A program made the position numbers and the translations under genes. Positions 1 to 64,000 of a DNA stretch of 64,000 nt are shown here, one piece after another. The stretch lies in contig JAJEKV010000030.1 of assembly GCA_021234155.1 (NCBI GenBank), positions 940,901-1,004,900 of the forward strand, read 5' to 3'. Under the pieces are notes generated by a model. That model did not search any database, had not been told where the DNA came from, and saw only the letters and a program-made list of their open reading frames with translations. The DNA is from Isoetes taiwanensis (taxonomy: Eukaryota; Streptophyta; Lycopodiopsida; Isoetales; Isoetaceae). Each line of letters starts with the position of its first letter. Position 1 is the first letter of the stretch.

Positions 1-1943
1 AGGAGAAAAATACTAATAAGCAGGGATGTTGTGTTTGTGGAAGAGCAATTGTACAAGGATGTTAAGGATCTAAATTTAAAAGAAAAGGCTAAGCCAAGTG
101 AAATACAGAAAGCAAATGATATTGCTGATTTTGACAGTGATAATGATGATGAAAATGCAAACAAAACAGCTCAAGAGGGCATGAATTTTGATAATCCTAC
201 CCAAGAAGAAGCACAAGAAAGAATTACCGCTGTTAAACAAAGGAAATGGATGTCTGAGGCAGATAGGCTCAAAAAGGAATTGGCAGATAAAGGAATTATG
301 ATTAATGAGCATGGAAGAGAAGCTGATGGTAAAAGCAAAAGATTAGAGGCAATAGAAGAAGAGATGATTCCACATTTAATGACAGCCATGGAAATTGATG
401 TGCCACAAACTTTTGAAGAAGCAATGGGTAGCAGAAACAACAAACAATGGCAGATTGCCATGAATGAGGAAATATCTGCATTTAAAAATGGGCGGGAGCG
501 GTGAAGCAGGGCGGAAAAATAAGAATATTGTGGGAAACAAATGGATTTTTAAGATTAAGGAACTTCGGATGGATCGGGGAATACAAAGCGGGCTTGTTGC
601 CCAAGGCTTCACACAAAAAAGGAGTTGACTATAATGATACCTATTCTCCAATAGTAAAATTATCAAGCATTAGAATTATGCTATGGCCAACTCAATGATT
701 TTGGGAAGTTCGACATATGGATGTTATACTTTGCTTTTTAAATCACGAGTTAGAGGAAGAGATCTACATGAAACCACCTTTGGGATTTGAAAAAAAAGAG
801 GATAAAATTTGGAGACTAAAGAGGCGTTATATGGCCTTAAACAATCACCTAGAGCATGGTATACTTGCATGGACAATTATCTGATAGATCAGGGTTTTAT
901 GAAGCTAAATGGAGATGGAAATCTTTATGTCTACAAGCAGCATACTATTTTTGCCTTATTGCCCTTTATGTAGATGGATGTGTAATGTTTTCTAACAATT
1001 TGGATTGCTTGGAAATTTGCAAGAAGTTGCTCAAGTCCAGATTTAAAATGACAAATTTAGGGGAGTTGAAAAAGTTCTTGGGAATTAAGGTGACCAGAAA
1101 TCGAGATGAGAAAATTATAAAGTTAAGTCAAACAGATTATGTTCATGGCGTGCTTGATAGATTTAAGATGAAAAATTGTAACATGGTGAATACTCCTCTG
1201 GTTCCAGGCCATAAAATCAGCAAAGACATGTGTCCTACAACAAGTGAAGAAATTGAAGACATGAAAAAAATTCCTTATAGAAGTTTGATTGGCTGTCTAC
1301 AAGACCTGATATTGCCTTTGCAGTAAACTTGCTGAGTAGGTATAATAGCAACCCTGGATGACAGCATTGGGCAGTTGCCAAAAGTGTCCTAAGGTATTTA
1401 AAAGGAACAGCAGATCATGGACTTACATTCAGAGACAATGGACACAATATTGATGCATTTGCAGATGCTGACTGAGGAGGAGATGCTGATCAAAGACATT
1501 CTACCTCTGGTTATGTGGTGATGATTGGAGACAATCCTGTAAGTTGGAAATGCAAAAAACAAAATATTGTGGCTCTATCTAGTGCTGAGGCTGAGTACTC
1601 AGCAATAACACTTGCATCAAAGGAAATAATATGGATTAGGAGATTGTTGGAAGAATTTGGCATAACAAGTCATGAACCAACCACTTTGTGGTCAGATAGT
1701 ACCAGTGGAATTGCAATGACACAGAATCCAGTGCTTCATGAAAGATCAAAACATATTGAGATGAAACTGCATTTTATTAGAGAAATGGTTCAAAGGAAAT
1801 TGATTGCAGTGAAATACATTCCAACAGAAAGGCAGTTAGCTGACATGCTGACAAAAGCTCTCAGAGAATCCAGGTTTACCATGTTGAAAAATCTGCTGAA
1901 TATTCAAGGGACAGAAGTTAGTGTTTCTCTGATACAGTCGTGA
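1..1943 (+). pseudogene. Ty1/copia pol: reverse transcriptase and RNase H, broken
   Basis: Frame 1 is open from base 1 to 504 and holds the acidic connector plus the start of the RT domain (QTFEEAM..., QIAMNEEISAFKNG). The RT continues after frameshifts with VAQGFTQKKGVDYNDTYSPI (about 595-655), HMDV and ELEEEIYMKPP (about 710-780), then YGLKQSPRAWY in another frame near 830-862. The catalytic box reads YVDG (967-978) where copia RTs have YVDD, so the second catalytic aspartate is missing. The RNase H region follows: SLIGCL, LLSRY, ADAD-stop-GGD with TGA at 1473-1475 in place of a Trp codon, SSAEAEY, SKHIEMKLHFIRE, and LADMLTKAL near the C-terminus. The last ORF (1515-1943) is intact and ends at a natural stop just before the polypurine tract. 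The copia assignment is certain; activity is excluded by the lesions unless they are sequencing errors. Confidence 0.9.
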
Positions 1944-1965
1944 CAGCAAAATATGAATATTCAAT

Positions 1966-1975
1966 GATGGGGAAG
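1966..1975 (+). promoter_or_regulatory. Polypurine tract of the copia element
   Basis: GATGGGGAAG lies directly before a TGTAGAG LTR start, 23 bases after the pol stop codon. The position and purine content match a plus-strand primer. Confidence 0.65.
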
Positions 1976-2395
1976 TGTAGAGAATTATGGCATGCTCAAA
2001 GAACCATTAGGGAAAATCGGTCATTGAATATTTATGTTTAAGAGACCATGGTATCATGGTGTACATTAGATAATTGATATTATTTGCAGACTACCCTAAA
2101 TAGTAGCTCGGTGAACAGTATATCGGGCCAGGTGGATCCAACAACATCAATCTAGCAACCGAGCTGATTGATCAATGGGTAAGATACAGGGATTGCCCGA
2201 TTGCGGTGATCTCCAAGAATATTTAACCAGAAATTCATTATGTACAGTTACAGAGTGGAAGCGAAATCTTAAGTTGAAGTTTCGTGTTTGTTCTTTGAAT
2301 ATCTTCTGTTGAATACCTAATGTTTTATGTGTGACATTTGTAACTTTAGTAAAATAAAAGGCTAAGTTCATATTTGAATAGTTTATTATTTAACA
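1976..2395 (+). repeat. 3' LTR of the copia element (about 420 bp)
   Basis: The LTR starts TGTAGAG right after the polypurine tract. It is proposed to end ...TTTAACA at 2395, giving TGT...ACA ends and a length normal for copia LTRs. An AATAAA-like stretch (AAAATAAAAG) lies near 2351-2360. The 5' LTR is outside the window, so the 3' boundary is inferred from the ACA end only. Confidence 0.6.
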
Positions 2396-2961
2396 GCTCC
2401 TAGAAAATGCATCGAAGGAAGAGGATGAGATATTATCTTCTCAAAATGATTATACTTTCTACAACAAATCCAAACTGTCCAATATCCACCTCTTCATCTG
2501 GACCATTAAAGCCACCTCTTAATCTTCGTCCTTCCATTCTTCACCTCTTCATCTCTACTATACATTATTCTTTTATGCATACCATTGCCCCAAATAATAT
2601 CTCAATAGCCACATAAACATGTTGAACCACTTGTTGGTTCAACAATATTATATCCTCATACTCAATGACTTAGCCTTTACTATGCTAATAACAATATCAA
2701 TTTAGAGAAATGCTTGGTGCATTGAGCACCTTATTGTTTAAGATTAAGGAAGGCAATGTTTAAGCACACACAAAGGTGAGTATAACATGTTATTTAGTTC
2801 AGTCGAGGCAGAGTACAATATGTATCATCTGAATTTCTAGCTTTATCTTTATAGCTGACTTTGTCTTTGATCTGAAAATTGTATCTATCCATCCAACCAT
2901 CCATCCATCCATCCATCCATCTTTATTGATATAAATGATTAAGGATTCAAATTTGTTAAGG
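2396..2961. other. Non-coding, with a CCAT simple repeat
   Basis: I see no supported gene. A (CCAT)n tract with about nine units lies at 2888-2922. The ORF at 2407-2616 has low-complexity composition and no recognisable domain. Confidence 0.5.
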
Positions 2962-3535
2962 GGACTAGAATAGAGTAGAATAGAACAGATTTTTTTTAAT
3001 GCCCACTAAGCTAAACTTGTCCGAAGCTAATCCCAAAACTTTATATGATTTAGCTAAACTCCACAAATTTTTCCTCTCATACTTTCTAACATTTAGTTAA
3101 GCTAACTGAAGTTCATGTCAGAGGTTTTTGTGACGTGGGCACGAAAAACCTTAAGCTAACATTATTAGACTTTTTTTTTCCAACTGTTTTCATTACTTTG
3201 GTTATTTTCTTCGTGAAAACATGCTAAAACAATGTCTGCTAGCTAAATCTAAGACTCAAACTATTCCATGGATGCTAGGAAATAAATTATTAATCGTATT
3301 TCTTATTGCTTAAAATTTATTTAGTTTACATTCCAATTTTTTTTTATAGTTTCTTTATTTTTATAAATTTTCACTCTTACTTTCTAGCATTTGGCTAAAG
3401 AGCTCAAAGATTGGTGCTTGCCAGAAAAAAGTTAAACTAAAATTATTATTTTTTCCTCATTTTTTTCCATTTACTTTAGCCAACATTTTTTGAAGGTTTG
3501 CCAAATAGCTAAGTTAGCCCTTAAATTATTCCATG
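2962..3535 (-). repeat. Repeat core related to the 18.4-18.9 kb Helitron body, inverted
   Basis: About 530 bases (3005-3535) match 18390-18920 on the opposite strand, with the same AGCTAAACTC, CTCTCATACTTTCTA and ATTCCATG blocks in the same order. Both copies contain two internal half-repeats around TTTAGCTAAAC. No Helitron hairpin or CTAG end is visible at this copy, so it is either an internal fragment or a separate older element nested in the Helitron. The first 40 bases (2962-3005, minus strand) resemble the LINE tail found at 9500-9545: GTGGGCATTAAAAAAA followed by TCTATTC-like repeats. Confidence 0.5.
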
Positions 3536-4254
3536 CATGGGAGCATGTGAGAAAGCCATTATTGTTATTGATAAAGTAAACATCTTGAAGTTACGAGCGA
3601 AGAATGCAATAGATATAGCATATTCTCCTTCCACAATAAATGTGTTTAGCCTTAGAGAATTCTTGAAGGTTAAAACATTCTATAAACTATCATCTTTATG
3701 CTGGCATCAACAATTGCTATAAAGTAGCCATTATCACGAGTCTAGCTTGAGTTTTCATGCCATTGTGTTTGATTTAAGAAAGACAACTTTTCATTATTAG
3801 GAATGGGTGGGATTACCAAGTACTTACTGAGAGGGTCTACAATGCTAGTAGACACCATAATAACTAGCCAAGAAACTGTCATAATTAAGGAGAGCATTGG
3901 AGCAATAAATGATTTATATGTATATCCATTATGATCGAAAGGTATTCATTGTTATGAAGGATATGAGCTCCCCTAATGATCATGTTATCTTCTATAACCC
4001 ACATATATTGCCGATGATCCCCCTCATTGTAGCATACTATATAGGCGTGCTTATTCAATGTCAAGATGATATATCAAATGTGCCCGGGACCACTCTCTAG
4101 ATCCATGTCTGTAAATCACTTGTACATGAAAATTCATCTTTGGTATTGCTTTAAGCACTTTTTAAGTAATGAATAGTTTTCAAAAACTTGAAGTGATGTC
4201 GCCTTAGCAGCACCAATCTAGTTTCAGTTACATGTTTTTGCATCCTCAGTCCTT
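3536..4254. other. No gene recognised
   Basis: AT-rich sequence. Two short ORFs (3537-3722 and 3909-4100) show no domain or conserved motif. Confidence 0.4.
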
Positions 4255-4345
4255 CTTGGCCCTTTCATATATTCTTTCATGTAGTGGAGCCCATAGACCC
4301 TTTAGTCTTTGTGGGTGATAGAAGTCAACTCAATCCAATTCTATC
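4255..4345 (+). repeat. LINE 3' end (tail only)
   Basis: The stretch around 4277-4340 (GTGGAGCCCATAGACCC, then TTTAGTCTTTGTGGGTGATA, then a CAATCCAATTCTAT tail) parallels the 3' untranslated end of the LINE at 9365-9545 (TATGGGTCCCATGACC, TATTGGTCTTCGTGGACGTTA, CTATTCTATT tail). No coding part is attached, as expected for a strongly 5'-truncated copy. The match is judged by eye. Confidence 0.35.
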
Positions 4346-4626
4346 AGGGTAAAAGATCCATATCATCCATTCTTAAACCCTTTAGTGAACACATAATTGA
4401 AGAAAATATGAAGAGTCCTAGAATGGCCTTTCTCTCCTATCTCTCCTTCTATTCGTTTCTTTGAAGAATCCCCATTGACAAGAAGAACTGCCATCATCAG
4501 ATGAAGAGGGAACGGGGGAGGGGAAGGGCAATGGCATTAACATAAAATATTGGCCTCATTGGTTTAGTGAATAAGCATGCCAAAGTTTGGCGTTTTACGG
4601 TGGAAAATGTATAAGTGTGCCTCCAT

Positions 4627-5979
4627 TTACGAGGGGCGGAAGAAGAAGAGGGAAATGAAAAAAGGAGGGGGGAGGGGGTAATCTATCGGCTGTGGTTTAA
4701 TACGAATTCTCATTTCTCTGTTACATTCCCTATCGCATGGAACATGGTGGTGATGAGACAAAATAAATGTTTCAAAAAAATCTGCATATCCTAACATGTA
4801 GAAAAAGTATTCTTGATTCCCTCTAGCATTATTGCATGTGGTCAAACTGTCATGCATAGGAAATCTACCTAGAGTGATTCCAAATTTTTGCCACTTGCCA
4901 CTCTGTAGAAAAGTGACACGTAACATACCTATTTTGGCAACAAATATTGTAATTCCTTACCATAGCATCATACCTAGAATCTCTTTTCTCGCATTATAGA
5001 GTTCATGTTATATTTGATGAGTTTTTGTTTTATATACTATTGAGGAGTCCTAATACTGGTGGAAATATATTATGAAAATTATAGTACCTTTAACATAGTT
5101 TTTGACGAGAACGAGATACCTTCGGTTAGAGTGTAAGCATGTAACATGCCCCTCAATGCATGGCAAATAATTTATGATTTTGAATGTGACAAGTCTTAAT
5201 CTTAGTTTTTTATTCGAAACAAAGAACAATCACTTAACAGAATATGTGCATGTAAGTTGTGCTTCGGCCAATGTGATGTGTGTGAAAGGAGACAAAGTAT
5301 GAAAGAAGGAGCACATACTGTTGTTCAGCTTCAGATCTAATACTCGTTCCAAAAGTAGACCTCCAACTGTTCTCCCCATATTCGTCCAAGACATTGTAAT
5401 AAGTAATACCCTTGCTTTCTAAAGCATGGAGTAGATGAGGAACCTCCAACTTGAGCCTATCGTACACAATGTCGCCTCGCACGATTGGGGTAGTCCCATG
5501 TTTACAAGGGGCAGTTTTGCAAAAGAACATTATAACATCAGGATACATAGGTAGCTGTGTAATAGACTAAAAATAGTTAGATTCTCCTTACAACATGAGA
5601 TACAAGAACACATGATACTTACATATGCCATTTCATTGTGAAATCCGATCTCAACCTCACATGGTAGATCATTTGAGTACACGGCACCAATCACTCGTCT
5701 CCTAGTAGCTGCACCTCCTTCATAGCCAAAATCATTGTAGCCAAGAGCTGCTACTAGTTCATTAAACTCTGCTGCATTTTCAACTTTGAAACCTCTAAAT
5801 ATGATAGCTCCGACATTTTTTAGTTTGTCTAGAATCCATGCATGCTTTGCGTTCATTGCATCTGCCAAATCATTGAATCCCGAATGACATGCATTTGTTG
5901 GCTCAAATATCAGCGGGAAGAGCATGCCTTCTACTTCCTTTTGCTTTGGATGACTTGCCTCCTTGAATAACTCTCCCAT
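4627..5979 (-). pseudogene. Clavaminate-synthase-like (TauD-type) Fe(II)/2-oxoglutarate dioxygenase, 3' part missing
   Basis: Plant members of this family are soluble Fe(II)- and 2-oxoglutarate-dependent dioxygenases; the substrate of this one is unknown. Exon 1 (5623-5979, ATG at 5977-5979) starts MGELFKEA, carries VGAIIFRGF, GGAATRRRV and the first two iron ligands in HNEMAY, and ends at a GTAAGT donor. Exon 2 (5319-5554, acceptor ACACAG) continues in phase with MFFCKTAPC, GTTPIV and SWRSTFGT, ending before GTATGT. A possible exon 3 starts at 4900 (GKWQKFGITLG...ARGNQEYFFYMLGY), but no convincing donor follows. The C-terminal part that should hold the distal iron-binding His and the 2-oxoglutarate-binding Arg is not found downstream, where a LINE tail (4255-4345) lies. 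The two good exons are uninterrupted, so it may be a real gene truncated recently, or one whose last exon lies too far away or is too diverged to see. Confidence 0.75.
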
Positions 5980-7330
5980 CTCACAAGTTGGATCTCCACT
6001 TCAATATGCCCTTCTATATAGATATTACCATTCTCTAAGCACGTGTCCCCGAAAATTATTGAATCGAATCATTCCCAACATCAATCAAGTTCAATCTATG
6101 TTTAAATTCCATAATATGGAATTATATCCATAACCTAGCATATAGGAATTGGATGCATGCATCAACCATCAAATTCAAAAAGTATCATACCTTCTATGGG
6201 TCCCTTATAACGTGGCATGATAAATTCCTTTGAATGGATGCACTAGAAGATTTTATCCCTGACTACCATGCTATTGGGATACTTTTGTCCAAGATCATGA
6301 GCCATGATACTAGTAGTTTATTTGATCTAAGGTAAGGAGCCTACTATGTAGAAATGGATAGATGGATGTGAGAGGTGGGACCCTTGGTCAATGTCCCTAT
6401 AAATTTTTGCGGTCAAATCTATGACATCATATCGGTTCCAACATAAAATGAGAACTTCTAAATGTGAAGTTTCTTTACCTTGTCTATATATATATTAGAA
6501 GGTATGATTTGTATCACTTCGGTTTGTTGATTCATTGTAATCTTAAAGCAATACTAGTTTAAGTATTATCCACGATTATTATTTTGTGTACCTATAATGT
6601 ACTTTTGCTATGTTAGTGCGTGTGCTATGCTATTACACTATCTCTCAATTACCCTGTGCTATTCTAGTGAGGAACTTGCATAGTGATAAGACTTCGAATA
6701 ATATAAGCATTTTGGTCGCCATCATAGTGCACAAGTGTTTGTAAAGGAATATTGTTGAGGGCAACTGACTATAATCTCTATTAATTTGTGTATTCTAGGG
6801 AGAGATGTGCATGACAAAACTGATCAGCTCGCTGTCATAGGTTTTCATGTCACTCGATATCATTTTTTGCAAGGGAATATTGTTGAAGAGAAAGAAAAAA
6901 GGATGCACTACAACGAAGGATTCTCGCAGAGCACAAAAAACATCATCAATGTACAAATTGCGACACCTATTTCTCATTTCTAAACTACTCATCATTAGAT
7001 TCAACATAGTCTTAACATGTCTAAAATCTATAAAGGCAGCTCTGAGTCTTTTGTAGAAGAATGAATTGTTTCTAGCATCTCATGACATGATGCATCATTT
7101 GGTTTCTTCCTCCATTTCTTATTCTAATAGTCATGTAAATAATAGGATCCCTTTTTTGATGTTGACTCCCATGAGTATTCCACAAGAATCTTCTCATACC
7201 ATGGATCATGATTAGATTCTAACCCCATGGGACAAGTATCAATACCTATGTAGATCAAACTCCTCAAAAAGCTTATCCTTTATTGGGCCAATGTCTTCTT
7301 TCAATTGTTGTTCTAGTAGTCTAGGTAATT
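5980..7330. other. Intergenic, upstream of the dioxygenase gene
   Basis: No supported gene. The promoter of the minus-strand dioxygenase would lie here (5980 upward) but no clear TATA box stands out. A TATATATATA run is at 6486-6495. The short ORFs overlap on both strands and have no domain. Confidence 0.4.
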
Positions 7331-7430
7331 GGATGGATGGGTGGATGGATGGATGGATGGATGGATGGGGTTTTAACATCCATAGAGGTCAAATTGACCG
7401 TGGGACCCAAACAATAAAAGAGGCATCGAA
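7331..7430 (-). repeat. LINE 3' tail with a (CCAT)n end, minus strand
   Basis: Read on the minus strand, GTTTGGGTCCCACGGTC, then CTCTATGGATGTTAAAA, is followed by a (CCATCCAT)n tail (7331-7368 on the plus strand). It is the same order as in the LINE at 9480-9545, but with a tetranucleotide tail instead of CTATT repeats. Confidence 0.55.
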
Positions 7431-8204
7431 GGTCAAAAAGTACAAATAATAGATAATGATAATGCCAATGGTAATGGAAGGATACTTATGCTGATTCCCA
7501 TGACCATTCCACAACCTTCTTATACTATGGATCATGATCAGATTCCCCTTGCTGATATACCATATAGGACAAGTATCATAAACTAGTCTAATGGCAAAAA
7601 CATACCATTTTTTGCATGCTTGTGTAGATCTCCTCTAAGGGCTTGGCCTCTATTAAACTAATATAACAATAATCCTTATTAGGAGGGACTTGGTTGACAT
7701 TTATCAGTTCTCTTCCTAGCATGTTAGTGGCCTTCTTGCAATGCAAATGGCATGAGCTTACATTATGAAGAGCTTTTAGAAGTTTTTAAGCTAATCTATT
7801 TAATATACAAAAACAGATTTTTGTCATGTTTGTCTCAACTTCTAATTTGGACCATATCATGCTATAAATAAAAATAGCCAGTTTAGATTTTACGTTTTTT
7901 TTTTTAAATGAAGTCTTTTAGAAAATCGATTAACTGATGAGATAAGTTAGAGCACCTTTTCAATAAGGATGTCCAATTTTAGAAATGGTGCAATTCTACA
8001 TATAAAATGCAGATATGGGAAGCATGGAGGCTCACCGAAAAAATGTACTATGGAGTCAATTGATGTAGGAGTTGCGAGCAACAACATATGAAGTAGAAAA
8101 AGTTCAAAGGACTCTTAGATATGGGAATGATTTATGTAGTCTGGTTAAAAGTTGTAGGATCTTGATTCCTACCAAAACCCCATTCAAGGATCTAAATCCA
8201 AAAT

Positions 8205-8262
8205 AACATAGATGGATGGATGGATGGATGGATAAAAATTTAACATCCATTGAGCCACAAAA
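8205..8262 (-). repeat. LINE 3' tail with a (CCAT)n end, minus strand
   Basis: The minus strand reads GGCTCAATGGATGTTAAATTT, followed by TTATCCATCCATCC (plus-strand GGAT repeat at 8211-8233). This is a shorter relative of the 7331-7430 tail. It abuts the oppositely oriented LINE that begins near 8266. Confidence 0.45.
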
Positions 8263-8265
8263 GGA

Positions 8266-9545
8266 CTATGGACAGTACAATGAGCATGGCATTAAGCCAA
8301 AAACAAGAGGTTCGACAATTTGCTGCTATTGTGAAACATGATCTCCCTTTTGTAGTTTTTGTAGTTTTTGTTGAAGTTGTAGATAGCTACAAGTATCTTG
8401 GTGTAGAATTCTGTAAGAACACACTTTGGGAAGCGATTGTATTACCAAAGCCGGTGGTGTTGGATGGAGAGCACTCTATGCCATGCAAAACAATTGTTTT
8501 CGCCAAGAAATTCATGATTGGCCACGGAAAGCCCACTTGTTTTGGGACTTTGGTAGAGCTGTTTTTTCTTGTATGGTTCGAAGTGTGGGGGCACGCCATT
8601 AGTGCTAGTGCTTGGGAGAGCTTGGAGCGGGTGCAAAAGTCATTTCTACAGCCTTTGAGTTAAAACAAATGGTGCCCTATGCTATTCTTTTTACAAGAGA
8701 CAGGGTTTTGGCCTCTTCAACATTCCGCTATGAAGCGCCATCTCCACTATATCCGCAAGGTGCACCACATGGATGATGTTAGGTATCCTGTTCTTGCACT
8801 TGCCATGGCTGAATCTCCTCGGCGTTTGAAACGATGTTGGAAAGAGCATTGCACTACATGGTTTGCGTTGGGCAACATTGCAAACTAATCGCCTCGATGC
8901 TTGCCGATTCGATCCCGAGCTTTTGCAACAATATCTTAATGGTCGTTTTTTCTCAAAAGATATGGGACGCAGATTACTTTGGCCCAAGTGGCGGTCATTA
9001 TCATGCACACATAAATCCCACTTTGGCACGGGGGCCCCAAGCTTATTTGCTTGCTTCATTGTCCAGGAACAAGCTTGTAGCTATTACATCAATTCATACG
9101 GGGTCCCACAGCCACGGATTGAGACATGTAGATGGGAGCGGCCGCAATTCATGCGGCGAGACTATGTACTGTTGCGATTCATGGGTTATTGAAGATGAAA
9201 GCCATACTCTTCTGAGTTGCCCTGCTTTTGAGATAGTCCGGAATCATTTTTCGACCTTAGCATTCCATTCCACGCTTCCACAACTTCTCAGCACACCATC
9301 TGTGCATGACTTGGCATTATATATATTTGAGGTTCTAGATAAACGTTTGCAATTATTTAGCCCTCAGTAGTCATTATCTAAGCTTGTCTAGTATCATCAT
9401 TACTGCAAAGGTTTTTCCCTTGAAAACCTTTCGAGGCAGGGGTTTTTTAATCCTAGTAGTAATGATTGTACTAGCCCATTGTATGGGTCCCATGACCTAT
9501 TGGTCTTCGTGGACGTTAAAAAAACTATTCTATTCTATTCTATAA
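8266..9545 (+). mobile_element. 5'-truncated LINE: ORF2 C-terminal region and 3' tail
   Basis: Only the region after the reverse transcriptase core remains. Recognisable blocks are SYKYLGVEF (about 8382-8412), GWRALYAMQNNC and DWPRKAHLFWDFGRA in a second frame (8464-8570), EVWGHAISASAWESLERVQKSFL (8581-8650), then TNRLDACRFDPELLQQYL and further blocks in a third frame (8880-9130). The C-terminus has a Cys/His cluster, C-CC-H-C, within SWVIEDESHTLLSCPAFEIV (9150-9236), and the ORF stops at 9370. Such a C-terminal Cys/His segment is common in plant and algal LINE ORF2 proteins. The 3' untranslated part contains TATGGGTCCCATGACC and ends in (CTATT)n repeats. At least three frameshifts make it inactive. 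Confidence 0.8.
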
Positions 9546-9872
9546 AATGCTAGTTCAAAAGCCCTTTTGTTGTAAATAATTGCTATTGTGGATCTGACCT
9601 TCTTATGTAGATCCAACATTTTTTTAATGCAAAATCCTCATTCCTTTGGTGTAGATCTGGCGAGAGCTGCAAGCTTTTCTTTCAGAGTTGAAACATACAA
9701 CATATAACATAATTGAAACATGACAGAGTTTTACCTGCTTCATATTCTTTACCTGTTTAGTAGAATTGGTGGGTTGATCATTCCGCATGGTAGGAGATGT
9801 CATGTTGCGGCTTTGCAGAGCATGAGGCGACCCAACTTTTATTTTGTTTATCTCTATATAATAACAAACCTT

Positions 9873-9990
9873 AAGAATTAAAGTGAATTGAATTTTATCG
9901 TCCATAGAGATAAAAAAATCTTAGGACCCAATACAAGAAAGAGAGCACAACACATCCATTATTGCCTAGGATTACCCCAAAAAAAAAAGG
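9873..9990 (-). repeat. LINE 3' tail, minus strand
   Basis: The minus strand reads TTTTTTGGGGTAATCCTAGG, then GTATTGGGTCCTAAG, then CTCTATGGACGATAAAATTC with AATTC-type repeats. The TAATCCTAG block matches the LINE 3' UTR near 9448-9460 and the GGGTCC...GGACG block matches 9485-9515. The tail sequence differs from the other copies. Confidence 0.5.
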
Positions 9991-10189
9991 GAGTTTTCAA
10001 CGGAAAGACCTTAACAGTAATAGACTCGATGAAAAACTGTACATTTGTACATATCAATGTGATGATGCAAGATTTATATCATGACATGATTATGATAGTA
10101 AAGGGAGGATGGAAGCGCGCCTATTTTCTTAGAAAATTTGTCTTTACTCTTATGTTTGAAGTATTCTCTTGGCCAAATTTGTTCAGAGT

Positions 10190-11530
10190 TCGAATTTTGC
10201 TTTCTTTGATCTCAATTTTCAGAAGGTTGCTATTGTAGATCATTGAGTTGTTTGAGGAGTTGTTGATCATCATTTATGGTACCATAGTGAGACAAGAATG
10301 CCACTTTCATTTCTAGCCAGCTTTGTTTCCAATGACTTTTATTGGCCATGAACCATTGATGGGGAGCACCACGTAGCGTGGTGGAGAAGATATGAAACTT
10401 GATCTGGGCTTGAGAGTGCCCATTTAAAACAGTGAAAGCTTCAAATTCCTCTATGTGTGCCTGAGCACTTTGCTCGAGAATGGACTTGCCTTTAGCATTG
10501 CCAAAAATTAGGATATGGAAGTTTGAGATGTAGAGCCGTGGAGGTAACTTGAGTGACGTTGAGGCACAACAGAGGGCCGTGAGCAAGGCATCTGCGTTGG
10601 AATAGTAAACCCAGGAGGTCCAGAAATTTTAGTGTTATTTGGAGCCATATCCTATGCACCCTCCTCTGTCAAAATGAGATCATCAATGTTGTACACATTG
10701 ACAGGAGATTGAAAAGATAGTGATGACTAAAATTCATGAACATTGTTAGGACCAAAAGAAACCTGAGAGTAGCCCATACCATGTTGTGTTGAAGACGGTT
10801 GCGAAGACAACGACATCTGCACAGAAGGAATATGGATATAAGTACTCTCCGGCATTTGAAAATATTGAGGTGTCTAGTGCACGGGAGTGTGATGCGGTGA
10901 TTGAGGTTGGAAGGAATGTTGACAATTTGGAGACGACCCCGGCCTTGAAAAGACTCAAGGAGTAGGAGGTGCCGAGTGAGCTCGGGCGAAATTGACCTTC
11001 TTTAATGTCATAGTCTCCATCGTAAGGATCTCGAGCAGCTTCCCTGCATTGATGGCGATCTAATCTAGCCGCAGTTTGGCAGAGAAGCTCTTCCTGGGTG
11101 AAAGCATGAACAGACATCTTGAAGGCTGAAGAAAAGAACGAAGACCTAGTGGCAGCGACAATGTTTGTCATGCGGGATTTTGCAAAAGAGATAAGAACAG
11201 AATGAACAAAACAAGAAACAAGGAGACTGTGCCAAGATAAGAATCCCTTGAGTATCATAAGAAATACATGAAGTCTCGTGAGATGCAGAGACAAAAAGTT
11301 GAAACAAGACAATACTAAGTCTCATCTAAAACTTAAGGTCTAACTCTACCGATATATACAGTACAACGGCCTCAGGCTTAAAATAGGCATATGGCAGAGC
11401 CTTTGTGATCTCGATCACCAACTCCTGGATCACTTGCTTGATTTGAGGGAATTTTATCAGCGGCGTCATGAGTGCCGCGAATCCTGGTAAATTAGGGTCG
11501 TATCCACAGGTGTGGTCATATGTCACCCCT
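10190..11530 (-). mobile_element. LTR-retrotransposon gag fragment (Retrotrans_gag type)
   Basis: The minus-strand ORF 10230-10586 contains the conserved core of plant gag proteins: AHIEEFEAFTVLNGHSQ, then FSTTLRGAPHQWFM, then SWLEMKVAFLSHYG and a QQLLKQLNDL end, cut by a stop at 10230 where the domain should continue. Upstream on the same strand, ORF 10746-11312 holds a segment beginning MSVHAFTQEELLCQTAARLD with acidic and basic stretches, plausible as a gag N-terminus. An ORF at 11326-11526 reads through what may be an LTR end. No protease, RT or matching LTR pair is seen, so this is an isolated fragment. Gag assignment of the core is good; the N-terminal part is inferred from position. 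Confidence 0.6.
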
Positions 11531-11981
11531 TGATCTCTTCTTTGACAAGGGCATGGGTTTTTGTGTGGGCGTGGGTTTGCTGCCTGATGCTCCTATGTGT
11601 CGCTTGCCTTTGTGCTTGTGTGCTGGCTTGCGTAGTGCTCAAGAATAGTCCAGTGCCTCTTTGCACGGGACTAACATTAATCTGGCAAGACATTGCCAGC
11701 AGATACACTCCATTCCATAAAATTCCAAGAACAAGACATAAAGTAATGTATACATGAAATCCATTGTGGCCAAAACATGAAATCCATTGTTTCTAGCAAT
11801 TTTTTTTCAGAGCATAGTTTTTTTTAGAGTTCGGCAGCTGCCTATCTCTTGAGCTTTTTCTTGCCTTTCCTAGCATTGCCTTTATCTGCTTTCTTTGTGC
11901 TCACTAATGTCTCTTGCAATTTGCCCAATACAACGTTGTAGATTTGCCTGCAATTTGCAACCTGCCCCTTGCTAAACTAGC

Positions 11982-13170
11982 CTAGATTGACCTGCAGATG
12001 TGAACTTGTCGATTAAGAGAAGCATAATTTAAGACAAAAGGTGGACTAATTTTAAAGAATGCCTCACGAACTGTTTGTGTGGTATCATTGATAATGAAGT
12101 CCAATAAATTTTCATGCAAAAAGAATTGTGTAGATTCCACATTTTGAACCATTTTCCTATTCAGGATTGTGCATTTCAAGCACTGATACTGAAAGCCAGT
12201 CAGGATATGCAGAGCCCCAAACCTCATGAACCTGTCCTATAAAGTTGCGAGGAACTCACTAATATCACATTTAGAACGACACCACATAAAAATGTATGAG
12301 TTTGGAATTTTGATGCCTTACTGAGGAATGCCAATTTCGAAGTGAGTCAAAGTGGAGCACACTAGGGCATCTTGTTCCAACGGAATTGCAGATGTCTACA
12401 TCTCCATAGAAGATAAACAAACTCCAGTGGCAACTGCAGCAAGAATGCAAGAAAGAACATCAATTTCAAAGTTGGAGTAGTACATTTAAATTCACTCACT
12501 TACTTGGCACATACTGGCATCCAGAAAAACAACAGATCTTTGCTCGATTTGGGAGGAAGCATTCTCTTTCACAAGGTATCTACATGCCTCAAATACAAGC
12601 CGAATCGAGAAGGATGAAAAAATTGGTGGTACTTACGAGATTCCACAGATATGATGTGAGACAAAAGCCTGTGTTTTGGGACAATTAGCATAGTGGAATA
12701 ATAAAAATTATTGCAGCCAAAGCAACAGTGGACTTACATAAAATAAGATCCGACAGACTCCTCGTTGACCCAGGAAGCACAACTTTCTCTGGATTGTCAG
12801 AACTCGAGCGTTCAAATGCGAGTTCATCTGCCTTGGTGACCATAAACTGGCCCATCTTAGCTGATCCCCAAGACCGCATGGGGCTTCTCAAGTGCAGTTG
12901 CCAGACACAACAATAGGAGATGAATTCTTTTTCTTCTGACCTGCTGGATTTCACCTTTCTTTTCTTGGCAAATAGGAACATGGTTTGCAGGTCTTTGACC
13001 TTCTGCAAGAAATCTGGACTGAGCAAGAAGTCGGCATCTAAGGTAAGCATGGTTTTGTGATTTCCCTGTTGTATGTCGAGGCTATCATCAACAAGATGAA
13101 TTGGCATTTGGCAGAGTGGGGAGGCAGGATCGGATGTCTCGCCCATATTAGAACTCTGGCCAGCTTCCAC
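11982..13170 (-). pseudogene. Ulp1-type (C48 peptidase, SUMO-protease-like) pseudogene with introns
   Basis: Ulp1 proteases cleave SUMO precursors and conjugates with a His-Asp-Cys triad. Exons inferred on the minus strand: 12738-13170, 12637-12668, 12504-12579, 12322-12433 and 11982-12236, each with GTAAG-type donors and AG acceptors. Exon 1 starts MEAGQSSNMGETSD and ends in a frame giving SWVNEESVGSYF, like the W-x-N/D-D/E-x-x-I start of the Ulp1 core. Exon 3 gives YLVKENASSQIEQ. Exon 4 gives CHWSLFIFYGD, with the catalytic His, and CPSVLHFDSL, with the catalytic Asp. Exon 5 holds NGSKCGIYTILFA (12136-12153 for NGSKCG), matching the Q-x-N-G-x-D-C-G box around the catalytic Cys. This exon-5 frame has stops at 12157-12159 and just after LFA, and exons 1-3 do not join in one frame. 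It is therefore a decayed gene, or one affected by read errors. Confidence 0.7.
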
Positions 13171-13237
13171 CCAAGGTCTTCATTGGAGCCTTGATGCTCA
13201 AATCGACAGTTTCTGCTGCAAACTTCGTGACAAGGGT

Positions 13238-13310
13238 TTCAAGGCCCCAAAGGGCTTCAAAGGCCTTCAAGGCCCCAAAGGGCTTCAAAGGCCTTCAAGG
13301 CCCCAAAGGA
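13238..13310 (+). repeat. 28-bp tandem repeat, about 2.6 units
   Basis: The unit TTCAAGGCCCCAAAGGG + CTTCAAAGGCC is repeated at 13238-13265, 13266-13293 and partly at 13294-13309. It lies just upstream of the Ulp1 pseudogene start. Confidence 0.9.
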
Positions 13311-13323
13311 CTCAGTAATACAT

Positions 13324-13348
13324 CATTATTATTATTATTATTATTATC
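13324..13348 (+). repeat. (ATT)n microsatellite
   Basis: Eight uninterrupted ATT units follow the 28-bp repeat. Confidence 0.95.
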
Positions 13349-16300
13349 TATTGTTTAAATTTGGTTTTTCCGGCACCCCAAAAACTTTTTAGATTTTTTC
13401 TTTAACTTGATTTCCTAAGATTTCAAGGGTTTTGATGGCCGGAAAATAATTCCGATTGCCAAAAAAGGGGAAAATTTCCTTAGGCCTTCAATTTCGCCCC
13501 AATCTGATTTCGCCCGTTCCAAATCCGCCCCTTTCTGATTTCGCCTCTTCCAAATCCGGCATCCGGCGTGTGTATGATGAATCCCTTTCATTCATCACTC
13601 TTCACTTCCAAACACCCAATCCGGCACATGCATACTGCTTTTTATAAGGTTAACGAGCTTCATCTTCGGCCGATTGATTAACTAGGTTTAAGACTAAGCT
13701 ATTTTTACTTTCTGTTGAGCAGGTCGTTGCAGGCTGCTCCATTTTCGAAGCTTAGCTATCAGCAAAAAGCCATTTCAAGTCTGCCCGTTCCAACAGAGCA
13801 AAGCTGTAAGCTCTCACGTTTTCGTTTGTGTTGAAAATGTTTTAAATTGGACTCTTATGTCGTTGCCAGAGGTTGAGATTGATTTCGTTTCAGGTCATTG
13901 TTTCTCTGGGATCATCCTTAGACCATAGTTTCTTGAGCCTTAGGCGTGTAGCTTCTTGCATAATAGGTGTTCTATAGTAGGATCCTAAGCTTCGGTGGAT
14001 GCAGGCATATATCAAATCATGGAGACAGCTGAATTGGTAGTTCTCTTTACCTCCAGGCCCTTTTGGTAGAAACGGCAAGAGCTTTATGTAATCCAGTAAA
14101 GAGTTTAGGTTTTTGCCTATGGCAAAGTTTTCTATGGAGCTATGTCAGGTATGCTTTAGCATCTTTCGTTCCCTTTTATTTTGTTCTAGCTAAGCTGGAG
14201 GCTTGCATTATTGGGGAATCTCAAGTTATTGAGATTAGCGGATCATTTTGCTATCTTCTAATTCATGAGGAGTGATCATTTTTCTGTTCTTAAGTTTGTG
14301 CTAGATTATATTGCCTTGGTTGTGGTTGTGGTTGTATGAGCAGCTACAATTAATTATGGCATCAGTACATTTCTGATGATTAATAATGGTTTTTAGTCAT
14401 GAAGAAGATGTTTACATAGCAGTGTAGTCTTATGTCTTACAACGTTTTCATTGGCAAATTGCTACGAGCGCTAACTTCTTCATGTTGGTGCATATCTCTG
14501 CGATATGTAGAATAGCAAAGCAAGTCATAATAAGTTTGTTTTACACAGTTGCGAAACGATTTTCGTAGCATCCAGTCTGTTGAGGGAAAAACATGTTGGA
14601 ATTCAGTCCATGATTTTTATATCTCATTAGGTTTAAATAGCATAAATTCCTATCTCCCTATACCACAGTAGCACTTTCCTATATTCAGTCCTATGTTTCC
14701 TATATAGGCACTATATGATCTGATTGCTCGGAAGTTCCTGGAGATGTTCAAGTTTCCTGTCGAGTTTAATCTTTTGGATTTATGCTTCTTTTGTAATGCT
14801 TTTGTAGTGGTCATTTACGGGGCTCTTAGTTAATCTGATTTTGTTACAGATCGAGGTGAAATACAAAGGGTTATATGCTTTTCAACTTCATCAAAAGCTC
14901 ACATATGGTGTTTTTTTAGTGAATCCAGATATTGAGATGTCATCTTAACATATGAAAGCGTGCTGCTTTTGTTAATTATTTATGGAAGTCATTAGTTTTA
15001 TGGTGATGCGGTTCCTATGGTGACTAGGTTCAAGGTGAGGATTGTTTTCTCTTCTTGGTAGATCATATTTGATTTATGCAATCATTTTTTGGTTAGGTTT
15101 ATGAGTCAAAAAATGGATATTTGTAGTTTTCCTTTTTCCTCTTCTTTTTTCTTTTTGGATGCACCCCTTATATTTCAATTTTGTCTTGATACATAATCCA
15201 GGTTGTGACAAGGCGCAAGATCATCAAGGAATGGAAAACAATAAGATATTTTAGGGCGCGTATAATGGAGTGCAATCAATATTAGGGCATTAAAGCAGGT
15301 TGGAGCATTTTTCAACTAGGTAAAGCTATCTGATTGCAACTGTTGTGGTTGTTTATTTTGTTAATTGTTACTCATAGCTCTATAACATGAACTCTTAGAA
15401 AGACTCTCCAAAAGATCAGCATCTTATGCTTGCTTCGCAATCGTTGCAGAGCATAATTGTATGTTCTATCCATGTATAAACATCCCTGATGGTAATCATT
15501 TTAAATGGTAGTCTGTCTGTATACTGCACAATAACTTCATATCACAGGAACTCTTCATGGTATTTCCTGTACTCTACACAGCGATTGTATGGAGAATTCT
15601 GAATGCTTTTCATATTATTTGGGTGCTTCTAGGGAACTTAAGTTCTTACTGTTATACATGTACTTAACATGTACTAAGAGAATGTTGACTTTGGGAGCAG
15701 CATAGGTCCGTGCTAATATTTATCAACACTATTTCTTGAAGTACTAATTTGCACACATTATTTGAAATATTGCTCATGGAGTCCATTCATGGCTCAATCC
15801 ATAGGTGTAAACAGCATAAATGAACAGATTAACAGAAATCTAGTCAGAAAAGCTAATAACCTGACACATGCTTGCAGTTCGGCGATGGCTATGATATCAA
15901 CTTTGGACATGTTTTATATTCAAGTAGAACATACAAATTGTAAGGCAGGTTAGATCTTTTATGCATTGCATTTATAGCATTCTTCAGCGTATAAATTCAT
16001 ACTCTTCATATGCCCCACATTTTGGGCTAATTGCTTTACTCTGTTTGTTTGCCACACGTGCAATGGGAAAACAGTCCCGAAAGAGTTCCTAGCAGTGCAT
16101 GTCGTTCCTGTCTGATCAGATATGAGGACCCATCTGCAATGCGCGGTTTGGATTATGCTTATTTTACTGCTTTCAAATGAGCTTGATCCAGGCTTCATCA
16201 ATGTAGGATCTCCATGCAACTGATGTTCCTTACATAACCCAAATACAGTGAGTTTGGAAGAGGATCTAGCCAGAATAAAGTCTCTCCTTTTATCGTTCTA

Positions 16301-18269
16301 CATTTCATTTTTGTGTGTTTACGTTAGCGAGAAAAGCTACATGAGCAGTTCCTTTAATACTTAATAATTCGAAATGATATTTAACAGTAGAATGTCTGTA
16401 TACAGCCACCCATGTTGTTTGCATCATTGGCTAGATGTCTATATCAAAGTTGTAACTTGATTGATCAGTTTTGCTTGCAGCATAATTTTTCATTGTACTA
16501 ACATCGTGATGTGTTTACTGTAGGTCCACAATGGTTGGTTGTGCTCATTATTAACATGAAAGGTACATTGATTCCTAGAATCCAATTATGCTGCTTAACC
16601 CCGTTCTATACTTACAATTTGAGTTTCAGGTAATAAAGATTGGGAGTTCGACCTGCATATATGTATGCTTGGCGGATGAGTTTAAACTAGAATTTGCACC
16701 TTCATATACTTCTCACCAACTTCCGTGTTTGCAACATAATTTTTCTGTTATAGCAGCATTACCAGCCCATGAACTTAAAGGACTAGGGCAAGCCAAATAG
16801 TTTAGAAACAAAGAGGAAAGATATACTGCCGCATGATGAATATCCCATCCTTGAGCTTCTGTGAGAGTTCAGCGAAGAGGCATGAGTCTACTTTTTTTGC
16901 AGCTAACTTGGCATACATGTCACACGTTAGAGCAGATCTCTGAATGCCTTTATGCACATAATTCAGGTCATGGATGCAAGTGTTATACCAGAATTTCACG
17001 TGGCAAAGGACGGCTCCTCTTGACCAAGAAGGAGGCTGCTTTTCTGCTGACCACCCATTTCACGTGGAACTTATGAACAGCAAGCTTCCTTAAGCAGAGC
17101 TGTAGGGCCAGTGTTGTCCTTCCATGTTCAGGTTCCCGAAGAAGAAAGTGAAGACTCCACTGAGGTGGTCCATCAGTAGACGAGAATGGCAATGAGGTTT
17201 TTGTGGGCGAAAAGACTAAGCAGAAATGACACTGGAGATGACATGTATATATATGTAGTAATTTTAATACCTGTTGATAGAAAGTCATGCACCAGATCAG
17301 TTTATAGTGCCAATTTTGAGTTGATGAAATTAGGGAAGTTATACGCAAAGAGGCCAATGGATCCAGTGGGAGCTGGCATTGTTTTGCCTCCAATAGAGGC
17401 TTTCATTCTTCAATTCACGAGCTCGACATTGGTACAAGAAAGAAATATGAGAAAAACACACTCTTTGGCCATGTTATTGTATTAACATGTTGATATTCAT
17501 TAGTCTGAAATTCTATTCTTTTGCTGGAAGCACGTTTATGCATCTAAATGCAATAATGGGTTGCATTTGGACCAATAATTGAGCTAATTATGATAGTCCT
17601 CTGTATTTATTGTTTCGTGATTTGCATGAGGCATATTTTGATTATTGTTAAAAATTGAACTATAATAATACAGAGGAATATAAACCAAAGTTGCACTTTA
17701 AAAACTAGACACGTTTCATTTTCACTTGAAAATCGATTTGTTACAATAAAGCAAAGGCCAACATGAACCTCACGGATTGGCCTTGCTCTTTGTTGTTTGG
17801 TCTAGGTATAAATGGTTTATATATCATGTCCAGAAAGAACAGGCTGGGCTGATACTATGTACAGTTCTTCCTTCAAACATTGTAGTAAATGTTAAGTTGG
17901 TCATACGATATCCCTTTCAATGCATAGTATACATTTATGGCTTAGCTAGCCCAACAAAGATTTTAGAGATTGTTAAATAATATGCGTGCCTTTATGCAAC
18001 CTCCTATATTGAAACACGTATTAACAATGGCATTTCTAACACAACATCAAACTCAAACTCAAACTCACATTTTATAATTTGACCAGGAATCAAGCGTCCA
18101 TCCTTTATGTTGCGTATCAGAGTACCACAATCATTCCCTGGACACTCAGATGACACCATAACCATGCACAATGTATCCCCAATTAGTGCACTCCATTTTA
18201 CCACATTGTGGACACTCAATTTGCAAACAAACTTATGTGCCTCAAGATGGCTCCTACTTAGTTGTACCA
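13349..18269. other. Long region with no recognised gene
   Basis: The sequence is AT-rich and all ORFs are short (under 140 codons) with overlapping frames. The longest ones, 17186-17485 (plus) and 16983-17393 (minus), overlap each other and show no known motif. Several stretches look like plant introns or UTRs (T-rich tracts ending in GCAG near 16498 and 16900), so a non-coding transcript is possible but not shown. Confidence 0.4.
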
Positions 18270-19154
18270 TCTATCCCTCTATAGTTATAAGCCTACACAC
18301 CTACATGTCATCTATAATGTTGAATTATATATGGTTATGCCATCGCCTTATAATTAGTAATACATCAACCCATGGAATAATTTCTAGGGGCTAAACTTAG
18401 CTATTTTGTTTTTAGCACATTTTTTAGAAAACAATTGGCTAAAGTAAATGGAAAAAATTGGAAAAAAAATTATAATTTTAGCTTAACTTTTTTTGACCTG
18501 CACCAACCCTAGAGCTCTTTAGCCAAACGCTAGAAAGTAAGAGAGTGAAATTTTGTATTGTTTAGCTAAACCATAGAAACTTTTAGAATGAATTTCGGGC
18601 TAGTTTAGCTAATATTGTTCTAGTTTATAAGAAATATATGATTAGTAGTTTAGTTTCTAGTATTATAAATTGATTTGAGTAATAGATTTTGCTAGCTAGC
18701 ATTATTTTACAATGTTTTCACAAAGAAAATGGCTAAAATAAGTGGAAACAATTGAAAAAAGGTATAGTAATTTGGCTTAATATTTTCCGTTGGCCATACC
18801 ATAGAAATTTTGGGGATGATGTTTGGGTTAGTTTAGCTAAACGCTAGAAAGTATGAGAGGAAAAATATGTAGAGTTTAGCTAAACCACAGAAAGTTTTGG
18901 GATTAATATCGAGCGAGTTTAGCCAAAGTCATTCTGGCTAATAAGAAATATGGGATTAGTAATTTATTCCCTACATCAACCATTAAATGGTTGCCTTCCA
19001 TATATTATGGCTTCACACTTATATAGCATTCTCACTTTTCAAATTTGAACACATTAATAGCCTATGTAATGTTTATTTCTAATTCAATTTATTTACTACA
19101 CAAAGATCTAGCAATGTATGTAGCTATGCCCGGCAACGCCGGGCACCGTTACTA

Positions 19155-19155
<1 letters not shown>
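18270..19155 (+). mobile_element. Non-autonomous Helitron
   Basis: The 3' end has the two Helitron hallmarks. A perfect GC-rich hairpin GCCCGGC-AAC-GCCGGGC lies at 19128-19144. Seven bases later a CTAG end (19152-19155) is followed by T, as expected for insertion between A and T. A candidate 5' end is TCTATCCCTCTATAG at 18270, preceded by A, giving an 886-bp element with no coding capacity. The 5' end is a weaker call than the 3' end. The body contains two diverged direct half-repeats built around GCTAGAAAGTA and TTTAGCTAAACCA, and it is related to the inverted repeat core at 3005-3535. Confidence 0.75.

Positions 19156-19191
<36 letters not shown>
19156..19191 (+). repeat. (TTA)n microsatellite next to the Helitron end
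   Basis: About twelve TTA units start at the base following the CTAG terminus, so the Helitron probably inserted at or next to a TTA tract. Confidence 0.9.
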
Positions 19192-20149
19192 GCACGCCAG
19201 CCTAACCATGCCTACACCCTTTTCTGCAATTCTAGCCTATCCACGTCGCATTGCCACCTCAGCAAAAACTGATGTGGTATTATTTCCACCGTTAGATGTT
19301 GATTTTTCGAGATCTATGGCCAGGGAAAATAGAAATAGCCCCCAAAATAGACCGCAGAGGATCTGAGGGGACCCCTACGGCTGCAAGCATCTCGACACTG
19401 TTTCATCACGTCGGCAAAGGCTGATTCCTCGTACCATTTCTCTTCCCGCTCTTAGCTTTCCCTCTTAGCTTTTCTCCTTTGGTGGTCGATTTCTCGTTTC
19501 CCTACGGTTTTAATTTTTGTTTTTAAAGCGCGGAGAATGAAGCAAATGCAAGCTCGAAGCTACATATTACGGGGTTTTGCCTTCCTCCGCCTCTCAACTC
19601 AATGCTTTGGGGTTTTTCCTTCCTCGCCTCTCGAACTCAAAAAGTTATGGATCCGAAAAAGGGTTTTAAATGTCGACTTCGGTTCAAGTGGCGATCGGTT
19701 CATGGCCATTTGCCTCATGGTTTATCATTTCTAGCGATTTTCCTCTCAAAACGTAGTTGGATTTGTGTTTTGCATGAATTGGATTCGCGCATCTTTTCTC
19801 AAGGAGCTTTTGCTTCCTAGCATACACGGTTGGATATTCTCCTTCAATTATTTCCAGATTATATGTAGGAATTGTGCAATTTGAAAATTGCGAGAATTCC
19901 AAATTCAACCGGTGGCAACAATGATTTGGTAAGCATCCAAATAAGATCCGAATATCCGGGCAATGGTCCTTATTTCCATGTTCTTATTGCAAAGCTGGTT
20001 GCATGCCGATAATCGAGGGCAATCCACGTATAGTTATCCATATAATATGCGAGGCACCTTCATCCAACTCTCTCCAACCGGATCGTAATGACTTCATACA
20101 CAACAAAGGCAAAGAAATTGCGAGATCATTCTTTTCTCTCTCGATCCTT
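19192..20149. other. No gene recognised
   Basis: Short overlapping ORFs at 19537-19820 (plus) and 19684-19908 (minus) have no domain. Nothing else stands out. Confidence 0.35.
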
Positions 20150-20715
20150 TTCAATCCTCAACATGGTGAGCCCCAGATCTTCTTTTATTCTATCGTGTTC
20201 TTATTTACAAAGATGCACCCATTTTTTATTAAAGTGGCAAGTAAACTTTGCTCAAGCTCCTAAAGTGTCCTCTTAATTGAGCAATAAGCAATGAAAGGAA
20301 AGGAAAATAACGGGACTTACTTTGTAGTTTTTTTGCATTGGTGACAGAGGCATGTTTTTATATTAGACTTATTGTGCGGGGGACGCATCTTTATGCTATC
20401 TGGTCTTCTTGTTCCCATTGTTTTGATCTTCACCAGCCTCGTTATTTGAGGTCAACTCTCATCATTTATCTATGATTGCAGAATCTTGAAGGACACGCCC
20501 TCCATGCGGTATAAATCTTGCCACTTCATCAATGGCTTTATAGTGGAGAAAGTATTCATCAAATGCCCAATACATAGAGCTTGCGGTTTGCACAAAAAGA
20601 GGTTGATTTTGTAGTGAAAGTACTTTAACTAGTCGTCTTTCATCCCATGCACACTCTGATCGACTTAAGCTTCTTCCACGTAAGCGGTTTCCAAGCTACT
20701 ACCAACAAGCGATTG
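20150..20715 (+). repeat. Local non-coding repeat, copy 1 of 3
   Basis: Shares long near-identical blocks with 20988-21475, for example AAAGTGGCAAGTAAACTTTG at 20231 and 21071, exactly 840 bases apart, and the CGGTTTCCAAGCTACTACC block. Part of it is also found at 22380-22580. No coding signal. Confidence 0.8.
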
Positions 20716-20987
20716 ATTCACATAGCTAGCCATGCCTTTGTCAACTCCAGCTTCCTATGTGGAGCCATAGTTCGGGGGCAGCCCTTGTTTATTATCCGAC
20801 AAAGTGACGACAACCACCACCAAAGCAATTATAGGAAAAGAGGACCGAGTTCACAATACCTTTAATTGTAGAAGACATGTTCACATTTGAGAGTCATGAG
20901 ACTTATCGCCTTGGTGTTGATCTTTGAGGAAAGAAAGACATGTAAAGTACAAAGTACAAAACAAAGAGCAAGGGTGGTAATATTGAT

Positions 20988-21475
20988 TTCAATCCTCAAC
21001 ATGGTGATCATGTTCGTGTTCTTATTTCTGACAAAGCATTCTTATCCTTCTTTTTGCACCCATTTTTTTTAAAGTGGCAAGTAAACTTTGCTCAAGCTCC
21101 TAAAGTGTACTCTTAATTGAGCAATAAGCAATGAAAGGAAAGGAAAATAATGGGACTTTAATTTGTAGTTTTTGCGAGAATTGGTGATGAGCCATGTCCT
21201 TATATTGGACTTATTGTCGCGTGGACGCATCTTTATCTTTGGTCTTCTTGTTCCCATTGTTCGATCTTCTCCGGCTCATTATTTGAGGTCAACTCCTTTC
21301 ATCAATGGCTTTATTATCTGTGATTGCCCAATACAGGAGCTTGCAGTTTGCACAAAAAGAGGTTGATTTTGTGGGGAAAGTACTTTAACTAGCTGGCTTT
21401 CATCCCATGCACCTGCTACAGTCAGCTCAAGCTTCTTCCACAGAAGCGGTTTCCAAGCTACTACCAACAAGCACT
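20988..21475 (+). repeat. Local non-coding repeat, copy 2 of 3
   Basis: Same blocks in the same order as copy 1, with internal deletions between the ATTTGAGGTCAACTC block and the GCACAAAAAGAGGTTGATTT block. Direct orientation, so it arose by tandem or nested duplication. Confidence 0.8.
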
Positions 21476-22379
21476 TCGTCAAAGTGTGCTTTCTATGATA
21501 CAGGAGGAAGACAATGCGGTTGTCTAGTATATGGGCCTAAAACATTGGGCTCCTTTCATCTTATCGGGCAATCCTGCATCAAAGCTAATCATTTAGCACA
21601 GGGAGCTACATGTGTATCCAACACTGCCACTTAAATGGTAGAAGTTCTTGGTGTGCTCAGAGACGCCATTCTCTACCTTGACTTTAACAGTTTTGCGACC
21701 ATGCATTTTTACTTAGGTAGCATGAGATACAGGTAAACCACAGTTTTTTTTTATGCAAAACATGGTGATGAATGTTCTTTAGTGCTATTGCTGGTTCTGG
21801 AACATAACTTTGCCGGTTTGTTAAGTAACATTTGGTATGTCTTATGAGTTCTGCTGCTGGGGAGCAAGGAAACATTGTTCTGGTATTGTTCTTAAGAGTG
21901 ATCTTGTCAGCTTTGGGGTCTCATGAATATGCAACTAGGAGATTGGTATCCGCAGCAGTGTTTGTGTTGGGCTTTAAGACGAGGATTTTTAAGAGCAAGG
22001 TAAAGTTAACCCATTGCTGAAGAACCATTCAATATTCCTGAAGAACAAATAGTTACAATTGAACCAGGCAGACAAAGTTTTTAGTGATCAATTTTTGATG
22101 GAGCTTTGGAAGAGTTACGTGAAGGATTTGACAAAATAAGCAAAAAAAATATTTTACCTGGAACATCCTGCTCATATCTTCTCAAGGAAACTGCAGACTC
22201 TTAAAATGTCTTGAAAGATCTTTAGCAACTTAAAGTGACCTAGAAAGACCTAGACATACTATATTTCTTTTGATTTGCCTTTTCCTTTCTTGGGATGTAG
22301 GCTGTATATAGTCCAGGGTATTATGTCTCACTGCTTGACATTTGACTAAACATCTAACCTTCTTGGGATAAGATGTAAG

Positions 22380-22580
22380 CATTGTTCCTTATATTGGACT
22401 TATTGTGCGTGGGCCGCATCTTTATCTTTGCTCTTCTTGTTCCCATTGTTTTGATCTTCATCGACTCATTATTTGAGGTCAACTCAACTGTTATCTTTGA
22501 TTGTAGAATCTTGATGGACATGCCCTCCATGTGGGTATAAATCCTGCCACTTCATCAATGGCTTTATAGTGGAGAAAATA
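22380..22580 (+). repeat. Local non-coding repeat, partial copy 3
   Basis: Contains TTATATTGGACTTATTGTGC, the GTCTTCTTGTTCCC-like block and ATTTGAGGTCAACTC as in copies 1 and 2, and ends with the CTTCATCAATGGCTTTATAG block seen in copy 1. Confidence 0.75.
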
Positions 22581-23273
22581 TTCATCTATTGTATTTCGGC
22601 TCTTTTGCTTTTTATCTTCTTGTAATTCGGTCCGGATCCGAAATGCTCATCTATAGATAGCTCGGAGATGTATAGTGCGGAGACCACATTTGACACCGTA
22701 GAAGACCGGGGACTTCACCATGTTGAACCATTATGGACCAACATCGTGATTGGTAGGGGGTTTTTATTGCCTAGGGGTCCGTAGGCGTAAGGGTTGGTCA
22801 GCGGAAAATCAAGAATCTGGAGTACTCCAAGCGGAAGGGGTGGTGGGCGGGAAATGGGCTCATGGATCAGGGGTAGGGGTATAGGGCATCCTAATTCGAT
22901 CTGAGGGGTGATATATCTGCGCTAATCGTAATCTATTGCTTAATGAGATGAAATTTGTGCTTCTTCTTGCAATCTATTGGACAAATTGAGCACCCATTGA
23001 GCACCGTGAAAGGAGTTTACGTGGAAGCATTTGCGGCTCTTTACGGTTCAAAATCTTACATTCCTCTTTGTTCATATGCACCCATTTTTTTATTTGTAAT
23101 TTGACTCTTGTTTGCGTGCTTGTGTGATTTTTAATTTTGCGGGTTAAAAGCACATCATCGTTTTGCTTCACAAAAAGCAAGCAAAAACAAAAGCCCGGTC
23201 GTTTAAGGTTGTCTTACATTTAGTTTTTGTCACCTACTTCCCGGCTTTTATTTTTTCTCAACCAATTCTTACC

Positions 23274-26200
23274 TTATACTGTGATGGCGGCTTCTTTGTG
23301 GAGTGATGTGATTGGAGCGGGGAAATAGTGGTTTGTGTTGATCTTTGGAAATAGTGATATTTTTGAGATTGGCTTTATCATAGTGAAGAATAACATATTA
23401 TATGCTGATTTGAGGCGTGAGTTGGAGCTTCGATGGGTTGGAGGAGCTAGAGGGAAAGACTTTTTGTTTTCTTGGTGAAAAAAATTGCCATTGTCCAAGA
23501 GGCAAGAAGATAGACATAAATTTGTAGTGAGACGAGGTTCGATAAGAATAGTAGGTTGTGAAGATCAAGATGGGCACCCCAAGGTTGGCGATCATCCCAA
23601 GAAAAAGAAGAAGACTAGTACTTTCCGAGGTTGAGGAAAGAGATCAATGTAAGGCGACTATCAGTTGAGGTTGAAGGGGTAGGGGTAGATGGCATTGGTA
23701 AAAGCCGGTGAAGACTTTAATGTAGCTTGTGAGGCACCGAATTTGCTAGGTTGCTTTCAAGAAAGCCTCAACAGCTCAAACAAACAGTTGGAAACATGCC
23801 TATAGGAAGTACAAAATGAAAATGAAGAGTAATGGCAAAAAGCAGACCCGATTTGAGATTATGTCCATGGATGTAAATGGAGTGGCGGTTTTTCAGTTTT
23901 GGGTGTGTAGAATGTGAAATGAAATATGGCAAAGGGGAGAAGATATGATGTATAATTTCACGCTTTCGGCACTTGGAAACCAAGGAGCACAAATTGAACT
24001 TCTTAAAACATAGACAAGGTCTTGAAAATAATGCTGAGATAGTGAATCAACTCTTAAAAGTCATGAAGAAGTTGTGGCTGAGAATAGAGGCAGCAGTGGA
24101 GTTTTTGCATGTCAACAAAAGTCACCCCATTTGTTGAGCAATATCAAGTAAAGTTTGAGTTGTTTGAGGACACTATAGGAGGCTATCGAAGAGTGAAGAG
24201 ATTTGCATTAAGTGTATGACTTTGCAATAGGGCCCTTCTTCTATTTCCAAATAGGGGACCTAATTGACAACATGAAGGAACATATTAAAAGTAATAGACA
24301 TGTTCTTGCTAAGGAAAGGAAAGAGAACAAGGAGAACAAGTGCAATGAACAAAAAAAGGTGGCGAGACAAAGCAAAGGAAGTCAATGGCCCCGGGCAAAA
24401 GAGCATGCTTACTTATTTCACCAAAGGTAGTGCTTAAATGTTATTGACAACAAAATCTTAATGGCTAACATTTTTTTGTTATTTCATGCAGCTCCTTCAA
24501 GCATTGTAAATGTTGAGTCACAAGCTAGTTCTTCAAGTAAGTTTTTCGCACCTCTTCAATATCTCTTTTATCCATAAATGCTGGAGGTATGATGCTTTTC
24601 TTCCTATTTGTTTCATTTTCGTCATAAAAAAACAGGGAAGTGAGTATTTGGCTTCCCTTTGTTGGGGTTTTTGGCAATTAGAGTATAGGTATGGTAATAA
24701 GAAGAGGGATTTGAGGCCTTATCTAGATGATTCAAAGGCTGGTTATTGTTGGTACTCTGAACCAAAGCTCAAAGCAAAGTTTCAGATTGGTGATGAGGTA
24801 GTTGAGGTTGATGGAGCATTTAGGCATGTGAGCTGTTGTAGAGTCAATATAGATGGTAAAAGGTTTCCAAATTTCCAATGTTCATATTGTGCATCAATTC
24901 CCAAAGAGAGGGACTTTTATGAGAGTATCTGAGACAAAATGGAAATACATTAGAGAGAGGTCAGTGATACAAAAAGACAAAGACAAGGGTAGACTTTCTT
25001 ACATATCTGAGCTGGTTAACATGGCTAAGGGGACAGCAGGCTTGAAAATAGATTCTTGAAGAAGGAGTTGACTTTCTCAAAGAAAAGAAATGTGGCTTTG
25101 TCTGTGAAGGTTAGAACCTTAAGAGAAAGTTTGAGTGAGTCGATGAATAGAAAAGATGTGAGGAAGTTTTGCAATGACATAAGGGAGGCTCACTCACAAG
25201 GAAAGTTTGATGGTAAAGCAGCCTTATGGAACTTCCTTATTGACATTGCTTTCAGAACATTTTGAGGCCGGGACATAAGAAAGCGTTATAATCGGACCAC
25301 TAAAGAATTGTTTGAGACCATTAGAATTTGGGGTGGAAAGAGGATGCATAATTTCTTAACCATGAACTTCGTGGTCCTAGTTTATCAACCACAATGCGGT
25401 CCACTTTCGAAAAATTTTACTTCTGAGGGGTTGGTGTAGTGGAAGCAACATTTATTCATTTAGCAAATGTATATGCCAAGCATATGGCGATCTTGGCTTA
25501 AAAATTTGGATGTATTCCCACTCTTGTTGCAGAAGATGAAACAGATCATAAAGAGGTGCATGTATTGGAATGCAAAGGACAATTGTTTGGTAGGTTTTGT
25601 GGCATTTTGGAGAACCATGCATGTGATCCAAGTTTCATCTGCAGGTTGGGCGGGTGAGGCAAAAGGTTATAAGAAGATAGTTGATGCTTTTGAAAAGAAT
25701 GTTATAGCACACTATGCTCGTGTTTTCATTATCAATCCATTGCATGCACGTCTTCCTAAGCTTGTCTTGGCCATACAACTAACATGCAACAAGTTTGATA
25801 GTAGAGCAGTGAGAGCTCAGTGGGAAACAATACAAGTTTTTGGGACTTGCATTTGAGGCAAGTTTTGGGGCCATTAGTTGGCCATAGCTCGGATGGAGAT
25901 GCTGCGTGAGCGGTGTTGCATGCCGGAAGATTATACAAGTGTGAAGGATGCGGGGAACAAGATAATGGAATTCGTGGGAAGGTTGGGTGTTTCTTGCAGC
26001 AAAGAGGAAAGATTGCAGCATTCAAGGCTTGCATGATGAGGATTTCATACACAATGGGAAGAAGTTAATCAACCCACTTGATAACGCAGACTAAGAGACT
26101 CTATTTAGGTGAAGATCTAGCCACACCGAATGACATTTGGTACGCCTTCCATGCTTTCCAAGGAGAACATGGTCTTCAAATTGGAGATGTAGAAAGGAAG

Positions 26201-27842
26201 GATAGACAAAATTGGAGGGCAGCCCAACGGATTGCTTCACGGAAGGTTCAAGCTTGTCTACATAAACTACAAGATCCATCTAATTCTCCTCCAATGCGGA
26301 CTCTTGAACTGAAACCTATTGTTCAATTGTGGCCTTATATATTGACATATTCCTATCACCCCATATGGGCCTATGGTCTCGTGTCAAGGCAAGCATCTCT
26401 GATCTCATTCTTCTTGGTAATTGCTCATTGTGGTCATGTTGCTTATTGTGGTCTCATTGTCTTATTGCTAAGATTTTTGTTTGGTTTGTTGCAATCTAAA
26501 AAGGTTTTGGAGGTGTGGATAATTAGGCATCCAACACACACTTTGAAGATGAACTTTATAAGCCGTGAGACTTTTCTGGACATACAGTTATCATGTCATT
26601 TTGCTGTGATGTTGATAAGATATTTTAGTGAAAAATGCAATGATATTTCTCTTCCCTTGAGTTGCACGGGTTCAGATGCGTGAAATTTTTTTTAGTAAAG
26701 TGGGCGGCATGGTCCAAAATGAAAGGTCATATCAAAGTGCGAGACTTGCTTGAAAACAGCAAGTGCTTTGAATAGAGTGGCAGAGTTCCAGGCTGTTGGG
26801 AAATTGTTGTTCCCTGCTACCCATTTGAAGCAGGAAAACATATGGCAGGTTTTAGAAAAGAAGGTTGGACTTGATGGTAAGGAAATCGGGGTTGTGATCT
26901 AGGAGATTCTGACATGGTAGACAATGTAGATAAAATTGTGCATGCTTTAAAGGAAGGCATGAAAGAAGCCACGAGGGGATGTGTTTGAGAGTTGGCATTT
27001 GTTGTGAAGAGACAGGAACTGACACATGGTGGAATTGTCCTTGGAAGCACGAAGACTATTTTAACAAGAACTACCTCCAGCAATTAGATACAACCGAGTT
27101 TGAAGATGAGTCTGATCGAGTTGAAGTGGAGATTGAAAATGAGGGTGCTGAAGGCTTGGCTGCAAAAAACATTGAGGAGATAGCAGCAGTGATGGAGTTA
27201 AGACATACACTTGATGCCATGGTGGATGAGGCAGAGCACCCAAACCAAGTGAAAGTTGAAAGACTTGTGAAGGTAGACAATAAAGAAGTCTACAAGGCCA
27301 CTTTAGTCAGTCAACTTAATGGGAATCCTTGGCTCTCGAAGGATAGACTTACCAAAGTTAAGACTCATATTGTATTGGATGAAAAGAACAAGCAGATCAA
27401 TGCAGCCACTTCTCTTGGCATTGGCTCTGATTGTGCAGTGTTCTTTGAGGTAGAAACCGAAAGCAATGTAAGCGGTCGGGTTAGTGCAAAGCGTAAATTC
27501 TTAAAGAGAACTTGGTATTTGGGAAGGATTCCGAGTGAAGGAAGGAAAGTTGGTAAGGAGTTTTGGAAGGAAAGTAGGGAAGCAATAGATCTAAGTTCCA
27601 GACCATCCTATTTGGTAGAACTGAACTTGGCATGGTATAACGAGCATAAGTCTAGAAAAAAATGTTGGTACACATTTGACTTGTCGACCAGCATAGCAAT
27701 ATCATTAGATTCTGTCATAGCTTTGGCTTGTCTAACTTACAAGCCAGAATCTGGAATATATCTACTTCATGAGCATGATAGATTGCAATTTGAGAAATTT
27801 GTTGCCGAGCAATCTAAAGGTTACTGTAAACTTGTATCTTAA
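23274..27842 (+). pseudogene. Intron-containing gene with D-D-E transposase features, broken
   Basis: I cannot name the family with certainty. Blocks in order: RRELELRWVGGARGKDFLFSW (about 23410-23480); a zinc-finger-like N-MKEHIKSNRHV stretch (24260-24305); WQLEYRYGNKKRDLRPYLDD and a Cys-pair segment FQCSYCASIPKERDF (24670-24918) after an intron ending AAACAG; RTLRESLSESMNRKDV (25110-25155); IPTLVAEDET (about 25512-25541); KKIVDAFEKNVIAHYARVF; GHSSDGDA (about 25880-25903); TGSDA followed by broken EIFFSKVGG (26667-26705); and an acidic-start C-terminal ORF of 287 codons (26979-27842). An acidic strand, an S-S-D-G-D box and a late D-x-C-E-x-F-F box are compatible with an RNase H-fold D-D-E transposase, as in P-element/THAP9 proteins. 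Many stops and shifts occur. No terminal inverted repeats were found. It could instead be a domesticated, transposase-derived host gene that decayed. Confidence 0.5.
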
Positions 27843-28801
27843 ATCTGCTCACAATTGCAGGTTGTTTTGCAATGATTATGAGTCCGATATATTTAGTGGT
27901 CTTTGATTTTTCAGGTGTTGGGAAGGGAAGCGAAGATGTATTGAAGATGTATGGTTAGAGGTCATTGAAGGTCGTATGGTCTCCTAATTCTTTTGGATTG
28001 CATTAGAGAAAAGATATAGATGTAGAAAGAATGTTTTGAATGTCTATTATGTAATACTTAATATAAATGTGTCTCACTTGCAGTTTAGGTAGAGTTTGGA
28101 AGTTTTAAGTCGCCACCAACAGACCTGCAATAGTTTCTGTTTGGCCTGATTCTCTTTGAGGAGGCAAGTGCAAGATGTGCTTCAAATTTTGGACTTTTTC
28201 TACAAAAATAACTTGTGCATGCAGAAACTTTGCATCATGAGAAACTTGTGCATGTAGAAACTTGCACGTTTTGTCACCTGGTTTTTACAGAAAATACAAA
28301 ACAGATTACATACATTACATAAAGCAGCTTAGGTATCGTTTGGAAGTTCTTAGGTAGCGTTTGGAAGTTCATATTTTGGAAGTTTGTGCTTCATATTTTC
28401 AGTTCAAGTTTCAAATTTGAAGTAAACTGAACCAATGTTTCATTTAGGTTCCTTGTTTTTGATTATGGCGAATCAGAAAAATGCAAATACAGTTCTGAGA
28501 AAAAAGATAATATATTATATTATATTGAAGATTTGGTTTACAAAATCTCGTGCATGCGAAGCCTTGCACGTTTCTACCCCTGTAATAACCAGAAGATACC
28601 ATATTAGAGTACATTGAAAATTTGTTTTACAACAAAAACTGGGGAAAAAACTCATGCATGCACTGGGTTTTCTTGAAACATGAAAAGTAAGCGAGTGTTA
28701 GATTGTGCGGCCGACTATCCTTGCATCCCATGCGTGGTATAGCCTGGAGGGGCATCCGAAGGTGCACTCTAAGGTAAATGCCGATTGCCTCAATGTCCAT
28801 C
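27843..28801. other. 3' flank with short repeated motifs
   Basis: No gene. The motif AGGTA-GTTTGGAAGTT occurs three times (about 28087, 28330 and 28352). A GTGCATG...CTTGCACGTTT block occurs at about 28242-28275 and, diverged, at 28548-28580. These look like eroded transposon ends, but I could not define an element. Confidence 0.4.
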
Positions 28802-28993
28802 TCAGAAGGCGTGCCTCATGCGGACAAACCCGATCAAGCGGTTCGCACCGGCGGACACATTTGCTCCTTGCTCCTTCAATCGGTTCACCTCCAAGGCTGT
28901 AAATGTGGCCACGAACATCATCTCCATGCCTGGATGGCTGGAAGAGGATGATTCTGCAGGCTGCCTTCGGGCAGTCACCTTGATCCGAGCCAT
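28802..28993 (-). CDS. Small ORF (63 aa) with an H3-tail-like start, MARIKVTARR
   Basis: The ATG is at 28991-28993 and the stop at 28802-28804. The product begins MARIKVTARRQPAESSSSS, then HPGMEMMFVATF and VNRLKEQGANVSAGANRLIG. Seven of the first ten residues equal the H3 start MARTKQTARK (M, A, R, K, T, A, R). A TATA-like TTATATATAA lies about 100 bases upstream (29095-29104). Downstream in other frames no continuation is recognised. It may be the N-terminal relic of a retroelement gag or a chance ORF. I do not assign a function. Confidence 0.35.
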   Translation of the reverse strand: MARIKVTARRQPAESSSSSHPGMEMMFVATFTALEVNRLKEQGANVSAGANRLIGFVRMRHAF

Positions 28994-28999
28994 TCCAAA

Positions 29000-29690
29000 T
29001 CGAGGGGAAGGAAGGAGGGAACTTTGGGAAGGAAAGGAATAGGATCCGGGAAAATGGATGGGTGATGGTGCTCTTGTGAAACGACAGCCACTACTTATAT
29101 ATAAAGCCAAACCGGAATATGCAAATTTGATGCCAATATGCCATAGATTATGATGCCAATAGATTAGGGTATCATGTATGCCAATAGATTATCATGTTCT
29201 AAAGTTATGATTTTATTTTAAAGGTTATAGATTATCATGTTAAAGGTTATGATTGTCATAATAAAGGTTATGATGGCAACGACCCATTTGAGGTGACATA
29301 GGTTTTGATGTTAATGTTAACCTTTTGAGGTGACAAAGGTTATGATGTTTGGCCATAGGTGTTGCCCTAAGGGTTAGGACCATAGCTACCATAGGGGTTA
29401 GGACAACATTTGCACATCCCATATGCCAACATTATAAACCATTGGCCAACCGTGGCGAACATTTAAAAATTATAAACCATTGGCCAACATTGGCTAATGG
29501 TTTATAAACATTGGCCAACATTCCAGTATATGTACGGGAAAGGGTATATGGATTGCTAGTTGGGGGCGTACATGTCTGCGGATAAGGGGCCAAAAATTAA
29601 AATTCATATTTACGTATTATGGTTGGGGGTTTTAGCCAAAAAGCCATTATCTGAGGGGGTTCTACCGACCCCTTGCACGCACATGCCATA
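29000..29690. other. Simple, internally repetitive sequence
   Basis: Short direct repeats of AAAGGTTATGAT, ATAGATTATCATG and ATAAACCATTGGCCAAC-type motifs fill 29130-29525. No ORF with a domain. Confidence 0.5.
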
Positions 29691-29695
29691 TGCTC

Positions 29696-29704
29696 TATAT
29701 AAAG
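29696..29704 (+). promoter_or_regulatory. Strong TATA box, probably from an LTR or gene promoter
   Basis: TATATAAAG is followed by GGGG and a GC-rich stretch, a good plant TATA context. No coding region is recognised within 1 kb downstream. AATAAA occurs at about 29861 and 29927, so a solo-LTR origin (promoter then polyadenylation signal) is possible. Confidence 0.35.
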
Positions 29705-29800
29705 GGGTGAAGCCCCCGGGGCCGAAGATATATATTTCAGTTCAGTGAAAACAAGATGCATCACTATATAGTCGGATGCTTAGGAAATGCACATAACTAC

Positions 29801-29946
29801 AAGGCTTTCTAAATCCGGAGTCCATAAATCCAGAGCCCACAAGGTTTTGCAATTCCAGGTTAATAAAGTTCAATCCAACGAGGTTTTCTAAATCCAGAGC
29901 CCACAAGCTTTTGCAATTCCAGGCTAATAAAGTTCAATCCAACATG
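29801..29946 (+). repeat. Tandem duplication, about 70-80 bp unit
   Basis: Two units share TCTAAATCC-GAG, AGAGCCCACAAG, TTTTGCAATTCCAGG and TAATAAAGTTCAATCCAAC in the same order. Confidence 0.85.
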
Positions 29947-29949
29947 CTC

Positions 29950-31737
29950 CAATCCAAGTGAGTCCTCATCCAAAATGTAGCACTTATGTGCTTTTCAATC
30001 AAAATGTTGATTTCAAAATGATTGCTTACTCAGTTTTGGAACAGGTGAAATTTTTCATTCTTTTTTAAAACGGGTTAATCAGACTTTGTGCTAGAGGACA
30101 ACATATTACTCTAGTTTACATTTGTTCACAGATCAATCAATATATTTATTCTAGTTTACTTTTGCTCAAACAAATCACTCTACTTTTGGAACTCTGTCAA
30201 TAATAAGAATGGAATATATTTCTATGACAAGTTCAATGAGTACATTTAGAGGCTTTTGTAATTAGCCAAAGTGCCTAGCCAAGATGGCTACTAGAAAATG
30301 ATGGGTCCAAATCCCATAGCCTAACTGTTATTTCTCCATATCTTATATTGCTCCATATTCTAGTGACGAACACAATAAGAATTAGAATCATACACGACTC
30401 TTTCTATCTACACGTATTGGAACATTGCATCTTTTTGGAATTCAAGCATGCAAGCATATGCTAATAAGTAATACGAAGACATGTTTCCATATGCCTAGCA
30501 TATATGCAATAACAATTGGCATTTGATGTGATCCGAACAACCTTTTAGAATGCCCAATATTATTACAGAATATTAGAGGGATCCAGTTATTGCACTTTCA
30601 AAAATCTAAAATAACATCTTGACCTTTTCCAAGGCCCAAAGGGCCAAAATTTTCAAGGAGTGACTAGTACAACGAGATCCTTTTTTTAATGTACAATACA
30701 TATATGAAATTGACACCATTAAATATACTTTCTTGAAATCTTAGTGTATTTTTTAAATTTGTTTTATGCCACATCCCATTTTGTGAGAGCATACCGAAAT
30801 GTGGATCACTATCTATGATTTAGAGGCTATCGATCAAAATACAACAACTTTATGCACCCATAATGAAGATGTCCAGCACTACACTAAATACCCGATCCAC
30901 AAGATATTCCCTCAAAGTCAAGTGAAGACCGTCAATGTCGAAACTAATGTCTCACTAGGTTTCAGACTAGATTCTCCATGTCAGCATATGATTTTCCCAC
31001 CATTGCAGCAAGTCAAACTTATTACACTTTTAATAATTTTATGCAAACAAATGAACCAATTACAGTCATATCCTCTTATGCTCCACCACCACAGCACAAG
31101 AACGACTACATCAGGAAGAGCCCTACAGAGCCATCTCCATAAGGTATAACCATACAGAAAATATGAAGCTATTTCCACGAAGATAAGGAGCGGCTTTGGT
31201 TCAAGAGTCCTCCACAAAAATTAATCTTCACAAGAATTAATCTTTACAGATGCAGTTTACTCCAGTGGAAATATGCAAATTTGGACCAAGAATCGATGCT
31301 TTCAATCTGACGCCCGAGAGCTGTTGCCTTAATCCAGATGCCAACTGCTTATTCTCATCTCTATGCCTTTTAAGAACTGGCCAGAGAACATGCAAAACCA
31401 ACACCTTCAAAAGAAACAAGAAACCCTAGATCTTCGCGACTACGTAAATCATGAGAAAGCATACAAAAGAAGCAAGAACAAGCAAAAGCAACGAAGATCC
31501 ACATCTCGCCTCGGCCTTTATCTTGATGCATGGAGTCCCTTCCTTCATCCGGTCGCGAGGCATCATGACATCGACTTCCATCCCTAGATGTAAAAAAAAG
31601 CCTTCCTTAAAAAAAACTTCCTTTAAACTATCGATCTTCATTTTTTCTCACCCAAATCCGGATCGGCCGTCCAGCGTTAGCATATCACGTATTCACATAC
31701 GAATACATCGAAAAAACCATGACAAATCTTATGGTAT
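29950..31737. other. No gene recognised
   Basis: AT-rich sequence with short overlapping ORFs only (for example 30799-31149 plus and 30981-31217 minus). No motif seen. The repeated segment A starts at 31738. Confidence 0.35.
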
Positions 31738-31925
31738 CCGATACTCAAATTACATTTTGGGAACCTTATCACAAGTCTTTGCAAACATGGCTAAATGATC
31801 CATCTTTCCACGATCTTCCATTACCGTAGTAGTTGGTCTGCCGCGGTCATCATAACAACAAACATCGATGTCACACCCAAAATAGTGACTTCTCCTAAGT
31901 AATTGTCCTCTTCAATCAATCCAAT

Positions 31926-32897
31926 TCAATTTATATTACTTTGCTCTAATTTCCCTACCCCTTTATTTTCTATGGCCCTTCGGGCGTGTCTTTTGCTAGT
32001 TATTATTATAATATTGGCATCCCCTCCATTCCATTTAAGTCTTCCTATGCAATCGACATTATAAGCCTCCTTGATGTTGTTCTTATAACGAGCTATTTTT
32101 TTATTTTTATCTAGGTCTGAATCCAAAGCCCTCCTTTCCACATAGGCATCAGCATATTTTTGGACCTCCAGCTCTTTCTCTTTTCCATCGGGCATTTCCA
32201 TAAAAAGCGATTGCTTTTTTGCAATTGCCTTGGCATCCGACCAGGGCCCTTTTCGGGCCCGCTTACTGTTTATTTTTTCACTGTGAACCGGATCAAGCTT
32301 GTATCTCTCAACATCTCGGCTCATGTCACGGCACGCCTCCTCTTATGCTTGGTGCGAGCACGCAATCTCCTACCTCATGCGCCCGGCTCCACCTCCAATC
32401 GGCCCTCTTCCTTACGTTCCATCCACAGTCCTCAAACATATAGCACCATTTGCCCCGTTTCATATTATAGTGAAAGCCCTTTCTCGAACCTAATCATCAA
32501 TCTCGGAATGTGCCTCCATGGTCCGGGGGCCTCCACTTTGCCCTCTGAGGACCATGCCTTTACCTTCCTTAGGGAGGTCGGTTGCTCAAAGTCGACCTCA
32601 ACAATAGTTCTAACGCTCCTCCTTGATGTTCTTTTTGATGCATATTAGAGTTGATTCGCTAAAATCTCTCCTTTGCCCCACAGTAGCTCTTTACGGATTG
32701 GGAAAAATTCCTCATCCGGATCGGTCGACAACCCAACCAGGGCGACCTATAGACCCACTATCCTCACTTCTTGTTTGCTCACTCGACATCTTCTCACTGC
32801 CAGAATGGTTGATCTCGCTCGCCATACCCCTGTTTCAAAAGACATTGCTGCTTTTCCCCAATTTTTTTCCTACATGTACGAGCCCTCTAGGCATCAT
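31926..32897 (-). pseudogene. Unknown ORF in segment A, broken
   Basis: Read on the minus strand it starts MPRGLVH near 32892-32897, continues in shifted frames with RVSKQEVRIVG, DEEFFPI and NMHQK, and ends with a clean 132-codon stretch (31926-32324) starting MSRDVERYKLD and containing KRARKGPWSDAKAIAKKQSLF and KKIARYKNNIKEAYNVDC. The product is Lys/Arg-rich and probably soluble. The second copy (58370-59298) preserves the same blocks in other frames, so it was once a protein-coding gene, probably of a transposable element. I do not recognise the family. Confidence 0.45.
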
Positions 32898-32990
32898 GTG
32901 GAAATTGGTTCGGGCATAGGCATACATTTGCCTTCGTTCCTGCCCCCTAAAAATACTTGCAATTAGGGCTTTGGTTCTAGCAATAAAAAA

Positions 32991-33345
32991 GTGGCCACAT
33001 TAACCAGTAGACGCTAATAACCTGTGGCCACATTAACCACCATAAGTTGTGGCCATATTAACCACTATAATCTGAGGCCACATTAACCTATGGCTACACT
33101 AACTACTATAACCCATGGCCTTATTAACCCATGTCCACATTAACCCATGCCCACATTAACCTATGACTACACTAACCACTATAACATGTGGCCACATTAA
33201 TCCATATCCACATTAAGTTATGACCACATTAACCTATGGCAACACTAACCACTATAATAACCTGTGGCCATATTAACCCATGTCCACATTAACCTATGGC
33301 CACACTAACCACTATAACATGTGGCCACATTAACCCATGCCCACC
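32991..33345 (+). repeat. Satellite array 1 (16/57-bp unit), copy A
   Basis: Tandem variants of TGGCCACATTAACCYA (16 bp), organised into a higher-order unit of about 57 bp: a 25-bp block ending ACTAACCACTATAAC-TG plus two 16-bp blocks. The copies are diverged from one another. Identical to 59391-59745. Confidence 0.95.
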
Positions 33346-35188
33346 ACAGGGGGTTCAAGTTTGGCCGGCACCTAATTTTTCCAATAAGAGGCACTTTTTT
33401 TTTTTGGTCTTTCATATGATGAATGTTGATCAATTTGAACCTTTCAATTAACATACAAAAATTTTAATTATTACAGGAAGATAGTTTTTCAATTATAAAC
33501 TTAGAACAAAAGGTAAGTTACATAGTAGTAACTACTAATATAAACATACATTAAAAAAGTTAAGAGTAGCAGATGTGGGGCTCTGGTTAATGTCCATTGG
33601 CGAATGTCAATGACGGAGACAATGACAGCCTCTATGCTCGGCAGTGTTCGCTCTGACTGAAATGTGGTGAAAAAACCAATCCACAAACTCCATACAAAGA
33701 CGCCATTTTGTGAAAAAGGGGGAAAGAACAAAAAATGCTCCGCACGCGAGAGTACATTGGATAGGCATATTCATCCCTTATTCCTTAATCTACACCGCGT
33801 AAAGTTCCTCGTTTGTGGGGTATGCAAGTACAAAATTTGCTATCTCAGATAACAAGATTCTTAAAATACTATAAGATTTCAAGCGGAATACTATATGGTG
33901 TTGATTTCGTACGTGCAAAATACAATTATGAGGGCTCTCGCTGCCCTATGTCACCCCCCGTGTGAATATGCACCCAAACCAAAGGGGGTTTAAGGGGGAT
34001 TTTAATTTAAATATAATGGACCCAATGGTTGTGTTAATTAATGTCAATGGTAGTTATGTGTTGGTTGTTAATGTTAATGGTTGTTATGTGTTGGGGGATT
34101 TAATTTTTATATGTTGGATGTTAATGGTTTGTGTTGCAAAAAATTTTTGGCCTTTAGGGCCTTAGGGATGTCACACCTCCCCCCCCTTCCCGTGTGACAA
34201 AATTTTTAGAATTCAAACCAGAAAAAAACTAGAATTCATTTGAGGCTTTCATCACCTGTAGCTTTTGAATTTCATCACAATAAAACAAATAGAACATAAG
34301 TAAAAGTTACCATAAAGATGGAGCAGATTGATCCCATTATTCTGAAAGTCATAAAGTTTGCAACAACCCATAGACAAACATTTTTCAACTGGAATTTAAC
34401 AGCAGCCTTTGGCCTCCATGGATTCTTGTGGTGAGAAACCAAAGTGGGAAACTTTTCTGCTTGTTAGCACAAGGATCTAGAAGCCTCAAAATCAAAAAAT
34501 GCATGGTAATTTTTTGCAAGCTTCATTCGGAATGAGCCATAAAACAATATCCAATAGCGCAATCCTGTATTAATCAGCTGGTAGGATGTGAAAGCCTACC
34601 AAACCCGGCCGGAAAATTGCTGTTTTAGCATAGATAACTTAACCAAACATATCCATATCATCACTATCAAAAAGATCTCGGAGAGAGCTTTCCAACGCAA
34701 TAAAAATCATCTCAAATAGAGCTCTGGATCAAAAGTTATGATAAGAAATGTGTTGCCGGCAGGGAAACTGCACTACATGCGCCCTTCAAGCCCTTCATGT
34801 GCCCATTATGTACCACACACACAAAAAGAGGGCTTTTGTTGTGAGCCATTGATTGTTGCCCATTATGCACCACACGCACAAAAAAAGGGCTTTTGTTGTG
34901 AGCCATTGGTTGTTGACCATTGGAAAAAAAAGGCTAAAATCAATGGCTCAGAAATGGTGCACTCTAGATGTACGCATTAGTACATTCATTTGAATACATC
35001 ACGAAATCATAGGAAAACCTTAGTGAAAAGCATGCAAAAAACAAAGAAAACCCCCGTTATTATGCTACATATTGCAAAGAGCCATGGCAAACAAGCCCGC
35101 GAGAGCAAAATGTCTCTGATTTCCCAAATTGGTGGATTGGTTGGGAAATGGGAGAATGTAGAAGGAATCGAAAATGTAGAAGTTAAAA

Positions 35189-35219
<31 letters not shown>

Positions 35220-35489
35220 TTAATGTTACCTAATTCATTATTCTATTAGAGGTAAGGTACATTAACTCGATATGCCTATAAAATAACCCTACTACTTATA
35301 CAAAAATGAAAGGCAAATTTCCATTCGGGACGTTTCAAATAACACACTTTTTTTTTTTTTTTTCTATATGATAGGCAAATTGATATTTGTTACCCCTTCA
35401 TATGCGTGGCGGATTTCTTTTTGCTGCTGATTTGGCGAGCAAAAAAGCCAAAAAAATGGCATGAAAGTTGTCAAACTTGAACCTGCGGT
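33344..35489. mobile_element. DNA element with about 20-bp inverted ends inside the satellite, copy A
   Basis: The left end reads CACAGG-GGTTCAAGTTTG and the right end, on the other strand, GGTTCAAGTTTGACAACTTT, so the ends are inverted copies. In copy A' the match is ACACAGGGTTCAAGTTTGAC at both ends. The element splits one satellite array into two. It contains no transposase. An (AAAT)n run lies at 35187-35219. No clear target-site duplication is visible. This copy has an extra 1.3 kb compared with A'. Confidence 0.55.
33739..35071. repeat. About 1.3 kb present in copy A only
   Basis: Relative to 60139-60160 in A', copy A carries this extra stretch between AAAATGCTC and ATTGCAAAGAGCC. It contains a roughly 75-bp direct repeat (CCATTATGYACCACACRCAC ... 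GGCTTTTGTTGTGAGCCATT at about 34802 and 34858) and a C-rich stretch with GTCACACC near 34171. No gene. Either an insertion here or a deletion in A'. Confidence 0.5.
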
Positions 35490-36152
35490 CCACATTAAGT
35501 TATGGCCACATTAACCTATGGGCCACACTAACCACTATAACTTTGGGCCACATTAACCCATGTCCACATTAACCTATGGCCACACTAACCACTATAACTT
35601 GTGGCCACATTAACCCATGTCCACATTAACCTATGGCCACACTAACCACTATAACTTGTGGCCACATTAACCCCATGTCCACATTAACCTATGACCACAT
35701 TAACCACTATAAACCGTGGCCACATTGACCCATGTCCACATTAAGTTATGGCCATATTAACAGATGGCCACACTAACCATTATAACACTGTGTAGGCACA
35801 TTAACCTATAGGCCACACTAACCACGATTTATAACTCAGGCCACATTAACCCATGTCCACATTAACCCATGTCCACACACTCTCGAAGTTGTGGCCATAT
35901 TAACCCATGTCCACATTAACCTATGGCCAAACTACCCACTATAATCAGGGCCACATTAACCCATCTCCCACATTAACTTATGGCCACACTAATCACTATA
36001 ACATACGGCCACATTAACCTATGTCCACATTAAGTTATGGTCACATTAACATATGGCCACACTAATCACTATATCCTGTGGCCACATTAACCTATGGCCC
36101 AACTAACCACTATAAACTCGCCACATTAACCTATGTCCACATTAACCCATGT
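35490..36152 (+). repeat. Satellite array 2 (16/57-bp unit), copy A
   Basis: Same 16-bp TGGCCACATTAACCYA family as array 1. About four near-perfect 57-bp higher-order units lie at 35560-35700. It ends about 15 bases before the LINE ORF1. Confidence 0.95.
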
Positions 36153-36157
36153 CTATT

Positions 36158-37804
36158 GATCATGTTTGATTCTCCTGCTCCTCGTGGGGATAAGCTTGTA
36201 GAGCGTGGAGTAGAGCCCTTTATGGGAAAACTATCCGATATATCAAGCTTACACAACCGGGTTTTGCACCTAATAAGTCAAATGCTCTCTCAGATGCCTT
36301 GTTGGTTTGCTTTGGAAGACTTTCCAATTGAAATGCAAGTTCCCGAGTTCATGGTGGCTATTGCTAACGGTCGGGGTTGCATCTTTCCCACTCTATTGTC
36401 AATGGTCCTCGTGATTTGTGTATCTCATTTATTTCGCTTCATTACCAAAGTCCATTTATGGTTAGGAGTAGCCCTCGTCCTTTTTAGATATCATCCATCT
36501 TTGCTCAATGGTCCCGAAGTTAGGTAAGATGTTCCCCGATATTGATACTTTTGTCGCTTCTGCCTTTGCTTCTCCCTTGAAGCCCTGTTTCTTTCTTTCT
36601 ATCACTTGACTTTTCGCCACTTTCATCTCTATTGTGGCCACACATCCCTTATCGTGCTCATGTGCCTTCATGTCTTTCTATTGTGTCCTCCACGCCTACT
36701 CAATCAATCCCTTCACCTCCGCCCAACATCAGCCATTTGATGACGAGGTACGTACGTAGATTGCAAGACATTCAAGAGACACAAGAAAGGCGAAATGATG
36801 AATGAGGGATGGCAGCGAGTCGTTTAAAGAAGGCGGCACGAATAAGCATCGCATGTCACATCGCTTTTCCGAAGGCACACATGGAAGGGTTGAGAAGCGG
36901 AGGCTCTCCCTTACACTGGCGGTCAAGATCTGAGAGAGCTGATCTAGAGTGTTCTTCTATTGGGAAGGATGAGCTGAGGCGGAGGCTCTCCTTCGCGGGT
37001 ATCTTACAATGGAAGGGTGGAACAGAGGAGGCTCCCCTACCAATTTTCAAAACACAATGGGCGATCTCCCACTTAATGATGTCTTTGAGATGGATGTAGA
37101 ACATCATCATATATCTTGATGAACATACTATCTTGGAATGTGAGGGGTGTAGCTTCTTCCCCATGTAAAAGGGAGAGGGCTATCTAATTATTTGTCTAAG
37201 TTTCCAATAGATTTTTGTTGTCTTCAAGAGCACAAGTGCTATAAAGGTGGAGTCGAATCGGGCGCAATTGTGGGTCCTCATTACAATGTCTTGGTTAACG
37301 CTTCTAACTCGCAAAAGGCTGGAGTTCTCCTTGCTTGGAAACCTTCCTTTAATGTTACTTTTACTCAAGTAGAGCCCATTTGGGCCGGTGGATAATAGTC
37401 AAATGGATAAATAAGGGGCAAGAGTGGGGAATTGTGAATGTGTACGCACCTAATCGACCCCGTCGGCCAACACGTGGGGCCTTTTACGGACTAAGATTAT
37501 GCGGCTTTCGGTCATAATGTAGCATGGCTACTAGTTGGTGATTTTAATATGGTTGAGTTTGAAGCGGATAGGTGTGGTAGGGGTACACAAGGTTGTTGAG
37601 GATTTGAACATGAGCAAATTAGGCGGCTTGTCTTTGGGATTTCTTGGCAGAATGGTAGAGGTTGGCGGGAGACCGATCTTTTACGTGGTGTAATGTTTGG
37701 ACTGGACCCAGTAGAGCTTTCGCTTCGGCATGATCGTGGGTATTATAATGTAATAGGCCACCAGCTTCTTGGGTAACTTGCAAAGGACAAATATATTTGA
37801 TAGT
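36158..37804 (+). mobile_element. LINE, copy A: ORF1 and start of ORF2, cut by the chromovirus
   Basis: ORF1 blocks are as in the better copy at 61246-62187: KLVERGVE, MPCWFALEDFPIEMQVPEFMVAIANG, QDIQETQERR, but with many frameshifts. ORF2 starts at 37119 (ATG) with the APE endonuclease blocks SWNVRGVASSPCKR, FPIDFCCLQEHKC and GVLLAWKPSF, then EWGIVNVYAPN (37430-37455). It runs through the position equivalent to GDFNMVEFEADR and stops at GGATAGT, exactly where the LTR TGTGAC begins. The continuation is seen in A' after 62884. Confidence 0.85.
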
Positions 37805-39442
37805 TGTGACGGCCCGGGGGAATATCGCCATAAACACGATATTCCTCGATCCGCCACCATACAAGTCTATCTTCATAGCCTTGTATACCATAGATTGTGG
37901 CACTAGGGGCATGGCTAAGTTATTCTCATAACTTAGCCAACCATAGGTTAAGCCATTATCCACGTGGCCTTAACCTATTGGGGCACCGCCACCACGGGAC
38001 TCACCCGATTGGTGCCACGTGGCATCCTAGGTGGACCCTAACTTATATAGGCATAAACCCTAACCCTAGACCTCTTTCCATTCTAGCGCCGAGACTCACC
38101 TACTCGTTGAACCCGTTTTCAACATCGCTTGTCGGGTGGCATGATCGGTGCAAATGCGGCAAAGCAGTAGGTAGAACTCGTTCTTGGAGTAGGAGCGGCA
38201 TCTCGTGAGTCTGGAGACCATGGAGGCACACGGATGCCGAGGGAGGCTTGAGAGAAGCGTGTATGTAGGATAGTAGTTGTGATAGCTCATCCTGAATTAG
38301 CATTCCGGATGTGCGAAGATCTTGTATCTAGAGTAGAGAGCCATCCTAGAACCCATATTCAACATCTTGAACCCTAATCAAGGAACCTAACCATTAGTTA
38401 GTTGTATGATTAGGTTAAGATGTTCTTCTTATGATTATTCTCATGATGTGATGATTATGTGATGATGGTTTGATCATGTTTGCTCCTCTTGTATTGGGAA
38501 GGGGGTAGAGACCTAGAGCCATATGTAGTATGCTCCTAGAGTAGATCCCTTAGTTCCTATTAGTTGCGGCACAGGCATAGGAGCCCACCGGGCTATTGAG
38601 GCTATGATATGACTCTCGGCACCATATAACGGGGCTAGAGGGAAAGTGGAGGGAGGATCCCCGCCGAGTGGGGGCTTCGGGGGATCCCATAGTGGGCTAG
38701 GGCTTATGGTCGGTCACGTGTGGGCGAACATGGGTCCCGACACCTCCCGGGCAATGGTGTTGTTCCCCGCCTCTCGAGAGCTGCAAAGTGTTGGCTTGGC
38801 TCTCGATTTTGGGGGTCACCGGGTGCTAATCGCGGTGTCGCCACCGATTCTCTAGCCCATACGGCACCTCTAGATCTGGGAAGGGGAGATGCAACCCTTC
38901 CGCCTCATCGGACCCGTGGAGATGCAACACAGGTAGTCGATGGGTGATGCCATGGGATTGCGTGATCCGGAAGCTAGGAGTCCCTACGAGAGCCTGATCT
39001 AGCCCATTTTGCAAAGTATGCAAGGAGGGGCCGGATGGAGTTCAACCCTAGCCATTGTTCTATGCCAGCCCTCGCCATTGCCATGACTGCCTGTGCATTT
39101 ATCTTGAGGCCTAGCTTTGGTCAATCATCCTCCTAACGAAGTCCGAGCGTGGTAGGAGCTCTCATGTTTTATGGTTCATGATTATCATCTTTGCCTTGGT
39201 TTATGAGTGATGCACTACCCCTTCGAGGTAGTATTTGTATATGTTGATGCTAGTTCGACGGTTATCGCTTCCGCTATAGGAGCCCATAGGGGAAGGGCGC
39301 CAAGACACCTTTCACAGTGTTCCCTTCCGCACTAAGAGTCACCCTCGAGAGCGGGTAGACTAAGGGCCCATCACGGTTATGAGTGGGATGGGGGGATTTC
39401 GGCCGAAAGTGTATACGCCCGACGTTTAGCGGTGGCGCCACA
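37805..39442 (+). repeat. 5' LTR of the chromovirus (1638 bp)
   Basis: Starts TGTGACGG and ends GCCACA one base before the primer site, giving TGTG...CACA ends. Aligns throughout with 54405-56045, with many small indels. It contains a telomere-like AAACCCTAACCC stretch (38055-38066), which is just part of the LTR. Confidence 0.9.
38044..38051 (+). promoter_or_regulatory. Putative TATA box of the 5' LTR
   Basis: TTATATAGGC is conserved in both LTRs (also about 54648-54656), about 240 bases into each LTR. It is the only good TATA candidate conserved between them. Confidence 0.5.
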
Positions 39443-39443
39443 A

Positions 39444-39458
39444 TGGTATCGAGCGATG
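39444..39458 (+). promoter_or_regulatory. Primer binding site, initiator-tRNA-Met type
   Basis: TGGTATCGAGCGATG starts one base after the LTR. The standard plant iMet primer site is TGGTATCAGAGC, so the only difference is a missing A within CAG. The second copy (56047) lacks the same base. A functional primer site should keep it, which suggests a read error. Confidence 0.8.
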
Positions 39459-40024
39459 TTCTTGGTTGACCAAGAACCTAGTAATCAACCATAACCATGA
39501 AGTAGTCTAACAGGCCTATAGGGGTGTGAAATAAACATTTCCACCATGGAACTGGCGAAAATGGGGAAAAAAATTTTTTCTCCTAGGTAGTGGGTCAGGA
39601 CTTAGGTTAAGTGTTAGACGAAAGTTGAAAGAGTCAAACTCATCTTCTAGTAAATTTGGAGTGAAAATTATGCATCTGCATCAAATTTCACCTAAAATGG
39701 GTCAAGAATCATGCCAATCGGAGACCGTGTGAAAATGGCGAAAAGCAAATTCATAAAATTGCACTCGAACCATTAGAAAAATTGAAAATTTAAGTATAAT
39801 ATCAATTAATATAGATTTAACATATACATTAATAATTAAGTAATTACTAAATATCTTGTAATTAATAAGGGGGCTAATAAATAGGGGTAATTATGGTAGG
39901 AGAATATTCCCGGGGACCCTCCTTTTTTAAATATCTGACACCTCATTCTCTCTCTCCAACCCTTCCCTTCACCTCTCTCTTGCTCAGCCTTGCCTTACGT
40001 CACCCATTCCACGAACCACAAGAT

Positions 40025-41111
40025 ATGCCCGCGCACCAAACAAACAGCTAGGAAGTTTGGTGGCCCTCCCACCTCTCTATGGCCTTGGTGGCGGCTCAAT
40101 TCGCGTGAAGAAAGTTCTCGAAAGTACCTTCTACGAAGCCCGGGAAAGGAATCGCCCTCAAGCAGCGGCGGCGTGACCAGAGCTTTCCACGATGCGAGAG
40201 CAGCCCCGAAAGCAGCCCCCGTCCGGCGGGGAACACAAAACCGGACGAGTTCGCGCCCGCCGGGGCCTCGGACACCGGAGGTGGAGAGTGCGGGTTGAAG
40301 AACAGGTGGAGGAAGTACCACCACCACCAGACGGCGGGCCCTTCGGGCCCAAAAGAAGGGGAAGCTGAAAAGGGCCGAGGAGAGGGCCGGCCAGAAGAAG
40401 CTGAGCCGAAAAGGAGCCTTTAGGAGCAAGAAAGGCGATTTAAGAGAAGGAACGACGGCCTCGGGCCGGACCGGTCAGCATTGAAGAGCCCACAGGAGGT
40501 TTCGCAAGTGAGGAAGAGGAGGAGGGAGGGGGCAACAGGATTCCTCGACCGCTTAGGCCACCCTGACCCCAGTGGGCTTGAACCACCTGGGCGTGGTGGA
40601 AGAAGCAAAGGTAGGGAGCGCCATTCGGCCTCCACAGGACCGTGAAGCCGGTTTTGTAAGTGATGAGACATGAAGGAGCACTCCTCTGGGCTGCTGGACG
40701 AGGTACAACAGCGGGTACCCCTCACGCCAGAGGGTGCACACAAGCCAGGAGGGCTACAGTCCAAGAAGAACCAGCCTGCCACCCCCCTACCCAGGGCCGG
40801 AAAACCAAGAGGGTTCACCACCAGCCTGGAATGTTATGACACGCCCGGTGTTTAGGGAGATTCGGCACTTCGGATGTACGCGAATCTCACGATAAGCGGA
40901 AGGCGCCCTTCGGCGTCTCCTTAGAGAGGTGTTGCAGCGGTTCGGACCGATTATAGGGTTACCCCTCTAATGACCGGGCCTGCCGAAGAGGCTCCGGCGA
41001 GGCGGGTCCGGCTCTTGAGGAAAGGAACCTTTCAAGCTATCCATGCTAAAGAGAGTTACCCTTATGCCCTAAGGATATTCACCAGTACGGAGGATTCAAG
41101 AGAGGCCTTAG
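40025..41111 (+). pseudogene. Histone H3-like protein of the retrotransposon, copy 1
   Basis: The ORF lies about 570 bases after the primer site. The tail RTKQTARKFGGP (40032-40067) equals H3 residues 2-9 and then diverges; the ATG at 40025 is one base out of frame with it. A linker of about 250 codons, Ser/Pro/Arg-rich then Glu/Arg-rich, replaces the roughly 30-residue spacer of normal H3. The histone fold follows in pieces: KPRGFTT, PGV, REIRHF (40852-40872), KAPF, RRLLREVLQRF (40911-40943), RVTPLMT, AIHAK (41036-41050) and a C-terminus ending at TAG 41109-41111. Canonical H3 has PGTVALREIRRYQ, KLPFQRLVREIAQDF and [11 protein letters not shown] at these points. Frame breaks fall at sites such as the PFQ-equivalent codons, where a CAG appears damaged. 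If intact it would be a roughly 355-residue nuclear protein able to enter nucleosomes; that role is inference. Confidence 0.85.
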
Positions 41112-42359
41112 GCCTCAAAATTTTGTAAATTTTGTTAGAAAAGAAACTCCCATGTAATTGTGTTTTTCTTATTAATATAAAAGTTACTTTCCCTCGTAAA
41201 TTAGAAAAATGTTTGTATGCTTGAAATATAGGGAAATAGAACCCAATTGTGGTAGAATTCTTCATAGCATGCCCAGGAAACACCCCAGAAATCATGGCTA
41301 CAACAAAATTTAGCAAAAAAAATCATCAAAAAATGTCGAGAAATAGGGTGAGACCGGCGCCCTAAGGCCCTGCGTCCAAGAAGCTGGCCCAAGTTCCTTG
41401 GCGGATTCAACCGGACGGGCCCCAAAATCATGCTTTTAGATGTCGCTTTGGTTTCAAAATAAGTTGCTAGTTAGGTTAGAATTCAGCCTAATTAGCCATA
41501 TTAGCATCTTTTAAATTCTGTGAATGACCAAAAATTGGCTCCAAAACAGGCTAACCGGGTGGAGACCGGGCTAAACGCTGTTCAAGGCCTCACACGCTGA
41601 GGCCATCCGCTACGATTTCTACTATCGCAAATTTAGCATCTTTAGTCTAAATTAGCCAAATTTGATCCAACAAATTGCCATGTAGTATTTCTTGCTTTGT
41701 TTTTGCTTAAGTTTGTACACTTCATGGTAGTTCATTTGGACACCCAGATTTCATAGAACTAAGGTCATTCTTTAGGTAGGTACCTTTTTTAACTTAACCC
41801 CGAGGTCACCCATAGTCTATAAAAAAATAGGTCCCATTTCGCTATTTTTCCTTTCTACTTAATCGCCCCTGCCTTTTTAAATTTTTCTTCAACCTCCACC
41901 TGATCCTTTAAGCCATTTTCTACACCTTTGTTCCGCCTAATGGCCAAAGAACTTCGGAGAGATGGTACAATGCAGCAAGTCATGTCCATCGGGAAATTTC
42001 CTCAGATCAAGCCTTCTTTTCGGTTTGATCACTTGTTTACCCTTCATGCAACCTTGACTAGAACACCTACTACACCTGACATTATGTGCCAATATGACCA
42101 ACAGGTCCCGCCTTTGGAAGTTGGGATCCGCCTCCTGTGGGAGGGAATTGGGTTTCCTTTGAGACACTTACCCAAGCCTTAGGTCGAGAGTTGGCGTGAT
42201 CCAAAGGCAAGATGTACTTATGGATAGGACTAGGACCATGCCGACATGACCCGGCAGATAATAGGCATAGGTACTCTTCACCGTGACAGCCCCCAGTCTC
42301 TTTCATGCACTATAAGTCAATCAACAAAGTAGGGGAACCCTCTCATTCAGCCCCTGACT
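41112..42359. other. Chromovirus spacer between H3-like ORF and gag-pol
   Basis: A 3'-UTR-like AT-rich stretch (TTATTAATATAAAAG near 41170) follows the H3-like stop. An ORF at 41928-42182 (KELRRDGTMQQVMSIGKFPQ) has no known domain. The first part (to about 41580) is duplicated at 57705-58151. Confidence 0.5.
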
Positions 42360-45300
42360 TAGCCACTTGATACCTTGAGGGGCCCGTGATCAAATCCCGA
42401 CATAGAGTCCTCATCATCACTATGGCACCCACGCCAAAAGGTCCATCTCTACGATCCATGAAGACTCACGAAGCAACAGTGGAGTGAACCTTTAATGGGA
42501 GAGCAGGGAGGCAACAAGAATGCGGAGGGTATGCTGAGGCATGACGACGACGGAGAACAGCCATCGACCCACCCGCAAGATCACAAACTTTTGTCACCCG
42601 ATAGTCATCGACGGGAGGAGTACATTTTTATGAACGACATCCTCAACTTGTCCTTATCGGTTGAACAGAATGGTTCTAATCGACGGAGCCTTTTGGGCAT
42701 GATATACTCGAAGCTATACGCATCTCATCAATTACTCATACCGTGATTCCAAGGAGTCATGAGAGACATCTTTATGTCAGGGGAGACACTTCGCCTGGTT
42801 AAGAAATTTCTATCACAGATAAGGAGATCTATTGACGCCAGAACCTATCATCTCGAGGAGGAGTCCGCCAGACATGCAGCACACCTTGCCAAACCAGGAA
42901 GGCCCAAGCTCGCTGCACGCCTCGAGCCGAGTAAGGAGGAAGGTCCAAAGAAGATCAACTTGGACAATGCAACCAGATGTGGAGGATCCGGCGAAGACTC
43001 CATGGCGGGATGCCTACGGGCGGAAGGTGTTCTGAGGGAAGGGTAACGATCAAGCGAGGGCGTAGGGAAAAGACGCAAGACTTCGCTTACTTCATCTTCC
43101 AGCCCTCACCAAGGGCAAATGATGGGCCTTCCACATGGAGTTCATCTAAGGGGAAGGAATCCGGCACTTCTCTATAGCACTTCTGCTTCAGCAAAGACTC
43201 AAGATATACGCCTATGCCATCGTTACATCATTCTTTCACCGTAAGTGGCAGGCCCATTGCCTCCCCGACTTTTGTGAGAGGGCACCTTAGGGACGCAACA
43301 CTTTCGGCAAAGAATAAAGACCGAACTTCCGAACCTGAGATGGCCCCAGCACTTGAAGGAAGATCGATTTGGTGGAACATCTTACAAATAAACCTCGACA
43401 AAGGCCTCCCGATTCGGTGGATGTCAAGAACTTCTTCGTGCTTTCGGGAGGCCATCAATAATTGTGAAATTTTCTTAAGTTTTGTGCTAAATGTTTCGCG
43501 CGGTACCCATTATGCTAAGATATATCTACCTTATCATGTAATCCTTATGTATTAATGACTATTAACCGCTTTTGTCAATGTAAGGCTTTTTGTATGATTT
43601 CTTTATAACTAAAGATAATTCATATTTGCAAGTAAAATTGATCAACATCTAACCCAAATAAAATGTATTGATGATCAATCCTGCAAAGAAAGGAACTCAA
43701 GTGTGGATCTCAAGACCAAAGACCGACCACGAATTGGGTACCAAGGAACTTGTTTGGGGGAACAAGAAGATTTTGAGCAAAAGATATGTCACCAGAGAGG
43801 CGCTCAACGCAAGGTTGGTGCGATGAGGAACCAAATGCAACATCTCATCAACCTGGCTTACACCTCTCATGAATGCACAGTGAAGATGGTCCTCCACCTC
43901 CACCTTGTTTTCCTGTGGTGGTGAAGTCCCCACAGAAGGGAGGGCAACCAGGGAACGCCAAAGGGGTGGATAGGGAGAAGGAAGAGGAGAAACTGCGAGT
44001 CCATCATCATCTAGCTCCACTCTCACTGATAGCCTTCCAAGGATGTTCCTCAAGCCCGCTCGACAACCCGGCACACCTAAAGCAAGGAAAAGAGCAAGAA
44101 AGACGATGTTATCGTAAAAAGGTGGATAGTGCTATGAGCAATGTATGGAAGACAAGGAAGCCCTACCGCCGTGGAAAGACGCATCGTGTATGGAGGTCGG
44201 CATGGCTTGATGAGAATTTGGCAACTCATACTTAGATGAAAGACAAGGACATAGGGGAAAGTTGCTACAAAATTAACCTTATTGGACCGCAAGGATCCGT
44301 GGAAGGGATATGCTAAGTCCAACAAGTTTAAGAGGAACAATTGCGTGTTTAAGACCTTCAAATAGTTAGGCTTTCCGCAAGCACTATGTGCCAAGATTCA
44401 TACTAGTAGACAGATTCAAAGAAGCTTTTACAGTATTGAATCAGTGGTAGCTTATCAAGGGCTGGCATACCAAGAATTTATGAGGCTCAAAGCCGTAAGA
44501 TGTTCCCGGAGTCTCGAGAGGCAAGCCGTGGATACTTACATTGAGGGGGTCAATCAACAAACATCAAGAGGCTTGTTAGAGCAATCAACCCAAGTCAGCT
44601 TTGCACAGCCAAAGATAAAAGCTATAAGTTTGAAGAGGGCAACCAAAGAACTCCAAAGAGAAACAACAACCTTGGGTAAGAGAGTTCAAACAAGTAGCAC
44701 GGGCAATATCGTGGTAAGTAATCAAGGCCTACACCATCGTGGAGTCAAGAAGAAAGGTAAGGGTCGAACAAAGCTTTTGGGGACCGTAGCCGCGCCGCAA
44801 TGCATCAGGTTTCAAGCCGCCGCCTGCATAGCGGCCGGGCTGAAAAAGAGACAGAATGCATTGAGAAAAAGTTATGTTTCACCCGCAGCACCGGGAATTA
44901 CGATTGTCCATTCGCCATGTCCATTGGCGTAACTCTTTCCGATTGGGACTCTCAACGTGTTTTTCGAGGACTAATTTTACCCGCAAATAGGAGGGCCGGA
45001 CTTCATAGATGGTGGAGTGCCATATATATAAAAACATTGAGACAGTGATATAGAGAATCGGGCCACCGTTATCGCCTTTTGGATCTGGATTATAGATAGT
45101 AATCCTTATGTAGTCCTTATAGATAATGTAGCTCTCATATAATTTTGCATCTCCTAGATTATTCGCCTTAATGAAGAACAAGGTATTGAAGTCTAAGCCA
45201 AGGCCAAGATATGGCAAACGTTTCTATCTCGACACACTAAGGGGAGGGAGGATCACCTTTGACATAGACCTTAGTGGGGCTAAGTGGGCCAATGGAGCAG

Positions 45301-47427
45301 AAGTCATGGACATCTAAGATATGATCCGATAGTGGGGATGGAATTTTTGAAGCCAAATAAAAGCCATGATTGATTAAGACCGAATGAAGTCACCATGACG
45401 GCAATCAGATGGCAAGAAATTGATGGTGAAAGGTAAGAAGCTAGATTCTCCCATGCAAAGTAGTTTTTTTGAAGCAGCCTAAGGAAGAGTATAGAAAAGA
45501 ATAAGGTGGACTACATCTTGGAGGATGGAAGCAGCTGAGCCGTGCAAGCAGAGGGAAATGACCCAAAGGGGAATCGGGCCCTGCAGCATAGCAAGGCTTA
45601 TTTTAGAGTTCAAGGATGTATTTCCTGATGAAATCCCGCAAATGCCAATCTTTATAGGGGTGTGGAATGGAGATCACATTGGCTCCCGGATGCGGGTTTT
45701 TCCACCAAGAAGGTGCCATATAGAATGAGCACCCTGCGTAATTGATTGCCTTCAAGTGCGATTCGTGAATTGCTCGAAGCTTGATTTATAAGAGCAAGTG
45801 TGTCCCTTCTCGAGCACTCATACTCTTTGTGAAGAAGAAAGATGGGAGCTTAAGAATGTGCATAGACTATCGCCGCCTTTAATAAGCGCATGATAAAGAA
45901 CAAGTATACATTGCCAAGGGCGTATGATCTAATGGACCAAGCTTATAAGGAGCAAAGGTATTTCTAAAATTGATTTGAGGTCGATACCATCGATAAGAAT
46001 AAAAAGAAAAAGGATATCCATAAGAATCGCCGTAACGAGGATGGTCATTTTGAGTTTGGCTTAATGCCCTTTGACTATCGGTGAATGCTCCAAAGAACGC
46101 TTATGCCATGAACCCATTATCTTCAGACTTCTTTTGATGAGTTTGTTATCGGTACTTCTTCGGACGACATCCTAATCTACAAAAAGTCCCTTGAGGAGCA
46201 TTGTCGATCTCGTAGAAAGTGTTGGTAGTTTCGAGACGCCATCGGCTGTATGGGAAGCTCTCTATGCCACTTTTGCAACAAAGCCGAAAGTGGAGTATTT
46301 GGGGCATGTAGTAACATCATCCGAGGGAATCTCCACGATCCATCATCTAAGATTGAGGCAATAGCTGATTGGCCAGCCCAAAGGAATGTATGCAAGAAGT
46401 TTCTTGCCATGGATATTGGCTGTAAAGTTCGAAGGACTTTGCTAAGGGCCCTCCGGCTCCCGGACCTCACTAAGGCCAAGAAGATTAAGGATTGACCAGC
46501 CATTGGTTAGAGAAAGTCCAAGCTTCGAGAAGCTTAAAGAGGGCCTTAACAACGTTAATCAAGCGTTTTGTTCTTCCTGATCCGAAAGTAAAGATACAAG
46601 TTGAAAGCAAAAAACGATGCAAGCAAGATAGCAACAGGCGCCTTTGATGCAAGAAGGAAGGGTAGTTGCCTACCACTCGAAGAAGATGAACCACGACAGC
46701 AACGCTTACCCAACCCATGATCGTGAGTTGCCAGCCATTGTCGGCATTGAGGATATGGAGGCATTATCGGAAGGAAGTTTCAGCTTTGATATCGATCACC
46801 GTGAGCCTTCAAGATTTTTTTCACCCAGCCACCCTCAACTTAAGGCAAAGGAGGTGGATGGAATTCCTTGAGGAGTATGATTTTTGATATTATATATAAG
46901 CCCGGTAAGCTTATTGTTGTAGCGTGATGCCCTCCGGTGGAGACCATTTCTGCATAAAGGATGCATTGTAATGCGCATTTCCACTTTTTCGAAAGTGAGT
47001 TTGGCAAGAAGATTGAGGAGTCCTTGCCAACGTGATGTGGACTTCCGCGAGGTATGGGAAAGTCTTTCCAAGGAAGCCGAATGAAGGAGCGGAAGCCTTC
47101 AAGCATTATAAGAAGGAAGGCAACCTCGCTTTATCACAAGCATAAGTTGTGTGTGCCCGAATCATCGTGGGTAAGGAAGCTAATTCTTCATGACACACAT
47201 AATGCCTCAATAGCAGTGGCATATATGGCTTGGCGAAGACCTATTTCAAGATTCAAGCAGCTACTGCCAGAATGAAGAGGCGATAGCTTTATTATATTCG
47301 GATTGCCGCTATGTCGTCAGACACCAAATGAAAGAACCCCGGATTCCGTGTGCTCATTGGGGTGCCAAATGCAAAGTGGAGGTCAAGCATGGATTTCATC
47401 ACGTGTCTCCTTAGAACTCTTCGAGGC
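42360..47427 (+). pseudogene. Chromovirus gag-pol, first tandem copy (D1)
   Basis: About 5.07 kb repeated directly by 47428-52500. It begins with a roughly 1-kb region of unknown, broken ORFs (42480-43555). Next comes gag (43800-44660: AWLDENLATHT, then AYQEFMRLKAVRCSRSLERQAVDTYIEG). The protease site region near 45100-45150 has the DTG motif lost to a deletion (IDN-V). RT starts with LEFKDVFPDEIP (45606-45640). RNase H blocks include MQEGRVVAYHSKKMN (46647-46700). The integrase N-terminal zinc-finger region has KLCVPESSWVRKLILHDTHN (47140-47205). It ends at the start of the integrase core (TCTTCGAGGCAG), where it joins the start of D2. It has no chromodomain. More degenerate than D2. Confidence 0.8.
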
Positions 47428-50400
47428 AGTTACGTATTTGCTGATCAAATCCACAGATATAGGAGTCCTCGCCCCTCTACGAATACTACTTAAGCGCGGC
47501 GGTCCGGGGGCACCATCTCCCCGGATCCATAGAGACTACGGCGTAGAATGAGAACCGAGAATGGGGAGGCGAGGGGAGGCAACAAGAATGCGAGGAGGTA
47601 TCGTTGAGGCATGGCGGCGGCGTGAGAGGCGCGGCCTCTGGAGCACCCGGTCGGCATCCACTGACTTAATCACTTGGAAGTAGTCGCCGGCGAGGAGGTA
47701 CATTTCGCGAATGACATCACTCAACTTGTCCCTCTTGCAGCCGAGAGCAGGGTCTTGGTCAGCCGACTCTTAGGCACTTGTGCTTACCGCAGGAAAACCT
47801 GAGACCTCATCTAGGCTACTCATACGAGATTCAAAGGGGCTGGCGGAGGAACATTCTTATCTTTGGGAGACAATGTAGGACATAGCGGCTATCCCGGCCA
47901 GAGATAAAGGGAGATCTATTGGCAGACTATCATCTCGAGAGGAGGAGTTCCGGTGATCTGAGCACACTCTACAAGCAGGGGAAGGGCCCAAGCTCAAGCC
48001 GGACCCGGTTGAGCGAGGAGTATGAGGGAAGAGGTCAGCGGCATCAACGGACAATGCAACCCGGCATGTGGAGGGATCATGAAGACACATTAAGCGTGGA
48101 TACCCTACGGTGAAGCAACTTCGGAAGGAAGAGCCTTTGAATCATGGCGTAGGGAAGGGCCGCGGCTGGCTATCTTCGACCCTCGGCCAGGGCAAATGAT
48201 AGTCTTCCCAAGGAAGTTATTGGGGGAAAAATCCGTGGCACTTCTCATAGCACTTTAGGGCTTCGGGCGCTTTTCGAAGATATCGCCCATACCCGATCCC
48301 ACATCCATTCTTTTCAAGGCGGTCGGCGCTCCATTTACCTCGACTTTAGAGGGCACAGCAGGGGCCTTAACACTTCGATGGTAGCGGCAGCGCCACGGAA
48401 CTTAGGAACCGGAGATGGCGAGCACGAGAAGGAAGATCGGCCGAGGAACATCTTTCGCGCAACCTCGACAAAAGGCCTGGATTCCGGGGATGTCAAAAGA
48501 ACTTCTTGAGGAGCTTCGGGAGGCCAGCGAATAATTGTGAGAAATTTTCTTAAGTTTTGTGCTAAATGTTTCGTGTACCCATTATGCTAATATATATCTA
48601 CCTTATCATGTAATCTTATGTAGTAATGACTATTAAGCTGTTTTGTCAATGTAAGGCTTTTGTATGATTTCTTATAACTAAAGATAATTCATTTGCAAGT
48701 AAAATTGATCAACATCTAACCCAAATAAAATGTATTGATGATCAATCCTTGCAGCAAAAGGAACTCAAGTCGCGAGGATCTCAAGACCAAGACCGACCAT
48801 AATTGGGTACCAAGGAACTTGTTTTAAGGGGAACAAGAAGATTTTGAGGAGGATATGTCACCGAGGAGATCCAACGCAAGGTTGGTGCGATGAGGAACCA
48901 AATGCAACATCTCATCAAGCGGGCGACACCTCTCATGAATGCACGGGGAAGATGGTCCTCCACCTCCACCTTGTTTTTCGGTGGTGACGAAGTCCCTCAC
49001 AGGAAGGGGAGGGCAACCGAGGAACGTCGAGGGATAGGAGAAGGAAGAGGAGAACCAGGAGTCCATCATCATCTAGCTCCGGCTCATCGATAGCTCTTCC
49101 AGTGAGGACAGCTCGCTCGATCCAGTCCAGGGCACACCTAAAAGCAAGGAAAAAAGCAAGAAAGACGGGGAGGATGACTATCGAGGAAAAAGGTGGATAG
49201 TGCTATGAGCAATGTATGGAAGACAAGGAAGCCCGGTTCACCGGGGGGGAAAGAGAAAATCAGGTATGGAGGTCGAAGCATGGCTTGATGAGAATTTGGC
49301 AACTCATACGGTATGAAAGACAAGGACATAGGGAAAGTTACTCTGACTAACCTTATTGGACCGGCAAGGATCTGGTGGAAGGGATATGCTAAGTCCAACA
49401 AGGTGAAGAGGAACAATTGCAGGTTTAAGACCTTGACAAGGCTTTTCATAGAAGCACTATGTGCCAAGATCTCATACTAGTAAACATTCAGCGGTTTCTG
49501 AGGTTGAATGGGGTAGCTTATCGCTGGCTAAGTATACCGAAGAATTTATGAGGCTCAGGCTGCATGTTCCCTCGAGTCTCGAGAGGCAAGCCGTGGATAC
49601 TTACATTGAGGGGCTGAACAACAATATCAAGAGGCTTGTTAGAGCAATCAACCCAAGTCGGTTGGGGCCAAAGATAAAGCTATAAGTTTGGAAGAGGCAC
49701 CAGCAACTCCGGTGCAGAGAAACATCAACCTTAGAGGGGTAAGAGTTCGGTAGCTTGATGTCGGGGGCAATATCGGGGTAAGCAATCAGCTGCTACACCA
49801 TCAGGGGAGTCAGCAGCAAAGGTAAGGGTCGAGAACAAAGCTTTTGGGGACCGTAAGCCCGCGGGAGAAACGCATCGAGGCGGTGCTCTCAAGCGTCTCC
49901 TAGGACGGTGGTCGAAGGAAAAGAGACGAGGAATGCATTGAGAAAAGTTATGCCAGTGCTTCGGGGAACGCCCGAACACATGATTGTCCATTCGTCATGC
50001 GGTGACCTTGGCGAGAACTCTTGGATTGGGACTCCCCAACGAAGCGGGCGGGGGCGGCGACCCGGCGGGAGGGCGGGGACTTCATAGATGGTGAGTGCCA
50101 CATATGTGCAAACATTGAGGCAGTGATATAGAGAATCGGTCCGATCACATTGTGCAGGCGGGATCATAGATAGTAATCCTTATGTAGTCCTCATAGATAC
50201 TGGTAGCTCTCATAATTTTGCATCTCCTAGATTGGCTGCTCTAATGAAGAACAAGGTATTGAAGTCTAAGCCAAGGCCCGATAGCTATGGCAAAGCGGCG
50301 CCATTACCGCACACTAAGGGGAGGAGGATCACCTTTGACATAGACCTTGAGTGGGGCTAAGTGGGCCAATGGGGCCGAAGTCATGGACATCGGAAGATAT

Positions 50401-53400
50401 GATCGATAGTGGGGATGGAATTTTTGAAGCCACCAAAGCCATGATTGATTGCGGCCCGGAATGAAGTCACCATGGCGGCACCGTGATGGCGACAAATTGA
50501 TAGTGAAAGGTAAGAAGCTAGATTCTCCCATGCGGTGTATTTCTTTGAAGCGGCTAAGGAAGAGTATAGAAAAGAATAAGGTGGACTACATCTTGAGGAT
50601 GGAAGCGGTTGAGCAAAAGCAGGAGGAAATGACCCAAAGGGGAATGGGGTTGCCCAGGCGAATAGCAAAGGCTTATTCCGAGTTCAAGGATGTATTTCCG
50701 GATGAAATCCGGCGTAGCGCCCCTTATAGGGGTGTGGAATGTGAGATCACATTGGCTCAGGATCGCAAGCCTACCGGTAAGGTGCCATATAGAATGAGCA
50801 CCCCGTAATTGATTGAGCTCAAGAAAGCGACGAGGAATTGCTTTCGAGCTTGGATTTATAAGAGCAAGTGTGTCTCCTTTGAACACCTATACTCTTTGTG
50901 AAGAAGAAAGATGGGAGCTTAAGAATGTGTGCATAGACTATCGCCCGACTTAATAGCGAGGCGATAAAGAACAAGTATACATTGCCAAAGGGCAGATGAT
51001 CTAATGGACCCGGTTACAAGGAGCAAAGGTATTCTCTAAAATTGATTTGAGGTCGGGATACCATCGGATAAGAATAAAAGAAAAGGATATCCATAAAGGC
51101 GCTTTCAGAACGCGGTATGGTCATTTTGAGTTTCTGATAATGCCCTTTGGACTATCGAATGCTCGAACGTTTATCGCCTCATGAGCGACATCTTGAGAGA
51201 CTTCTTGGATGAGTTTGTTATTGTCTTCTTCGACGACATCTAATCTCACAAACAAGTCCCTTGAGGAGCATTGTCGACATCTCGGGGAAAGTGTTGGAGA
51301 AGTTGAGGCGTCATCGGTTGTATGGGGAAGCTCTCTAAGTGCCACTTTGCAACAGCCGAAGTGGAGTATTTGGGGCATGTAGTAACATCCGGGGAATCTC
51401 CACGCAGATCCATCTAAGATTGAGGCAATAGTTGATTGGCCGGCTCAAGGAATGTGGCAGAAGTAAGAAGCTTTCGGGTTGGCGGGATATTACAGAAAGT
51501 TCGTGAAGGACTTTGCTAAGTGGCGTCCCCTCTGTCCGGACCTCACTAAGGCCAAGAAGATTAAGGATTGGACTAGCCATTGGTTAGAGAAAGTCCAAGC
51601 TTCTTTTGAGAAGCTTAAAGAGGCCTTAACAAGCGGCACGGTGCTTGTTCTTCGGATCCGAGTAAAGATAAGTTGGTAGCAAGCAGAGATGCAAAAACAA
51701 GATAGCAAAGGGGGCGTCTTGATGCAAGAAGGAAGGGTAGTTGCCACGACTTCGAAGAAGATGAGCGACGCCGAGCAGCGCTTACCCAACCCATGATCGG
51801 GGAGCTGCTAGCCATTGTCGGGGGCATTGAGGATATGGAGGCATTATCTGGCGGGAAGGAAGTTTCGGTTGGATCGCGATCACCGAGCCTTGATATTTTT
51901 TCACCCGACCACTCCTCAACTTAAGGCAAAGGAGGTGGATGGAATTCCTTGAGAGTATGATTTTGATATTATATATAAGCCCTGGTAAGCTTAATGTTGT
52001 AGCAGATGCCCTCTCCGGGGAGACCATTTCGGACAGGGATGCATTGTATGTGATTTAGTCGAAAGAGAGTTTGGCAAGAAGATTGAGGAGTCCTTGCCAG
52101 GATGTGGACTTCAAGGAGGTATGGGAAAGTCTTTCCAAAGGAAGCCGAGCAGATAAGGAGCGGGGAAGCCTTCAAGCATTATAAGAAGGAAGGCAACTTT
52201 GTTGTATCCAAGCATAAGTTGTGTGTGCCAGAATCATCGGGGTAAGGAAGCTAATTCTTCATGACACACATAATGACCCAATAGCGGGGCATCTTTGGCT
52301 TCATGAAGACTTATTTCAAGATTCAAGTAGCTGCCGCCGAATGAAGAGAAAGATAGTCGCATATATTCGGGGATTGCCGGTTATGTCCGGACCAAAGCGA
52401 GCAACCGGATTCCGTGTGCTCTTGAGCCATTGGGGTGCCAAATGCAAAGTGGGAGGTCATAAGCATGGATTTCATCACGAGGTCTCCTAGAACTCTTGAG
52501 GCAAGGATGCATTGATGGTTGTCGAGATAAGTTATCTAAGATGGCACATTTTGTGCCTTGCAAGACCGACAACCGCATTAGATCTTGCCAAGTTATTTGT
52601 AAGGGAGATTTTTTAGACTCCATGGCATGCCCGAGGAGATAATATCGATAGGGATTCCAAGTTTATGAGTGCCTTCTGGGGGGGACCTCTTCAAACACCA
52701 TTGAGGCGAAGCTCTCCATGAGCACGACATATCATCCCCAAACGGATGGCCGGCGGAGAGGGGCTTAATCCGGATCATTGAAGACATGCTTGAAGCTATG
52801 TGTGGAACAAGCGGTCCAAGTGGGATGAGTACATCCACTTGGTGGAATCGCCTACAACGATTGCCAAGCGAGGAGTCATCTCGGATGTCTCCTTTCATGG
52901 TAAATTACGGTACCGGTGCTTAACCCGGGATACCGGCACAATCCTGTGTCCAAGGTAGAAGTATCAGCGAGATGTTAGGGGATATCGTGAGAGCTAGTGG
53001 AAGAAGTAAGGGGTTATTTATTGGCGGCAAAGAAGTCGAGAAGAGTGTAGCCGACAAGCTGAGGACCGTAAAAGAGAGTTCAAGGTGGCGATAGCGTCAG
53101 GTTGAAGATAAAGGTGAAGCAAAGCAAAGGCTGCGGATTGGGGCTGCAAGAAGCTTGCCCCTAGGTGGGCTGGTCCGTTCAAGATTTTTGGGAGAGTGGG
53201 CTCTCAAGCCTAAAAAGTTGGATCTTCCAGCCCATCTCAAGGTTTCAAGGTCTTCCCGTAAGTTTATTAAAAGGCACAATCCTAACCCGAGGAGGTTTTG
53301 GATACTCCAACCTTGTTGGAAATGGCCGGAGGAGCAAGTAGAAATAGTGCTGAATTGCTTCTTGATAAGTCATTCAAGAAGACTAGGAGGTCTCGGTTCC

Positions 53401-53510
53401 TCCGGTATTTGGTTAAGTGGAAGCACTTGCAGGTGGAAGATGCGACATGGGTATTGAAGCAAGACTTGGAGAAGCAATACCCGAGAGTTTATGAAGGAGT
53501 TTGATGGCGA
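47428..53510 (+). pseudogene. Chromovirus gag-pol, second copy (D2), with integrase and chromodomain
   Basis: Unknown 5' ORF region 47545-48600. Gag 48830-49690 (TEEFMRLRLHVPSSLERQAVDTY). Protease IDTGSSHNF (DTGSS at 50196-50210). RT: EFKDVFPDEI (50677-50706), GVECEITLAQDRKPTGKVPY, KIDLRSG (about 51039), [14 protein letters not shown] (51121-51160), catalytic VFFDDI (51223-51240). RNase H: GVLMQEGRVVA, AKEVDGIP and FDIIYKP (51710-51985). Integrase zinc finger: HDTH, AGHLW, then DCRLC (about 52250-52395). The core is in several frames (52450-53000). The chromodomain lies at the C-terminus. These domains give reverse transcription, integration and targeting in a Ty3/gypsy element. The RT and protease catalytic motifs are intact, but about a dozen frame breaks separate the blocks; many occur where D1 keeps CAG or CTG. 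Confidence 0.9.
53364..53504 (+). CDS. Chromodomain at the integrase C-terminus
   Basis: Part of an intact 68-codon frame (53298-53504). FLRYLVKWKHLQVEDATW shows the chromodomain core: beta strands with Tyr and two Trp at the aromatic-cage region, then a helix DLEKQYPRVYEG ending at a stop. Chromoviral chromodomains target integration to chromatin, and several bind histone H3 methylated at Lys9. Its presence in an element that also encodes an H3 tail with Lys4 and Lys9 is noted under findings. Confidence 0.85.
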   Translation, partial: DKSFKKTRRSRFLRYLVKWKHLQVEDATWVLKQDLEKQYPRVYEGV

Positions 53511-54393
53511 GTGAGTCTCAGACTTGGAGTGGGCCAGACTTGCCAAGTGGTTAGCTAGTATGTTGTTAGTTAGTTTTAAGCTTTGGCATGCATTCTAGTT
53601 ACTAGGGTGCATGTGCGAGAACCTTGGATCGTGTGGGCGATGATGGGATGCGCCTTTAGGGCATTCTCTGAGCCACACGCACCAAGAGGTGCGCATGACC
53701 ATTAGGGTCATGTGAGTGAGAATGAGGCATGGTGGGCGATGATGGGACATCGACGGATGATCTCTATGCCGCGATCGCGGGACTTTTTAGGAGGGTCATG
53801 GTGAAGGTTAAAAGTGATCATCTTGCCGATGATGGGATCGTGAGGCGTTCCTAGCTTCAAACCCGTGGGGCATGATGCACTAGGGGTTTTCGACCGGGTA
53901 GCTTAAGTACAAGGTAGCACTTCGATCATGGGCGATGATGGGAGCATCTTAAATGATCCTTAAGCTCAAATCCGAAAGGGCCATGATCTTGGGCAAGGTA
54001 GTAGGACAACCTTGAGTCGATGGTTCGGCTCAAGGAGGTAAGGGGTGGTCCCCTAAAACCACAAATTATTAACTAAACTAACGTAATGTGCTCTTTTTTG
54101 AGGCAAGTAGAAGGTGGACTTCAACGAGGAGGCGCATTCTGAGAAGATAGGGGGAGCCATAATTTAGATTATGAACCCTAATAACTCTTACAATAATGTT
54201 TTGAATTATCGTAAGAAATAGCGTGTTAAGGCTATATAATTTTGTATAAGTACAAATATAGCCTAAATTTTTTGACTTGAACTAATAAAACTTGATTACT
54301 ATAATAAACTAAAGGTTATGACATGTTGTTGCTTGTGCGGGCATAAGGTAGGTTCGTCACCTTAGCGCTTAATCTTCGAGGACATCATTGTCC
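53511..54393 (+). other. Chromovirus 3' untranslated region
   Basis: No ORF with a domain. It contains several degenerate copies of a GGGCGATGATGGGA-type motif (about 53635, 53726, 53826, 53930), then AT-rich sequence before the polypurine tract. Confidence 0.6.
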
Positions 54394-54404
54394 TAAGGGG
54401 AGAA
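54394..54404 (+). promoter_or_regulatory. Polypurine tract of the chromovirus
   Basis: TAAGGGGAGAA directly precedes the TGTGACGG start of the 3' LTR, as expected for plus-strand priming. Confidence 0.85.
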
Positions 54405-56045
54405 TGTGACGGTCGGGGGAATATACGCCATAAACACGTATATTCACGGATCGAAGTCACCATACAAGTCTATCTTCATAGCCTTGTATACCATAGATTG
54501 TGGCACTAGGGGGCATGGCTAAGTTATTCTCATAACTTAGCCAACCATAGGTTAAGCCATTATCCACGTGGCCTTAACCTATTGGGGCAGCCGCCACCGC
54601 AAGGACTCACCCGATTGGTGCCGCGTGGCATCCTAGGTGGACCTAACTTATATAGGCATAAACCCTAACCTAGACCTCTTTTCCGGCCCTAGCACCCGAG
54701 ACTCACCTACTGCGTTTGAACCCCGTTTGAACATGGTTTGTTGTGGCATAGGCGGTGCAAAGCCCGGCCCGGCAGGTAGAACTTCGTTCTTGGAGTAGGA
54801 GCGGCATCTCGTGAGCTCCGGAGACCATGGAGGCACACGGATGGAGGGAGAGCTTCAGAGGCGGTATGTAGGATAGTAGTTGTGATAACTCATGCGGAAT
54901 TAGCATTCGGATGTGCTAGTATCTTGTATCTAGAGTAGAGCCATCCTAGAACCCATATTCAACATCTTGAACCCTAATCAAGGAACCCTAACCATTAGTT
55001 AGTTGTATGATTAGGTTAAGATGTTCTTCTTATGATTATTCTCATGATGTGATGATTATGTGATGATGGTTGATCATGTTTGCTCCTCTTGTATTGGGAA
55101 GGGGGTAGAGACCTAGAGCCATATGTAGTATGCTCCTAGAGTAGATCCCTTAGTTCCTATTAGTTGCTGGCTGTGTGCATAGGAGCCCACCCGGGCTATT
55201 GAGGCTATGATATGACTCGGCACCATATACTTGGGGCTAGAGGGAAAGTGGAGGGAGGATCCCTGCCAAGTGGGGGGGCCGGGGGATCCCATAGTGGGCT
55301 AGGCTTAAACATGGTGGTCACTTCGTGTGTGGGCGAGCATGGGTCGACACCTCTCAGGGCAATGGTGTTGCCACGCCTCTCGAGAGCTGCAAGTGTTGGC
55401 TTGGCTCTCGTTTTGGGGGTTCGCCGGGCAGTGCAATGGTGTGTCGCCCACGATTCTCTAGCCACCGGCACCTCTAGATCTAGGAAGGGGAGATGCAACC
55501 CTTCTGCCTCATCGGACGGGGAGATGCAACACAGGGTAGTCCCAGATGGGTGATGCCATGGGATTGCGTATCAGGAAGGCTAGAGTCTGTCGAGGCTGAT
55601 CTAGCCCATTTGCAAAGTATGCCAGGGAGGGAGGGATGGAGTGGTCAACCCTAGCCATTGTTCTATGCCAGCCCTCGCCATTGCCATGACTCGGTCTGCT
55701 CTATCTTGAGGCCTAGCCGGTCGGTCATCCTCCCACGAAGTGCGAGCGGGGTAGGAGCTCTCATGTTTTATGGTTCGCGTGATTATCATCTTTGCCTTGG
55801 TTTATGAGTGATGCACTACCCTTCGGTAGTATTTGTATATGTTGATGCTAGTTCGGCGTGTTATCGCCTCCGCCGTTATAGGAGCCCATAGGGAAGGGCG
55901 CCAAGACACACCTTCGTGTTCCCTTCCCGCACTAAGAGTCACCTCGAGTGCGGGGGTAGGCGAAAGGGCCCATGCGGTTATTGAGCCGGATGGGGATTTC
56001 TGCCGAAAGTGTGGCCCGGTATGACGTTTAGCGAGGGCGTCCACA
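54405..56045 (+). repeat. 3' (shared) LTR of the chromovirus (1641 bp)
   Basis: Starts TGTGACGG after the polypurine tract and ends CCACA before a second primer site. It serves as the 3' LTR of the full element and as the 5' LTR of the truncated unit that follows. Nearly the same length as the 5' LTR. Confidence 0.9.
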
Positions 56046-58151
56046 ATGGTATCGAGGCGATGTTCTTGGTTGACCAAGAACTAGCACTCGACCATAACCA
56101 TGAAGTAGTCTAACAGGGGCCTATAGGGGTGTGAAATAAACATTTCCACCATGGAACAGCGAAAATGGGGAAAAAAAATTTTTTTTTCTCTAGGTAGTGG
56201 TCGGGACTTAGGTTAAGTGTTAGACGAAAGTTGAGTGAGTCAAACTCATCTTCTAGTAAATTTGAGTGAAAATTATGCATCTGCATCAAATTTCACCTAA
56301 AATGGGTCGAAGAATCATGCCAATCGGAGAGACCCGGTGAAAAATGGCGCAAATTCATAAATTGCACTTGAACCATTAGAAAAATTCGAAAATTTAAGTA
56401 TAATATCAATTAATATAGATTTAACATATACATTAATAATTAAGTAATTACTAAATATCTTGTAATTAATAAGGGGCTAATAAATAGGGGTAATTATGGT
56501 AGGAGAATATTCCCGAGGACCCTCCTTTTTTAAATATCGACACCTCATTCTCTCTCTCCAACCCTTCACCTTCACCTCTCTTCTTGCTCGACCCACGTCA
56601 CCCATTCCACTGAACCACAAGATATGGCACGCACCAAACAAACAGCTAGGAAGTTTGGCCCCCACCCTCTCTATGGCATGCAGTAGCGGTGGTCAAGACG
56701 TGAAGAAGAAAGTTCGAGCACCTTCGGCCGAAGCCCGGAGGCGAGGAATCGCCCTCAAGCAGCAGCCAGAAGCACCGAGCTTTCCACGATCGGAGAGCAG
56801 CCCCAATAGCAGCCCCTCGGGCAGGAACACAAAGAACGGGACGAAGTCCGCCCTGGGCCTCGGACACGAGGTGGAGGAACAGTTGAAGAACAGGTGGAGG
56901 AGCAGACCACCACCGCGGAAGAAGAAGCGGCCCCTTAGTGCCCAAAAGAAGGGGAAGGAAAAAGTCGCTGGAGTGGCTGTAGAGGAGAGGGTCAGCCGAA
57001 AAGAAGCTGGAGCCGGAAAGGGAGCTGAGGGAGCAAGAAAGGCGCACGGAAGAGAAGGAACGACGCGGCCTCGCGGACCACCAAGCTATTGAAGAGCCCC
57101 TGGCCGAGGAGGAGCCACAAGTGGAGGAAGAGGAGGAGGAGGGGCAGTGTGACCTCGGACGCTTAGGCCACCCCCACCCCAGTGGGCGGAACCACCTAAG
57201 GTGGTGAAGAAGCTGTGCTGGGGGAGCGGGTATCATGCCCAGCCAGACCGCGAAGTTTAAGCGAAGATGGTGGTGATACGTGGAGTACCTTCGCTGCTGG
57301 ACGAGGTACAATGAGTGGTACCGCCGCCAGAGGTGCAATGCTGCCGGGGAGGGCGGCAGTCAAGAAGAACCAGCCCAAGCCACCCCCACCTAGGGCCGAA
57401 AACCCAAGAGGGTTCACCACGCCGAACAGCACATACATACCGTAGTTTAGGGAGATTCTAGCACTTCGGATGTGCACGAATCTCGATAAGGAAGGCGCCC
57501 CGGCGTCTCCTTAGAGATGTTGCAGCGATTCAGGACCGATTATAGGGTTACCCCTCTAATGACCCGGGCCCCGCAAAGAGGCTTAGAAAGCGGCTGGTCC
57601 GGCTCTTCGAGGAAGGGAACCTCTGCGCTATCCATGCTAAGAGAGTTACCCTTATGCCTAAGGATATTCACTTAGCACGGAGGATTCGCAGAGAGAGGCC
57701 TTAGGCCTCAAATTTTGTAAATTTTGTTAGAAAAGAGAAACTCCCATGTAATTGTGTTTCTTATTAATATAAAAGTTACTTTCCCTCTGTAAATTAGAAA
57801 AATGTTGTATGCTTGAAATATAGGAAATAGAACCCAATTGTGGTAGAATTCTTCATAGCATGTCTAGAAACACCCTAGAAATCATGACTACAACAAAATT
57901 TTGGCAAAAAAAATCATCAAAAATGCTGAAAATCGGGCCAAAGGGTGAGACCAGCCCTAAGGCCCTCGCGTCCCGACGCACGCTGCGTGCTGGATTCACG
58001 GCCCCCGGGCCCAAAATCATGCTTTTAGATGTCAGTTTTGCTCAAAATAAGTTGCTAGTTAGGTTAGAATTGGCCCAATTAGCCATATTAGCATCTTTAA
58101 ATTCCCAGAAATGACCAAAAATTGGCCCAAAACAGGCCAACCGGGTGAGAC
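56046..58151 (+). mobile_element. Second, truncated chromovirus internal region
   Basis: It repeats 39443-41580: primer site (56047), leader, H3-like ORF and its downstream spacer. It then stops abruptly after AACCGGGTGAGA, where segment A' begins (CCGATACTC). No gag-pol follows. The LTR-internal-LTR-internal arrangement suggests recombination between tandem copies, or an assembly join. Confidence 0.85.
56624..57704 (+). pseudogene. Histone H3-like protein of the retrotransposon, copy 2
   Basis: The ATG at 56624-56626 is in frame with MARTKQTARKFG, identical to H3 residues 1-9 plus the initiator. A stop appears after 20 codons in this frame. The linker is Ser/Pro/Lys-rich (56700-56990), then a charged helical stretch, EPERELREQERRTEEKERRG (about 57012-57071), then Glu-rich. 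The fold shows KAP-RRLLRDV (57492 on), [12 protein letters not shown] in another frame, LVRLFEEG, and a C-terminus [20 protein letters not shown] + RRIRRERP (57618-57701) before TAG. That last 28-residue block equals canonical plant H3 at 24 positions. The loop-1 region has the canonical H3 length and lacks the longer loop typical of CENH3. Being second in the tandem unit, it can be compared with copy 1 base by base. Confidence 0.9.
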
Positions 58152-58369
58152 CCGATACTCAAATTACATTTTGGGAACCTTATCACAAGTGCTGCAAACA
58201 TGGCTAAATGATCCATCTTTCCACGATCTTCCATTCGTAGTAGTTGGCTGCACGGTCATCATAACAACAAACATCGATGTCACACCCAAAATAGTGACTT
58301 CTCCCTAAGTAATTGTCCTCTTCAATCCAATCCAATTCAATTTATATTACTTTGCCCTAATTTCCCTGC

Positions 58370-59298
58370 CCCTTTATTTTCTATGGCCTCTGGCGTGTTT
58401 TTTTGCTAGTTATTATTATAATATTGGCATCCCCCTCCATTCCTATGCAATCGACATTATAAGCCTCCTTGATGTTGTTCTTATAACGAGCTATTTTTTT
58501 TTTTTTTATCTAGGTGCGAATCAAAGCCCTCCTTTCCACATAGGCATCAGCATATTTTTGGACCTCCAGCTCTTTCTCTTTTCCATCGGGCATTTCCATA
58601 AGCAGTGCTTTTGCAATTGCCTTGGCATCTGGCCGACCGAGCCCTTTTCCCGGCCTACGTTTTATTTTTCACGTGGAACGGGATCAAGCTTGTATCTCTC
58701 AACATCTTGGCTCATGTCCTTTTGCCTCCTCTTATGCTTGGTGCGAGCACGCAATCTCTACCTCATCATGACCCAACTCCACCTCCAATCGGCCCTCTTC
58801 ATACGTTCCATCCACGGTCCTCAAACATATAGCACCATTTGCTTCGTTTTCATATTATAGTGAAAGCCCCTTTTCGAGCCTAATCATCAATCTCGGAATG
58901 TGCCTCCATGGTGCAGTCGGGCCTCCACTTTGCCTCTGAGGACCATGCCTTACCTTCCTTAGGGAGGTCGGTTGCTCAAAGTCGACCTCAACAATAGTTC
59001 TTTGCTCCTCTTTGATGTTCTTTTGATGCATATTAGGTTGATTCGCTAAAATCTCTCCGCGCCCACGGTAGCTCTTTCTGGATTGGGAAAAATTCCTCAT
59101 CTGAATCGGTCTCGACAACCCCGGACCGAGGGCGACCTATCTGACCCACTATCCTCACTTCTTGTTTGCTCACTCGACATCTTCTCCTTTGCCGAGGAAT
59201 GGTTGATCTCGCTTCGCCATACCCACGTTTCAAAAGACATTCTTTGCTTTTCCCTAATTTTTTTCCTACATGTATGCACGAGCCCTCTAGGCATCATG
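58370..59298 (-). pseudogene. Unknown ORF in segment A', broken
   Basis: Second copy of the 31926-32897 ORF. The minus-strand blocks RVSKQEVRIVGQIGRP, ETDSDEEFFPIQKELPW and ANQPNMHQKNIKEEQRTIVE are in two overlapping frames (58855-59233). The C-terminal part that is open in A is broken here. Basic, no recognised domain. Confidence 0.45.
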
Positions 59299-59390
59299 TG
59301 GAAATTGGTTCGAACATAGGCATACATTTGCCTTCGTTTCGCGCCCCTAAAAATACTTGCAATTAGGGCTTTGGTTCTAGCAATAAAAAA

Positions 59391-59745
59391 GTGGCCACAT
59401 TAACCAGTAGACGCTAATAACCTGTGGCCACATTAACCACCATAAGTTGTGGCCATATTAACCACTATAATCTGAGGCCACATTAACCTATGGCTACACT
59501 AACTACTATAACCCATGGCCTTATTAACCCATGTCCACATTAACCCATGCCCACATTAACCTATGACTACACTAACCACTATAACATGTGGCCACATTAA
59601 TCCATATCCACATTAAGTTATGACCACATTAACCTATGGCAACACTAACCACTATAATAACCTGTGGCCATATTAACCCATGTCCACATTAACCTATGGC
59701 CACACTAACCACTATAACATGTGGCCACATTAACCCATGCCCACA
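59391..59745 (+). repeat. Satellite array 1, copy A'
   Basis: Identical to 32991-33345 at an offset of exactly 26400 bases. Confidence 0.95.
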
Positions 59746-60275
59746 CAGGGTTCAAGTTTGACGGCACCCCCTAATTTTCCAATAAGAGGCACTTTTTTTT
59801 TTGGTCTTTCATATGACAGAATGTTGATCAATTTGAACCTTTCAATTAACATACAAAAATTTTAATTGACGGAAGATAGTTTTTCAATTATAAACTTAGA
59901 ACAAAAAGGTAAGTTACATAGTAGTAACTACTAATATAAACATACATTAAAAAAGTTAAGAGTAGCAGATGTGGGGCTCTGGTTAATGTCCATTGGCGAA
60001 TGTCAATGACGGAGACAATGACAGCCTCTATGCTCGGCAGCGTTCGCTCTGACTGAAATGTGGTGAAAAAACCAATCCACAAACTCCATACAAAGACGCC
60101 ATTTTGTGAAAAAGGGGGGAAAGAACAAAAAAAAAAATGCTCTGAGCATTACCGACTTATTGCAAAGAGCCATGGCAAACAACTGGCAGAGCAAAAATGT
60201 CTCGGATTTCCCAAATTGGTGGATTCGTTGGGAAATGGGAGAATGTAGAAGGAATCGAAAATGTAGAAGTTAAAA

Positions 60276-60306
<31 letters not shown>

Positions 60307-60581
60307 TTAATGTTACCTAATTCATTATTCTATTAGAGGTAAGGTACATTAACTCGATATGCCTATAAAATAACCCTACTACTTATACAAAAATGAAAGG
60401 CAAATTTCCATTCGGGACGTTTCAAATGACACACACTTTTTTTTTTTTTTTGCTTTTCTATATGATAGGCAAATTGATATTTGTTACCCTTCATATGCAG
60501 GGCAGTTTCTTTTGCTGCCTGATTTGACGGGCAAAAAAGCCAAAAAACAGGCATGAAAGCTGTCAAACTTGAACCCTGTGT
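59743..60581. mobile_element. DNA element with inverted ends, copy A' (839 bp)
   Basis: The ends ACACAGGGTTCAAGTTTGAC (59743-59762) and its inverse (60562-60581) are perfect 20-bp inverted repeats. The inside is non-coding, with T-rich runs and an (AAAT)n run at about 60272-60305. Non-autonomous. The superfamily is uncertain: the CAC start would allow CACTA, but no 3-bp target duplication is clear. Confidence 0.6.
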
Positions 60582-61236
60582 CCACATTAAGTTATGGCCA
60601 CATTAACCTATGGCCACACTAACCACTATAACCTGTGGCCACATTAACCCATGTCCACATTAACCTATGGCCACACTAACCACTATAACTTGTGGCCACA
60701 TTAACCCATGTCCACATTAACCTATGGCCACACTAACCACTATAACTTGTGGCCACATTAACCCATGTCCACATTAACCTATGACCACATTAACCACTAT
60801 AAACTGTGGCCACATTGACCCATGTCCACATTAAGTTATGGCCATATTAACCGATGGCCACACTAACCATTATAACACAGAGGCACATTAACCTATGGCC
60901 ACACTAACCACGATAACACCAGGGCCACATTAACCCATGTCCACATTAACCCATGTCCACACACTACTGAGTTGTGGCCATATTAACCCATGTCCACATT
61001 AACCTATGGCCAAACTACCCACTATAACTGTGGCCACATTAACCCATCTCCACATTAACTTATGGCCACACTAATCACTATAACATATGGCCACATTAAC
61101 CTATGTCCACATTAAGTTATGGTCACATTAACATATGGCCACACTAATCACTATATCCTGTGGCCACATTAACCTATGGCCCAACTAACCACTATAAACT
61201 CTGGCCACATTAACCTATGTCCACATTAACCCATGT
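60582..61236 (+). repeat. Satellite array 2, copy A'
   Basis: Same TGGCCACATTAACCYA family and 57-bp higher-order unit as 35490-36152, with a few differences in unit length. Ends within about 10 bases of the LINE ORF1. Confidence 0.95.
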
Positions 61237-61245
61237 CTATTGATC

Positions 61246-62187
61246 ATGTTTGATTCTCCTGTTCCTGTGGATAAGCTTGTAGAGCGTGGAGTAGAGTCCT
61301 TATGGGAAAACTATCTGATATATCAAGCTTACACAACTGGTTTTGCACCTAATAAGTCAAATGCTCTCTGCATGCCTTGTTGGTTTGCTTTGGAAGACTT
61401 TCCAATTGAAATGCAAGTTCCCGAGTTCATGGTGGCTATTGCTAACGGTCTGGGGTTGCATCTTTCCCACTCTATTGTCAATGGTCCTCGCATTTGTGTA
61501 TCTCTGTCTATTTCTGCTTCATTACCAAAGTCTGTTATGGTTAGGAGTGGCCCTCTGTCCTTTAGATATCATCCATCTTTGCTCAATGGTCCTGAGTTAG
61601 GTAAGATGTTCCCTGATATTGATACTTTTGCTGCTTACCGCCTTGCTTCTCCCTTGAAGCCTGTTCTTTCTTCTACTGCTGCACCTGCCACTTTCATCTC
61701 TATTGTGGCCACACATCCTACTGTTGCTCATGTGCCTTCATGTCTTTCTATTGTGTCCTCCACGCCTACTCAATCAATCCCTTCACCTCCTGCCCAACAT
61801 CAGCCATTTGATGACGAGGTACGTCGTAGATTGCAAGACATTCAAGAGACACAAGAAAGGCGGGAAATGATGAATGAGGGATGGCAGCGAGTCAGTTTAA
61901 AGAAGGCGGCACGAAATAAGCATGCGCATGTCACATCGCGCTCTTCTGAAGGCACACATGGAAGGGTTGAGCGAAGCGGAGGCTCTCCCTTACCACCTGC
62001 GGGTCAGCATACAGAGAGAGCTGATCTAGAGTGTTCTTCTATTGGGAAGGATGAGCAGAGCGGAGGCTCTCCTTCGCCAGGTATCTTACACAATGGAAGG
62101 GTGGAACAGAGAGGAGGCTCCCCCTACCAATTTTCAAAACACAATGGGCAGATCTCCCACTTAATGATGCTGCTGAGATGGATGTAG
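61246..62187 (+). CDS. LINE ORF1 protein (DUF4283-like nucleic-acid-binding)
   Basis: An uninterrupted ORF of 313 codons from ATG 61246 (MFDSPVPVDKLV) to the stop at 62185-62187; an upstream TTG at 61240 is not used as a start here. Residues about 40-115 (MPCWFALEDFPIEMQVPEFM, IANGLGL, GPRICVSLSISASLPKSVMV, YHPSLL) resemble DUF4283, an RNA-binding domain common in plant LINE ORF1 proteins. The usual CCHC knuckle after it is not evident. The rest is Ser/Pro-rich, then charged (RRRLQDIQETQERREMMNEG), with repeats of SGGSP. ORF1 proteins package the LINE RNA. It ends 19 bases before ORF2. The copy at 36170-37080 is frameshifted. Confidence 0.75.
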   Translation: MFDSPVPVDKLVERGVESLWENYLIYQAYTTGFAPNKSNALCMPCWFALEDFPIEMQVPEFMVAIANGLGLHLSHSIVNGPRICVSLSISASLPKSVMVRSGPLSFRYHPSLLNGPELGKMFPDIDTFAAYRLASPLKPVLSSTAAPATFISIVATHPTVAHVPSCLSIVSSTPTQSIPSPPAQHQPFDDEVRRRLQDIQETQERREMMNEGWQRVSLKKAARNKHAHVTSRSSEGTHGRVERSGGSPLPPAGQHTERADLECSSIGKDEQSGGSPSPGILHNGRVEQRGGSPYQFSKHNGQISHLMMLLRWM

Positions 62188-62206
62188 AACATCATCATAT
62201 ATCTTG

Positions 62207-64000
62207 ATGAACATACTATCTTGGAATGTGAGGGGTGTAGCTTCTTCCCCATGTAAAAGGAGCAGGCTATCTAATTATTTGTCTAAGTTTCCAATAGATT
62301 TTTGTTGTCTTCAAGAGCACAAGTGCTATAAAGGTGGAGTGCGTAAGGAAGGCAATTGGGGCCGCAATTGTGGGTGGTTCTTCGCTTCTAACTCGCCTAA
62401 AATTTGGAGTTCTCACCGCTTGGAAACCTTCCCTTAATGTTACTTTTACTCAAATAGGCGGATTTGGGCCGGTGGATAATAGTCAAATGGATAAATAAGG
62501 GGCAAGAGTGGGGAATTGTGAATGTGTACGCACCTAATCAGCCACGTCAGTGAGGCTCTCTGTGGGCCACTTTACGGACTAAGATTATGCAGCTCGGTCA
62601 TAATGTAGCATGGCTACTAGTTGGTGATTTTAATATGGTTGAGTTTGAAGCGGATAGGTGTGGTAGGGGTACACAAAGGTTGTTCAGTGGATTTGAACGT
62701 GAGCGTGGGATGGGCGACTTCAGCCGGACCTGAGAATGGTAGAGGTTGGCGGAGACCGGTCTTTTACGTGGTGTAATGGCCGATTTGGACCGTGTAGAGC
62801 TTACGCTCGGCATGATCGTGGGTATTATAATGTAATAGCTGTGTGCCTTATGGGTAACTTGCAAAGGACAAATATATTGGATAGTTCCATATCTGATCAT
62901 AATCCACAATGGCTTTCGATCACAGCGCCAGTGCATAGATGAGCTACAAGAATTTATTTCAAGCTTAACACTCGATATTTGTTAGACCCAGAGTTTACTA
63001 ATGGCTGCAGGCATGCCTGGTCCTCTACATTCTCTCGTCTTCGAGGTATGTATGGGGTTGTTGACTCTTTGGCAGCAGTTAATCCTTTGCTAGCGGTGGG
63101 GATGTAGGAAAGCCTTGGCTGACTAGAGGCCTGACTACTAGCTTTGTATATGGAGCTTCAAATGTGTCGTTCACAAGCCCCTTCATTAGGTATTCGAGAG
63201 AAAGAGTTGTTGGCAGAAATAAGAAATATTGAGTCAATACAGGCAACTCAAGCTCGCGTTAAGGCCGGTTTGGATTGGTCTAAATTGGAAGATAGGTGCT
63301 CTCACTTCTTCTTTAAGGCGGCAAGGAGAAGACGTGTGTCAAGCTCCATATCTTCGCTACTTCTACCTGATGGCTCACGAAATTTACGATCTTTGCCGCA
63401 GTTAAAGTAATTTCTTTTTATCATTTCTCTGCTTTTTTTGACGGTCTACCGCCTTCCAAGAGGATATGCAAGAGGTCGCTTTTTATCTAAGATCCATCCT
63501 ATTATTTCCCCACAACGTAGTGTTCGGTTGGAATCAACTATTATGCGCCGATGATTTGCATTCTGGTAGAGACTCTTTAAAGAAGAATAAGTGCCCAGGC
63601 TTGGATGCTTTTCCTGCAGAGTTTTTCCAAGCTTATTGGAATTGGCTTGGTGATGACATCTTCAATGCTTTCTCTGAGTTTCGCCGGTTCAGAAGCTTGG
63701 ATAAGATTATCAACACTGGTTGCATTTCCCTTATTCCTAAGTGCAAAGAGCCTAAAACTATCTCGGATTTGGCCCTATAACTTTGTTATCTACGATGTAC
63801 AAGGTCTTTGCTAAGGCCTTGGCAGAGAAAGTGAGGGATATCTTAGCAGAGTCTACCTCTTTCACACAATCAGATTTTTACCTAAGCGCTGTATTCTTGA
63901 TAATGTGGCCGCCGCTTATGAGGGGATGTATTGGGCGCGTCTTAAGGGTCAGCACATTGTATATCTCAAACTAGATTTTGCTAAAGCCTATGACAATATA
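62207..64000 (+). pseudogene. LINE ORF2: endonuclease and reverse transcriptase, broken, partial
   Basis: ATG 62207 (MNILSWNVRGVASSPCKRSR). APE endonuclease blocks: FPIDFCCLQEHKC, EWGIVNVYAPN (62510-62540), LLVGDFNMVEFEADRCGRGT (62615-62675), SFTWCN (62760-62777) and the catalytic SDHNPQWLS (62893-62920). Then a linker with KLEDRCSHFFFKAARRR, and RT blocks KNKCPGLDAFPAEFFQAYWN (63586-63645), INTGCISLIPK, LLSTMYKVFAKALAEK (63785-63830) and LDFAKAYDN at the edge. Endonuclease and RT together nick the target and prime cDNA synthesis. Frame changes occur at about 62400, 62700, 62950, 63415 and 63770. The RT catalytic FADD-type box lies beyond the window. Confidence 0.85.

Follow-up and report, generated by a model that had tools for sequence, protein, structure and literature searches.

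Introduction

The nearest relative in kind that we found for the gene described here is the histone H3-like ORF (H3L) carried by a hAT DNA transposon of the fungus Pyrenophora tritici-repentis (Manning et al. 2013, PMC3538342). Among retrotransposons, orchid Ty3/gypsy elements carry AlkB, an m6A demethylase (PMC9289625), and the extra ORFs of plant Ty3/gypsy elements have been surveyed (PMC6317226). An H4 encoded by a bracovirus is incorporated into host nucleosomes and, via its tail, changes the expression of host genes (PMC5423620), and in the Arabidopsis variant H3.15, K27 is replaced and assembly of the variant removes H3K27me3 (PMC10426802). The word retrotransposon is absent from the main text of a review of DNA-virus histones (PMC9145170), and the word histone from the main texts of the Isoetes taiwanensis (PMC8566536) and I. 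sinensis (PMC10541799) papers. In full-text literature searches, whose coverage excluded most subscription papers, we met no report of a histone gene carried by an LTR retrotransposon.

We analysed a window of 64,000 nucleotides from the quillwort I. taiwanensis, in which an initial annotation had proposed that a Ty3/gypsy chromovirus carries its own H3-like gene, and compared it with the genome as assembled. The assembly, built from nanopore, Illumina and Bionano data, is given as 1658.30 Mb in 204 scaffolds and 909 contigs (PMC8566536). The sequence searched here held 1,658,258,908 bases in 1110 contigs.

Results

A tandem LTR structure in the window

All features of the LTR structure are on the plus strand. 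Self-comparison of the window showed a repeat pair, 37805-41567 and 54405-58152, which starts with the 5′ LTR (TGTGACGG...CGCCACA, 37805-39442, boundaries read directly). It is followed by a primer binding site (PBS) of the initiator-Met type with a deletion (TGGTATCGAGC, 39444-39455; other copies have TGGTATCAGAGC), by copy A of the H3-like ORF (40025-41111), broken by indels, and by a broken ORF1-like accessory ORF (41912-42364), which matched the ORF1 piece of the C1102 element described below with 50% identity (tblastn E 6.6e-35). Gag-pol is found twice in direct order (43320-47428 and 48395-52503, 81% identity in the self-comparison), the first unit being partial and broken (44055-47427) and the second broken, with a chromodomain at its end (49115-53526; chromodomain at 53286-53501, Pfam PF00385, E 1.9e-8). 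A polypurine tract (CTAAGGGGAGAA, 54393-54404), also read directly, stands immediately 5′ of the 3′ LTR (54405-56045; self-comparison, boundaries read), which is at the same time the 5′ LTR of a second, partial internal region. This region restarts at a second PBS (56047-56058), contains copy B of the H3-like ORF (56624-57704, indel-broken), which starts 577 bases past the primer site, and ends at 58152. The Pfam matches to Chromo (1.9e-8) and RVT_1 (8.5e-8) agree with the assignment to the Ty3/gypsy chromoviruses. Gag-pol is doubled here inside one LTR pair; a single copy is present in the C1102 element, which belongs to this subfamily.

A block of ~4.7 kb before the 5′ LTR (31738-37804) recurs after copy B (58152-62886). 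Its left copy carries an extra insert of 1.3 kb (~33735-35067), and its right copy shows the empty site of the LTR insertion, reading GATAGT and then TCCATATC. The block, perhaps a non-LTR element, contains CCACATTAACCCATG-type repeats in arrays, and an ORF in it matches DUF4283 below the threshold (E 0.11). Nested insertion, tandem duplication and joined alleles are indistinguishable as origins of the block repeat around the LTR element. Elsewhere in the window we found a Copia-type reverse transcriptase remnant (856-1323, Pfam RVT_2 E 2.4e-18) and 2.6 repeats of an AAGGCC-rich 28-base unit with zero mismatches (13238-13309).

The H3-like ORF as read in the window

The ATG at 56624 opens copy B with MARTKQTARK, as the initial annotation had read it. 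Its last 52 codons (57546-57701) form an open stretch that matched Pfam Histone (E 2.7e-13) and H3 chains of the PDB (~1e-13), and the reported agreement of 24 of the 28 terminal residues with canonical H3 is correct as read. The histone-fold part of copy B (57486-57704) is nearly readable, with one stop, and showed 53% identity to canonical H3 over 73 columns (tblastn E 2e-14). Chance similarity to H3 is ruled out by reversed-pattern controls, which gave 0 matches.

The second copy is likewise present at 40025-41111, but the view that the two occupy independent positions did not hold. Both are the LTR-adjacent internal region, which the tandem structure contains twice (LTRs at 37805 and 54405); since they are parts of one structure, copies A and B are not independent insertions, and the repeat pair rules out two independent H3 insertions in the window. 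Nor does the window contain an intact gene, neither copy being one open frame. Per hundred columns, copies A and B differed by 0-8 mismatches in the AT-rich flanks, by 20-44, plus gaps, in 10 of 11 stretches of the ORF, and by 16-21 in a GC-rich non-coding stretch downstream. Because mismatches and gaps cluster in the GC-rich stretches while the AT-rich flanks are nearly identical, the breaks of the window ORF appear to be long-read errors left uncorrected in a repeat of high copy number.

The H3-like ORF belongs to a multi-copy family

The H3 region of the window matched at least 39 other places in the genome at 76-86% identity, a count taken from the 40 of 1283 first candidates that were scored (41 matches listed, less the window itself and the second piece of one place). 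The exact 25-mer of the H3 start was found 32 times in the genome, 2 of them in the window and 30 outside, against 0 for the reversed control. The whole fold was open from its REIR motif in five of 15 fetched copies (L034, L036, L044, L045 and L048).

A 26-base marker lying ~130 bases upstream of the H3 start (up to 2 mismatches allowed) detected 496 loci in the genome, the reversed control giving 0. Every fifth of the first 100 loci, which followed contig order as far as C1033 and all matched the marker exactly, was sampled regardless of H3, and 1.45 kb downstream was read. The H3 fold was present in 20/20 sampled loci (tblastn E 9.4e-10 or better) and the MARTKQT tail in 17/20; one locus (L056) has a large internal deletion, and most of the 20 contain, as assembled, short open frames only. 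The presence of the fold throughout the sample rules out a single recent host-gene insertion. At L021, two LTR-flanked units stand in a row, the second of which consists of a leader and then pol, without H3, ORF1 or the gag start; it is a family member without H3, but a defective one.

A single frame of 369 codons was read at L063 (MARTKQTYRKPGPR...), with a MARTKQT start, a linker of ~265 residues between tail and fold, a full fold and the RRIRRERP end, and L067 has an open frame of 368 codons. Pfam Histone matched both (L063 E 5.2e-29, 101.4 bits against a cut-off of 26.4, complete H3 fold; L067 E 2.2e-26). The best PDB matches of the L063 protein were to H3 (E 6e-31), 59 of the 60 shown being named H3 or H3 variant and one "Histone domain-containing protein". 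The proposed layout of tail, long linker and fold is thus seen in one frame, and the description as a complete H3 gene stands for the family, though not for the window copy.

In a Pfam Histone search of the genome, the best 150 of 8705 first candidates were scored and 150/150 were over the cut-off. The ordinary host H3 of 136 aa was among the first 15; among the other 135, ten were examined (L016-L020, L026-L030) and 10/10 were H3 of the types named TE1 or TE2 below. Frames reached 400 aa in 36 of these best 150 candidates. Transposon H3 genes probably outnumber host H3 genes in this genome. In the host H3 proteins of the A31 type (L001-L014), positions 41 and 90 are Y41 and L90, and T87 was observed in L001-L003; several of the genes are clustered on C1025 (2.98-3.28 Mb) and on C445. 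Viral contigs probed with the fold of the window subfamily (TE3) and a 29-base pattern of the H3 start yielded no confirmed relative.

Sister subfamilies and a second accessory ORF

TE1 elements encode fusion proteins of 434-459 aa (L018, L021, L026, L027 and L028, two of which are the same place), in which an N-terminal domain, a Q/N-rich part and a shortened internal tail (RTKHPSTGGK or similar) precede the fold (L026, Pfam Histone E 1.2e-43). The N-terminal domain (MPRFKLTVDLKK..., residues 1 to ~210, L026:4358-5734 and relatives) is under selection. TE2 is one locus (L019) with broken frames, a related N-terminal domain and an adjoining ORF1. This second accessory ORF ("WYLDGEHWDPAVPFDLLHP"), located 3′ of the H3 ORF and ~400-480 aa long in TE1 and TE2, was seen at L021:4779-6227, L019, L026, L028 and L049:4542-5123. 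ORF1 of TE1 and TE2 share 46% identity, and that of TE3 has weak similarity to TE1 (E 6e-4 in a two-sequence comparison). A Pfam search with ORF1 and the TE1 N-terminal domain gave no family over the cut-off. Gag-pol DNA identity among the subfamilies is 66-70% over longer stretches. Over 87 residues of the fold, identity to host H3.1 is 77 in TE2, 70-74 in TE1 and 58-59 in TE3.

Complete elements are Ty3/gypsy chromoviruses

A complete TE3 element is readable on C1102 (L049, L050), with the target duplication TGTTG on both sides. Its LTRs (499-2106 and 11455-12990) enclose a perfect initiator-Met PBS (TGGTATCAGAGC) at 2108, the H3 start at 2682, in a frame that is itself interrupted, an ORF1-like ORF, gag-pol-chromodomain in several frames to 10605, and a polypurine tract (CTAAGGGGGGGAGAA) before 11455. 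A sister element on C1019 (L027, L032), flanked by CAATC on both sides, consists of LTR, PBS, an H3-fusion ORF of 453 aa, gag-pol with one stop, chromodomain and LTR. A third, on C1047 (L028, L033), comprises an H3-fusion ORF, ORF1 and gag-pol between paired LTRs. The position between primer site and gag-pol, first noted in the window, is that of the H3-like ORF in the elements on C1102 and C1019 as well. At L027, the domains follow in the order Retrotrans_gag, RVP_2, RVT_1 (7e-39), RNaseH (4e-33) and Integrase_H2C2 (1e-20), all over the cut-off, with rve just below it (4e-7) and one stop between RT and RNaseH; the pol ends of L027 and L028 carry sequence similar to the window chromodomain. 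The elements show the paired LTRs, 5-bp target site duplication, tRNA PBS, polypurine tract and gag-PR-RT-RNaseH-INT order of Ty3/gypsy, and the chromodomain C-terminal to integrase of chromoviruses. Transduplication of the hAT type is ruled out, the three elements being bounded by direct LTRs and encoding gag-pol. The LTRs of a pair differ at 82/1489 columns (a few flank bases included) and 73/1656 columns, a divergence inflated by assembly error, and we therefore give no age.

Selection, age and origin

Selection was estimated as dN/dS by the Nei-Gojobori method. For TE1 fold pairs, with no identity filter, dN/dS was 0.025-0.107, at dS values that extended almost to saturation (one pair was identical and another had a dS that was not computable), and it was 0.13-0.24 in the part before the fold. 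In the same way, the unfiltered TE3 fold (five sequences, ten pairs) gave 0.02-0.10 in 7 pairs and no nonsynonymous change in 3, and the part before it 0.13-0.39, raised by out-of-frame starts in some; the L034-L048 fold gave 0.13, from 3.5 synonymous against 1.5 nonsynonymous changes. Local-identity filters lower dN/dS. At columns of at least 70% local identity, five partial TE3 frames gave 0.05-0.39, the highest values (0.19-0.39) being those with L045. At columns of at least 60%, TE1 pol gave 0.04-0.10, compared with 0.055 for the unfiltered L027-L028 fold, and the whole TE1 fusion ORF of L027-L028 gave 0.142. Assembly errors should push dN/dS up, not down. These estimates (fold dN/dS 0-0.13) indicate strong purifying selection on the fold, close in strength to that on pol, and we regard it as nearly certain that these elements contain an H3-type accessory gene under selection.

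Synonymous sites are saturated between the element folds and host H3, and the capture is therefore old. A tree of the fold was built from 22 rows, reference sequences included; its bootstrap was not settled and most of its forks are unresolved. TE1 formed one group (98/98), TE1 and TE2 joined (85/84) and TE3 was a long branch (100/100). The CENH3 of Arabidopsis and rice were separated from the rest of the tree (96/96); human CENP-A and yeast Cse4 did not stand apart, and the folds align without a loop-1 insertion. No element fold joined plant CENH3 in this tree, which represents it by the Arabidopsis and rice proteins, and on that basis we reject a CENH3 origin. The captured host H3 of the initial annotation is thus supported as to kind, the folds grouping with H3 apart from plant CENH3, but saturated dS fixes neither donor nor date. 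One capture for TE3 and TE1/TE2 is favoured over two, because of the shared position, the related gag-pol and perhaps ORF1; the fold tree does not resolve this.

Nucleosome contacts, tails and structure models

We considered 21 positions in the fold that we take to be DNA-contact or H3-H3′ positions, a set not derived from structures. In L034, 20/21 of them are as in host H3, against 38/66 elsewhere in the fold (p 0.00075), the sole change being D106 to E. The same test gave p 0.053 for L019, 0.12 for L018, 0.094 for L027 and 0.041 for L025, in which the contacts are not clearly better kept than the rest of the fold. TE3, the most divergent subfamily, seems by this comparison to have retained what the nucleosome needs. 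Positions 87, 89 and 90, the chaperone-selective sites of H3, are L, T and R in L034, unlike host H3, and standard HIRA or CAF-1 loading may therefore fail.

The TE3 tail corresponds to H3 residues 1-9 only. K4 is present in 17/17 tails and K9 in 14/17, with S10 in 1/14 of those; K9 is mostly followed by P or T in place of S10. In a hand alignment, the TE1 tail has RxK and a GK-type end, without a counterpart of Q5-K9 (QTARK) and without the ARKS context, and other lysines remain. The full conserved H3 tail (K4, K9, K14, K27, K36), compared by hand, was found in neither TE3 nor TE1. As K9 is kept in 14/17 TE3 tails, the argument that methylation at K9 is precluded is inapplicable to TE3 and rests on TE1.

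AlphaFold modelling gave low confidence: the TE1 fusion reached a pLDDT of 38.7 from 4 sequences and the TE3 fold one of 57.4 from 12, although the model of the TE3 fold has four helices in H3 order. The pol chromodomain has KWKHLPVEDATW and is without two of the three cage aromatics in a hand alignment to HP1.

Discussion

Taken together, these comparisons make it fairly probable that the ORF is an accessory gene acquired long ago and retained, encoding an H3 variant that is competent to form nucleosomes, has altered tails and acts on chromatin for the element. The TE3 product of ~369 aa consists of H3 residues 1-9, a charged linker of ~265 residues replacing the remaining tail, and a complete H3 fold; the TE1 and TE2 products carry the H3 fold behind an N-terminal domain, with a shortened internal tail in TE1. 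Such a protein would pair with host H4, would be loaded into nucleosomes by host chaperones, and would alter chromatin to the benefit of the element, in the simplest case by diluting the H3 that bears silencing marks. That the element H3 enters nucleosomes is, judged from its sequence, rather likely; the long fused part could hinder nucleosomes. That it counters silencing is a more tentative suggestion, made because of the precedent of H3.15 (PMC10426802).

A stronger form, which we consider possible and on balance doubtful, would have the element place its own tailored H3 on its new copies or on host heterochromatin, where silencing through H3K9 and H3K27 would be blocked. The tailoring would lie in the missing K9 counterpart and K27 context of TE1 and in the altered context of K9 in TE3. 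If true, a retrotransposon would hold a piece of counter-epigenome, kept under selection.

The protein might instead be a tether, its fold and tail docking the pre-integration complex or capsid on chromatin while the fused domain or linker binds gag or integrase and directs integration. In all three subfamilies the fold is linked to a long stretch of non-histone sequence, which is under selection in TE1 and TE3 (dN/dS 0.13-0.39), and a chromodomain short of two cage aromatics might be helped by another chromatin contact. A free H3 fold, however, cannot dock on a finished nucleosome, and the H3-H3′ and DNA contacts kept in L034 exceed what docking needs, which leaves this reading unlikely. We judge it quite unlikely that the protein is a decoy, or dominant negative, titrating H4, chaperones or methyltransferases away from silencing with no lasting deposition: the TE3 tail, kept through K9 in 14/17 and devoid of the later sites, and the divergent chaperone-selective positions of L034 would suit it, but a decoy does not require the octamer and DNA contacts conserved in L034. 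A recent chance capture by simple transduplication, amplified with the element and unused, is very improbable, for although many copies are broken in the assembly and captured gene pieces are common in transposons (PMC3538342), it is contradicted by the fold dN/dS of 0-0.13, which also holds between copies of high synonymous divergence, by the H3 fold in 20/20 sampled loci and by a saturated synonymous divergence from host H3 that is not recent.

On the favoured reading, that of an H3 variant acting on chromatin, the chromatin of the host may in part be built from a protein supplied by a genomic parasite. Should the element H3 be expressed, part of the signal of antibodies against H3 tail marks may come from a transposon protein. 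In plants, the marks that silence transposons are written on histones as their substrate. With an H3 of its own, kept through several subfamilies under a constraint close to that of pol, and with a tail rewritten at the sites of silencing marks, the lineage offers a direct test case for parasites that would counter silencing by swapping the substrate rather than the enzymes.

The fungal hAT transposon resembles the quillwort elements in having an extra, H3-like ORF that is neither H3 nor CenH3, with tail insertions and many copies. It differs in its terminal inverted repeats and in its 26 near-identical recent copies, which in its authors' account may have drifted (PMC3538342), whereas the quillwort elements are LTR retrotransposons with an old gene, long extra parts, an H3 fold in 20/20 sampled loci and strong purifying selection. 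Viral histones are also core histones encoded by a parasite, but the parasites are DNA viruses (PMC5423620, PMC9145170). H3.15 serves as a model for the proposed mechanism, being an H3 variant with a tail unable to receive a silencing mark that its assembly removes; it is a host gene, not mobile, and the accessible text mentions no long linker or fused domain (PMC10426802). The AlkB and extra-ORF elements share with the present ones a host-type protein fixed in an LTR lineage and thought to serve the element, and 5′ extra ORFs are known among them, but the accessible texts name no histone among the acquired domains (PMC9289625, PMC6317226). Acquired domains and extra ORFs are thus already known in Ty3/gypsy elements, and the mechanism proposed here would, if shown, be new: unlike an AlkB-type acquisition, a core histone could itself enter host chromatin.
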